From contig JAOANR010000009.1 in the NCBI GenBank assembly GCA_030278955.1, positions 41,986,245-42,050,244 on the forward strand: a DNA stretch of 64,000 nt. The letters are read 5' to 3'. This DNA is from Hygrophila difformis (lineage: Eukaryota; Streptophyta; Magnoliopsida; Lamiales; Acanthaceae). The position numbers were made by a program, and so were the translations under genes. Shown here in pieces: positions 1-64,000 of this stretch. The notes beneath the pieces were generated by a model that made no database searches, was not told where the DNA came from, and worked only from the letters and a program-made list of their open reading frames with translations. Positions within the stretch are counted from its first letter, which is position 1, and every line of letters starts with the position of its first letter.

Positions 1-74
1 AGAAAGAAAGCCAAGCAGCAGGCACCCGACCCGCTACATTACATTCAATAAGAAACAAGCATTTAAAAACATAA
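1..74 (+). pseudogene. 3' end of pol (integrase tail) of Athila-like element A
   Basis: The first bases match the last codons of the integrase frame that ends at 14717 (the Glu-Lys-Glu-Ser-Gln-Ala stretch). The frame then runs on to a TAA at 72-74, so this tail is longer and different from the one at 14717. Only the extreme C-terminus lies in the window; the rest of gag-pol of this copy is upstream. It fixes the orientation (plus) and shows that what follows (75-4393) is a post-pol internal region. Confidence 0.75.
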
Positions 75-158
75 AAATTTCAGAAAAATATATAAAATAT
101 AGATAGTATATATTTATAGTACTTATTTCACGACAAGAAAGTACCCAAAGATCAGTTA

Positions 159-197
159 ACATTTAGAGTACTAAGACTCTAAATGTGAGGATGTTGA
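159..197 (+). repeat. Hairpin 1 plus GAGGATGTTGA motif (element A)
   Basis: The arms ACATTTAGAGT (159-169) and ACTCTAAATGT (176-186) are perfectly complementary around a 6-nt loop and are followed directly by GAGGATGTTGA (187-197). The same unit recurs at 2020-2055 and 4345-4397, and in elements B and R. A pyrimidine-rich stretch ending in TTGCAG at 240 follows and could be a splice acceptor for transcripts from upstream. Confidence 0.8.
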
Positions 198-554
198 TAT
201 TTGGAGAAAATCTAATGCGTCTTGTTTGTCTGTCTTGCAGAAGTTCGGAACCATCAAAAAAAGAAGGGAGCAGAAAAGAGTAACATGGAAAAACCAGGTT
301 CTTGGTTGGGATTAGTTTCCATAAGGCTGAAAAAAAAGGCTTTCGGACATTGAAGAAATTCAATAGCCCGGAATAAAATTCACAGATAAATGGAACTAAG
401 CCCAAACCTAATTATGCAAGTGGATTATTTAATTTTTATCCCAGCATTTTGAATTTATTTGGACTGAATTTATTCAGCCCAAATCAAATAAAATGGACTC
501 AGGCCCCACATCACACTCGGGTCCAGTCCAAGAAAATTTGAAAATTCAAAATCC

Positions 555-865
555 CTTGTCGCGGAAGGTCCTTTGTCGCGATGAGATGCATCGCGACCAG
601 GCCCTGTTCCGCGACAAACCCCTTTTTTGTTCTTAACCTTTCTCCGCAAGTTGTCGCGATGCACTTTGTCGCGGAGCATGACTCCGCGACCAAGCCCTGC
701 TCCGTGACACAACCTGCGTTGACCTTGTCTCCATACTGAACTTTGTCGCGATAGCCTTGTCGCGGAGCATGACTCCGCGACCAACCCTCAACTCCGCGAC
801 CTCTCTGATGTCGCTATGCCTTGTCACGGAACCTTGTTCCGCGACAAAGTCTCGGATTCCGCGAC
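555..865 (+). repeat. GTCGCG-core palindrome array upstream of the internal promoter (A)
   Basis: About ten copies of GTCGCGG/GTCGCGA and their complements occur in 310 bp, several pairing as short inverted repeats. Examples are GTCGCGATG with CATCGCGAC (about 577-599) and GTCGCGGAG with CTCCGCGAC (about 669-691). The array ends some 15 bp before a TATA-like box. It translates into meaningless repeated peptides and is not coding. Confidence 0.85.
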
Positions 866-876
866 AAAAGTTCTAG

Positions 877-884
877 TATTTATA
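877..884 (+). promoter_or_regulatory. TATA-like box of the internal gene (A)
   Basis: TATTTATA is followed by a CT-rich leader and, 148 bp on, by the ATG of exon 1. Element B has the identical octamer at 15602-15609 with similar spacing, and element R has a weaker TACTTAAA at the matching site. Conservation of position in three copies supports a real core promoter; no start site can be read from sequence alone. Confidence 0.6.
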
Positions 885-1031
885 CCCTCCCACCCCCTCC
901 AGTTTCTTTTCACTCTCACTTGTCATTTCAACTTCCTTCAGCTTCTTCATCTTCTTTCCCCCATTTTTCTCTCATCCGAACGAACACCACGTGTTCTTCG
1001 CACTCTTTCACTCCATTTTCTAGGGGAAACT

Positions 1032-2785
1032 ATGGACCGATTTCATGGACTCCTCCCAAACCTTGGACCCGTGCCTAGACCCGAGCCAAGGAGGGCAGGG
1101 TAAACCCTATTTTCACCATGATTCATAGCACCCATTCGGATCCTTTGTTTTGTTTTTATTTTGTTGTGTTCTTGGTGTGATATGGTTAGTGTGCACCATT
1201 AACTTTAGATTTTTGGAGGTTTTTGAGTGCTCTCGGTTGAGAGCACCATTTTGAAACATTTAAAACCCCATTTTGAAACTGGTAATGGATAAAGTTTTTG
1301 AAGTTTAAAACTGGAAAGAACAAACTGATGAACATTTGGGTATTGTTTTGAATACCTTGATGCTATTGGTTTGATTGATCTTGATGTGACTTGCACAGTG
1401 TTCTCATGTTAGAAATCTCATGGGAATAAATGTTTGTTTGTTTATGGAAACATAGTACAAACACCCAATGAGAAACTTCCACTTTTAATAAAAGCAACTT
1501 TTTAGAAAAAGACAAAAAGAGTTATTTTTGTTTAATGTTTGACTTGAGCCTTTTGTTCCCAATGGAACACTAGTGTGAGTAAGATAGCAGTATTTTTGTC
1601 ACCTAACTGCTATCCTTTTCAAAAATCAAAATGGGACCACTCACATCCCACTTTTATTAAATAAAACAAGTCAACCATTTTTTTTAAAAAATTAAAAACA
1701 GTATTTGCAAATTTTTAAATGGTCTAACTGTCCAAACAGTTCGAGCTATCCAGAAATAGCAGATCCGCTCCGCCACGTCCTCATTGCACATTCCAATATT
1801 CGAGCATTCCATTTCCATCTGTCCATGTCATTCCACCTCCAACAAGTGTCTCGGACTTGTTTAATAAAATTGAAAAACTTTTGGGCCCAATGGCCCATTA
1901 AAAAGATTTTAGGCCCGATGGCCAATTTTAATTTAATTTGGGCTCCTTAGCCCATTTAAAACCAAATATTATTTACATGTGCTTTAAATCAAAATTCAAG
2001 TCAGAAATTTAATAATCTCACATCTAGAGCGCAGCTCTAAATGTGAGAATGTTGGTTTCTGAACTTGAATAATTTCTGAAAATTATAAAAAATTGGATTC
2101 ATCACTTCTTACCTTTTCAGGGGCAATCCTCCCATTCCAGATCCTGCACCAGAAGGAACCAAGTTGCTGGACTTACCGGTCGAACTCCTTGGTGAAATTC
2201 TCTCCCGGATAGGGAGAGGATGAAATCAGGGAGGTGTTTGCCGCACAACGGATATGCCAGAAGCTCAGGGATGCTGGGAACCTCGCAATCGTGTACAAGC
2301 GATGCGAGGTTGACTCCTCCACTGTGAAGAGAGGGCAAGAAAGGATCCGTTGGCAGAAGGAGAGATTCCTGCAAACATGCACAGCAGCAGGAAACTTCAA
2401 CCTCCAGATCATTCCAGCACTCATGGCATTTGCAGAAGGGAATGAGGAGCAAGCCTGTGAACTGCTGCGCCCAGGAATTGAGGACAACCATAAGGCGTCA
2501 ATCTTCACCCGGGGACTGATGCTTATGAGTGAGACGGATGAAAGGCGAGTTGAACAAGGGATCAGAATGATCGAAAGGATGGTGACAGATCGGTCAATTC
2601 TTCAGTACACGTCTACCAACGTCCTCGGATGGATGACGGACAACCCAGACACTCCATACCTATGGGCTGATCAAGGAGACAGAGTCTACTGCCCAAGGAG
2701 GCACGAGCCCATGAGGAACCACAATGGCTGGTGTCTGCGGTGTGAGTTGACCAGTTACATCCACTGGGCCAGATATCTGTTCTGA
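1032..2785 (+). pseudogene. Captured F-box gene (At2g35280-like), two exons, frameshifted; copy A
   Basis: Exon 1 is 1032-1099 (ATG, 22 codons plus 2 nt), with a GT donor at 1100. The intron is 1100-2120 and the acceptor is TTTTCAG ending at 2120. Exon 2 is 2121-2785 and its first base completes the split codon, so the reading frame continues across the splice. Exon 2 opens with an F-box segment (LLDLPVELLGEILSRIG) and then breaks: one extra base near 2212 shifts the frame. The downstream frame (2223-2785) stays open. Its central part (KERFLQTC, then an EEQACELLRPGIEDNH stretch and a GLMLMS stretch) resembles the Sel1-like region of F-box proteins such as At2g35280 and At1g67623, and a Cys/His-containing C-terminus follows (YCPRRHEPMRNHNGWCLRC). 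Such proteins act as substrate adaptors of SCF ubiquitin ligases. Family assignment is from memory of the motifs; the splice model is inferred. Confidence 0.65.
1100..2120 (+). other. Inferred intron of the captured gene (A), containing hairpin 2
   Basis: This is a noncoding stretch between a GTAAAC donor and a TTTTCAG acceptor. It contains hairpin 2 (2020-2044, one mismatch, then GAGAATGTTGG). Homologous, position-matched sequence lies at 15813-16925 and, inverted, at 57200-55739, so the intron is older than the split between the copies even though the cargo exon differs. Confidence 0.6.
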
Positions 2786-4344
2786 AGAAAGAAAGATGAA
2801 TCCCAGTCTATTCTGCTTTGTTTCAATTCCGTTTTAATAGTAGTAATCTGCAAGGGATTCCTCCTTTTGTGAGTGCAGGTTCGTATCAACTGCACGAGAA
2901 CCCCTTGCCTCGGTTGTATTTATTCGCTTTCCCTAATTTGGAACTCAGCTTTTGAGACCACTGAACAGATCTTTACTTGCTTTCCTTTTGAAAAAGATGT
3001 CTGTACAGTCCGAGATGAATAAGTGACTGTCAGACCAAAATATGCTGTTGACATACTTAGTATGTCAGCAGTGCCTCTTTACTGCTTTCAATTAAATAAC
3101 CAGCAAAAATATGCATAAACTTGCTCTAAATTCACATGTTGAATTTAGGCTTGTGATTAAATTTTCAAACTTTTAAATTGGGATAATATAATTGAAGACA
3201 TGCATGAAATGAATTCCTGAGGTTTTGAGCTATAAAAATTTAATGATGCGATCAGCTTATTGGGTAATAAATCTGCATGTTAGAGATTTCGATTGAATAA
3301 AATGTTAGAGTCAAGCTTTAATTACATTTGAGAATATTGTATGACATGAATCAACCCAACCTTGTGAGGTTTGAGCCATGAGTCACTTTTACTCATTCTT
3401 TTCTTTGATGTGTGAATCATTTTGATTAAAGGAAACTAGAACTTGCAATTGGGACCGATTCAAGACCATGTCATATTCCCGAAATCGAGCATATGATCGA
3501 GGCACCTAGAAAACCCAAAATTTTGGCCTTCTTTTGAAATCCAAACCCAAAAATATTTTCCCTTTAGGATTAACCATTTTGAACCTTAAGCCTAATTTTT
3601 CTTTGAAACCCTTTATATTTTCCTAACTTACAAAAAGACCAAGAAAACCAAACCCAAGTGTGCAAGAAGGAATTCTATCAAAGGCATTAAATGTGTGATC
3701 AAAAAAAAAAAAAATGTGTTGAGTTTCATTCAACAACAATAAATTGCAAATGACAAAGTAAATTAGACATAGTCTAATGTCATGCAATAGAAAAGAAAAA
3801 TATTGATGATCATAAAATTTTTAAATAAAAATGCCAAGTTAGGATAGAATTAATTCCTGCCACTTCTTAACCCAATAATCCCCTCTCCTACCTAATGCTA
3901 CAACGGTATGCCCCATTATAACCCTTAAATAAGACTTCATGATCTCGATTTGAAGAAATGAGCCGGTGGCGAGTTGGTCTGATTGCAAGCTTATGGGATA
4001 ATTTAATTAAAATCGATTTTGAGCATTCATGATTAAACCCCAGTTGAGAGTGAGTGAAATTTCCGATTCTCTTATATGTGAGGCTCTGTCTTATTGCACA
4101 TGTTCATGTCATGCCTTAATTCTAATTTTTAATCTTTGCATTTTTCAAACATGATATTCATGAAGGATTAATAATAATGTTTGATTTGTAGGCCCGATAT
4201 AGTGAGCAAGCATCATTTCATTAAACACTGCAATCAAGGGAATTTAATACTCGTAGTTTTTGATTGTCTTATCCCAATCCAAAAAGGATGTGATTTATGA
4301 AGCCACGAAAATGAATTGAATATGTAGAGTCCGTGTTCTCACGA
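2786..4344 (+). other. Conserved noncoding 3' region of element A with small hairpins
   Basis: There is no gene here. The sequence is clearly shared with 17588-19191 and, inverted, with 51561-49981. Two small inverted repeats are kept: one at 3045-3071 (GACATAC / GTATGTC) and one at 3126-3148 (CTAAATTCA / TGAATTTAG). This is the likely 3' UTR of the cargo gene plus the sequence needed before the 3' LTR. Confidence 0.6.
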
Positions 4345-4397
4345 ACATTGACTCTGACTGCTCGGGGACGATCAGTATTAAATGTGAGGATGTTGAT
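4345..4397 (+). repeat. Hairpin 3 and PPT-like LTR boundary (A)
   Basis: ACATT (4345-4349) and AATGT (4381-4385), with inner TGACTG/CAGT pairing, form an imperfect hairpin. GAGGATGT follows and then the LTR start TGATAATGG at 4394. This is where a polypurine tract is expected, but the tract here is only a short purine-rich run. Confidence 0.6.
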
Positions 4398-4709
4398 AAT
4401 GGCCAGAAATGAACATTATTTTCAATCCATTTCCGTGTCTTAAACGGGCATTTGATCGCATTCCGGTCTTACATTAAGTAAGAAAGCAGTCGAATTGGAC
4501 TGATTTATGCATAATTGTAAAAATAATAAGCTGGTATGAAAAAGACATAAATATGTAATTTTATTACATATTTATGTTAGAAAAATCCAAAAACATGAGA
4601 AAAAGAAAAGAAAAGAAAAAGGAACGAAAAGATGGGAAAAAGAGAGAAAAGCCCACAAAAAGAACATTTTCGGTCCATCTGGCCCAATCCAGCAGGCCCA
4701 GGAAGACCT

Positions 4710-4945
4710 CTGTCGCGGAAGCCCTTGGCGCGATGCAGTGTTCCGCGACAAAGGAGGGTTCCGCGACCAAGCAGCTCAGATGAAGAGGAGACCAGCAATG
4801 ACCTTTGTCGCGATGACCTTTGTCGCGATGGCATGCTCCGCGACAAAGGCATGACTCCGCGACCAAGACACCCAATTAGAGACACAAGACCCAGTCGAGA
4901 AGCCTTGCCACATGCAGTGTGATCCGCGACCAACTTGATGCTCCG
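4710..4945 (+). repeat. Palindrome array 1 in LTR A, upstream of the LTR TATA box
   Basis: Multiple GTCGCG-core half-sites in both orientations, including GTCGCGGAAG and ATGCTCCGCGAC. The array lies 80-310 bp before the TATA box at 5024. The matching array is present in LTR B (19550-19885) and in both LTRs of R. Confidence 0.8.
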
Positions 4946-5023
4946 AGACAAAGTTGTGATGTGTGTGATGTCTTAAGACACAATGGGCTAGAATCAAGGC
5001 CCATGGGCTTAGGGTTACACTTC

Positions 5024-5031
5024 TATAAATA
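5024..5031 (+). promoter_or_regulatory. TATA box, LTR A
   Basis: TATAAATA followed by TGAGGTG. The box and its surroundings (CATGGGCTTAGGGTT upstream) are kept in all four LTRs, at 19953-19960, 49304-49311 (minus) and 62164-62171 (minus). A good candidate for the genomic RNA promoter, though a second TATA-like site occurs in the 81-bp block near the LTR end. Confidence 0.6.
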
Positions 5032-5677
5032 TGAGGTGTCTCCCATGAGCTAAAAGGGGGGATTTTGAAATTTTTGTAAGAGTTCTTGAAGGCAAGCTTA
5101 GGAGTTCTCCCTTAGGTAGTGTAGTTTAGGTTTATTTTCATGTATTATTTAATTTTTTGCTCTTACCTTAGCTTAGTTTAGTGTTTTAACTGTTCACAGT
5201 TAACTAGATAGCCACTTTTATACCATGTTTTGGTTTCTAAACTCTTGTTTTAGGGTTCGTAATACCCAAATCATGGGTATTAACAATACCTCTTCAATAA
5301 TATGGGAAAACATTCATCATTTGTGTCCCAAATCATGAAATGGGTCTCACACCCCATGGATTTATGTTTTCTTTTTCATTTTGGGGTCTCTTGACCCCCA
5401 TTTTGCTATTTTTATGTTTACTGTTAAGCATTTTATGGATAATGTTGTGTGTATGTGTGGTCAAACCCTAGATTAGGACTCTTGCTTTATTTAATAGTCT
5501 GCCCAGCTTTGTTTATTTTTGTTTAAGCATGTTCTTCCTTATTTTGAATGTTTCTTGCTTGTTTTAGCTTAGAATAGCTTTTTGATCTGAAATAAGGGTG
5601 AGATCATGCTGTTTGCATGCCACTGTTCACTTCTGCTTTTTCTGACTTTTGTCCTGAACCACCTTGGGCGCCAACCG

Positions 5678-6215
5678 CCTTTTGTCGCGGAACCACGTTC
5701 CGCGACAAAATGGTTGCTCCGCGACCAAGGTGTTTCAAGACACTTGTCTCCATAATTTAAAACCCTTTGTCGCGGAACACCTTGTCGCGGAGCCACGTTC
5801 CGCGACAAAACTTTCCATGCATAGCGACAAAGGAGCCAAACTCTTGCATTTTGTCTGCATGGCTTTTTGTCGCGGAATCATCTTGTCGCGGAACCACGTT
5901 CCGCGACAAAATCTCATTCTGAGACAGAAAAATTATGCCATGTTCCTTATTCTTTGAACACTTTGTCGCGGAATCACCTTGTCGCGGAGCCACGTTCAGC
6001 GACAAGCTTTCCATGCATAGCGACAAAGGTTCAAATGCTTTAAGAATTTTCTGAAAACGCTTTGTCGCGAAACACTCTTGTCGCGGAACCACGTTCCGCG
6101 ACAAAATCTTGCATAGCGACAAAGAGGCGTTATGCCGCCAAAAATTCTAAAAACTTGTCAGGATATCCATGTCGCGGACCTCGGACCGCGACAAAATTTA
6201 TGGTATCGCGACAAA
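5678..6215 (+). repeat. Palindrome array 2 in LTR A
   Basis: Six or more palindromes with arms around a CAC loop. The best is 5680-5710: TTTTGTCGCGGAAC, CAC, GTTCCGCGACAAAA, with 14 perfect base pairs. Others lie near 5782, 5882, 5979, 6079 and 6170, at fairly regular intervals of roughly 80-100 bp, with single TAGCGACAAAG half-sites between them. The interval text differs but the palindromes persist. Confidence 0.9.
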
Positions 6216-8573
6216 GGTTCCCCTCTCTCTATTTAATCTCAAACAACCTTCATTCTCTTCCTGTATTATATTGCAACACTCACATCATAACCCCACGGGT
6301 TAAGGTGTAACATTCTGGAATTGCAATATAGGGTGTTATGCTGCCCAAATTTTGATTCTCCATTTGCATCACTTAATCAATTGAACCCTTGAGTCATTAA
6401 TGATTGAAGAGTGAGATTAGCAATAATTACACATCAATAATCATCATGATTAAAGGACTTTTGTTCAATTGCCATTAAAACACTCCTCTATAAACAAAAT
6501 CTTGATGGCTTAAACAGATAATCAGGACTGTAATTAATTATGGGAGGAAGGATTATTTAAGATCATCAATTGTGGACCCAATCCACAGCCTTGCATGAGA
6601 AACCAATGTCTCTCATACAGGGAATCTTCTTTTATTTCTTATTGATTTTGTCTTTGTGTGTTGTGTGGAACCATTAGTAAAGAATACATCAGACTAATGT
6701 TGGCGGGTATTCCCTCATGGATAACTAGCTCGTATTCTGGGTATTAATTACTAATTGTTATTTTGCATGGTCTGGATGACCGTCAGTGGAAGCCTTGGCG
6801 GTTCGCCCATCCGGGGTTATAATAGCTGCTCGGCTGACTCCCATCCAGATACAGTTTTATTTTTCTTATCTTAATCTCCAAACCCAAATTCCAATCTGTA
6901 ATGGGAGTCAGTTGGCATCAGTCAAATGCCAACTGACGATCATTATAGAAGGGAAGCATGTAGGTTTTTATCCGAATTCACAGACAGTGGAGACCCAACT
7001 GGTATTGACACTGCCATTACAGGGTCTAAGCTGTCTAAATTCGCTCCATCCGAGTAATTGGGAAATTGGACAGTAGATGTTTACAGTCCACCTGATTATT
7101 CTGCCATTACTTTGGTCTCTTGACTATTTCGCATCTGTTTTTCACCTTCTGTCTAGACCCGCATCTATATTTTGGGTCAATTAATTTTACACTTCCCTAT
7201 ATCTTTATGCATGATAATATTATGTACTACTGTGGTCTGTAATTATTTTGGGATCCTTCCCTTGGACAATAGAAGTCTAGATCTTAAATAGATATTGCCT
7301 AATAAATTTCCAACAAAAATCTCTTTATAAAATCCGGATCTGAGTAAGGGATAAATTCATCAGTTATGACTAATTCATATTCTGTCAAGGGTTGTATTTT
7401 GGGAAATTAGAAACAGATTCAGCGATTAGGTCTCGCCTAGACTGAAAGGGTCTGTGTTTTAACTGAGAGTCTAGTACCTGATAGGGAATGATTTTCAAAC
7501 CCATTATTTTCCAAAATTGCTGGTTGCTGGAAATCTAAGAATGAATACTACACCGAGATGGGGTCCACTTGGACTCAAATACAGTGTAGTAAATAATCTC
7601 AGAGGAACATCACCCAGGCCTTGGTTATTTTCTAAGATAGGGTTGAGTTTTCTTTCAACTGCTATCCTCTTCTGCCAAAGCCTATTTTTGAGTCCTGAGT
7701 GAGTGCATCCGGAACGAACTAAATCATTAGTTCGTTTCATTAGTTTGTATCTCATAATCACCCGGAAGGAAGTGAACACACTAGTGGTTCACCCAGAGCC
7801 GGGAATTCTTGATCCATACTCCTTCATCCTGATGGGGAGCCGTCTTTTACTACCAGGGTCAGATTTTCAAAACCTCCGAGTGATAGGTTTTAAATGCTTT
7901 CTTTACTGCCTTCTTTTAACCGCTTTCATTAGAGGTCACTCGGCTGTGTTGAGAGTTGTGTAACTGCTACTAGGATTGACAATTAAGGGATAGTTTAGGA
8001 CTTGATTAGAATCTTTGGGTGTGACATGGGAGAATGATAGTAGTACTTGGCATTTCAATAAATGATGTGTCGGGTGTTGCTTTTCCACCACAGATGAAGT
8101 AACACACCCAGGCCAGGGCAGTTACGAATCTGTGGTATCTTAGAATTTGCGGTCTTAAGAACATGTAAACTCATATTGTAAGTACCTGTCTGTTAAAGGG
8201 AAAGCATTATTGAGAGCATGAGAATTAGCTATCTGATAGAAGTATCCCAAACACAGATCTGTGTATAAAAATGGAAGTTTAGTATTGCTTTATCTCAATC
8301 TTGTCCAATTTTCATTCTTTTCTTCCTGTCCTTCTGTCTACATTGTGATCCAGCTTCACGGTTGGCACAATGTAATTTTTCCCTGCTTACATAGATAATG
8401 TTTATCGCATTCTTAGAATAATTTTTACCCGCTTTCTAGAATAGATTTCTTCGCTTTGTAGAGTAGCTTTAATCGCTTTTATAATCTAGTTTAAATTCAT
8501 GTCAGTAGATGTTAATCACTTTTCAAACCTATTGAGCAATACGAATGAAAAATCTAGTAAAACGACGTGGGCC

Positions 8574-8654
8574 CTGCTTCTATCGCACATCCTCCAGTGA
8601 ACGATCCGGTCTTACTATAAATTACTGCAATTTTTGACACCGTGCGCTTTCGGG
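8574..8654 (+). promoter_or_regulatory. 81-bp invariant block near the LTR 3' end (A)
   Basis: The sequence from CTGCTTCTATCGC to GCGCTTTCGGG is identical at 23137-23217, 46121-46201 (minus) and 58724-58804 (minus), although the LTRs around it differ by substitutions and large indels. It contains ACTATAAATTACTGC, a possible TATA box. Candidate roles are core promoter, packaging signal or RNA-processing signal. Confidence 0.75.
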
Positions 8655-9118
8655 GGCACAGTTTCTTAAACACGAGCAATAAAAATATGACTACTTATAA
8701 ATATATCCCTAATCACAACCCCGCCATCATAAATTGGTTTCATTAAATAAAATCTAAACCAGGATCATGATTTTTCGGAAAATACTCATGTAGTGGGAAT
8801 CAGTCAAAAAGTTTCATGGCAGGGAATCTTATGGCAAGAATTGATGAGAAGTATCATGGCATATTCGCCGGGGATCCTCAGTGTGACAGGCTGAAGGTCA
8901 ACCTATCCCGGCTATGCCATGAGATTTGTCAACATTTCATGACAGAGAGGACCACAGCGCCATTTGAAACCACAGCACCACATTGAGTAATAAAAAGACT
9001 AATAATCTTGATATATCCCTAAACCCTTTCCCGTGAATCATAACTCTTTTCTTTTAATAAATTCTAACCTGGTATATTTTAGAAAACGCTTGTGTGGACG
9101 AAATTGTCAAAATTTTCA

Positions 9119-11529
9119 GTCCACCAAACCATCAAAACCCACCAAATAATCAAAATCACCAAAACAACCAGAACTTTCAAAACCAGCAAAATCAACAGTA
9201 CCAGAATCCCCACCAAAATCCCCCAAACCCAAATGACTTCAATGACCCCAGAAACTTTTATCTGCATCAGAACTATTACCCACAACAATATCAAGGAGCA
9301 GCTGCTGACTATATGCAGCCAATTCTGGAGCCATATTTAAATATTCCTGGGAAAGCTCCATTCTTGGCCAGGAATTTTGAATTAAAGCCAGCACTCATCA
9401 ATTTGGTTCAGAGCAATCAGTTTGCTGGAGCAAGTCATGAAGACCCGCATGATCACCTGCAGACTTTCTTGGAGTTGTGTGACGCCATCAAGAATCAAAA
9501 TGTATCTCCTAACACTATTCGATTGAGATTGTTTCCTTTCTCTTTGACTAGTGGAGCGCGAACGTGGTACAAATCGCTGCCAGTTAATCAGAAGTCCACA
9601 TGGGAGGACGTGATCAGAAACTTCCTGGAAAAATACTTTCCGGAATCCAAGGTGGATGAATGCCGTTCCAAAATTGCGGAATTCAAAATGAAGCCAGACG
9701 AATCCCTGTATGACGCAAAGGAGCGGTTCTTCAACCTACTCAGAAAATGCCCCCAACATGGTTTCCATGAGTGGGAGAAATTGAGGAAATTCTACAGCGG
9801 TTTGACCCCATCCTGGAAATACATGCTTGATGCTGCTGGTGGTCAACATTTGCTATACATACCAATGGATCAGGCCTGGGGCAAGATTGAAGCAATGAGT
9901 GTAAACAGATCTGTTCTAACTGATGATGTTGATCCCCCTCCCCCTCGTGGTTTATTTGTTGTAGGTGCAGCAGGGAAATCTGAACTGGACAAACTGAAAG
10001 ATCAAGTGGCTGTCTTAGCCTTGAATCAAGAAGCTGGGAGTTCTGCGCAAGCACAAAATGCTGAAATTGTTTGTGGATCTTGCCAAGGGCCACATCCCAC
10101 TGAGGCTTGCCAACAAGTAGCGAATGAGAGCTGTAACTACGCAGGTGGATTCCAAAACCGGCATCCGAACCTTTCATATTCCAACAACAATGCCTTGAAT
10201 TCACACCTGTTAACCCAGCCTCAACAGTTCAACCAGCCAAGACCCCAGCATTTTAACCCAAATTTTCAGCCTCAGATTCTGGCTAGGCCACCTCAGAATC
10301 AGAATTTCCAAAATTTTCAGCAGCCACAGAACCAGTTTGTCCTCAATCAGAACCAGCCCCAGAATCAATTTGTTCAAAACCAAGGTCAGAACCAGAATTG
10401 GAATCAGAACCAGCATAAACCCCCTTCCACATTGGAGACCCTCATGACTGATGTCATCACCAGTCAGAAGGAAATCAATACTCAGTTGCAGGCCTCTATC
10501 CATAACGTGGAGACTCAATTTACACAAATGGCCAATGAAATGCAGAAGAGGGACAAAGAGACGTTGCCAAGCACTGCGGAAAAGAACCCGCAATGCAAAG
10601 CAATAACTTTGAAATCTGGGAAGGTGTTGGCTGGATCAAAAGGAGTGGATATTGGAAAAGACTGTGGGGAAGATGATGCTGTTGACACTGCTGATGAGGA
10701 AACAACAAATAATCAGAAGGAGGCCGAACAGCAGACTGACGCTGCAGAAGGAACGACTGATATAGAAAACGGTAATGGTAAAGGTACAACCTCTGCCCCT
10801 TTACCATCAAAACATGATAGCAATAAAAAGTTCATGCCTAGGGTTCCTTACCCGGCCCGACTTAAAAATAAACAACAAGATCTGAAGTTTGAAAAATTTC
10901 TGAAAAGACTGCGGGAAGTTGAGATTACCATACCTTTGATTGAAATGATCTCTGAAATGCCAGTCTATGCTAAGTTCTTGAAAGAAATGATTTCAGGAAA
11001 GAGACAGGTTGAGCAGGATGAACTGGTGGTACTCAACAGAACTTGCAGTGCTATCATTCAAAAGAAGCTTCCGGAGAAGAAAGAAGACCCTGGGTGCTAT
11101 ACACTGCCGATTCGGATTGGCCAGATCAGCGCTGGAAAAGGATTATGTGACCTCGGCTCCAGCATTAACGTTATGCCATTAGCCATGGTTAAACGTCTTA
11201 AGCTCGGAGTGGTGGAACCTATCAAAATGAGGCTTCAAATTGCAGATAGGTCAATCACAAAGCCGATCGGGATCCTGAAGGACGTGATAATCAAAGCTGG
11301 CAGTACTCCATTTCCAGTGGACTTCATCATTCTGGATATCGAAGAGGATTCCGACATGCCTCTCATCCTAGGCAGGCCATTCTTGGCCACCGGCGGGGCT
11401 CTGATCGATGCCAAGTCCGGAAGGGTAACACTCCGCGTTGATGGAGATGAGGTCATCTTCGACATGGCACAATTGCAGAAATTCCCAAATGACCGTTCTT
11501 GTTTTTCGTTTGACAGTGTAAGTAGTTAG
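9119..11529 (+). CDS. gag-pro: Athila-type gag-protease frame, 5'-truncated, of unit B
   Basis: This is the capsid/nucleocapsid precursor with a fused aspartic protease. The open frame continues upstream to a stop at 9058, but 9061-9118 is LTR sequence and there is no in-frame ATG before about 9310, so the start codon and 5' leader have been lost. In order: an Asn/Gln/Pro-rich N-terminus; the Athila gag core (FELKPALINLVQSNQFAG, then a DPHDHLQTFLELCDAIK stretch and an IRLRLFPFSLTSGARTWY stretch); a zinc knuckle of the CX2CX3HX4C type (CGSC...H...C, about residue 330); a Gln-rich linker; and a retropepsin-like domain (LCDLGSSINVMP, then ILGRPFLATGGA). It ends at TAG 11527. The frame itself is unbroken. 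Confidence 0.85.
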
Positions 11530-12691
11530 GAAAGAGCTAGACTCTGGAATGATGATGAAATGATGCTGAATGAATCATCAAAGCAGGTACTGACGCCTGC
11601 TGGTGCAAGCCAAAGGAACAGTGCAGCGCCGTCCAATTTGAGGATCCCGAATCCGGGGACCTTGAAGCATACGACGGTGCTGATTTCACTGCACAAGAGA
11701 ATGATGGCACCGAAGAGGAAGGAGAGGGCCCTGTACTGACGCAGGGTCCCGAAGGTAAATCTGATCTCCCTCTATCCATTTCTCGCAAAACTACTCCCTT
11801 CCATTGAATGCCCACCATAGCTTGAACTTAAAATACTACTAGATCATCTCAAGTATGTGTTTCTCGCAGAACATAAATAATTACTTGTGATTGTTTCGGC
11901 TAAGCTCTCCCAAGAGCAAGAAAATGCTCTGGTGGTCGTTCTTAAGAAACATGTACATGCAATAGGTTGGACCATTTCTAACATAAAAGGAATAAGCCCT
12001 TCTATTTGCATGCACATGATTTAATGAAGAAGAGTATAAGCCCTCCCGTCAACCTCAGAGACGTTTGAACCCCCTCATGCAAGATGTGGTAAGGAAAGAA
12101 GTTATCAAGCTCTTAGATGCTGGTATAATCTATCCTATTTCTGACAGCAAATGGGTTAGCCCAGTGCAGGTCGTGCCAAAACGAGGAGGGATGTGCATAA
12201 CTAGGAATGAGCAAGGAGAAGAGGTTGCAACCAGGCCAGTGACCGGATGGAGAGTTTGTATCGACTACCGGAAACTGAACGAGGCCACCCGCAATGACCA
12301 TTTTCCATTGCCATTTATTGATCAAATGCTTGAGAGGTTGGCAGGGAGAGAGTTTTATTGTTTTTTGGATGGATATTCTGGATGCAATCAGATTGTTATT
12401 TCTAGCGAAGACCATGATAAAACCACTTTTACATGCCCGTACGGCACTTTTGCCTATAGACGGATGCCATTCGGTTTGTGCAATGCACCTGCCACTTTTC
12501 AAAGATGCATAATGTCTGTTTTCTCTGAATTTATCGAAAAATGCATAGAAGTCTTCATGGATGACTTCTCTGTATATGGAGATACGTTCGAAGATTGTTT
12601 GACCAATCTTGCAAAGATTTTAAAGAGATGTGAGGACACTAACCTTGTTTTAAATTGGGAAAACTGCCATTTATGGTCACTGAGGGCATAG
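11530..12691 (+). pseudogene. pol: Athila-type pol: linker and reverse transcriptase, frameshifted
   Basis: A weakly conserved linker (readable from about 11880, QEQENALVVVLKKHVHAIGW) leads, after a frame change near 12022, into the RT frame at 12065-12691. The fingers and palm are clear: LLDAGIIYPISDSKWVSPVQ, VCIDYRKLNEATRNDHFPLP, YGTFAYRRMPFGLCNAPATF, and the catalytic FMDDFSV near 12560. The frame is lost near 12670 through one missing base in a T run. Typical of the Athila clade. It is not functional as it stands. Confidence 0.85.
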
Positions 12692-13452
12692 TGTTAGGTC
12701 ACCGCATTTCTCGTGCAGGTATCGTGGTTGATCCAGCCAAAGTTTCTATCATTTCCAATCTTCCTCTCCCCAACTCAATAAAATCGGTTAGGAAGCTTCT
12801 TAGGGCATGCCGGTTTTTACCGGAGGTTCATAAGGATTTCTCTAAAATTGCCAAGCCGCTCACTAATCTGCTTTGTAAAGAAAATTCTTTCTTAATAAAT
12901 GAAGCGTGTGTCCAAGCCTTTGACACGCTCAAGAAGATGTTGGTTTCTGCGCCGATAGTACAACCACCCGATTGGTTAAAACCTTTCGAGGTAATGTGCG
13001 ATGCTAGTGATCTCGCCGTAGGTGCAGTTCTCGGGCAACATAAGGACGGGCGACACTGCGTAATTCATTACGCAAGTCATGCTCTGAATGAGGCCCAAGT
13101 CAACTACACCACAACAGAGAAAGAGATGTTTGTTGTAGTCTTCGCGATTGATAAATTCAGACAGTACCTGATAGGTACGAAGACCATAGTGTACACCGAT
13201 CATTCTGCATTGAGATACTTGTTTAGCAAACAAGATGCAAAACCTCGATTAATCAGGTGGGTACTTCTGTTGCAAGAATTCGACATCATAATAAAAGATA
13301 GGCGAGGTCGAGATAATGGTGCTGCTGACCACTTATCTCGTTTAGAAAATGATAAAAATGAAAAAGCCGTTAACGAAGAGTTCCCGGAAGAACAACTGTT
13401 CGCATTGCATCTGCACGATCAAGCGTGTCCATGGTTTTCCGGACATCGCTAA
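12655..13452 (+). pseudogene. pol: Athila-type pol: RT thumb and RNase H
   Basis: Continues the RT in another frame from [13 protein letters not shown]. The connection domain is followed by RNase H with [34 protein letters not shown] and [14 protein letters not shown]. Shortly after the LSRLEND segment the frame breaks near 13437. The neighbouring pol pieces abut in the right order, so this is one polyprotein split by single-base indels, not separate genes. Confidence 0.85.
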
Positions 13453-13889
13453 CTTCTTGGCATGCGGAATAACCCCACCATTTGCAAACTATCATTCAGA
13501 AGAATAAGTTCAACCGAGATGTATTAAACTACTTATGGGAAGAACCTCATCTCTTCAAGTACTGCGCCGATTCAATAATCAGGCGATGTGTAACCGAGCA
13601 TGAAGCCTATCAAATTGTCAAAAAATGCCGTGAGTCAGAATATGGAGGTCACCACGGTCCCGCTCGAACGGCCCATAAGGTCCTTGAATGTGGATTTTAT
13701 TGGCCTCATATCTATGAGGATTACAGGACATTTGTGAAGGGTTGCGATAGGTGCCAGAGATTAGGAAACATTTCCAAGAGGGATGAAATACCTCAGAAAG
13801 GAATTCTCACGCTTGAGATTTTTTATGTTTGGGGTATTGACTTCATGGGACCGTTCCACCATCTGGTGGAAACTACTATATCCTGGTAG
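13453..13889 (+). pseudogene. pol: Athila-type pol: integrase N-terminal part
   Basis: The frame resumes at about 13482. An HHCC-type zinc segment is seen (GGHHGPARTAHKV, then KGCDRCQRLG), followed by the start of the DDE core (WGIDFMGPF). Breaks near 13480, 13856 and 13935 move the next segment ([12 protein letters not shown], with the first catalytic Asp) out of frame. Confidence 0.8.
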
Positions 13890-14717
13890 CTGTCGATTAC
13901 GTATCCAAATGGGTCGAGGTTGTCGCAGTTACCAACCAATGATGGTAGCCAAGTCATCAAGTTCCTCAAGAACAACATTTTCAGTAGATTTGGCATACCT
14001 AGGGTGGTGATATCTGATGGAGGAACACACTTTATTAATAAAGCTTTTGAAACCTTAATGAGTAAAAATGGGATCCTCCATAAGATAGGCACGTCTTATC
14101 ATCCCCAGACTAGTGGTCAAGTCGAAGTATCCAATCGCGAAATCAAACACATACTCGAGGCCACAGTCGGGATAACCCGTAAGGATTGGGCACGTAAGCT
14201 CAACGATGCTCTATGGGCATACCGCACAGCATATAAGACTCCCATTGGGATGTCTCCATATATGCTCATCTTCGGAAAAGCCTATCATTTGCCTGTAGAG
14301 CTAGAGCATAAAGCTTACAGGGCCGTTAAAACGCTCAACTTCAATCCGAAAGTTGCTCAGAGCAAACGTAAGTTGGACCTCAATGAAATTGAGGAAATAC
14401 GAGCGCAAGCTTATGAAAGCTCTCAAATTTACAAGGAGCGGACCCAGAAGTTACACGATCGCCGGATTAAGCCTAAGCATTTTCATGTTGGTCAAAATGT
14501 ATTGTTGTTCAATTCCAGGTTGAAGCTGTTCCCTGGAAAGCTCAAATCCAGATGGGAAGGACCACACGAAGTGTTAGAGGTGTTTGAAAATGAAGCCGTC
14601 AGGATCCGAACTGACAAGGGCAATATAGTGGTGAATGGACAGCGACTAAAAGAGTACATCGGACAGTTCGATCCGGAGAAAGAAAGCCAAGCAGTGGAAG
14701 ACCCGGCTTACACCTAA
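13890..14717 (+). pseudogene. pol: Athila-type pol: integrase core and C-terminus
   Basis: After the break near 13935 the frame from 13920 holds the second catalytic Asp ([10 protein letters not shown]) and the Glu ([14 protein letters not shown]), then [20 protein letters not shown] and the basic C-terminal domain ([17 protein letters not shown]). No chromodomain is present, as expected for Athila. Stop TAA at 14715-14717. The post-pol region begins directly after. Confidence 0.85.
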
Positions 14718-14807
14718 TAAGAAATAGCATGAAAACACAAAAATTTTATTTCATATATATATATAGCACTTTATTTCATAACAAGAGAGTACCCAAAAAT
14801 CAACTAA

Positions 14808-14846
14808 ACATTTAGAGTACCAAAATTCTAAATGTGAGGATGTTGA
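14808..14846 (+). repeat. Hairpin 1 plus GAGGATGTTGA (element B)
   Basis: ACATTTAGAGT (14808-14818) faces ATTCTAAATGT (14825-14835), then GAGGATGTTGA. It lies 90 bp after the pol stop, as in A. The acceptor-like TGTCTTGCAG follows, ending at 14889. Confidence 0.75.
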
Positions 14847-15189
14847 TTTTTGGAGAAAATTTAATGTGTTTTATTTATCTGTCTTGCAGGAATTTCGGAA
14901 CCACCAAAAAGAAGGAGTAGAAAATAGCATGGAAAACCAGGTTCTCGGTTGGATTAATTCCATGAATCTAAGAAATTATTCTCAGAATTTGAAGCAATTT
15001 AAATCCGGAATAGATTTCACAGATGAATGGAACTGATCCAACCTAATTTTATGCAAGGAGATTATCTTAATTCCAGCCCGTTATGTTGAATTCATTTGGA
15101 CTGAATTTATTCAGATCCAAATCAAATAAAATGGACTCAGGCCCAACATCACACTCGGACCCAGTTCAAGAAAATTTGAAAATGCAAGT

Positions 15190-15595
15190 TCCGTGTCACG
15201 GAATCCCTCTTGTGTCGCTAGGCAATGCCTCACGCCAGGGGGGGGATAGCGACACGCTGCTTTAATACAGTGAGACCCCTGTCGCGGAACAGAACCGTGT
15301 CGCGAGGCGAGTGCCTCGCGACCAAGCTTAGTTCCGCGACACAATCTCATCTGTCTCCAACTCTCTCTGTCGCTGTCGCGAGATCCTTAGTCGCGAGGCA
15401 CTGCCTCGCGACTGGCTCCTTGTTCCGGGACACGACCCAAATTTGGCCACACCCCCTTGCTAAACTTGGTCGCGATACCCCTGTCGCGAGGCACTGCCTC
15501 GCGACCGGATTCCAGATTCGTGACACCTCTAATGTCGCTAGACCAGGTCGCGAAAACCAGTTCCGCGACACGCTCTAGGGTCCCGCGACCAGCCT
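15190..15595 (+). repeat. GTCGCG-core palindrome array upstream of the internal promoter (B)
   Basis: At the same place as 555-865 but with different arms: GTCGCGAGGC with GCCTCGCGAC (about 15300-15323 and 15389-15411) instead of GTCGCGATG/CATCGCGAC. The palindromic form is kept while the arm sequence changes. It ends just before the TATA box at 15602. Confidence 0.85.
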
Positions 15596-15601
15596 TTCTA
15601 G

Positions 15602-15609
15602 TATTTATA
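15602..15609 (+). promoter_or_regulatory. TATA-like box of the internal gene (B)
   Basis: TATTTATA, identical to 877-884, followed by a C/T-rich leader and an ATG at 15746. The leader shares the GACCAC, GTGTTC and TCGCA pieces with A and R. Confidence 0.6.
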
Positions 15610-15745
15610 CCCCCCCTCACCCGTCTTCCCCCTGCACTCTCTTCATTTATTTGACTCTCTAACTTCCCCCTCTCAACCAGAAAACCTTTTCTCCCGAGGA
15701 AGACCACTGTGTTCGTCGCAATACCAGCCATTTCAAGGGAAAACC

Positions 15746-17587
15746 ATGGCAAGGTTTTTCGAATCTTTTCAAACTTAGGACCGTCATCCCCACCCAGACC
15801 AAGGAGGTCAGGGTAAAAGCCCATTTCCCCCCTGTTCACGATTCTGTCGGACTTCCTTGTTTCTTGTTCTTGTTTTTGGTGTGTGAATCGCATAATGTGT
15901 TTTGTGTGCACTTCTGTTTTTCTGTTTTTGGGTCTTGAATGATCTCGGTTTTGAAGAATGTTTTGAAATCTTTTTGAAATCCTTAAGATTTTTGCGTTGA
16001 AACTGTTAAGGTTTAAAAGTTTTGAAGTTTAAAACTGGAAAAGATGAACTAATAAACATTAGTGGTGTTATTTTGAACACCATGACGTTGTTAGTTTATC
16101 TGATCTTGAGACCTTAGCAGGAAGCATTCAAGTGGGTGATCTTTTTGGCATATTTGCTTCTACATGTCAGAGATCTTTTGGGAATAAAGGTGTGTTTGTT
16201 TATGGAAACATAGTAGAAACACCCAATGGGGATTCACCACTTTTTAATAAAAGTGACTTTTAGAAAAAGACAAAATGTTAGGAATGTCCTTTCTTTTTAA
16301 AGATTGACCAACTTGTTTTTGTTCCCAATGGAACTTAAGTGTGAGTAAATAGCAGTATTTTTGTCACCTAACTGCTATCTTTTCAAAACTCCAAAATGGG
16401 GACCACTTCACATCCCACTTTTCATTAAATAAAAACAAGTCAACCAGTTTTAAATTAAAAAAATAGTGTTTGCAAATTTTTGGGAATGCTTTTACTGCCC
16501 AAAGCAGTTCAAAGCGATCCGAGAATAGCAAATCCATTGCGCCACGTCTCCACTGCACATTCCAATACTCGAGCATTTTGTCTTCATATTTCCATCTCAC
16601 TCCATCTTCAACAAGTGCCTCGAGCTTGTTTAATAATATTGGAAAATCAAATTTTTGGGCCCAATGGCCCATTAAAAATATTTAGGGGCCCAATGACCCC
16701 TATCTCTTCATAATAACTCACTACTTTGAAAATTATCTCAAAGAGTAAAAAGAAGAAAAAAAAATATATTTTACCTATGCTTTATATTAAAATCTAAGTT
16801 GGAAATCTAATAACCTCACATCTAGAGCAAAGCTCTAAATGTGAGGATGTTGGTTTCCAAACTTGAATAATTTTTTGAAAAAAAAAATTATAACAATTGG
16901 ATTCATTACTTCTTATCTTTTCAAGGGCAACATCCTCCCGATCCCGAATCAGACACATGAGGGGACCCAACTGCTAGACCTGCCACTGGAGCTTCTAGGC
17001 GAAATCCTCTCCGAATAGGAGAGGATGACATGAAGGAAGTATTCATGGCCCAGGAAACATGCAAAAAGCTTAGGGACGCAGTCACCATCGTTTACAAGCG
17101 ATGCGAACTGGAAACCTCCACTGTAAAAATGTGGCAACAAGGTGTTCGGAGGGAGAAGGATGAATTCCTGCAAACATGCATGGAGGCAGGAAATTTCAAC
17201 CTTCAAATCATCCAAGCACTGGAAGCATTTACAGGAGGGGATGAAGATCAAGCCTGCGAGATGCTGCGACTAGGGATAGAGGACAATCACAAAGGGTCAA
17301 TCTTCACACGTGGACTAATGCTGTTAAGCAAGATGGATGAGAGCCAAGTTCTTCTGGGAATCAAAATGATCGAAGAAATGGTGACCGACATATCAACCTT
17401 GGTCTACACGTCCACCAACACTCTCTCATGGCTGGAAAATAACCAGGACACCCCTGGTTTATTTCATGGCTAGCCAGACCAGGTCTACTGCCCAATGATG
17501 CAGACAACTCTGGGAGAACACAACGGCTGGTGCCTGCGCTGCGATTTGACAAGCTACATCCACTGGAGCAGAATCTTCTTTCCCTAG
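15746..17587 (+). pseudogene. Captured F-box gene (At2g35280-like), copy B, broken
   Basis: Exon 1 is 15746-15812, one base shorter than in A and so out of frame after about ten codons; donor GT at 15813. The acceptor region reads TTTTCAAG, ending at 16925. Exon 2 starts with an F-box-like segment (LLDLPLELLGEILS) that hits a TAG near 17015 because of a missing base. The frame then reopens at 17030-17473 (MAQETCKKLRDAV, then DEFLQTCMEAGNFNLQIIQA and ACEMLRLGIEDNHKGSIFTR) and is cut by an in-frame TAG at 17471. The C-terminal NGWCLRCDLTSYIHW segment runs to the final TAG at 17585-17587. The lesions are at different bases from those in copy A, so the two copies decayed separately. Confidence 0.65.
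16818..16853 (+). repeat. Hairpin 2 plus GAGGATGTTGG (element B)
   Basis: ACATCTAGAGC (16818-16828) and GCTCTAAATGT (16832-16842) with one mismatch, then GAGGATGTTGG. It sits inside the inferred intron, about 70 bp before the acceptor, matching A and R. Confidence 0.75.
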
Positions 17588-19241
17588 GAGAGGAGGAAGG
17601 GGGGAAGAATGAATCCTAAAATGTTTTATTTTATTTAAGTCTAAGTGTAAGCATCATATGAGGGAATTCTTCTTTTGTATGCAGGTTCGTACTAACTGCA
17701 TAAGAATCTCTTGTAAATGATGTAATTTATTACTTTCCATGACTGGAACTCAATCTTTTGAGTTCCGCAAACAATTTTTATTTATTTTATTCTTGAAAAG
17801 ATGTCTATACAGTCCGAGATAAATAAGTGACTGTCAGGCCAAAAATATGCTGTTGACATACCCCTGCATGTCAGCAGTGCCTCTTTACTGCTTTAAATTA
17901 AAAAAACCAGCAAAAATATGCATAAACCTGCTCTAAATTCACATGTTGAATTTAGGCTTGTGGTTAAATTTTCAAACTTTTAAATTGGGATAATATAATT
18001 GAAGATATGCATGAAATGAATTCCTAAGGTTTTGAGCTATAAAAATTTAATGATGTGATCATCTTGTTGGGTAATAAATCTTCATGTTAGAAATTTTGAT
18101 TGAATAAATTGTTTAGAAGTAAGCTTTGATTAAATTTTTAGAATAATGTATGACATGAATTAAATCCAACCTGTGAGGTTCGAGCCATGAGTCACTTTAA
18201 CTCATTCATTCCTTGATGTGTGATTAAAGGAAACTAGAACTTGCAATTGGGATCGATTCAAGACCATGCCATATTCTAAAAAGCGAGCATATGATCGAGG
18301 TACCTAGAAAACCCACAATTTTCGGCCTTCGTTTGAAATCCAAACCCAAAAATATTTTCCCTTTAGGATTAACCAATCTGAGCCTTTAAGCCTAATTTTT
18401 CTTTGAAACCACTATATTATTCCTAGCCTTATAAAAAGACCAAGAAAAACAAACCAAAGTGTGCGATAATGAATTCTGTCAAAAGGCATTAAATTTGTGA
18501 TCATCAGACAAGTACAAATCAGTATTCAACAAACCGATTCAAAAAAAAAAAGTTGAGTACTTGTCAACATGAACAAATTGCAAATGACAAGCAAATTAGA
18601 CTTAGTCTAATGTCATGCAATAGAAAAAGAAAAACAAAAGATAAGAGATGTTGATGATCATAAATTTTCAAATGAAAATATGCCATGTTATGATAGAATA
18701 AATTCGTCACTTCTTAGCCCAATAATTCCCCTTCCACACCAAATGTTACAAACCGTATGCCCCGTTATAACCCTTAAATAAGACCTCGAGATCTCGATTT
18801 AAAGAAATGAGTCGGTGGCGAGTTGGTCTGATTGCAAGCCTATGGGATAATTTAATTAAAATTGATTTTGAGCGTTCATGATTCAACCCAATTGAGAGTG
18901 AGTGAATTCTCCGATTCTCTTATATGTGAGGCTTTGTTTCATTAAATAGGCTCATGTCATGCCTTAATTTTAATTTTTAATCCTTGCATTTTTCACACAT
19001 GATATTCATGAAGGGTTGACGACCGTGTTTGATTTGTAGGCCCGATTTAGTGAGCAAGCATCATTTTATTAAACACTGCAATCAAGGGAATTTAATACTT
19101 GTAGTTTTTTATTGTCTTATCCCAATCCAAAAAGAATGTAGTTTATGAAGCCATGAAAATGGATTGAATATGCAGCGTCTATGTTCTTAGGGACACTAAC
19201 TCTGACTGCTCGGGGACGATCAGTATTAAATGTGAGGATGT
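17588..19241 (+). other. Conserved noncoding 3' region of unit B
   Basis: Homologous to 2786-4393 through most of its length. It keeps the GACATAC...CATGTC hairpin near 17855 and the CTAAATTCA/TGAATTTAG palindrome near 17935. It ends in hairpin 3 and GAGGATGT at the LTR edge. No coding potential seen. Confidence 0.6.
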
Positions 19242-19549
19242 TGATAATGGCCAGAAATGACCATTATTTTCAATCCATTTCCGTGTCTAAAACGGGCATT
19301 TGATCGCATTCCGGTCTTATATTAAATAAGAAAGCAGTTGAATTGGACTGATTTATGCATAATTGTAAAAATATTGAGCTGGTATGAAAAATACATAAAT
19401 ATGTAATTTTATTACACATTTATGTTAGAAAAACCCAAAAATATGAGAAAAAGAAAAGAAAAGAAAAGGAACAAAAGATGGGAAAAGAAAGAAAAGCCCA
19501 CAAAAGGAGTAAGTTCAGCCCATCTGGCCATCCAGTCTGAACATGGAAC

Positions 19550-19885
19550 ACCCTGTCGCTAGAGCTCCCGTGTCGCGAAGCATGGTCTCGCGACACGGGA
19601 AGGATTGGCGACACAACAGCCCAAATGAAGAGGAGGCCAGTCCAAGAAGACTGTGTCGCGAGGCATGGTCTAGTGACACAGGATGGTTCCGCGCCACCAG
19701 CAGCAATTGGAGATAAATCCATGTCTCCAGACCCGTGTCGCGACACCCCGGTCGCGAAACATGACCTCGCGACACGGGCATGGTTGGCGACACAGATGCA
19801 TCAATGAAGACCCAAGACCCAGTCGAGAAGCCTTGCCATATGCAGTCTTGTTTCGCGACCGACTTCCAGTTCCGCGATACAGTGT
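19550..19885 (+). repeat. Palindrome array 1 in LTR B
   Basis: GTCGCG-core half-sites such as GTGTCGCGAAGC and CTCGCGACACGGG, upstream of the TATA box at 19953-19960. The flanking letters differ from LTR A in a matched way (GACAC/GTGTC in place of GACAA/TTGTC). Confidence 0.8.
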
Positions 19886-19952
19886 GATGTGTGTGATGTC
19901 TTGAGACACAATGGGCCTCAGATCAAGGCCCATGGGCTTAGGGTTTCACTTC

Positions 19953-19960
19953 TATAAATA
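19953..19960 (+). promoter_or_regulatory. TATA box, LTR B
   Basis: TATAAATA followed by TGAGGTG, in the same context as in LTR A. Confidence 0.6.
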
Positions 19961-20584
19961 TGAGGTGACCCCCCTGAGCTGAGGAGTTAGACATTTGACT
20001 CTCATTAAGACAGATTGAAGGATCCTCTCTTGGTAGTTAAGTTTAGTTTTATTTTCTTGTATTATTTAATTTTTGCTTTAGTTTAGTTTATTCTTTTTCT
20101 TGTTGTTTTTTGTTTTCAGTAGCTTAAGTTAGCCAGTTTAACATTTTGTTCCTTTTTAAACTTTGTTCTTAGGGTTTTGTAATATCCAAAGTAATGGGTA
20201 TTAACAAACCATTTAATAATATAGGAGAATATTCATCAAATGTGTCCCAAAACCATGAAATGGGTCTCACAACCCATGGATGTACTGCTTTCATTCTTCT
20301 TTTGGGGTCATTTGACCTCTATTTCTTGTTATTATGCTTACTGTCTCTTTTATTGTGGATATGGTGCATGCTTTTGTGTGGTCCAACTCTAGATTAAGAT
20401 TCTGCTTTATTTTATCATGGTTTTAGGTAGATTTATTTCTGTTCAAGCATGTTCTTGCAAATTTCAAATTATGTTTGGTTGTTTTTAGCTTAAAATAGCT
20501 TTATAATCCGAAATAGGGTGAGATCACGCTGTTTGCATGCCGCTGTTCACTTTTGCTTTTACTGACTTGTGTCCTGAACCATCC

Positions 20585-21130
20585 ATGTCGCCAACCTCTT
20601 CCTGTCGCGAGACCACGTCTAGCGACAGGAAGGTTGTTTCGCGACATGGACGCCTAGGGACACTTGTCTTGATATTTTGAAACCCTCGGTCGTGAGGCAC
20701 TCCTGTCGCGAACCCAGGGTTCGCGACACAACCCCTGCTTCGTGACTGGGGACCAAACTCTTGCCATTTTCCTCTGCATGGCTCCTGTCGCAATACACCC
20801 CTGTCGCGAACCCACGGTTCGCGACACACTTTTTGTTTCGAGACAGAGAATTATGCCTTGTCAAAATTCTTGAAAACCCAGTCGCTAGACCACCCTGTCG
20901 CGAGGCCACGTCTCGCGACACAATTTCCAAATCTAGTGACTGGGAACCAAATATTTTGAAAATTCTCAGAAAACCTTGTGTCGCCAGACTCCTGTCGCGA
21001 GACCACGTCTCGCGACACACTCTCTGCCTAGCGGCACAAGGCAAGGTTCTGCTGAAATTTCTAAAAACCTGTCAAAATACCCATGTCGCAAGCTTCGGTT
21101 CGCGACACAATTTATGGTTTTACGACAGGA
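20585..21130 (+). repeat. Palindrome array 2 in LTR B
   Basis: Position-matched with 5678-6215. Perfect examples: 20802-20826 (TGTCGCGAACC, CAC, GGTTCGCGACA) and 20993-21017 (TGTCGCGAGAC, CAC, GTCTCGCGACA). At 20598-20632 the stem is 16 bp with one mismatch. The CAC loop is the same as in A; the arms are changed on both sides. Confidence 0.9.
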
Positions 21131-23136
21131 CATTCCTTTCTGTTTAATCCCAAAAATTCTGACTTCTAATCCTCTTCTATATTGCATCAACCACATCTTA
21201 ATCCCATGGGTTAAGGTGTAATATTCCAATATTGCAATATAAGGCGTTATGCTGCCAAAATTTTGATTCTCCATTTTTCGCACTTAATAAATTGAACCCT
21301 CTAGTCATTAATAATTAATGATTATAATCAGCAATGATTAAATCAGTAATTATCATGATTAAAGGACCTTTGTTCAATTGTCATTAAAACATTTTTCTAT
21401 AAATAAACTCTTGATACCTTAAGCGGATAATCCGGACTATAATTAATTATGGTAGAAGGGATTATTTAAGCCATCAATTATGGATTGAATCCATAACCTC
21501 GTATGAGAAACCAATGTCTCTCATACAAGGTCTCCTATTCTATTTTATTTTCTTTTCTTTTCATTTGGACTTTTCGTGTTGTGTGAAACAACTAGTAAGG
21601 AATACATCAGACTAATGTTGGCGGGTGTTCCCACACGGATAAACTAGCTCGTATTCTGGGTATTGATTACTAATTGTTATTTTGCATGGTCTGGATAGTG
21701 GTCGGTGGAAGCCTTGGCGGTTCGTCCATCCGGGATTATAATAGCTGCTCAGCTAACTCCTATCCGGATACAGTTTTCTTTTCCTTATCTTAATTTTCAA
21801 ACCCAAATTCCAATCTGTAGTAAGAATCAGTTAACATCTGTCAATGCTAATTGATGATCATTGCAGAGAAGAAACATGTAGGTTTTTATAAAATCCGGAT
21901 CTGAGTGAGGGATAAATTCCTCAGTTATGACTTGTTTATATTCGGTCAAGGGTTGAATTTTGGGAAATTAGAAGCAGAGTCAGCGATTAGGTCTCACCTA
22001 GACCGAAAGGATCTGTGATTTAACTGAGAGTTCAGTACCTGTTTAGGGAATGGTTTTCAAACTCATTATTTTCCAAAATTGCTGTGTGTTAAGAATCTGG
22101 GATTAAACACTCCACCGAGATGGGATCTACTTGGATTCAAATACAGTGTAGTAGATAACCCTAGAGGAATAACACTCAGGCCTTGGTTATTTTCTAAGAT
22201 AGGGTTGAGTTCCTTTCAACTGTTATCCTCTTCTGCCAAAGCCTATTTTTGAGTCCTGAGTGAGTGCATCCGGAACGAACTAATTTATTAGTTCATTTCA
22301 TTAGTTTGTATCTCATAACCACCCGACGGGAAGTGAACACTGCGAGCGGTTCACCGAGATTAGGGAATTCTTGATTCAACTCGGTCATTCTGACTGGGGG
22401 CTGTCTTTTACTACCAGGGTCAGACTTTCAACACCTCCAAGTGATAGGATTTTAAATGCTTCCTTTATCGCTTTCTTTTAAATGCTTTCGTTAGAGGTCA
22501 CTTGGTTGTATCGAGAGTTGTGTAACTGTTACTAGGATCGATATTAAGGGATAGTTCAGGCTCGATTAGAATCTTTGGGTGTGACATGGGAGAATGATGG
22601 TAGTACTTGGCATTTCAACTAATGATCTGTCAGGTGTTGCTTGTCCACCACAGATGAAATAACATACCTTGGCCGGGGCAGTTACAAATCTATGGTATCT
22701 TAGAATTTGCGGTCTTAAGAACGTGTAAACTCATACTGTAAGTACCTGTCTGTTAAAGGGAACGTAGTACTGAGAGCATGAGAATTAGCTATCTGACAGT
22801 ATTACCCCAAACAAAGATCTGTGTATTAAAAACGGAAGTTTAATTATGCTTTATCTAAACCTTGTCCAATTTTTATTCTTTTCTCCATGTCCCTTCTATC
22901 CACTCTCTGAACCAGCTTCATAGTTAGCTTAGCGTACACTTTCATTGCTTTCATAGATGTTATTCATCTGCTTCTTCGTATAAATTTACCCGCTTTCTAG
23001 AATAGAATTAACATGCTTTGTAGATTAGATTTAAATGCTTTCATAGTTTAGCTTAAATTCAGTCAAGTAGATGATAGTTATTTCTCAAATTGATTGGAGC
23101 AATACGAATGGAAAATCTAGTAAAACGACGTGGGCC

Positions 23137-23217
23137 CTGCTTCTATCGCACATCCTCCAGTGAACGATCCGGTCTTACTATAAATTACTGCAATTTTTGA
23201 CACCGTGCGCTTTCGGG
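23137..23217 (+). promoter_or_regulatory. 81-bp invariant LTR block (B)
   Basis: Identical to 8574-8654. LTR B is the most diverged LTR here, so identity over 81 bp stands out. Confidence 0.75.
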
Positions 23218-23380
23218 CCACAGTTTCGTAACACGAGTAATAAAAACGTGACAACTTAAATATATCCATAATCCCAACTTCATCTTCATAAATTGGTTTC
23301 GTTAATAAAACCTAAACCGGAATTCAGTTCATTTATTTATTTCTGAAAATACTCGTGGTAGGAAATTGTCAAAAGTTTCA

Positions 23381-26300
23381 CCCTCCAGGACATTTTTTTC
23401 CCACGTTTTCGCAAGTCAATACTTCACTATCTAACACTTTATCAATGGACATGTACTGCCAACGCTTTTCCATATATCACCAATAGAAGTTACGAAACAC
23501 AATATCATAATAGAACCAAAGGTAAGATGATATGGTCAAATTGCATTGGGCTTAAATGCCATTTAAAGTTTTAAAAAAATTATAAAATAGAAAAAAATAG
23601 TACTATTCTCCTCACTATTTCAAAATTAAAATTCTTGAAAAGATAAACACAAAATTGTATGTTACTAAAAATAAAACCATTAAAAGATTATATTGCATGA
23701 GCTTGAATTCGTTATTCTTATTAAGATAATAGCCTGTCGAACACTCCCCAATTATCTCATTTGAATTTCAATTTCATTGAAGATGATCACCAGTCAAATC
23801 CCCTCTCAATGATCTCATTATCATATGCATTGATTTAAAAATCCCACTATTGCTCACATGAATAAATAGTACTTTCAAACGCATATCCCATATAAAATCA
23901 ATGTTTTACCATTTCCTTCTAATATAAAATTCCGAAAAGCCCAATGGTATTGAAGCCGAATTTCATTCCCAATTAAACAAAATAATTGCCAGTCAAACAC
24001 CCCCACTCACCAATGATCTCATTGGAATTTCAAATTCACTGAAGATGATCTCCAGTCGAACACACCACCTCATAATATTATTAGCATATGCATCGATTTA
24101 AAACGAAAAATCAAACTATTTGTACATAAATGAACAAAACTTTCAAAAGCATGTCACATATGAAATCAATATTTTACTATTTCATTCTAATATAAAATTG
24201 TGAGAAGCTCAATGACATTTAAACCCAATTTCATTCACAAATTAATCAAAATAATCCGGTAAAATTGGATTGATAAGATAATCGCCAATCGAACACCCCC
24301 TCCTACGATCTCATTATCATATGCATGGATTTAAAAGGAAAAGTCAACTATTTGCTTGCATTAATGAACAGTACTTTCAAAAGCATGTAACATCTAAAAT
24401 TAATGTTTTACAATTTCCTTCTAACATAAAATTCCGAGAAGCCAAATATCATTGAGGCGCAATTTCATTCACCAATTAATCAAAATGATCTAATCAAATC
24501 GCATTGATGAGATGATCGTCATTCAAATACCCCCCTCCCCCGGCCCAATTTATCTCATTGAAGTTTCAATTTCATTGAAGATGATCGCCAGTCAAACGCC
24601 CCCTCCCCCAATGATCTCATTATCATATGGATTGATTTAAACTGAAAAATCCAACTACATGCTTACATGAATAAACAGTACTTTCAAAAGCCTAATTTAT
24701 TATAATTAATATACATCAAAATATTATAATCCCATACAAATATCTTAAAGGACAACGCTCCATATTATTTTATTTGATTATAATTTTAATAATACTATAC
24801 TTTAATGAAAATATACTTTATATCATTAACCTACATAAATTGCATCATTAAATCATATAAATGCATAATTGATTGGTATTAGTAAACGATATTTTAGAAC
24901 AATATTTGATCCATTATTTTGCAATGTGTTAGAATTTGAATAAATATTTCTATTTCTTTTTGGTCTTACAATTTCGAATAAATCCTAAAAGAACCGCGTA
25001 AAATTATTGAATTTCTTTTTGGGTTTTAATATTGTATAAGTTAATAATTTAAACCGGTATTATTGCATAGAGCCCAGCAAAATACATATTTTAATATTTG
25101 TTGATTATTATAATTATCATCATGGTCCTATAACATAACTTATACACCTGAATTATGGACCTACAAATACATGGAGACAATATAAAAAAGCTAAAAAAAA
25201 TAGAGATATTGAGAGAATTTAAATATATTAACAAATATGTTAACGAAACAAATTTGTGCATATATTTAAAGTTAGATAAATAATAAAAGAATAAAAGTAC
25301 ATACTTTATTTTTGTGCATATATTTAAACTAATAAAAATACTTGTGCATATATTAAAAGTCGAATACAAAAATAAAATAATTTTAGAACACAATGGAATA
25401 TCGTTGTAAAACCAATATGTTGCAATAGATAATATTATAATTATAAAAATATGTGACTCGAAACAAAAAAATTTATTGCTGGAAATAAAATATGTTTAGG
25501 ACATTAAAAGAATGAACATAATATGGTACGTAGAATTATAATTTTAAGTAACTTATTTTATTCCTTTGCCTTGGCATATATTAGAATTTATTTTAAATAT
25601 ATTGAAAAATAATTTAAAATACATGGAGATGGGTGACTCAAAAAATGAAATTATTATAAGATTGATTTAACCAATGTGTAGAGGATAAGATTGATAAGAT
25701 GATAAAGATAATCATGAATTTATAGTCCCATATAAAATTATAAATTGTGTTTTAGTATTAAATAAATTTAAGTGTTGTGTAAGTTACATGACGAGACTTT
25801 ATTGAGAAATGCATTACATCATCAAATATTCCCAATGTCATTTCCAAGGATAATGATCATTTTTTGGGAAAATATATTTTAATTTTGAATATATTTAATT
25901 TCAATGGATGAATTATATATATATCAGGTTCATTTTATTATCTATGTATTATCCAAACTAAATTAAAATACAACTCAATTTAAAAATGAACTGCTATCCA
26001 TTATGGAATATATAGTTCATCGAAGCTAACTTGGTGTTGAAGCTTCAAAAATTTTCAACTAATATGTTAAAACCCAAGACAAACTTAAACTAAATTAAAT
26101 ACCCAAAGTTGATGAGTTAGACATCCTCTACAATTTTATGAATGCTAGATACCAAGAGTTCTCAGCAAAAAAGACAAACGAATTGGAATTTTTTTTGATA
26201 AACATTGACACTGTGTGGAAGTCCAAGCCACACAAATTACAAAGAGGGATAAAGGGGGGATAGGGGCTGAGTGAGATAAACGAATTGGAACTTGAATGGA

Positions 26301-26746
26301 CAATCAGAGCAAATTAAATTACATTTCGTTTAGATTTGGAAAATATGTCAAGAGATGTTGAATTGTAATTGGATTGTCTAACAATATATTATATTTTTAT
26401 TATATTTATCAATATAATAATATAATGATCGTTTATATAATCATTTTAAATTTTATATTATTCCATTTGACCTTTATAATTATGTAAAAAATATAATTTA
26501 TACATAAATAAATTAAAAGCGTCAATGTATAAATACAATGTACTTATTAAAAGAACATAGACAAATATTATGTTTAAAAAAACAAATAGTACCGATTATA
26601 TTTATTAAATTAATATGGATGGAATACAAATAATAATGAATGTGTATATTAATTGACGTTTGAATAATCCGAATAAATCATTAACGGATAACAATAAATA
26701 CACAAATTTTGTTGCGTTGACCCAACATTTTTCAAGAAAATAAATA
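23381..26746. other. AT-rich flank without recognisable genes
   Basis: No long open frame and no recognisable protein. It contains the diverged tandem repeat at 23690-24720, a threefold TTGTGCATATATT motif at about 25255-25360, and otherwise AT-rich sequence. Confidence 0.5.
23690..24720. repeat. Diverged tandem repeat, about 3.5 units of 235-310 bp
   Basis: The phrases ACTTTCAAAAGCATG (about 23873, 24137, 24370, 24678) and GATGATC-CCAGTC-AACACCCC recur in order with unequal spacing. Units share most bases but carry many substitutions. Not coding. It could be satellite-like or the interior of an old unrecognised element. Confidence 0.6.
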
Positions 26747-27006
26747 CTTCCTCCGTTCTCATATAATTGTTCCATTTGCATAGTAGTTACTATTAATTGA
26801 GTAACTTTGATCAATTTTTTTGGCATAGTTATATAAGATAAAACATAGTCAAGTGAGATCTTGTTAGATTCGTCTAATCACGTAGTTTTATAATATTATT
26901 TTTTTATAATTTTTACTTATATATACTTTGAGTTATTGACATCTAAAAATGTGTCTTGGACTGCGTAAAATGCATGATGGGAGCAATTATATGAGAACAG
27001 AGGAAG
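26747..27006. mobile_element. Stowaway MITE 1
   Basis: A 260-bp element with terminal inverted repeats CTTCCTCCGTTCTCATATAA and TTATATGAGAACAGAGGAAG, flanked by TA on both sides. The CTCCCTCCGT-type ends and TA duplication are the Stowaway (Tc1/mariner-derived) signature. It shares its site with the MITE at 37346-37605, inside a duplicated segment. Confidence 0.9.
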
Positions 27007-28309
27007 TATAATTTATAAGGTACATATATAGATAGGAACAAACATCCAAAGGTACATTGGAAGTTTTAATTATAATAGAAATATGTATGGATGTATATAT
27101 ATAATTGTAAAGGTATACTACCTCCGTCTCAGTATATTTGTTACGGATGGTTTTTTGGCACTATTCACTGTTTAACTTTGATTTGAATTTTTATCATGGC
27201 TATGTAAGAAAAAACATAGTCAAGTGAGATATCGTTAGATTCGTCTAATATTGTAATTTTAGACAATTAACTTTTTTATAACTTTTCGTTATACAAAATT
27301 TAAGTTATTAACCATTAAAAATGTGTATCGGCATATGTAACGCCCCGAAAATTCAAACCTGATTTTCGGAAGCGTTACCGCTGTATTAACTATCCTAAAC
27401 TAGTGGCCAGCTAATTTAAAATAGCTAGTACAACACTGGGTAAACCTAAAGTGATCATCTGATTAATCCGGTTTAATGCAGAAGCCATAAATAAATTAAA
27501 AACACATAGGCACATAAAATGTCACCCAATAATAATCAATTAATGGTCCCAGCGACCCATCCAGGCTACAAGCCTCCCAACAACATACCAATATCTCAAA
27601 CAGGGCTACCAGCCCAAAGCTATAAATCACATAAGGCCACCGGCCGACGGAAAGTAGATCCTAGGCACACAGGCCTCAACTAGCATAAAATCCAAGTCAT
27701 AATACGCAATAGAGAATCACATAATCACATAAGATAAGCATAAAAGTCCTATCTATGTGATCTCTCAATACCCCCAAACCCAGTCATGCTCCAGCGCCTC
27801 CAGCAAGATCTATAAAACAGACAAAAGCAAAGGGGGTCAGTACAACGTACTGAGCAAGGCTACGAGCCGGGGAGTAAGGGAAAACAGAACCACATCTCAA
27901 GTAGTAAATATAGGTGATAAATAAACATATTAATAACGGCAGAATATAAATAAAGCAGTTAAACACCACACCGTCCCATACCGGTGCTTCAACCACGATC
28001 ATACAATTGACATAAATAAATCATCACACCGTCCCATACCGGTGCTTCAACCACAGACATACAATTTATGCACGTGATGCATGGCCTAACATACACCTAT
28101 CTACCCTATATGCAAATGCAAATGAATATGCCTAGCCGGCAACCTAAACCCGGGCGGTATGAACCCACGGGTGAGGATATCATCAACTCCAACCCGTTAC
28201 AGGGTAACATACACCATCCCCGCAGGGACCACAGGCATCACAGCCCAATCACAGGCATAACAGCCAAATCACAGGCATCGCAGCCAAATCACAGGCATCA
28301 CAGCCTAAT

Positions 28310-28800
28310 AATCACCCCGTAGGGCCATCGGGACTCAACAACACCGGTAAAGGCTGCCCGATCAGACATTTCCAATATGTCCATCCATCCATAATGCAAT
28401 ACCATGCATTATAATAACCAGCCCAAAAGGGCCAACAGGAATAACAACCAATAATCCACCCCGCAGGGTCATCGGGACTCAACAACAGCGGTAAAGGCTG
28501 CCCGATCAGACATTTCCAATATGTCCATCCATCCATAATGCATTACCATGCATTATAATAACCAGCCCAAAAGGGTCAACATGAATAACAACAATAATCC
28601 ACCCCGCAGGGTCATCGGGACTCAACAACACCGGTAAAGGCTGGCCGATCGATCATTTCCAATATGTTCGTCATCTCATAATGCAATATCATGCATTATA
28701 ATAACCACCCCAAAAGGGTAACAGATATAACAGTCAATAATACACCCCGCAGGGCCATCGGGACTCAACAACACCTGTGAAGGTTGCCCGATCTATCATA
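28310..28800. repeat. Tandem repeat in the Tekay LTR, about 142-bp unit
   Basis: The phrase CACCCCGCAGGG-CATCGGGACTCAACAACA recurs at about 28313, 28456, 28598 and 28741, with an inner near-palindrome around ATGCA-TACCATGCAT. The copy in the other LTR is at about 34661-35149. Open frames through it are chance products. Confidence 0.75.
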
Positions 28801-29169
28801 AATATCATAACAACCCATCGGGTTAATAACCGTCAATTCCAATGCAATAACATGCATATGACAATACAGTGATATTCAAGCACCTAGACACTAGGTTCGC
28901 ATGCTTCTCAACATATATGGAATTCAATACATAGCCCCCTAGGCTAAGCATTAATGATATAATAATTCAACAGTTTCCCTAAGCAATTCAACAACCCCCA
29001 CGGGCCAATTGATTAACCCACGGTTTACCAATAACATTTGGGGAAGTCATAACAATAATTGGTGCAAAGAAAACATCATTATATGATCAAAATCGCACAA
29101 AAAAGGGCCAAACAAGGCATTTCTGCGCTCACTGCGCACCCGCGCGCGTAAAACGCGTGACATACGCAG

Positions 29170-29548
29170 CCCAGTACTGTAGCGATTACTGTAGCAATTA
29201 CTGTAGCGATTACTGTAGCGAGTTACTGCGGTAACTACTGTAGCGAGTTACTGCGGTAACTACTGTACAAGTTACTGTGGTGGTTACTGTTCAAATTACC
29301 GTGGTAATTACTGTTCAAATTAACGTGGTAATTACTGTGGCGAATTACTGCGGTAACTACGCGAGTTACTGCGGTAACTACTGTACAGTTACTGTAGTGG
29401 TTACTGTTCAAATTACCGTGGTAATTACTGTTCAAATTACCGTGGTAATTACTGTGGCGAATTACTGCGGTAACTACGCGAGTTACCGCGGTAACTACTG
29501 TACAGTTACTGTAGCAGTACTGTAGCAGTTACTGTAGCAGTTACTGTT
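29170..29548. repeat. ACTGTAGC / AGTTACCGCGGTAACT minisatellite in the Tekay LTR
   Basis: Short units ATTACTGTAGC, CAAATTACCGTGGTA and AGTTACTGCGGTAACT repeat for 380 bp. AGTTACCGCGGTAACT is a perfect 16-bp palindrome. The matching block in the other LTR is 35520-35908 and has one more 11-bp unit. Confidence 0.85.
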
Positions 29549-30421
29549 CATCGTCTTCTCCGATTTTCCAATCGGTTTTCCGGCGATTTCGCCGGAATCT
29601 GACCCCCAAATACCCCCCAAACACGTAATTTAAGCAATATAATCCCTTGCCTTGGATGTAGACGAGTCTCCAAGCTCCTCTCCTCAACCTCCAAGCTTCC
29701 AATCTACAATTCCAAGCCTATATTGCAAGAATCAAGCTCCAAACATCAAAAATTCATCCAAGAACATGAGTTCTACAACATGAAATCCATTGGAAGCTCA
29801 AAAACTGAAATTACCACCACAAAACAAGCTCAAGAACTGACCTCAAGCTCCTTCTTCACTACTTTGAGCTCCAAACAAAGATTCAACACCAATACCAAGC
29901 AAATCTACAAAAATTCCAACCCAAACCCTTCAATCCCGCCACCATCATAACACCCTCCAAAATCCACTTCAAACTTCACTAAAACATGAAATAGATAGTG
30001 GAAATTACTTACCTCATGTTATACTATGAATTCCCCACTTGATTTGGCCCTAAAATCTCCAATTTCTCAAGAGCTTGAAGATCCCCAATTTGGCTCTTGC
30101 ATAGTGACGGGAATGGGGTGGGTTTTTTGGAGTGAAATGGGTTCCCAACCCAAAAATCTGATTTTTAACACTCCAAGGGAACCCGGGTCGGGTCATGGGT
30201 CTCGGGTCGGGTCGGAATGTGGGTTAAAAGGGTTACACCACTTGTCTTGACCACATTGCACCCATTTGAGCACTTGACTCTTATTATCTTGTGAGTTGAA
30301 CTCACATATTCCCCCACTTAAATCTTCATTCACCTACAAAATAATCCACATACCAAGTCTTTTGTTAATTAACCATAACTAAATTAAATTAATTATGAGT
30401 TAATTAAATCGGGTCATTACA

Positions 30422-30436
30422 TTCCTCCCCCCTTAC
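30422..30436 (-). other. Polypurine tract of the Tekay/Del element
   Basis: On the minus strand GTAAGGGGGGAGGAA directly precedes the LTR start TGTAATG. This is the expected plus-strand primer. Confidence 0.85.
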
Positions 30437-30507
30437 GATCATTTCGCCCCCGAAATGCATGTTCAAGAACATGATCAAAAATAAAAACAAGGGGGAAAAA
30501 TGTTACC

Positions 30508-31141
30508 TCAAGGCAACGAGGTCAAGTCCAATTCCGGGTACTTCAGCTTCATATGCTCCTCAGTTTCCCAAGTAGCATCTTCAGCTCCATGCCTAGACCA
30601 CAGCACCTTAACCATCGGGATGGTTTTGTGCCTCAGAACCCTTTTCCTTTGCATCAATCACCCGAACTGGATACTCCTCATACTCAAGACTTGCATCCAA
30701 CTCAATCTCATCAGGCTGGATAATCTTAGATGGGTCAGATACGAACTTTCGAAGTTGAGAAACATGAAAGACATCATGAGCTCGACCCACTTCAGCTGGT
30801 AAAGCCAACCTATAAGCCACTTTACCAACTCTCTCCACAATTTCATAGGGTCCAATGTATCTCGGGCTCAGCTTGCCCTTTTTACCGAACCGGCGTACCC
30901 CTTTCATAGGCGATACCCGCAGTAACACCCTATCACCAACCTCAAACTCTACATCTCGACGAGCTAAATCAGCATAGCTCCACTGTCTGTCCTGAACCTC
31001 TTTCATTCGATCCTTGATGATCTTCACCAACTCGATTGTCTGCTCAATCATCTCAAGACCCACATTCACCTTATCTGTTGGATCATTCCAACATAATGGA
31101 CTCCTACACTTTCTCCCATACAATGCCTCGGAGGGAGCCAC
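30508..31141 (-). pseudogene. pol: Tekay/Del integrase C-terminus with chromodomain, frameshifted
   Basis: The frame 31141-30608 reads APSEALYGRKCRSPLCWND, then RRDVEFEVGDRVLLRVSPMK, GKLSPRYIGPYEIVERVGKV and LRKFVSDPS, a typical Del/Tekay C-terminal integrase. One extra base near 30637 shifts the frame; the chromodomain (VKVLWSRHGAEDATWETEE) continues in another frame to a TGA at 30510-30508. Chromodomains direct integration to heterochromatin. The integrase zinc finger and DDE core are not present upstream. Confidence 0.85.
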
Positions 31142-31840
31142 TAGATTTTCAAAACATGAACTACCGCTTCCGTCTCCAAATCATGCGTCGGGTAGTTCTA
31201 TTGATCACCTTCTCATTCTGCATCAACACACCACCCAAACCTTTAAGTGAGGTGTTGGTCAAAACTTCGTACTCACCTGACTCATGAGGTAGAGTCAATA
31301 AAAATGCCTTTGTCATTACATTCTTCAAATGTTCGAACGCCTGCTTACAATCATCATCCCACTGGAATTTATCATCGTTACAGAACAATCTCATCCGAGG
31401 TCTAGCAATGCTAGAAAATCCCTTAATAAACCTACTGTAGTAACCAACAAGATCCAAGAAACTTCGGATCTTCCCCACATTCTTCGGGACTTGCCATTTA
31501 AATACAGCTTTTACCTTAGCAGGATCAACAGACATACCATTACCGGAAATAATGTGCCCCCGAAAAGACACACTTTCCAACCAAAATTCACATTTGGAGA
31601 GTTTAGCATACAGCTTATGCTCTCATAATGTATTCAAAACTGTTCTCAAGTGACCCGCATGTGCCTCACGCGTCGGCGAATAAACCATAATATCATCTAT
31701 GAACACAACCACGCACACGGCCAGCAGGGGATGTAATGCCCTATACATGAGATCCATGAAGATCGCTAGTGCGTTAGTCAAACCAAAAGACATGACCGGG
31801 AATTCAAATGTCCTCAACAAGTCCTGAACGCTATCTTAGG
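31142..31840 (-). pseudogene. pol: Tekay/Del reverse transcriptase fragments
   Basis: 31820-31623 has [20 protein letters not shown] and the catalytic [11 protein letters not shown]. 31580-31161 continues with the thumb (SVSFRGHIISGNGMSVDPAK, then KVGKIRSFLDLVGYYSRFIK-like text) and the start of the RNase H tether. Around 31161 it jumps directly to integrase C-terminal sequence, so RNase H and most of the integrase have been deleted. The first domain is only partly present. Confidence 0.8.
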
Positions 31841-32110
31841 CCTATCAGCCTCCGCCACCCTTATCTGGTGGTAGCCCAATCTCAAATCAATCTTACTGAA
31901 TACACTGGCCCCTCTCAACTAATCAAACAGATTCTCAATCCAAGGTAAATGGTACTTGTTTTTCCCGTGATTCGGTTCAAACCTCTGGAATCGATGAGCA
32001 TCCTCATCGATCCCTCTTCTTATTAATAAACAAAACAGGAGTTCCCCAATGCGAGCTATTCGGCTAGATATACCCCTTATTAGTAAGCTCAATCACTGAT
32101 CCCTCAACTC

Positions 32111-32841
32111 CTACAATTCAGAAGAAGCCATACGATAAGAAGCCCAAGAAATAGGAGCTGCATCAGACATCAGCTCAATAGTAAAATCAATCTCCCGAAC
32201 AGGTGGGAGACCAGGAATTTCACCGGGATAGACATCCCCGAACTCAGATACAACAGGGACATTCGAAGAAGCAGAAAATTCTGCTCGAAGATCCCTCATC
32301 TGCCACAGGGAAAGAGAACAACCCCTGCGCATCAGGTCACACAACAAAGCAACAGAAACCACACCAATAACAGGTGGAATCAACGGATGTCGATAAGAAA
32401 CACAGTTACCCAAAGAATCCAAAAAGGATATTCGTGGAACACCACAATCAATCACAGCACGATGGCAAACAGCCAATCCATGCCCAATAGTACGTCAAAA
32501 CCAGCCGGGCTAAAGACCACCAGGTCAGCCCTGAATTCACGACTCTCGATGCTCAACACAGCATCTTGCATCAAATGATCACTTCGAATATTATCACCCG
32601 AAGGTAAAGAAACAAGCATCTGGTAGGGCGCCAATGATCCTACTCCATGCTCTCGCACAAATCGCAAAGCCACTAAAGAACACGAGGCTTCCGAATTGCA
32701 CAGTACTAAGGCAGAATGATTCGCAGCAGTAGTAGCATTTACTCCATGCTTACGAATGAAATTTAGAGTCTCAAATGAACATAAGACTCCAGAATCAAAC
32801 ACAATAACAGCAACACAAAATGCGACATAAATAATTCCCAT
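32111..32841 (-). pseudogene. pol: Tekay/Del protease and start of RT, mutated
   Basis: 32841-32452 encodes a retropepsin-like region that ends in the family motif FDVLLGMDWL, but the active-site triplet reads DSGV, not the usual D-S/T-G-A/T. The segment around it appears twice in tandem (NFIRKHGV and RFVREHGV). 32476-32111 gives the RT entry GEIPGLPPVREIDFTIELM. No gag is found between here and the primer site at 33681. Confidence 0.7.
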
Positions 32842-33668
32842 ATCAGGGAAACGGGTTTATCTCTCAACCAGAGAGTCAAGAAGAAACACATATGATACAT
32901 GAATGACACACATGCCATAACGTTCTCCAATCAACGTAACTTTTCCATCACATAAAAACAACATACTAGGAAGTCCCCTAGTTCGGACTCGCCCTAGTGA
33001 TATCGGCCCCCTTCACGTTACCGATCTTTCCATGCAGAACAGTCACCTTGCCTCGTCTTACTCGACAAGCATTCAACGCCAGTGTCAATTCAATGCCACT
33101 TCACATTATTATTCTTTCTAACCAAATCCGACTATACCCTCACTGGCATAGCCTCGAAATGGTTTCCACCATCCTTCGGATGCAGGCGGACTGCAAATAT
33201 CTATATCACCCCAGTGGGTTATCGTAGTAGGGAGATTTTCTCAGTACCCTATTTCACTCTCGAGGGTACGTCAAACCCATCTGAACACCATTCAGCACAT
33301 TGATCCAGCTTGGATCGCTATTCGAATAGCCCAGGCTTCCATGAGGCCTTTCCAAACTACTCATCCAACTTAGATTACAACATCAACAAACAGTGTTAGC
33401 AGAAATCACCAATCATATACAAAGCAGTATATATAAACGACAAAATTAAATAACCGATCAAAAGTCATTCATAGTCCTCAATGACTGTGAGATAACAAGG
33501 ATCCTGACTGGAGTACCATGGTTTCCTCACAGTTCCCCAACTGTGAATTAACCTGGTGTCCGTAGAAATAATCAGATATAGTAAAAATGCAATTCTATGC
33601 TATATGTACCCCACACACAGCTCACCACCTATGTCTACACAAGTTTTAATAAGATAAAAGAGCACACA
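32842..33668 (-). other. Tekay/Del leader with gag missing
   Basis: About 830 bp between the primer site and the protease remnant. No capsid domain or zinc knuckle is readable in any frame. Some of the sequence is probably leader; gag has been deleted or replaced. Confidence 0.5.
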
Positions 33669-33681
33669 GGCTCTGATACCA
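33669..33681 (-). other. Primer binding site, tRNA-Met type
   Basis: The minus strand reads TGGTATCAGAGCC, three bases from the LTR end. This is the common initiator-Met primer site of plant chromoviruses. Confidence 0.9.
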
Positions 33682-33684
33682 CTC

Positions 33685-36600
33685 TGTAACGCCCCGAAAA
33701 TTCAAACCTGATTTTCGCAAGTGTTACCGCTGTATTAACTATCCTAAACTAGTGGCCAGCTAATTTAAAATAGCTAGTACAACACTGGGTAAACCTAAAG
33801 TGATAATCTGATTAATCCGGTTTAATGCAGAAGCCATAAATAAATTAAAAACACATAGGCACATAAAATGTCACCCAATAATAATCAATTAATGGTCCCA
33901 GCGACCCATCCAGGCTACAAGCCTCCCAACAACATACCAATATCTCAAACAGGGCTACCAGCCCAAAGCTATAAATCACATAAGGCCACCGGCCGACGGA
34001 AAGTAGATCCTAGGCACACAGGCCTCAACTAGCATAAAATCCAAGTCATAATACGCAATAGAGAATCACATAATCACATAAGATAAGCATAAAAGTCCTA
34101 TCTATGTGATCTCTCAATACCCCCAAACCCAGTCATGCTCCAGCGCCTCCAGCAAGATCTATAAAACAGACAAAAGCAAAGGGGGTCAGTACAACGTACT
34201 GAGCAAGGCTACGTGCCGGGGAGTAAGGGAAAACAGAACCACATCTCAAGTAGTAAATATAGGTGATAAATAAACATATTAATAACGGCAGAATATAAAT
34301 ATAGCAGTTAAACACCACACCGTCCCATACCGGTGCTTCAACCACGATCATACAATTGACATAAATAAATCATCACACCGTCCCATACCGGTGCTTCAAC
34401 CACAGACATACAATTTATGCACGTGATGCATGGCCTAACATACACCTATCTACCCTATATGCAAATGCAAATGAATATGCCTAGCCGGCAACCTAAACCC
34501 GGGCGGTATGAACCCACGGGTGAGGATATCATCAACTCCAACCCGTTACAGGGTAACATACACCATCCCCGCAGGGACCACAGGCATCACAGCCCAATCA
34601 CAGGCATAACAGCCAAATCACAGGCATCGCAGCCAAATCACAGGCATCACAGCCTAATAATCACCCCGTAGGGCCATCGGGACTCAACAACACCGGTAAA
34701 GGCTGCCCGATCAGACATTTCCAATATGTCCATCCATCCATAATGCAATACCATGCATTATAATAACCAGCCCAAAAGGGCCAACAGGAATAACAACCAA
34801 TAATCCACCCCGCAGGGTCATCGGGACTCAACAACACCGGTAAAGGCTGCCCGATCAGACATTTCCAATATGTCCATCCATCCATAATGCAATACCATGC
34901 ATTATAATAACCAGCCCAAAAGGGTCAACATGAATAACAACAATAATCCACCCCGCAGGGTCATCGGGACTCAACAACACCGGTAAAGGCTGGCCGATCA
35001 ATCATTTCCAATATGTTCGTCATCTCATAATGCAATATCATGCATTATAATAACCACCCCAAAAGGGTAACAGATATAACAGTCAATAATACACCCCGCA
35101 GGGCCATCGGGACTCAACAACACCTGTGAAGGTTGCCCGATCTATCATAAATATCATAACAACCCATCGGGTTAATAACCGTCAATTCCAATGCAATAAC
35201 ATGCATATGACAATACAGTGATATTCAAGCACCTAGACACTAAGTTCGCATGCTTCTCAACATATAGAGAATTCAATACATAGCCCCCTAGGCTAAGCAT
35301 TAATGATATAATAATTCAACAGTTTCCCTAAGCAATTCAACAACCCCCACGGGCCAATTGATTAACCCACGGTTTACCAATAACATTTGGGGAAGTCATA
35401 ACAATAATTGGTGCAAAGAAAACATCATTATATGATCAAAATCGCACAAAAAAGGGCCAAAAAAGGCATTTCTGCGCTCACTGCGCACCCGCGCGCGTAA
35501 AACGCGTGACATACGCAGCCCAGTACTGTAGCGACTACTGTAGCAATTACTGTAGCGATTACTGTAGCGAGTTACTGCGGTAACTACTGTAGCGAGTTAC
35601 TGCGGTAACTACTGTACAAGTTACTGTGGTGGTTACTGTTCAAATTACCGTGGTAATTACTGTTCAAATTACCGTGGTAATTACTGTGGCGAATTACTGC
35701 GGTAACTACGCGAGTTACCGCGGTAACTACTGTACAGTTACTGTAGTGGTTACTGTTCAAATTACCGTGGTAATTACTGTTCAAATTACCGTGGTAATTA
35801 CTGTGGCGAATTACTGCGGTAACTACGCGAGTTACCGCGGTAACTACTGTACAGTTACTGTAGCAGTACTGTAGCAGTACTGTAGCAGTTACTGTAGCAG
35901 TTACTGTTCATCGTCTTCTCCGATTTTCCAATCGGTTTTCCGGCGATTTCGCCGGAATCTGACCCCCAAATACCCCCTAAACACGTAATTTAAGCAATAT
36001 AATCCCTTGCCTTGGATGTAGACGAGTCTCCAAGCTCCTCTCCTCAACCTCCAAGCTTCCAATCTACAATTCCAAGCCTATATTGCAAGAATCAAGCTCC
36101 AAACATCAAAAATTCATCCAAGAACATGAGTTCTACAACATGAAATCCATTGGAAGCTCAAAAACTGAAATTACCACCACAAAACAAGCTCAAGAACTGA
36201 CCTCAAGCTCCTTCTTCACTACTTTGAGCTCCAAACAAAGATTCAACACCAATACCAAGCAAATCTACAAAAATTCCAACCCAAACCCTTCAATTCCGCC
36301 ACCATCATAACACCCTCCAAAATCCACTTCAAACTTCACTAAAACATGAAATAGATAGTGGAAATTACTTACCTCATGTTATACTATGAATTCCCCACTT
36401 GATTTGGCCCTAAAATCTCCAATTTCTCAAGAGCTTGAAGATCCCCAATTTGGCTCTTGCATAGTGACGGGAATGGGGTGGGTTTTTTGGAGTGAAATGG
36501 GTTCCCAACCCAAAAATCTGATTTTTAACACTCCAAGGGAACCCGGGTCGGGTCATGGGTCTCGGGTCGGGTCGGAATGTGGGTTAAAAGGGTTACACCA

Positions 36601-36781
36601 CTTGTCTTGACCACATTGCACCCATTTGAGCACTTGACTCTTATTATCTTGTGAGTTGAACTCACATATTCCCCCACTTAAATCTTCATTCACCTACAAA
36701 ATAATCCACATACCAAGTCTTTTGTTAATTAACCATAACTAAATTAAATTAATTATGATTTAATTAAATCGGGTCATTACA
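33685..36781 (-). mobile_element. 5' LTR of the Tekay/Del element
   Basis: 3097 bp, nearly identical to 27336-30421. It contains the tandem repeat at about 34661-35149 and the minisatellite at 35520-35908. Confidence 0.9.
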
Positions 36782-36831
36782 GCATACGTGCTGGGTGGGT
36801 CCGTAACAAAAATAATGAGAAGGAGGAAGTA

Positions 36832-38170
36832 TTAATTTTAAATAAAATAAAAATTGCAGTTTTTATTAAGAATTACTAATTTATGGGCATAATTAATTTT
36901 TGACTAATTCTAATATAAAAAATACAGCGTACATGAAATGTAAAAAACCAAAATATTAAAGGAATTTTAATTAATAAAAATATCGGTAAAGTAAGAATAA
37001 TAAATAAATGAAATATATTTATGAGACAATCAATATATAAATTACAGTACAATTCATTTAAAATAATTATAATCCGAACGAATCATTAACAAATAACATT
37101 CAATAAACAAAAATTAATACGTTGATCTAACATTTATCAAGGAAAGAAATGAAATTTATATATAGGTAAATTAAACGCATCATTGTACCAATACAATGTA
37201 TTAATTCATTGAACTCTGTGAATAGAAACTATATCATTACCCATCTTGAGTTCTTGACTAAGGAAAATATTAAACTTAACTATTAATAACAATAAATATA
37301 CAAACTTTGTCACGTTGACCCAACATTTTCAAGGAAAAAAATATACTCCCTCCGTCCCACTACACTTGTCCTGTTTGACTTTTTTATACTGTTCATTGTT
37401 CAGCTTTGACTCAATTTAATTGCAAGTATATATTTAGCAAAAAATAGTCGAGATGGGTCTTGTTAGAATCGTATGATCACGTAGTTTTATAATATATATT
37501 TTGTATAATTTTTCATTGTGTATATTTTGAGATATTAACAGATAAAAAAGTACATTGGATTGTGTGCAAAAGTGAAACAGGACAAGTTAAATGGGACGGA
37601 GGGAGTAATAATTTATAGATAGAAATAAACTTTCTTCATTCAAAGGTACATTGCAAATTCGTTGTAATTATAATAGAAATATGTATGGATGTATATATAG
37701 AATTGGAAATATATAATAATTTTAATTTAAAAATATCGTTTTTTTAATATTAAGAATTACTTATTTATGAGCATAATTAATTTTTGAATAATTACAATGT
37801 AAAAAATACAACGTGATGTATAAAATCAAAATATTAAAGGAAATTTAATTAATATTTATGGTAAAGTAAGAATAATAAATAAATAAAATATATTTATAAG
37901 ACAATAAACAAATTAGAAAGAACAAAGTACAGTTTATTTAAAATATTATAATCCAAATGAATCATTAACGAACAATATTAATGAACAAAAATTAATAAGC
38001 TGTACAAATTATATAAGAAATAGAATTTAAATAATTAAATTAAAAGCATCACTGTACAAATACAAATATACAATGTATTAATTCATTGAAATTTGCGAAT
38101 AGAAACTACACCATTATACGTGTTGACTAAGGAAAATAATAAACTTAAACATTAATAACTAAAAAAGATG
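36832..38170. repeat. Old tandem duplication flanking the Stowaway elements
   Basis: 36832-37290 resembles 37740-38165 (both with AAGAATTACT-ATTTATG-GCATAATTAATTTTTG and AATCATTAAC), and 37290-37740 resembles 26690-27117 (both with the TTGACCCAACATTTT lead-in, a Stowaway, and AATATGTATGGATGTATATAT). The unit is about 600 bp without the MITEs. A partial third copy lies at about 26500-26690. Confidence 0.65.
37346..37605. mobile_element. Stowaway MITE 3
   Basis: 260 bp with 20+ bp terminal inverted repeats (CTCCCTCCGTCCCACTACAC at the left; the complement of GGGACGGAGGGAG at the right) and TA on both sides. It is the best-preserved Stowaway here and occupies the same place in its duplicate as MITE 1. 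Confidence 0.95.
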
Positions 38171-38580
38171 ATAAATCAAAATGTATTTTTTATTTTTAAT
38201 AAATTAATGGCGGTAGCAATGATTACAAAACATAGCACAATTTTTGGTCATTATCTTTCGAAGGCTAGTCCTTGATCCTATAGCATTAAGGGGAGAGTTT
38301 TCATTTCATAACAAAGATGATATGGTTAGCTCTTTAATCGTGACTGAGATTTATCACGAACGAAGAAAGATGCAACAATCTAAATCCTCAAATTCTAAAT
38401 CACTTGCCCCCATCAATTCAGAAAATGGACATGCGGCTAAAACTTATTTGACGAATTTCACGAAAAGAAGGCTTATATTACAACAAATAATATATACAGA
38501 TCAAAAGTTCAATATCATAATTCACAACTGTACTCGATAAGAAATCTCGCACACCATCATCACATTTCAAAATCAATTCT

Positions 38581-38908
38581 GAATAACATATATGAGGAAA
38601 TAAGAGGAAACATAAACTATCTCCATCTCACGATTTGCCATGTCAATAAATTCCAAAAACAGGCTAAATGTCTCAAAGTCTTCTTTATTCCAGAGCGCCA
38701 TCTTCTTGCCAATCTCTTTTCGGGAAGAAAATTGCTGCACATGTGTTGGGGCCAACAACATGCATTCAAACCACTCAACTATCCAACATTCTTTAAAGGC
38801 ATCACTGCATTCGGAAGGTTAAAAAAATTGAATTAACATCACTATACATAAAAAATATATAAAACTACACAAAAATGTTAAAAACAATATGATGCAGGCT
38901 TGATTACC
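38581..38908 (-). other. Possible host exon(s), unrecognised
   Basis: On the minus strand an open stretch starts after an AG acceptor at 38806-38805 and reads ECWIVEWFECMLLAPTHVQQ, then a KMALWNKEDFETFSLFLEF stretch, to about 38600. A GT donor at 38907 ends a possible upstream exon. Composition looks protein-coding, but I do not recognise the family and the exon ends are uncertain. It could be a pseudogene fragment. Confidence 0.3.
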
Positions 38909-39703
38909 TGTCCACAAAGAGAGAAACTGAATAGGAAGACGAACAATTGTTGATGGGACCGAAAGAGAAAGATAATACAGGAACAACAGGTTAAAATAAT
39001 TAATACATGCAGAGTATGAAAAAAAAAAAAAAAAAAACATAAAAAAGATGGAGTCGTGGTGCAGATCCAGCTTGTGAGGGAATGATATGTAGTTTCAGTC
39101 TCCATATCGCAAGCTTGATGAGGCTGTTTTGCTTATTGTAATTCTCGGTTGGGGGGCTTCTTTCATTTGTCTGGTTCTGTATGTAGGTGGTATAAGGATG
39201 CTTTTGTAAGTGGTACCTGTTTTGCTTTTCATGGAAAAAAAAAAACGAAGTGTTATAAATACAAAAGACAAACGAAAAGAGAGGGAGAAAAAGTAGGAAA
39301 AGACAACATAAGTACCCATGCAAAGTAGCAAAACAACATAAACAATGGAATATCATAAATAGAGAATATCAATCAAATGATATACTACAAGAAAATTCTG
39401 TCTTACCGACCCCAAAATGGGGTCGATAACTAGGTTTTACGGGTCGTCTAGGGGTTTACCGACCCCATTACCGACCCCAATCGCGGGTCGGTAATTTGAT
39501 GGTAGGTAATCTGGCGCCGACCAAAGATTCTGGGGGTCGGGAGATTACCGACCCCATGTGTGTCGGTGATTTTACCGACCCCATTACCAACCAACATTGA
39601 GGTCGGTAAGCGAGGTCTAGGGACCTCGAGGACCCGAAATTACCGAACTCATTACCGACCCCAAATGGGGTCGGTACATCTCTTATATGAAATAAAATGT
39701 GCT

Positions 39704-39768
39704 CGGGAGAGCTCGAACCCACAACCTCGCATCACCTAGCCACAATTCTAACCAGTTGGGCTAGCCCT
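39704..39768 (-). other. tRNA-like (SINE-head-like) segment 1
   Basis: The minus strand has TAGCCCAACTGG (A-box-like) and GGTTCGAGCTC (B-box-like), about 35 bp apart. No complete cloverleaf was drawn; probably tRNA-derived repeat sequence carried inside the CACTA-like element. Confidence 0.4.
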
Positions 39769-39829
39769 TTACACCACCAATGGGAACCCGCCACGTGTCA
39801 TATATATTAATTCCTCCCCAAATGCTGAA

Positions 39830-39889
39830 GAGGGGATTCGAACCCAGGTGAAGTGCATTTCTCACACGCGCGTGCGCCATCCGGGTACA
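39830..39889 (-). other. tRNA-like segment 2
   Basis: The minus strand reads TACCCGGATGGCGCA and, 35 bp on, GGTTCGAATCCCC, a perfect B box. Similar reasoning as for the first segment. Confidence 0.4.
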
Positions 39890-40360
39890 CAACTTTTCAT
39901 GTTATCATATGCAATTTGTTATATATATATAATATTTTTATATATAATATGTAATTAATAAATTTAAAAATAATAATATAAACTAAAATTTAATTAATTA
40001 AATAATAAAAAATTTATTAATTAAATAAAATATAAAATAAAATTAATTAAATCAAAAAAATTAAAATCAATGAATTAAATAAACTAATAAAATTATTCAG
40101 AAATTAAAATAAATTTAAATAATAATATAAATTTATTTTTAATAAAAATGCTATGAAGTCAAAATTAAAAATAAAATTAATTAAATAAAATATTAAATTC
40201 AATTTAATTAATAAATAAATAATTAAATTATAAAATAATTAAATAATTAATTGGCTCAAATAAATAAATATTAAATTATATAAATAATTAAAAAATATTA
40301 ATAAAAAATAAAATAAATAAAAAAATGGGAAAAATAAAAAAAAATTAAAAAAAAACTACA
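39890..40360. other. AT-only core of the CACTA-like element
   Basis: Almost pure A/T (AATTAAATAAAT-type) sequence with no open frame. Confidence 0.6.
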
Positions 40361-40861
40361 GACCCCAATTGGGGTCGGTAATGGGGTCGGTAATTGTTAC
40401 CGACCCCAATTGGGGTCCGTAATGGGGTCGGTAATGCCGACCACATTAATTCTGGTCGATGTTTTGGTTTTCGAATGTCCCTGGGCCCAATAACGGCTAA
40501 ATTTTACCGACCCACTTTGGGGTCGGTAATGGGGTCGGTAAATCCAACCCGTACTATGGTGGTCGGTAATTGGGGTCGGTAATTTGAATGATGAAAAAAA
40601 TCAACACAATAGGGCATATATATACTACTCAACAAAGGAGAAAATGAGAGGAGATGAAATGAGGGATATTTAATATGCATGGAAAATATGAAGAAGTGCA
40701 TAGAAAATGAAAAAATGATATTAAATGAATTATTTCCAGATTTTTTTATTTTCTAATGGCATTTTTGCAATTATTTTGGTGTGTGAAAGAGAGAATTTCA
40801 ATTGTTGAATTGTGAGAGAAATGTGGGTTGGAGGGAAAGTGTATATGGGTTAGCTATGTTT

Positions 40862-42510
40862 TTATATACTCCATGATAGTCACTCCAACCACTCAACCAT
40901 CCAACCATCTCATTATTTAATTAATTTCTCTCTCCTCCAACTCATCAATATCCATCCCAACCCAACCACCCAAATTTTACACACTTTATCAATAACCACC
41001 CAACCATCCAACCACAATATTATATATAATTATTTTAATTTATACAATTTTAGATTATGTTGAAATATAAAAAAATAATGTATCAAAAATATAAATATTT
41101 TATCTTACTTATAAAGAATAAAAAATCTAAAATTTTAATATATTTTTTATTTATTTTTATTTTCAAGAAATTTTTAAATGGGTTAAATATATAAAAATTG
41201 ATATATTATGTATTTAACAAAAATATAGCAAGAGTGGTCTCTATTTGTAGAGAATAAAATATTATAAAATTTGGTGTATTTTTTATTTATTTTTATTTTA
41301 AAATATAAAAAAATATAATGATTTTAATGAGATTTGTTTAAAACTTTAGTTGACAAATGGGAATGAAACAAATGTCCAATCCCATTGGCCAAGAAGGATG
41401 AGACCAAGTGGTCTCATATCTCATTTGGTCGACCACCCATTGAGACCACATCCCATTTTTGCTTTTTTTTTTTTTCCAATAATAATGTGGCGGTTGGGTC
41501 TTGGTGGAGAAGGCCATGGTTGGAGGTAGTGTAAGAGTATTATCCATGACCATTCCCACCCCAACCCAACCCAACCCAACCGCCACCCCATCATTAATTT
41601 AAAAAAAAAATGAAAAAATTGTGGTGAGGTTGTATGAACAAGGTGGACCCGGACCCTTCAAAATTGAGACTAAGTGGTCTCTTTGTTTGGATTAATGGGA
41701 TGGTGACACTTGTCATCATCCCATTGGTTAAGTAATTATTTTAAATTTATCTAACAAAATGATTATATCTTTTATATAAATAAATAAATATAATTTTAAA
41801 ATATACCAAAATTTCATAATTTTTCATTCTCTACAAATAGAGGCCCCTCTTGCTATATTTTTATTAAATAAACAATATATCAATTTTGATATATTTAACC
41901 TATTTTTAATTTTTTATAAAATAAAAATAAATAAAAAATATATTAATATTTTAGATTTTTATTCTTTATAAATAAGATAAATATTTTATGTTTTTGATAC
42001 ACTAATTTTTTATATTTCAATATAATTTAAAATTATATCAATTGAAATAATTATATAGTATAATATTGTGGTTGGATGGTTGAGTGGTTATTGCTAAAGT
42101 ATGTAAAATTGGGGTGGTTGGGTTGGGATGGATATTGATGAGTTTGAGGAGAGAGAAATTAATTAAATAATGAGATGGTTGGATGGTTGGGTGGTTATGG
42201 ATATAGATAGTCTTTTAAAAGACTATCTATATCCATAACCACCCAACCATCCAACCATCTCAATATATCAAAATTGAAAATATAATCATTTTATTAGATA
42301 AATTTTAAAAAAATTACTTAACTAATGGAATGGTGACAAGTGTCACCATCCCATTAGCCCAAACTAAAGAGACCACTTGGTCTCAATTTTGAAATGGCCG
42401 TACCATGTCAAGTAACCAAACCACAATTTTTTCTTTTCTTTTTTTAAATTAATAATGAGGTGGCGGTTGGGTTGGGTTGAAAGATCATTGATATAGATAA
42501 TCTAAGAGGG
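40862..42510. repeat. Large inverted-repeat MITE complex
   Basis: The arm at about 40870-41330 (CCAACCATCCAACCA, TATAACATTTTA-like AT text, AGAGTGGTCTCTATTTGTAG) reappears inverted at about 41760-42190. A third, shortened copy runs from 42217 to about 42505. The centre holds AGACCAAGTGGTCTCA and its relatives. It looks like two nested or abutting foldback MITEs. No transposase. Confidence 0.65.
42171..42262. repeat. Perfect 92-bp palindrome with no spacer
   Basis: Centre TCTTTTAAAAGA between 42216 and 42217. The two 46-nt arms are exactly complementary and contain GGATGGTTGGGTGGTTATGG on the left. It lies where two MITE copies meet head to head. Confidence 0.9.
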
Positions 42511-42911
42511 TATTTCTGTATACCCAATGGCCAGAAGGTAATGTAATACTTGAGGCACAACCACATATTAACATGAAGGATATGTTGCGTCACATAAAAC
42601 ATAGAAAAAAGAGCTACTCTAGCAGGTCGATCAGAGGTTGAACAACAGACGCGTAAATAAAAAAGCACCATTTACCAAAAGTGCTACACACTTCCTATAG
42701 CTAAAAGTATCGTGAAAAGAATAGAGATGTGATACAAAGGTTAAACATCAGCTTAGGCTGACAAATTAACTATTTCACTACTACATTTTTTTACCCAAAA
42801 ATGAGCAAATTGGATAAGGTTTCATCACCAAAACATGAGCTTAATACCCAAAAATATGCAAATCCTAGAGCAAAACCAGAAGAAATCCATGAACCGATAC
42901 TATAGCTAGCG

Positions 42912-43118
42912 AGGGATGGCAATGGATCCGGGTCAAAACTGAGAATCGAGAAAGACCCGAGCTTGGGTCGGGTCTTGGGTCTTACAAAAATGGACCCAGA
43001 ACCGACCTTTTGCCATCCCTAAGGATGGCAATGCGTCCGGGTCAGACCCGAAACCGAACCGAACCCGAGCCCTGGGTCTTGGCGGAACCCGCCCAGACCC
43101 GACCCATTGCCATCCCTA
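42912..43118. mobile_element. Two abutting GGGATGGCAAT-type MITEs
   Basis: Starts GGGATGGCAATGGATCCGGG and ends GACCCATTGCCATCCC. In the middle, GCCATCCCTAAGGATGGCAA (about 43011-43030) marks an end-to-start junction. hAT-like by the ends; a clear 8-bp duplication is not seen. Confidence 0.55.
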
Positions 43119-43350
43119 GATGAGGGTGAAATACTAACACTCTATCACTAGACAAGTTCACCAATGCGGTAAGAATGTTGGCCTACAATACTATTACAAA
43201 AATTAAAATGAAACCATATGTTAAGTTAATCTAATGATGAAGAAAATAAACTAATAACAACACAGAGTAAGCTTCAGAAAAGATACCTATATATTCTGAT
43301 TGATTTAATATAATAATAAAATATCTCCCATGCATGCACACATTTTTCAT

Positions 43351-44358
43351 TTAAGAGAACTTCAACTGAAAATACATCTCATCAACCAAGTTTTCACCAA
43401 ATGCATATTGAAGGAACCTTCGTGCTTTCTCAAAGCATATCCTTGTAACTCGTTTAGAACTATTTCTTTTGTAATTCGAGCAAGCTTTACTTGATAACCC
43501 TAATACGCAAGTAACAATTAAATAGGAAAAAGAAACATCAAGGTCTCGCCATCTTGCATTTAGAAGGGAACAATCGCCAATATAAAATGTTAACTAACTT
43601 TTCATCAATTGATTGCATAATATAAATACTTGTTGGCACTCCCTAATGAAGGACCCAAATGTTATTTCCAGCTCCAGATAGGGTCTCAATACTTGTTGGC
43701 ACTCCCATTGAAGCTTGTCTTAAATACTAGTGCATCCAATCGAAGTAAGGTCCTTTTCAATCAGTTTTGCAACTTGAGAAAGTTCGCAAAGTTAGCGAAG
43801 CCAAATCTATTATGGTCATAATGAGTCTAAAATATATCAAGATATCATAGGCCTACGATGAGCACAGGGCACACATCTTGTGCAAAGATTGTTCAAAGGA
43901 ATCTCACATTTAATCCGAACAATTTATGAACACAAGTGTACATACACAAAACATAGAATGTTCAAAGGTTATAGATTATATCACTATTAAACTAAGAAAC
44001 AATCCTTAAATCACTCCATGAGGCAATCGATTTCAAATGAGATGGGGAGCAATGATGAGTGGAATTAAACCCAATCACCACACTACAGTTAAAACTGCAT
44101 AATGATATGACTGCTCAAGTAAAGATGCAAATAGATATGGGGAAATCAACCCAAAAACCTAAACAACGATTCAATCGAATAAAAATTGGGGGAAAAATAA
44201 CCAATAAGCTGGGTATTTCTCTGAACACGCAGAGGAAAAATTCCAGTCAGGCACACAGAAAAAGACGACCATAACTTACCTCCAAGTCCGACGGATTGCT
44301 GAGGGGTTCGTTGACAAAGTGGATTTCTGTAGTAAGTTGGATGTCGCAACATCAACAT
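43351..44358 (-). CDS. Possible small two-exon host gene, unrecognised
   Basis: Exon 1 is 44358-44280: ATG, 26 codons plus 1 nt (RHPTYYRNPLCQRTPQQSVG), ending at a strong GTAAGT donor (44279-44274). The last exon is 43499-43351, after a T-rich tract and TATTAG acceptor, and its first two bases complete the codon. It reads CFEKARRFLQYAFGENLVDE and stops at TAA 43353-43351. Joined, they give about 75 residues. Intron phases agree, but more exons could lie in between, and the true 5' end may lie beyond the copia element that begins 6 bp upstream. No family recognised; no membrane segment. Confidence 0.4.
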
Positions 44359-44363
44359 AATTG

Positions 44364-44633
44364 TGTTGGAATCTTGAATTGGGGAGAAGAGAGTTTAGAT
44401 GTTATTGTTCTAAATCTCGTTCTGCATTTTTCACTAACATTATACGGCTATTTATAGCCGGAAGGATTACAAATGTAAAGATATAAAATACAATATTTTT
44501 GACAACTACGGATATGCAATCCGCAAGTTTTGACAATGGCAATCAAACAAGGCGGCTACTTTGACGACGGCGTGCGCATCTCTTTTTGATGACGGCGGGA
44601 GCATGCGTTGTCGGGTGAGTTTATTATTCAACA
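44364..44633 (-). mobile_element. Copia 3' LTR, 270 bp
   Basis: In the element's sense it reads TGTTGAATAATAAAC ... TTCCAACA, with TGTTG/CAACA ends. The adjoining plus-strand bases AATTG (44359-44363) are the likely target duplication; the partner copy is outside the window. Confidence 0.8.
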
Positions 44634-44648
44634 TTTCCCCCCCTTAAA
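44634..44648 (-). other. Copia polypurine tract
   Basis: The minus strand reads TTTAAGGGGGGGAAA directly before the LTR TGTTGAA. Confidence 0.85.
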
Positions 44649-45304
44649 CTCATCCTCTTGAAATCTTGGATTCCCAGCTTCTTTCGCAAATACTGGAACG
44701 TTTCAACTTTCAATGCTTTTGTAAAAATGTCTGCAACTTGTTCACTTGAGCTGACGTACTTCAGCTCCACTTCTTTTGATTTTACATGTTCCCGTATGAA
44801 GTGAAAACGGGTATCAATGTGTTTCGAGCGTTCATGATGGACTGGGTTTTTTGCAAGGGCAATGGCAGACTTATTATCGACATGAATCTTGATTGCATAT
44901 TCTTGTTGTATCTTCAAATCTCCAAGCAATTTGTTCAACCAAATTGCATGACAGACGCATGCAGCGGCAGCAATGTATTCTGCTTCACAAGTCGATAACG
45001 CGACAATGGGTTGCTTCTTTGATGACCAAGTGAATGCATTTCTACCGAGGTAGAACACGAACCCTGATGTGCTTTTTCGATCCTTTTTGCTTCCAGCCCA
45101 ATCACTATCACTGAATCCAACCAATTCAGTGCTTTGATTTGTAGAGTATAGCATGCCATAATTTATTGTCCCTTGGATGTACTTCAAAATTCTTTTCGCA
45201 GCTTTTAAGTGTGAAGTTTTTGGTGTTTCCATGTACCTGCTAACAAGACCAACTCCAAACAAGATATCAGGTCGTGTGCATGTTAAGTACCTCAAGCATC
45301 CCAC
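44634..45304 (-). pseudogene. pol: Copia RNase H and polyprotein end
   Basis: The frame 45304-44624 reads GCLRYLTCTRPDILFGVGLV, then SDSDWAGSKKDRKSTSGFVF, ALSTCEAEYIAAA, VDNKSAIALAKNPVHHERSK, HIDTRFHFIREH and LRGGNVE. These are the complete catalytic segments of plant copia RNase H. The last codons run into the LTR, as is usual. It is separated from the RT by indels near 45330 and 45430. Confidence 0.9.
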
Positions 45305-45349
45305 AAGACTTTTGTAGTAGGTTGGATTTACTGGTTTCCTTCTCCTTCT

Positions 45350-45751
45350 TTAGTCAATCTGGTGCCAACTTCCATCGGACTGTCGACACTGCAACAATCT
45401 TCCATTGAGAATTTCTTCAGGATCTCCTTTGCATATTTTTCTTGTGAGATAAAAAATTCCTTCTTCATCTTGCTTGACTTCAATGCCTAGGAAGTATTGT
45501 ATCAATCCCAGATCGGACATTTCAAACTCCTTTTCCATTGATTTCTTGAACTCCTGGATCAAGGCCTTATCATTTCCTGTAAAGATGATGTCATCAACAT
45601 ATAGACATACCAATAAAAATTCTCCAGACAGGTTTCTTTTTGCATATAGGGAGTGCTCATATGGGCACTTTACAAATCCATTTTCGATAAAGTATTTATC
45701 GATTCTTGAATTCCAAGCTCTTGGTGACTGCTTCAATCCATAGAGCGCTTT
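45350..45751 (-). pseudogene. pol: Copia reverse transcriptase, C-terminal piece
   Basis: Begins at the insertion point with ALYGLKQSPRAW, then CPYEHSLYAKRN, the catalytic LYVDDIIFTGND, and DLGLIQYFLGIEV. The open frame continues upstream to 45976, but that extension is LTR of element R. The N-terminal piece is at 62794-63744. Confidence 0.9.
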
Positions 45752-46120
45752 TGAAACTTTTGACAATTTCCGCACACGAGTATTTTCTGAAATATCCCAG
45801 GTTATATTTATTAAATGAAAAGAGTTATGATTTGGGGGAAATGGGTTTAAGGATATATTCCACTTTTTATTACTCATGAGAGTAAACTTGAGTTCAAGTG
45901 TCATTACGAACCTCCTCGGCATGAAATCTCTGACAATTTCATGCCTTGAAGATCCTTGCCATAAAACTTTTGACAAGTTCTCTCTTCATGAGTATTTTCT
46001 GAAAAATCGTAATCCTGGTTTTCAATTTTTAGTTAAAGAAACAAATTATGATAGCGGAATAGGATTAGGGATATATTTATAGGTTGTCACGTTTTTATTA
46101 CTCGTGTTAAGAAACTGTGG

Positions 46121-46201
46121 CCCGAAAGCGCACGGTGTCAAAAATTGCAGTAATTTATAGTAAGACCGGATCGTTCACTGGAGGATGTGCGATAGAAGCA
46201 G
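46121..46201 (-). promoter_or_regulatory. 81-bp invariant LTR block (R, 3' LTR)
   Basis: Reverse complement identical to 8574-8654 and 23137-23217. Confidence 0.75.
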
Positions 46202-48459
46202 AGCCCACATCGTTTATTAAGATTTTTCACTCGGTTACTCGATTCAAGTGTGTGTTTGATTATCGACTACTTGACAGAATTTAAACTAAGTTATGAAAGC
46301 AATTAAAATAAAGCAGATAAAATTATTCTAGAAAGCGAATGAAATTCAATCTAAGTAAGCGATAAAATTATTCTAAGAAAGCGGTTAAGATTATTCTAGG
46401 AAAGCATATTTAAAATGAGACAGAAGGGACAGGAAGAAAATAATAAATATTGGACAAGATTCAGATGAAACACAGTTAAACTTCCGTTTTTTAATACGCA
46501 GATCTTAGCTTGGGATAATCCATTCAGTTAGCCAATTTTTCATGCTCTCTATACCATGTTCCCTTTAACAGACAGGTACTTACAGTAAGAGTTTACATGC
46601 TCTTAAGAAAACAAACTCTAAGATACCACAAACTTATAACTCCCCTTGCAATGCCTTGCAAGAGTATGTTAGCCATCTGTGGTGGGCAAGCAACACCTGA
46701 CAAATCATTAGTTGAAGTGGCAAGTACCGCTATCATTCCCCCATGTCACACCCAAAGATTCTAATTAAGCCATGAACTATCCCTTAACTCTCAGTCCTAG
46801 TAGCAGTTACGCAACTCTCAATACAACCGAGTGACCTCTAAAGAAAGCAGTTAAAAGAAAGCAGTAAAGAAAGCATTTAAAATCCTATCACTCGGAGGTT
46901 TTTGAAAGTCTGACCCTGGTAGTAAGAGAAAGCCCCCAGTCAGAATGACTGGGTGTGGATCAAGAATTCCCTATTCTCGGTGAACCGCTCGCAGTGTTCA
47001 CTTCCCGTCGGGTGGTTATGAGATACAAACAAATGAAACGAACTAATAGATTAGTTCGTTCCAGATGCACTCACTCAGGACTCAAGAATAGGCATTGGCA
47101 GAGGAGGATAGCAGTTGAAAGGAACTCAACCCTATCTTAGAAAATAACCAAGGCCTATGTATTGTTCCTCTAGAATTATCTATCACACCGTATTTGAATC
47201 CAAGTAGACCCCATCTCAGTGTGATATTTAATACCAGATTTCCAACACACAGCAATTTTGGAAAGCAATAGATGTTTGAAAATCATTCCCTATCAGGTAC
47301 TAGACTCTCAATTAAAACACAGATCCTTTCAGTCTAGGCGAGACCTAATCGCTGACTCTGCTTCTAATTTCCCAAAATCAACCCCAATCGGAGATAAATT
47401 AGTCATAACTGTGGAATTTATCCCTTACTCAGATCCGGATTTTATAAATGAATTTTTGTTGGAAATTTAATATGAGACATCTGATTATAAAATCAAGACT
47501 TCTATGTCCAAGGGAAGGATCCCAAAATAATATTGACCACAATATTTACATAATAATATCATGCATAATTTTATAGAGAAGTGTAAAATAAAATAACCCA
47601 AAATATAAGGCGGGTTTAGACAGAAGTTGATACACAGAGATGAAATAGCCGGAGATGAGAAGAATTTTGGCTAAAGAGATGACAAAATAATTAGGGTAAA
47701 TTGGATTTCAGTTATCTGTGGTCCAGTTCCCTAATTATTAAGGTGAGATGATTTTAGACAGCAGAAGATCTTAATAACAGTGATCGCTATCATCAAGACC
47801 CCTACTATCTGTGAAATGAGAGAAAAACCTACATGTTTTCTTACTGCAGTACTATTCAAGCAATGTTGATCGACATCGTTTGATAATATTACAGCTCGAA
47901 ATTCAGGTTTGAAATTAAGATAAAGAAAATAAAACTGTATCCGGATAGGAGTCAGCCGAGCAGCTATTATAATCCCGGATGGACGAACCGCCAAGGCTTC
48001 CACCGACCACTATTCGGACCATGCAAAATAACATCTAGTAATTAATATACAGATCACGAGCTAGTTATCCGTACCCGCCAACATTAATCTGTATATCATC
48101 TACTAACTGTTTCACACAACACAGGTAAAGACAAAACAAATAGAAAGGAAAATATTTTTGGGTCATCTCGCATGAGAGACATTGGTTTCTCATGCAAGGG
48201 TATGAAATTAATTCCATAATTACTCTTCATGTCTAAATAATCACTCATTCCATAATTAAATAATTACAGTCCGGATTATATGCTTAGATCATTAGAGTTT
48301 AATTACTTGTAGAAGAGTCTTTTAGTGGAATTGAACAAAATTCTTTATATCAAAATAATCATGGGTTGAGATCATTGGATTTCAACCTCAAATATTAATA
48401 TAAAGGTCCAATTAATTACTGAGGAAGATGGAGAATATAAATTTGGCAAAAAGATGCCA

Positions 48460-48685
48460 CTTTGTCGCGGAGTAGAGTTTGTGTCGCGGACCATGGGTCT
48501 GCGACAAGGGTTTCGCGACAAAGGGTGGGAAATGAGAGGAATGGGATTTTGAAAATTAGGGTTTCGCGACCAAGGGTTTCAAAATATTGCTAACAAGTGT
48601 TCTTTGGCACCTTTGTCGCCAAAGTATCATTTTGTCGCGGAACGTGGTTCCGCGACAAGAGTTGTTCCGCGACAAAGGTGTGTCC
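48460..48685 (-). repeat. Palindrome array 2, R 3' LTR (shortened)
   Basis: Has the GTCGCGGAC palindrome near 48490 and a full arm-loop-arm copy near 48635-48660. The block that holds three more palindromes in the other LTR (61175-61430) is absent, with the joint at GGGTTTCGCGACC. Confidence 0.85.
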
Positions 48686-49303
48686 AGGACACATGTCAGA
48701 AAAGTAAGGTGGAACAGTGGCATGCATTGTGTGTGATCTCACCCATTTCAGATTCAAAAGCTAAACTAAGCTAAAAATGACAAAACAGAATTTGAATCTA
48801 GCTAGAACATGCTTGAACATAATAGAAATAAAACAAACTTAAAACTGAAGAAACCCTAATCTAAGCTCGATCACCCATAAACATGCAACATTATCCAAAG
48901 AAAAGTCACCAACCAGTGGCATTAAAATGAAAAATAAGGATCAAATGACCAAAAGAAAATGAAGGCAGTAAGATCCATGGGGTGTGAGACCCATTTCATG
49001 ATTTTTGGAACACTTTTCAAGAATATTCTCCCATCTTATTAAGTGGGTTTGTTAATACCTATGATTTTGGGTATCACTAAACCCTAAGCAAAAGTTTAGA
49101 ACAAGAAACAAGATGTAAAAACTGGCTATCTAAACTAAAATGCTAGAAACTACATCTAACTAATGCATAAATTAAATAACACAAGAAAAACCTAACTAAA
49201 CTACCCTAAACTAAACTAAACTAACTGAGCTCCCAACTTGTCTTCAAGAGTGTATATTCTCTCTAAAATTCTTCCAACTCTCCAGCTCAAAGGAAATACC
49301 TCA

Positions 49304-49311
49304 TATTTATA
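49304..49311 (-). promoter_or_regulatory. TATA box, R 3' LTR
   Basis: TATAAATA then TGAGG on the minus strand, in the conserved context. Confidence 0.6.
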
Positions 49312-49379
49312 GAGGGGAAACCCTAAGCTCATGGGCCTTGATTTGAGCCCATTGTGTCTCAAGACATCACACACATCAC

Positions 49380-49615
49380 AGCTTTGTCTCGGAGCATCAA
49401 CTCTGGTCGCGGAACACACTGCATGTGGCAAAGCTTCTCGACTGGGTCTTGTGTCTCTAAAAGTGCATCTTTGTCGCGGAATAGATACCTTTGTCGCGGA
49501 ACAGGACATCGCGACAAAGGTATCGCGACAAAGGTATCCTGGCTGGTCTCCTCTTCATCTGAGTCTGCTTGGTCGCGGAACCATGCATCGCGACAAATGA
49601 GCTTCCGCGACAAGG
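49380..49615 (-). repeat. Palindrome array 1, R 3' LTR
   Basis: GTCGCGGAA and CATCGCGAC half-sites. It has one extra TTTGTCGCGGAA unit (about 49472-49491) relative to the 5' LTR and lacks another (62410-62430 region). Confidence 0.8.
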
Positions 49616-49930
49616 GTGCTCCTGGGCCTGCTGGATTGGGCCAGATGGGCCGAAAATATTCTTTTTGTGGGCTTTTCTATCTTTTTCCCATCTTTTTCAT
49701 TCCTTTTTCTTTTCATTTCTTTTTCTCATGTTTTTGAATTTTTCTAACATAAATATGTAATAAAATTATATATTTATGCCTTTTTCACACCAGCTTATTA
49801 TTTTAACAATTATGCATAAATCAATCCAATTCAACTGCTTTCTTACTTAATGTAAGACCGGAATGCGATCAAATGCCCGTTTCAGACACGGAAATGGATT
49901 GAAAATAATGGTCATTTCTGGCCATTATCA

Positions 49931-51561
49931 ACATCCTCACATTTAATACTGATCGTCCCCGAGCAGTCAGAGTCAATGTTCCTAAGAACACGGACTCTGC
50001 ATATTCAATTCATTTTCGTGGCTTCATAAATCACATTTTTTTTGGATTGGGATAAGACAATCAAAAACTACAAGTATTAAGTTCCCTTGATTGCAGTGTT
50101 TAATGAAATGATACTTGCTCACTACATCGGGCCTACAAATCAACATTATTATCAATCCTTTATGAACATCATGTTTGAAAGATGCAAAGATTAAAAATGA
50201 GAATCAAGGGATGACATGAACACTTTAAATGAAACAGAGCTTCACATATATGAGAATTGGAAAATTCACTCACTCTCAATGGGGTTTAATCAGTGAACAC
50301 TCAAAGTCAAATTTAATTAAATTATCCCATAAGCTTGCAATTGGACCAACTCGCCACCGGCTCATTTCTTCAAATCGAGATCATGAGGTCTTATTCAAGG
50401 GTTATAACGGGGCTTACGGTTGTAACAAAGGTGAGAAAGGGAATTTATTGGGCTAAGAAGTGGCAAGAGCTCATTCCATCATGACTTGGCATATTTTTAT
50501 TAGAATTTATGATCATCAATATTTTTCTTTCTTTCTTTTGCTTTTCTCTTTCTATTGCATGACATTAGACTATGTCTAATTTGCTTTGTTATTTGCAATT
50601 TATTTGTGTTGAATGTTGAATGGAGTTCAACTCTTTTTTTTTTTTTTTTGATCGGTTTGTGAGATACCGATTTACACAGCTTTGACGATCATAAATTAAA
50701 TGCCATTGATAGGATTTATTCTTGCACACTTGGGTTTGAAATTCTTGGTCTTTTTGTAAAGATAGGAGTAATATAGAGGGCTTCAAAGAAAAATTAGGCT
50801 TTAAGGCTCAACTTGGTTAATCCTAAAGGGTAAATATTTTTGGGTTTGGATTTCAAACGAAGGCCAAAAATCTGGGTTTTTCTAGGTGCCTCGATCATAT
50901 GCTCGATTTTGGGAATATGGCATGGTCTTGAATCGGTCCCATTCGCAAGTTCTAGTTTCCTTTAATCAAATTGATTAACACATCAAAGAAAATGAATGAG
51001 TAAAAGTGACTCATGGCTCAAACCTCACAAGGTTGGGTTGATTCATGTCATACAATATTCTCAAATTTAATCAAAGCTTAATTCTAACAATTTATTCAAC
51101 CCAAATCTCTAACATGCAGATTTATTACCCAATAAGCTGATCGCATCATTAAATTTTTATAACTCAGAACCTTAGGAATTCATTTCATGCATGTCTTCAA
51201 TTATATTATCCCAATTTAAAAGTTGAAAATTTAATCACAAGCCTAAATTCAACATGTGAATTTAGAGCAAGTCTATGCATATTTTTGCTGGTTATTTAAT
51301 TGAAAGCAGTAAAGAGGCACTGCTGACATACAGAGTATGTCCACAGCATATTTTTGGCCTGACAGTCACTTATTCATCTTGGACTGTGCAGACATCTTTT
51401 CAAGAATAAAATTGTTTGGACTGCAAAATTCCAAAATTAAAACAGTGAATGATATCAATTACAAGAGATTCTGTTGCAATCAGAACGATTTTGCACAAGG
51501 GAAATGAAATTCTCTTATATGATATTCACAATTAAGCTCAATTGAAAAGACCATTACATGC
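49931..51561 (-). other. Conserved noncoding 3' region of element R
   Basis: Inverted homologue of 2786-4393 and 17588-19241, with the GACATAC/GTATGTC hairpin near 51330, the TGAATTTAG palindrome near 51255, and hairpin 3 plus GAGGATGT at 49929-49980. No gene. Probable 3' UTR of the cargo gene. Confidence 0.65.
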
Positions 51562-54500
51562 TCAATCTGTCTTCTCTCCTGGCGGATTCGATGGTCCTGC
51601 TGCATCTGATGGAGGTGGGAGTGGCTTGGGGAGTTGACTGATGAGTGCTTGTAGCAGTGTTTCCATCATCTTGCGCTGCTTTTCTTCGTTCTCCAATCTT
51701 TCTTTGTGCATGCGCTCTTCCCTTTCCATCATCATTTTCTTGAATTCCTCCTCTTTCTTTTCCTTCTCTTGTTTCTCCTTTCGCTTCTCTTCCTTTTCTC
51801 TCCTACGCTCTTGGCGTTCTTCTTCTCTCTCCCTCCTTCGCTCTTCACGTTCCTCTTCGGCCCTTTTTCGCTGTTCCTCTTGGCTTGCCATAACTACATT
51901 AGTCATAGACTTCATTCCCTCGAGCACAGATTGACTCATCTTGCTCACCATCTCAAATGCTTGGGAATCAACAGGGAATTGAGATACGTTCTGGCTTTGA
52001 GGAGGCATCTGAGGTTGAGGTCGAGTCGGAGGTGGAGTCGGAGCTGCCGGAACTGGAATCGGTGTCTCTGTCTGTTCTTGGTCCGTGTGAAGCTCTTCTT
52101 GGACATTTGAAGGTCCTGCATCAGCACAGGTTTTCTGTGTTCCCTTCTTTGTCTTGGGCTGTCTCTTTCTTTTTCTCGATGCCTGCCCACTGGATATGAA
52201 AGAGGATTGGGCGTCTGAATCTCCTCTGCCGAACATTTGAGGGAGAGAATATCTAATACTCTCACACAGGGGAAGTCTCGGCACACTGATGGGTGGATTC
52301 ACTTTTACCAACATGTCACCCTCGAAAGCGCTCAAATCAATTCCCTGAGCAATGCAGATCCTCCTAATCAGATTTGGATAGCATAGCACCTGTCTGTCCT
52401 CTATCCGGGTTATCATTACTTCGAACACATGCCTCCCCACATTCAGTTTCGCTCCGCTCCACATTCTTGCAAATCCCATCAATACATTCCCAGATGTGGT
52501 GTGCGGGTGCGAATTAGGCCGGATCTTAGACATGTAAAACTCATAAGTTGGCATGAATTTCAGATTCAGCCAATTTGTGTCGAATGTGTGCCCGGGGGCA
52601 GTTATTCTTGTCATGCTGTTTGCCAGAGTTGCATATCTTGCATATTCGCTTGTCTTGGCTCTTTTCGTCATAATTTCATCAGGGGGAAACTCGCTTCTAA
52701 TGTCCGGAGTCCCAAAGAACTGATTCAGCCAGTCAGGTGCAATGTTTATCACTTGTCCTCGGATCCATGTTGTTCTGGTAGCTTTGTCGATATTGCAGAA
52801 GAATTCCTTTGTTAGCTCCACGAAGCCATCTTCCTCCTGGTGCAGCATGAAGTTCCCCCACTCTTGATTTTTGTAGAAGGTCTCAACAGTGGGGTGAGAC
52901 AAGGCATCGGGTCTGAATCCTTTGTCCGGCACTATCCTTTTCTGCAACTTCTTGTACTTTTCTGCATTCTCTTTGTTGTCATTGAATTTGATCTGAACCT
53001 GTTCTGCACTCAGCTCTTTCTTCTCATATTCCTTTGAAACGCCCATCCTCTGCCTCACAGTATTCTCGGACCAGAACTCGACTGGCCGAATGGATCCGAC
53101 AGATTCGTCGTCGCTCGTGTGCCAGTCTGTTCGATCGTCTCCTTCCTGTGGCTGGGCATCCATTCGTTCAGCTTCATCTCTCCTCTGACTAGGCTCTCCT
53201 TCTCCATGAGCTGTTTCATCTCTAAGTTCCTCCTCATCTTCCCTAATTCGTGTGGCTTGCCCAACAGGATGTTGGAAGATGGGTGCCAGCTGCTCCATAA
53301 ATTCATTCTCTTCCTGCATGGCCTCCTCTCTGTCATCAGTCATGTCCTGTGATTTATTCGCTTTGGCTTGTGGCTCTATAACCCTTTGTTGCTCAACGGC
53401 TTTTTCTTTTAGCAAATCCGCCAATGTGACTGGGTTCGTGGGAGTTTCGGCAGTTCTGATCACGGCTTCGATTCTGGCAGTGCCCACAAGTGGATCAATC
53501 AATTGACCCACTTCTGTCTGATATCTGATCTGGTCTGGCTTTTCTCCAGCATCGATTCGCGTCTCAATTTGTTCATTGATGTTAACTCTCAGTTCTTCCC
53601 GAATGGCTTCAACACTACGAATAGGAGGGCCAGTCCATCCAGATGGTTGTTCTTCCTTGATTTTCAATCCTTTTCCTTCTACTCCACCAGTGATTTTCAA
53701 CTCGTAGTCTTCTTCATCACCCTGTTCAGCCTCTCCAGATTTCCTACTTTCCAGATCAGCTTGCATCTTTCTGGCAGTTTCTTCGTCCTTTGTTTGCTGA
53801 ATATTCTTTCTGATCTGCTCTTCCTCTGCAGCTTTCTTTTCCTTTGCCAAGAGTTCTTCCTCAGTCACTTTCTCCAATCCCGAACCACCTGTTGCTTGAT
53901 CAATAAGGCCGGCTGATGCAAATTCTTCTTCTTGCAATTTTCTGGCTAGCTCAGCATCGACTTGATGCTTCTTTTTCGGGGGTGGTGGTGGCATCGGCTT
54001 CTTACCTCTGTCCTTGGGATCTGTGGGCTCTGCCACTTTCCTAGCAGTTGGCTCAGGTTCTCTGATTGATACTTTAGGCTCCGGGGCCCTTGCTGGTTTC
54101 TCTTGGTCTGCTAACTTGATCAATTTCTTCTTAGGCTGCTTAGGAGGTTCAGACTGGAATGAGGCTGGTGCTGCAGCAGGTGCTGGCCTTTCAGACTGAC
54201 TCGGCTGGATTGGAGGTTCGGGCATAGCAGCAGCTGATTCTGATGCATGAGTAGTTTCTTGCTGTTCCACAGGCTCAGTGGTGGCAAATTTTTGCACTTC
54301 AGGTTGCCCTCTTGGCGGCAAAGCTGAAGCTTGTACTGCTGGCTGGGTAGGCTGTGGGTTGGCCTCAGGAGGAGTGGAAAAGTAGGCATCAATCTCAGCG
54401 TCTGGATCTTCTTCTCTGTTTGGTTCATCCTCATAGCCTAGTTGCTTCTCGGCGCGCTGTAAGTAATCCTCAATGAAACTCTTTTGAGTGATTCTCCCCA

Positions 54501-57244
54501 GCTGGTCCTCCCAGTCCTTCTTGATCTTGGTGCAGAACTTACTCCGGACATTATTGTTGTAATGCAGAATTTTCTTCCCATTTGCAGTGCTATTGCAATA
54601 CTCAAGTGCGAACTTGTCTATCTCCATGATCAGATCCCAGTAAGAATCCCTGTAATGATTCATCATGCCCCCTATCAGATCCTTCTGAATTCCTTCAAGG
54701 TAGGACATATCTTTTGCCGAATCATACTTGAGATACAATCCAGCCTCAGTTTTTGATAGTAACTCGAACTGCCTTTCCTTTTTCTTTTTGGGCTTCCAGC
54801 CACCTTTGCGTATATCTACTTGCAGTTGTTCCCTTAATACTGCTATGTGCTGGGGAAATTCATCATCCTTGTTTGTTCCATACCGTCCATACCTTCTATG
54901 TGTGAAAATGGTTTCAAGTACCTCATCTGCAGGTAACACTACTCCCTCATCCAGAAAGGACTTAGTGATACTTGTATTGCCTTTTCCCCAGACCGTAGTC
55001 AGTTCGTCCCATTGATCGCGTGCATCCTTGATCATCTTCCTCATTGTATTCAATAATGAGGTGTTGTGGCTTTGTTCAAATTTCTCAGCGTGTTTGAGGC
55101 GCTTGTACAGATTGAAGGTCAACTCCCTATGCCTGGCACGGGCTAGATCTGCAATCCACCTTTGTTCCACCGGTCCTCTAGCCTCAAACAGATAAGGGTT
55201 CCATTTGAATGGAAATGCTTCATACATCATGATGGCCCCACTGTTTATGACCCTACTTAGATCCATCTGCTTGTGCTCGAAGGCCATCCAAACTTGAGGA
55301 TCTATGATCTGATTAGGGATGATGATGTCAAACTCAGCGATCTTTGGGTCTTTCGTCCCTTTTTCTACATGTCGGTTCCACACAGCCCTGTGCTCTTTGA
55401 ACTTTAGTTTGATGCGTTCGTGGTGGACTTCTGGAGTTGTCTTTTCATCTTGGGGGGCATGATCCATCATCCTCATCCAAAACTTCTTCAGAAAATGATA
55501 GTAATCCCTCTCTATCGATGCAGCAACTATTGTTCTGTTTTCTGGAGGAATGTGCACGTCCCATCCCGGGGGAAATTTCAGTTTCTCATCCGTAGTGTGG
55601 TCCAGAGGTACTTTGTGAACTGTTTTGATGGCATCTCTCATGTTCTTAATTTCTGTTCGATCAATTGAGGCCTCCTTGCCAGCAGCCTCATATGTGCAGT
55701 CAGGCAACCCGATGCCTGATTGTACTACCAACTCATTCCTGAAAAATCAACATCCAAATTTTTATAGTTTAGACACATCCAAATTTTTATAGTTTTTCAA
55801 AGATTATTCAAGTTTGAAAATCAACATCCTCACATTTTGAGCTTTGCTAAGCTCGAAATGTGATTTAAGTGATTTGATCTTAAGTTTATTAAAAAGTCCA
55901 AAGATAAGGTATTGGTGTCTTAGGACCTAGAAGAAGATATCTTGATTGGACTATTGAGTCCAATCAAAGGGAGAAATAAAAATAAAATGGTCATTGGACC
56001 AAAAATTCCTTTTTTAATGGGCCATTGGGCCCAAAAGTTTGTTTTTCAAATTTTATTAAACAAGCTCGAGGCACTTGTTGAAAATGGAAAGAAATAACGG
56101 CGATGGAATGGATTGCTCGAGAATGGAATGTGCAATGGAGACGTGGCGGAGTGGATTCGCTATTTCCGGATTGTTTGGACTGTCATTGGACAGTTAAAAC
56201 GTTCAAGAAAATTTGCAAACACTATTTTTGATTTTTGAAAAGGTTGAATTGATTTTATTTAATGAAAAGTGGGATGTGTGTGGTCCCATTTTTGGATTTT
56301 GGAAAAAGATAGCAGTTGAAGTGGCAAAAACACTGCTACTTTACTCACACTTTTTAGTTCCATTGGGAACAAAAACACAATTGTCAACCAAAACTCCTAC
56401 CAACTATTTTTGTCTTTTTGTGAAAAAGTGAATGGCAAAAGGGGATTTGGTGTGCACTGGGATTGCCAAAAACATAACAAACATTCACTTTCATATCTGC
56501 AGCATACATACACAGTCATGCCAAACAGGGAAAAACATTAAATGAACATATTGGCATGCAAAGAACATGGTCATAGCACAACATGAACATAGGATCAAAC
56601 ATCTACCCTAGCCAAAACAAGGAATCACACTGTCTCATGCTTCATAATCATGAAATCAAACGCAGTAACATGCTTCAAACTAACAACATCAAGACATTCA
56701 AAAATGCCCATATGCTCGTTGGTTTTCCAAATTTCACCATTCTAGGAATTTGAGAACTTCAACAGGTTTCCTCAGATAACTAAATCAACACTCAGACTAA
56801 AGATTTACAAAACAAAGGTAGAATAACTAAGAACCCAGTAGAGCCCTAAAAATTAAAAAAAAAACAGAACAATGGTGATTCTACCCCCTAACTGCTACTA
56901 TGCTCTCCAACAGCCCTAAGTTCAAAAATTTCAAAAATCAATAACCGAACTCCCTTGTGCATTCATAACACAAAACAACACTCCCCCTTCCTCTAAATCA
57001 TGCTCGGCCATTACAGTAATAAACAGGGAATCAAAATCTAACATGCCCAAACCACACATTCCCTAAAATCGAACTCCCCTAAGTGAAAAAGACCATAAGG
57101 AAACCTATTCACACCTTCTCAAAAATCAAAACACGAGAATCCCTAAAAACGCGAAAACAGGGGCAATGGGTGCGCGAGAAACAGACAAGATAACACTTAC
57201 CAGGGCTCGGCTTTCTTTGGAGATGACGAAGACGAAGGTTCCAT
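51562..57244 (-). CDS. Spliced cargo gene of element R, about 1,406-residue coiled-coil protein
   Basis: Model: exon 1 57244-57201 (ATG, 14 codons plus 2 nt, MEPSSSSSPKKAEP), donor GTAAGT at 57200, intron 55739-57200, acceptor TTTTTCAG, exon 2 55738-51562. The first base of exon 2 completes a Trp codon and the frame stays open to the stop. Exon 2 has no nearby ATG of its own. Numbered from 55731: 1-440 is globular and rich in aromatic residues, unrecognised; 445-600 is Pro/Ala/Glu-rich; a Lys/Glu coiled coil (AELARKLQEEEF) lies near 600; 935-1165 resembles the plant 'putative plant transposon protein' domain (PF20167-like: TTWIRGQVINIAPDWLNQFF, then LLGF-like and YPNLIRRICIAQGIDLSAF); a basic stretch RKRKRQPKTKKG near 1185 may be a nuclear signal; 1280-1350 is a highly charged coiled coil. 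No membrane segment, so not an obvious envelope protein. Function unknown. No stop or frameshift is seen, which suggests recent constraint. Confidence 0.75.
55739..57200 (-). other. Inferred intron of the R cargo gene
   Basis: GTAAGT to TTTTTCAG, 1462 nt. It contains hairpin 2 (55821-55861) with GAGGATGTTGA, 80 bp before the acceptor. Homologous blocks with the introns of A and B include the segment around 56100-56460. Confidence 0.7.
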
Positions 57245-57404
57245 AGTGATTGTGCGCGAAAATCGGGCAGAGTAACGCCTGGAAGTGGTAGGAAACGAGT
57301 GCGAGGAACACTGTGGTGTTCTTCGGGAAAGGTTTTCGTGTATGAGCAGTTTTCGAAAATTTTCTAAGTCTGAATGTGTAGGGAAGAAGAGGGAGGGGAA
57401 GGGG

Positions 57405-57412
57405 TTTAAGTA
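57405..57412 (-). promoter_or_regulatory. Weak TATA-like box of the R cargo gene
   Basis: The minus strand reads TACTTAAA at the place of TATTTATA in A and B, about 160 bp before the ATG and just after the palindrome array. Confidence 0.4.
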
Positions 57413-57419
57413 CTAATGG

Positions 57420-57840
57420 GCTGGTCGCGGAACCCTAGCCCATTGTCGCGGAACAGGGTTACGCGACCAGGCCTTGGCGACATTAGAGGTGTCGCGGAAT
57501 ATGGGACTTTGTCGCGGAGTCATACTCCGCGACAAAGGGTACCGCGAAAGAATAGGAAGTAAAAATTGGGATGAAGTGTGCTCGTGTCGCGGAACAGGAG
57601 CTTTGTCGCGATGCAGTGCTCCGCGACAAAGTATTCCGCGACAAAGACAAACAGAGCTCAAGGATGAGTGAAATTTTGTCGCGGAGTTGCACTTGATCGC
57701 GATGCTGTGCATCGCGACAAAATGGTTATTCCGCGACAAAGACAAACGGGGTTTGATGATAAGGGGAACTTTGTCGCGGAGTTGCACTTGGTCGCGGAAC
57801 GTTGTTCCGCGACAAAATGGTCATTCCGCGACAAACTTTT
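57420..57840 (-). repeat. GTCGCG-core palindrome array upstream of the R cargo gene
   Basis: About a dozen half-sites. Pairs include GTCGCGGAGT with ACTCCGCGAC (about 57512-57533) and GTCGCGGAAC with GTTCCGCGAC (about 57791-57813). It abuts the inferred promoter. Confidence 0.85.
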
Positions 57841-58185
57841 TGAATTTTCAAATTTTCAACGGACTGGGCCCGAGTGTGATGTTGGGCCTGAGTCCATTTT
57901 ATTTGATTTGGACCTGAATGAATTCAGTCCAAATAAATTCAAAACATTGGGCCATTATTTAAAATAATCTACTTGCATAAAATTAGGTTGGGTCAGTTCC
58001 ATCTATCTGCGAGATTTATTCCGGATTTTAAATTGCTTTAAATTCCGAAAATAATTTCTTAGATTTGTGGAATTTACCCAACCAAGAACCTGGTTTTCCA
58101 TGCTTTTTCTGCTCCTTCTTTTTGGGTGGTTCCGAATTTCCTGCAAGACAGATAAATACCCAATAGGTTAGGTTTTCTCCTCAGT

Positions 58186-58224
58186 TCAACATCCTCACAT
58201 TTAGAGTCTTGGTACTCTAAATGT
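58186..58224 (-). repeat. Hairpin 1 plus GAGGATGTTGA (element R)
   Basis: ACATTTAGAGT (58197-58207) and ACTCTAAATGT (58214-58224) form a perfect 11-bp stem; GAGGATGTTGA follows on the minus strand at 58196-58186. It lies only about 130 nt from the primer site because gag-pol is missing. Confidence 0.8.
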
Positions 58225-58336
58225 TCAATTAATCTTGAGGGTACTTTTTCTGTTCTGAATTAGATATATTACACTAAACTAAGCTAATCTATGAGTAATC
58301 AGGAGTGTAATACTCTTAATAAACGATGCTGCATCC

Positions 58337-58354
58337 TCCCCGGCAACGGCGCCA
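58337..58354 (-). other. Primer binding site, tRNA-Asp type (R)
   Basis: On the minus strand TGGCGCCGTTGCCGGGGA directly follows the LTR end TTTCA. It is complementary to the 3' end of plant tRNA-Asp as I know it and is the primer used by Athila relatives. Perfect over 18 nt. Confidence 0.9.
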
Positions 58355-58723
58355 TGAAACTTTTGACAATTTCCGCACACGAGTATTTTCTGAAATATCC
58401 CAGGTTATATTTATTAAATGAAAAGAGTTATGATTCGGGGGAAATGGGTTTAAGGATATATTCCACTTTTTATTACTCATGAGAGTAAACTTGAGTTCAA
58501 GTGTCATTACGAACCTCCCCGGCATGAAATCTCTGACAATTTCATGCCTTGAAGATCCTTGCCATGAAACTTTTGACAAGTTCTCTCTTCATGAGTATTT
58601 TCTGAAAAATCGTAATCCTGGTTTTCAATTTTTAGTTAAAGAAACAAATTATGATGGCGGAATAGGATTAGGGATATATTTATAGGTTGTCACGTTTTTA
58701 TTACTCGTGTTAAGAAACTGTGG

Positions 58724-58804
58724 CCCGAAAGCGCACGGTGTCAAAAATTGCAGTAATTTATAGTAAGACCGGATCGTTCACTGGAGGATGTGCGATAGAA
58801 GCAG
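58724..58804 (-). promoter_or_regulatory. 81-bp invariant LTR block (R, 5' LTR)
   Basis: Reverse complement identical to 8574-8654. Confidence 0.75.
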
Positions 58805-61069
58805 AGCCCACATCGTTTATTAAGATTTTCCACTCGGTCACTCGATTCAAGTGTGTGTTTGATTATCGACTACTTGACAGAATTTAAACTAAGTTATGAA
58901 AGCAATTAAAATAAAGCAGATAAAATTATTCTAGAAAGCGAATTAAATTCAATCTAAGTAAGCGATAAAATTATTCTAAGAAAGCGGTTAAGATTATTCT
59001 AGGAAAGCATATTTAAAATGAGACAGAAGGGACAGGAAGAAAATAATAAATATTGGACAAGATTCAGATGAAACACAGTTAAACTTCCGTTTTTTAATAT
59101 GCAGATCTTAGCTTGGGATAATCCATTCAGTTAGCCAGTTTTTCATGCTCTCTATACCACGTTCCCTTTAACAGACAGGTACTTACAGTAAGAGTTTACA
59201 TGCTCTTAAGAAAACAAACTCTAAGATACCACAAACTTATAACTCCCCTTGCAATGCCTTGCAAGAGTATGTTAGCCATCTGTGGTGGGCAAGCAACACC
59301 TGACAAATCATTAGTTGAAGTGGCAAGTACCGCTATCATTCCCCCATGTCACACCCAAAGATTCTAATTAAGCCATGAACTATCCCTTAACTCTCAGTCC
59401 TAGTAGCAGTTACGCAACTCTCAACACAACCGAGTGACCTCTAAAGAAAGCAGTTAAAAGAAAGCAGTAAAGAAAGCATTTAAAATCCTATCACTCGGAG
59501 GTTTTTGAAAGTCTGACCCTGGTAGTAAGAGAAAGCCCCCAGTCAGAATGACTGGGTGTGGATCAAGAATTCCCTATTCTCGGTGAACCGCTCGCAGTGT
59601 TCACTTCCCGTCGGGTGGTTATGAGATACAAACTAATGAAACGAACTAATAGATTAGTTCGTTCCGGATGCACTCACTCAGGACTTAAGAATAGGCATTG
59701 GCAGAGGAGGATAGCAGTTGAAAGGAACTCAACCCTATCTTAGAAAATAACCAAGGCCTATGTATTGTTCCTCTAGAATTATCTATCACGCCGTATTTGA
59801 ATCCAAGTAGACCCCATCTCAGTGTGATATTTAATACCAGATTTCCAACACACAGCAATTTTGGAAAGCAATAGATGTTTGAAAATCATTCCCTATCAGG
59901 TACTAGACTCTCAATTAAAACACAGATCCTTTCAGTCTAGGTGAGACCTAATCACCGACTCTGCTTCTAATTTCCCAAAATCAACCCCAATCGGAGATAA
60001 ATTAGTCATAACTGTGGAATTTATCCATTACTCAGATCCGGATTTTATAAATGAATTTTTGTTGGAAATTTAATATGAGACATCTGATTATAAAATCAAG
60101 ACTTCTATGTCCAAGGGAAGGATCCCAAAATAATATTGACCACAATATTTACATAATAATATCATGCATAATTTTATAGAGAAGTGTAAAATAAAATAAC
60201 CCAAAATATAAGGCGGGTTTAGACAGAAGTTGATACACAGAGATGAAATAGCCGGAGATGAGAAGAATTTTGGCTAAAGAGATGACAAAATAATTAGGGT
60301 AAATTGGATTGCAGTTATCTGTGGTCCAGTTCCCTAATTATTAAGGTGAGATGATTTTAGACAGCAGAAGATCTTAATAACAGTGATCGCTATCATCAAG
60401 ACCCCTACTGTCTGTGAAATGAGAGAAAAACCTACATGTTTTCTTACTGCAGTACTATTCAAGCAATGTTGATCGACATCGTTTGATAATATTACAGCTC
60501 GAAATTCAGGTTTGAAATTAAGATAAAGAAAATAAAACTGTATCCGGATAGGAGTCAGCCGAGCAGCTATTATAATCCCGGATGGACGAACCGCCAAGGC
60601 TTCCACCGACCACTATTCGGACCATGCAAAATAACATCTAGTAATTAATATACAGATCACGAGCTACTTATCCGTATGGGAATACCCGCCAACATTAATC
60701 TGTATATCATCTACTAACTGTTTCACACAACACAGGTAAAGACAAAACAAATAGAAAGGAAAATATTTTTGGGTCATCTCGCATGAGAGACATTGGTTTC
60801 TCATGCAAGGGTATGGAATTAATTCCATAATTACTCTTCATGTCTAAATAATCACTCATTCCATAATTAAATAATTACAGTCCGGATTATATGCTTAGAT
60901 CATTAGAGTTTAATTACTTGTAGAAGAGTCTTTTAGTGGAATTGAACAAAATTCTTTATATCAAAATAATCATGGGTTGAGATCATTGGATTTCAACATC
61001 AAATATTAATATAAAGGTCCAATTAATTACTGAGGAAGATGGAGAATAAAAATTTGGCAAAAAGATGCC

Positions 61070-61530
61070 ACTTTGTCGCGGAGTAGAGTTTGTGTCGCGG
61101 ACCATGGGTCTGCGACAAGGGTTTCGCGACAAAGGGTGGGAAATGAGAGGAATGGGATTTTGAAAATTAGGGTTTGTTTTGTCGCTAAGCAAAAATTTTG
61201 TCGCAGAACATGGTTCCGCGACAAGGAGGTATAGCGACAAATGGTTGAAAATTGGACAAGGGCATAATTCTTGTCGCGGAACAAGAGGTTTTGTCGCGGA
61301 ACGTGGTTCCGCGACAAGGTTGCTTCGCGACAAAGCCCTTCCAGAATAAAATCACAAGTATTTGGGTCCTTGGTCGCCAATCAATGATTTTGTCGCGGAA
61401 CGTGGTTCCGCGACAAGAGTTGTTTCGCGACCAAGGGTTTCAAAATATTGCTAACAAGTGTTCTTTGGCACCTTTGTCGCCAAAGTATCATTTTGTCGCG
61501 GAACGTGGTTCCGCGACAAGAGTTGTTCCG
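61070..61530 (-). repeat. Palindrome array 2, R 5' LTR
   Basis: Five arm-loop-arm palindromes. 61390-61416 is perfect (TTGTCGCGGAAC, GTG, GTTCCGCGACAA on the plus strand, so CAC in the element sense). Others are near 61096, 61200, 61293 and 61493. Confidence 0.9.
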
Positions 61531-62163
61531 CGACAAAGGTGTGTCCAGGACACATGTCAGAAAATAAGGTGGAACAGTGGCATGCATTGTGTGTGATCTC
61601 ACCCATTTCAGATTCAAAAGCTAAACTAAGCTAAAAATGACAAAACATAATTTGAATCTAGCTAGAACATGCTTGAACATAATAGAAATAAAACAAACTT
61701 AAAACTGAAGAAACCCTAATCTAAGCTCGATCACCCATAAACATGCAACATTATCCAAAGAAAAGTCACCAACCAGTGGCATTAAAATGAAAAATAAGGA
61801 TCAAATGACCAAAAGAAAATGAAGGCAGTAAGATCCATGGGGTGTGAGACCCATTTCATGATTTTTGGGACACTTTTCAAGAATATTCTCCCATCTTATT
61901 AAGTGGGTTTGTTAATACCCATGATTTTGGGTATCACTAAACCCTAAGCAAAAGTTTAGAACAAGAAACAAGATGTAAAAACTGGCTATCTAAACTAAAA
62001 TGCTAGAAACTACATCTAACTAATGCATAAATTAAATAACACAAGAAAAACCTAACTAAACTACACTAAACTAAACTAAACTAACTGAGCTCCCAACTTG
62101 TCTTCAAGAGTGTATATTCTCTCTAAAATTCTTCCAACTCTCCAGCTCAAAGGAAACACCTCA

Positions 62164-62171
62164 TATTTATA
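62164..62171 (-). promoter_or_regulatory. TATA box, R 5' LTR
   Basis: TATAAATA then TGAGG on the minus strand, about 70 bp downstream of array 1. Candidate promoter for the element RNA. Confidence 0.6.
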
Positions 62172-62239
62172 GAGGGGAAACCCTAAGCTCATGGGCCTTG
62201 ATTTGAGCCCATTGTGTCTCAAGACATCACACACATCAC

Positions 62240-62480
62240 GGCTTTGTCTCGGAGCATCAACTCTGGTCGCGGAACACACTGCATATGGCAAAGCTTCTCG
62301 ACTGGGTCTTGTGTCTCTAAAAGTGCATCTTTGTCGCGGAACAGGACATCGCGACAAAGGTATCGCGACAAAGGTATCCTGACTGGTCTCCTCTTCATCT
62401 GAGTCTGCTTGGTCGCGGAACATTCCTTGGTCGCGGAACCATGCATCGCGACAAAGGAGCTTCCGCGACAAGGGTGCTCC
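62240..62480 (-). repeat. Palindrome array 1, R 5' LTR
   Basis: GTCGCGGAAC, CATCGCGAC and TTCCGCGACAA half-sites. An extra GGTCGCGGAACATTCCTT unit is present relative to the 3' LTR. Confidence 0.8.
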
Positions 62481-62793
62481 TGGGCCTGCTGGATTGGGCC
62501 AGATGGGCCAAAAATATTCTTTTTGTGGGCTTTTCTATCTTTTTTCCATCTTTTTCATTCCTTTTTCTTTTCATTTCTTTTTCTCATGTTTTTGGATTTT
62601 TCTAACATGAATATGTAATAAAATTACATATTTATGCCTTTTTCACACCAACTTATTATTTTAACAATTATGCATAAATCAATCCAATTCAACTGCTTTC
62701 CTACTTAATGTAAGACCGGAATGCGATCAAATGCCCGTTTCAGACACGGAAATGGATTGAAAATAATGGTCATTTCTGGCCATTATCAGCTTT

Positions 62794-64000
62794 CTTCAAC
62801 CTGTACACCTTGTCTTCTTGGCCTTCAATTATGAATCCAGGTGGTTGCTCAACATAGACAACCTCTTCAAGATTTCCATTCAGAAATGCGGATTTAACAT
62901 CCATTTGATGTATCTTCCACTTCTTTTGAGCTGCTAGTGAAATGAGCAGCCTCACTGTTTCAAGCCGGGCAACTGGGGCAAAGACTTCTTCATAATCAAT
63001 TCCATATCTTTGATTGTACCCTTTTGCAACAAGACGGGCTTTGTGCCTTTCGATTTCTCCTTTTGCATTTCTTTTCGTCTTGAACACCCATTTGACTCCA
63101 ATTGCTCGATGTCTGTCAGGAAGTGATGTGAGCTCCCATGTATTATTTTTTTCAATGGCTTGAATTTCTTCCTCCATAGCTTTTTGCCACTTGAATTCTT
63201 TAGAGGCTTCTTGAAATGTCAATGGGTCAAGACCTGCAAATAGACAGAAATTATTGAATTCATCATCAATTGGCTCACTGGAGTCACATATGTCCTGGAC
63301 CCTTCTTGTTCTTCTCACAATAGGACTATCATCAGAGGATTGGCTTTCAACTTCAACATGATCAGGTACCATGTCCTCCATTTGTTGTTGCTGTTCTTTT
63401 TGCTTTTCATGTTCATCATCAAAAGGAACATGCTTGGTCTGCTCATTTTCATTCAATCTCCAAGTTTGATCCTCGTTAAAGATAACATCTCTTGACATCA
63501 CCACTTTGCGGGTTACAGGATTGTACAGTTTGTACCCGCTGCAATTTTCACCATAGCCAAGAAAAATGCAATTTTGGCTTTTATCTTCAAGCTTTGTACG
63601 CTTTTCTTCTGGCACTTTTGCAAAACAAAGGCTTCCAAAAATTCTCAGATGATCAACTTTTGGCTTTTTCCCACTCCAGGCTTCTTCGGGAGTTATGTCT
63701 CCAATTCTCTTTGTCAGGGACCTGTTCAACAGATAGACAAACAATTTACAGCATCACTCCAAAATTCTTTGGGAATATTTTTCTCTTTCAGCATACATCG
63801 AACCATATTCAAAATTGTTCGGTTCTTTCTTTCTGAAAGACCATTTTGTTGTGGTGTATATAGCATCGTGAGTTGGTGTGATATCCCATGCTCTCTGCAA
63901 AAATGATCAAATTCTCGAGATGTGTATTCTCCACCACGATCTATCCGCAGGCACTTTAATTGGCACCCACTTTGTTTCTCAACAAGGTTTTTAAATTCCT
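62794..64000 (-). pseudogene. pol: Copia integrase and RT N-terminal part
   Basis: 64000 to about 63750 reads the integrase core (RIDRGGEYTSREFDHFCREH, then TPQQNGLSERKNRTILNMV, with catalytic Asp and Glu). A frame change near 63745 leads into 63744-62794: [56 protein letters not shown], then RT with [40 protein letters not shown] and [14 protein letters not shown]. It ends at LKK, where element R is inserted. Confidence 0.9.

Follow-up and report, generated by a model that had tools for sequence, protein, structure and literature searches.

Non-autonomous LTR retrotransposons are usually viewed as parasites that keep cis-acting signals only, or gag, and a large retrotransposon derivative (LARD) is defined as non-coding. 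The "gag" of the Athila elements of Arabidopsis is Athila ORF1. In Arabidopsis thaliana, non-autonomous Athila elements that lack pol retain intact ORFs, are propagated in trans and form recombining families (Marco and Marin, 2008, PMC2410132); in families II, IVc, Va and VI purifying selection on gag and env is seen from omega values of 0.19-0.38. In sunflower, Athila 14 has an additional ORF at its 3′ side with PF20167, a domain that the same paper calls related to Athila ORF1 (PF03078) (PMC11728184).

Element R, in the 64,000-nucleotide stretch of Hygrophila difformis DNA analysed here (the window), has no pol and an ORF under purifying selection, as do the Arabidopsis elements, but where those families are described as keeping the ORF called gag, with env optional (PMC2410132), R keeps only a post-pol accessory gene. 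It shares with sunflower Athila 14 the PF20167 domain, the 3′ position in Athila and predicted nuclear signals, although the sunflower ORF, of 487 aa, is presented as an extra beside GAG and POL in an account that mentions no intron (PMC11728184). Like TR-GAG, R is an LTR element with a single ORF, for which transposition may be possible without most of the encoded proteins, but the ORF kept by TR-GAG is gag and that of R is not a recognisable gag (PMC8704663). The 3′ gene of R, with its predicted splicing, recalls the env-like ORF of barley Bagy2 as reported, which needs splicing, but differs in having its own short coding exon 1 with an adjoining promoter-like region and in having no membrane segment (PMC7264820). 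With LTRs of more than 4 kb and no gag-pol R resembles a LARD, but unlike one it codes for 1,406 aa, and these are under selection.

Structure of element R

Element R is 17,037 bp long (45752-62788), with its sense on the minus strand (Table 1). Both LTRs have the termini TGATAATGG...AAAGTTTCA, and they differ by 41 substitutions in 4,158 aligned positions (K2P 0.0099). The cis-acting parts that a preliminary description had ascribed to R are all there, namely two TG...CA LTRs, a target site duplication (TSD) of 5 bp, a primer site and a PPT-like tract, the features by which an LTR retrotransposon is recognised. The insertion interrupts a Copia-like reverse-transcriptase frame and is flanked by Copia-like frames at 62770-63753 and 45350-45985. 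The primer site, an 18-mer, occurs in 21 of 21 copies (exactly in 17) and presumably matches tRNA-Asp. The primer sites of Calypso and Diaspora have been reported to pair with tRNA-Asp (PMC1142308). That a single gene is the sole coding content of R, as had been claimed, agrees with a tblastn search of its internal region, on both strands, with gag, RT, RH and INT of the window's Athila, which recovered no gag or pol remnant (best E = 1.3).

Table 1. Features of element R (window coordinates).
Feature	Position	Strand	Remarks
TSD AAAGC, 5′ side (element sense)	62789-62793	-	
5′ LTR	58355-62788	-	4,434 bp
Primer-binding site TGGCGCCGTTGCCGGGGA	58337-58354	-	immediately follows 5′ LTR
Approximate junction, gag-pol Athila leader / post-pol sequence	58262-58280	-	place of gag-pol deletion
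Site A, 16-mer AAATGTGAGGATGTTG	58187-58202	-	PPT-like; 3′ arm of predicted hairpin
TCGCG(G)A repeat array	57424-57825	-	presumed internal promoter
TATA-like box CTTAAA within AGTACTTAAACC	57405-57410	-	then CT-rich stretch; putative function
Exon 1	57201-57244	-	ATG, 14 codons + first two bases of Trp codon
Intron (predicted)	55739-57200	-	1,462 bp, GTAAGT...TTTTTCAG
Site B, second 16-mer copy	55822-55837	-	close to intron 3′ end; predicted hairpin
Exon 2 including stop	51562-55738	-	1,391 codons following split Trp
Conserved N-terminal region, ~residues 1-450 of exon 2	54388-55737	-	pN/pS ratio 0.11-0.19 per 100 codons
PF20167 (Transposase_32) domain	52336-52866	-	E = 2e-13
Basic stretch RKRKRQPKTKK	52144-52176	-	NLS-like
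Charged E/K/R-rich stretch	51658-51876	-	likely coiled coil, judged by eye
3′ region, stop codon to 3′ LTR	49931-51561	-	83% to window gag-pol Athila
Site C, third 16-mer copy	49929-49944	-	PPT-like tract + first TG of 3′ LTR
3′ LTR	45752-49930	-	4,179 bp
TSD AAAGC, 3′ side	45747-45751	-	

The gene and its predicted product

The proposed gene model, an ATG exon, a GTAAGT donor, a TTTTTCAG acceptor and about 1,406 residues, was recovered exactly: two exons joined through a split Trp codon give 1,406 aa with no internal stop (stop codon 51562-51564), whereas after mononucleotide shuffling of the internal region, repeated 200 times, no open frame exceeded 214 codons, the longest obtained. The promoter-like region that had been claimed could likewise be located; it consists of a repeat array, a TATA-like box and then CT-rich sequence, and it can be aligned across 21 of 21 copies; the TCGCG(G)A motif is also arrayed within the LTRs. 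The ATG of exon 1 is present in all 21 copies, with exon lengths of 41, 44 or 47 that all preserve the frame, the donor GT is kept in 21 and the acceptor AG in 20, and in every copy the intron is still in place. The splicing, promoter, expression and function of the gene are what we infer from its sequence.

A Pfam search bore out the suspected PF20167 domain (Table 1), which was matched in all ten open copies; PF03732 or any other capsid family was matched in none of the ten, and PF03078 was not matched in the R protein. Weak Pfam matches to RIP_P131-like, CAF1A_acidic, CPSF73-100_C and Arnt_C were set aside, as they failed the curated cut-offs or came nowhere near significance. The conserved N-terminal region had no significant Pfam or PDB match, and the bacterial surface protein that was the best PDB match to its profile (E 0.13) was taken as chance. 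Searches with the whole of exon 2, its C-terminal part and its N-terminal part returned no homologue outside Hygrophila difformis at E <= 0.001, in a collection whose plant coverage is uncertain. The suggestion of a nuclear factor is plausible, in that the protein has three basic stretches and a Kyte-Doolittle scan detected no transmembrane segment (highest 19-residue hydropathy 0.93, well under the usual threshold), and we take the product to be an accessory protein, probably a nuclear one.

Selection on the gene among copies of the R family

We compared R with 20 fetched copies, a sample biased to conserved copies because they were chosen as the best protein matches. In all 20 an R-type 5′ LTR and leader, and in none gag or pol, were found upstream of the gene. 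The frame, previously described as intact, is so in some copies, being open to its usual end or beyond in ten of the 21 examined but stopped early or shortened in the other 11; stops in most copies had been named as evidence against a useful gene, and stops are common, yet ten copies are open. Of the 150 places scored among the matches listed, 52 carry a frame of at least 1,380 aa.

Pairwise dN/dS among the ten open copies (45 pairs) was 0.10-0.41 with a median of 0.16, far below the value near 1 that had been named as speaking against function. In frame, pN/pS was 0.20. Both shifts of the sense frame raised it to 1.30-1.35, and simulated neutral change gave ~0.63; one antisense frame was likewise low (0.27), which we take as a mirror of codon position. 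Indels were multiples of three in 30 of 47 distinct exon-2 events versus 107 of 453 intron events. Among the close pairs, L026-L028 (0.32) and R-L009 (0.41) had high ratios, which is what decay of individual copies once inserted would produce. The dN/dS values, the frame and neutral controls and the kept splice sites thus support the earlier proposal that the gene is useful to the element, and show a gene preserved by selection, which suggests that it does something useful for these elements.

Origin of R and exchange of its modules

R has its LTR end, primer site and leader in common with the gag-pol Athila of this genome, of which two 5′ ends were compared. The R leader is 91.5% identical to L035 over 141 nt and 86.6% to L036, with the same LTR end, and the primer site is identical in L035 and has one change in L036. 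The post-pol, intron and 3′ regions match the window Athila and a related remnant at 1-4400 at 74-87% in long blocks. The leader match to L035 reaches ~58280 and post-pol homology starts at 58262. Since an Athila LTR end, primer site and leader are thus joined to post-pol sequence, gag-pol is missing by internal deletion. All 21 copies agree in the junction (eight of them inspected in the alignment), which points to a single origin; its spacing is 168 nt in 16 copies, 173 in one and 178 in four. As we read these similarities, R is a deletion derivative of the Athila lineage (Ty3/gypsy) that kept its accessory gene after gag-pol was lost, the name Athila being based on structure, a post-pol ORF with PF20167 and the type of primer site, not on RT/RH/INT phylogeny. 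Derivation of R from a spliced RNA is disfavoured by the intron in all 21 copies and by the junction, where no splice sites were seen by eye.

A tie to Athila downstream ORFs had also been suggested, and it was substantiated by an integrase-bearing Athila-type element at C11:41148469, which has in the same place, downstream of integrase, a full-length homologue of the R gene, 36-45% identical in long blocks. The R gene is therefore an accessory gene of an Athila lineage and not private to R, and this homologue makes an origin from a host gene less likely. Among ten integrase-bearing elements sampled, the slot held an R-gene homologue in this one, an F-box/TPR-type gene in eight and neither in one.

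Between R and L026, 26% of the four-fold sites of exon 2 differ, but only ~10-11% in the LTR and the 3′ intron (the 5′ part of the intron aligns poorly, inflating whole-intron values), and the distances of exon 2 follow those of the chassis only in part (r 0.38-0.73 between regions). Judging from such distances the modules of R recombine, so part of the selection on exon 2 could have acted in other backgrounds. Predicted hairpins with the PPT-like 16-mer sit close to the module boundaries.

Discussion

Why would an element without gag-pol keep so large a gene? We consider it likely that R is a non-autonomous Athila element, moved in trans after deletion of gag-pol, whose accessory protein is probably nuclear and aids its own lineage. 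The gene would be transcribed from the internal promoter (the repeat array and TATA-like box) and spliced once, while the RNA copied into new elements would be unspliced genomic RNA, because the intron is present in all 21 copies. Pol-bearing Athila relatives would supply Gag, protease, RT and integrase in trans, as the shared ends suggest, and the R protein, with its basic stretches, PF20167 and charged C-terminus, would raise the success of the producing copy or lineage at a step such as expression, entry into the nucleus or evasion of silencing.

If R were instead a pure parasite, it would need no product of its own, and its gene would look conserved because recombination with pol-bearing elements, where selection maintains exon 2, repeatedly renews that exon. 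The merely partial correlation of exon-2 and chassis distances would suit such a history, as would the homologue carried by an element that has pol. However, no R-type gene place (at least 33 and at least 150 places listed) lies within 12 kb downstream of the at least 140 integrase places listed, and the sole pol-linked homologue among the matches listed is mostly 36-45% identical, whereas the R-type genes listed are 80-100% identical to R; we regard this explanation as unlikely. Could the protein be a structural substitute, Gag-like or RNA-packaging, that coats its own RNA as in gag-only elements? Other non-autonomous plant elements are reported to keep gag, among them TR-GAG (PMC8704663) and Arabidopsis Athila (PMC2410132), and the long conserved N-terminal region belongs to no Pfam family, but the ten open copies are without a capsid match and gag-pol Athila has its PF03732 gag as a separate gene, which makes a structural role quite improbable. 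That the gene is an Athila envelope-like gene working at membranes has the post-pol position and single intron in its favour, as described for env-like ORFs (PMC7264820), but a protein with no candidate transmembrane segment and with basic stretches of nuclear type is a very poor candidate for such work, and we give the idea hardly any credence.

The reading of R as a trans-mobilised Athila whose protein aids its own lineage could be extended to a divided system, in which pol-bearing elements, most of those sampled having the F-box/TPR-type gene, would give the machinery and R-type elements a nuclear factor, with exon 2 exchangeable between them. LTR ends, primer site and a 3′ gene slot, with predicted splicing, are common to both types, and we hold such a system to be conceivable but doubtful. 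If it exists, the hairpins with the 16-mer may favour exchange or, within the intron, tag unspliced RNA for packaging, and R would be no failing parasite but a component dedicated to an accessory role.

Athila elements without pol but with selected ORFs are already on record (PMC2410132); the R family differs in keeping the accessory gene only. In a family without gag-pol in which a large, apparently spliced accessory gene is under selection, the benefit of that gene can be separated from that of gag-pol, and the exchange of an F-box/TPR-type for a PF20167 exon 2 within one chassis would provide a second handle on accessory genes. No coding content other than the R gene was found on which selection could act, so the role of extra ORFs in plant retrotransposons becomes directly testable.

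Element R and its family

Element R is bounded by LTRs of 4,434 and 4,179 bp, with the ends TGATAATGG...AAAGTTTCA common to both, and is flanked by a 5-bp target duplication, AAAGC; a primer site lies directly 3' of the 5' LTR and a PPT-like tract adjoins the 3' LTR. The LTR pair has 41 substitutions in 4,158 aligned positions (K2P 0.0099) which, at plant substitution rates of 0.25-1.3e-8 per site per year, would place the insertion about 0.4-2 million years ago. The two-exon gene was recovered as in the preliminary description, with 1,406 residues. We found no gag or pol homology on either strand of R with queries from the window's Athila-type element (best E 1.3), and the same queries recovered their source at E < 1e-150.

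A search of the plant's own genome (915 Mb, 246 contigs), with scoring confined to the top-ranking of 18,970 first-pass candidates, gave at least 58 matches to the R gene, which we grouped into 33 places. Leaving R aside, 32 places remained, and 20 of these were fetched, giving 21 copies with R. An R-type 5' LTR and leader precede the gene in all 20 fetched copies, and gag, RT, RH and INT were not detected in the fetched stretches at E <= 1e-5. Exon 1 is present throughout at 47 nt (11 copies), 44 nt (nine) or 41 nt (one), all lengths that preserve the frame; the donor GT is universal (GTAAGT in 17), the acceptor AG is replaced only in L016, by AT, and every copy has the primer site, exact in 17. 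With the PF20167 (Transposase_32) part alone as query, the best 150 of 6,809 candidates scored were 90-100% identical throughout, with open frames of at least 1,380 aa at 52 of these places and at least 1,000 aa at 76.

Separately, several R-type gene places share a strand and are spaced by about 12-16 kb (C12:31.88 Mb, C7:15.71 Mb, C9:46.55 Mb, C1:18.28-18.30 Mb and C11:1.74 Mb), a spacing resembling tandem LTR-internal-LTR-internal-LTR arrays.

Features of the window, by position
Feature	Position	Strand	Remark
Athila-type element, gag-protease	9061-11529	plus	PF03732
Athila-type element, RT	12020-12691	plus	
Athila-type element, RH	12643-13452	plus	
Athila-type element, INT	13890-14717	plus	
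Element R	45752-62788	minus	host sequence at insertion is a Copia-like reverse-transcriptase frame
16-mer AAATGTGAGGATGTTG, first element	181, 2039, 4380		
16-mer, second element	14830, 16837, 19228		
16-mer, R (sites A, B, C)	58187, 55822, 49929		
F-box/TPR-type gene copies	2213-2785, 16961-17473		both broken
TCGCGA/TCGCGGA arrays	558-858, 4712-4923, 5684-6206, 15281-15562, 19572-19853, 20604-21100, 48464-48666, 49406-49604, 57424-57825, 61075-61527, 62266-62462		LTRs and upstream of accessory gene exon 1

Selection on the gene and its likely expression

The preliminary description suggested that the gene is useful to the element, a view that dN/dS near 1 or random stops in most genomic copies would have refuted. 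Among the 45 pairs of ten open copies the median dN/dS (Nei-Gojobori) was 0.16 (range 0.10-0.41, dS 0.017-0.57), in a sample biased by its choice of best protein matches; two of the close pairs were high, at 0.32 and 0.41. Stops are common without being universal: ten of the 21 copies keep the frame open as far as the usual end or further, L009 having a different tail, and 11 have an early stop or shortened frame. Neutral simulation at 5-10% divergence gave 7 to 15 stops per copy and, with the observed transition bias, a pN/pS of about 0.63. In the same alignment the gene's own reading frame had a median pN/pS of 0.20; the shifted sense frames gave 1.30 and 1.35 and the antisense frames 1.17, 0.27 and 1.54, the 0.27 belonging to the frame that mirrors codon position. 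Constraint was strongest over the N-terminal 500 codons and the PF20167 region and weakest in the middle, and 30 of 47 distinct indel events in exon 2 were multiples of three, versus 107 of 453 in the intron.

Upstream of exon 1 a TCGCG(G)A array, a TATA-like box and a CT-rich stretch follow one another, alignable in all 21 copies, an arrangement that suggests an internal promoter. The motif occurs 121 times in the window versus 3.75 in mononucleotide shuffles, in LTRs too, and the window's two F-box/TPR-type elements have TTTATA at the TATA-like position. The protein has three basic stretches and carries PF20167 near its C-terminus; no membrane-like segment was found in it.

Relationship to gag-pol Athila elements

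R aligns with the window's Athila-type element after pol (76% over 58262-57381), in the intron (74% over 56377-55782) and across the 3' region as far as the LTR (83% over 51547-49931); its exon 2 has no alignment there. Two other elements, L035 and L036, have gag-pol frames of 1,994 and 1,988 aa and the same LTR end as R, with a primer site identical to that of R in L035 and one change in L036. The leader of R matches theirs down to about 58280 (91.5% over 141 nt for L035, 86.6% for L036), below which R turns to post-pol sequence. An alignment of eight of the 21 copies with these two leaders revealed one common junction, and the interval that begins with the primer site and closes with site A measures 168 nt in 16 copies, 173 in one and 178 in four. 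In the gag-pol Athila of the window itself, hardly any sequence separates the LTR end from the gag frame (9060-9230), and no primer site with up to three mismatches was found in that interval, whereas L035 and L036 do have one.

The slot of R's exon 2 is occupied in the window Athila by a small gene matching PF23310 (TPR_27). Open copies of this type begin with an F-box-like stretch (PF12937 at E 0.036, below the cut-off), and the gene may have been captured from a host F-box gene. Its dN/dS was 0.06-0.28 (21 pairs of seven open copies, some pairs with few changes); the best 150 of 6,337 candidates scored were 91-100% identical, seven with an internal stop. In the window and in L030-L034, L037 and L041 it has the form of a spliced-type gene of Athila elements. 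Among 140 listed integrase places, nine had one of these 150 genes within 8 kb downstream and none had a listed R-type gene within 12 kb downstream. Of ten such places sampled, eight carry the F-box/TPR-type gene (L037, L038, L040, L041, L043, L044, L046 and L047), L045 has neither gene and LTR-like sequence in the slot, and L039 with L042 (integrase at C11:41148469, frame of 835 aa) holds a homologue of the R gene along its whole length. This homologue, broken by frame-shifts, is identical to R at 39% over residues 1-184, 52% over 183-213, 36% over 218-1052 and 45% over 1043-1394.

Modules and the repeated 16-mer

Distances between R copies vary by region (r 0.38-0.73): for R and L026 the difference is 26% at four-fold sites of exon 2 and only about 10-11% in the LTR and 3' intron, and L026 and L027 have the reverse pattern, 5% against 8% in the LTR. 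We read this as module exchange by recombination, like that reported among Arabidopsis Athila (PMC2410132). Each of three window elements carries the 16-mer three times (nine places, plus one weaker match elsewhere; expected 0.13), after pol or the leader, at the intron end and at the 3' LTR. None of the 21 R copies lacks either internal site, and 41 of the 42 instances are exact. Single-sequence folding predicts a hairpin for almost every one of them, with a different fold for site A of L014; the repeat could be a recurring PPT, or a packaging or exchange site.

Place among known Athila elements

Marco and Marin (2008; PMC2410132) describe Athila families that are non-autonomous and keep gag, alone or together with env, under purifying selection. 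PMC11728184 reports a sunflower Athila with a PF20167 3' ORF, which it relates to Athila ORF1 (PF03078); R itself has no PF03078 match. The Arabidopsis ORF1 is the "gag" of Marco and Marin, so the naming could blur the contrast with R. The titles and abstract openings of the literature surveyed yielded no gag-less, pol-less LTR element with a conserved ORF and no F-box gene in Athila or LTR elements.

We conclude that the R family is a real, multi-copy family of Athila lineage that lacks gag and pol and whose single accessory gene is under selection; what we infer beyond this concerns its mobilisation partner, its splicing and the function of its gene. Because an integrase-bearing element carries a full-length homologue, the gene of R counts among the genes of pol-bearing Athila elements, and R kept that gene and lost gag-pol.
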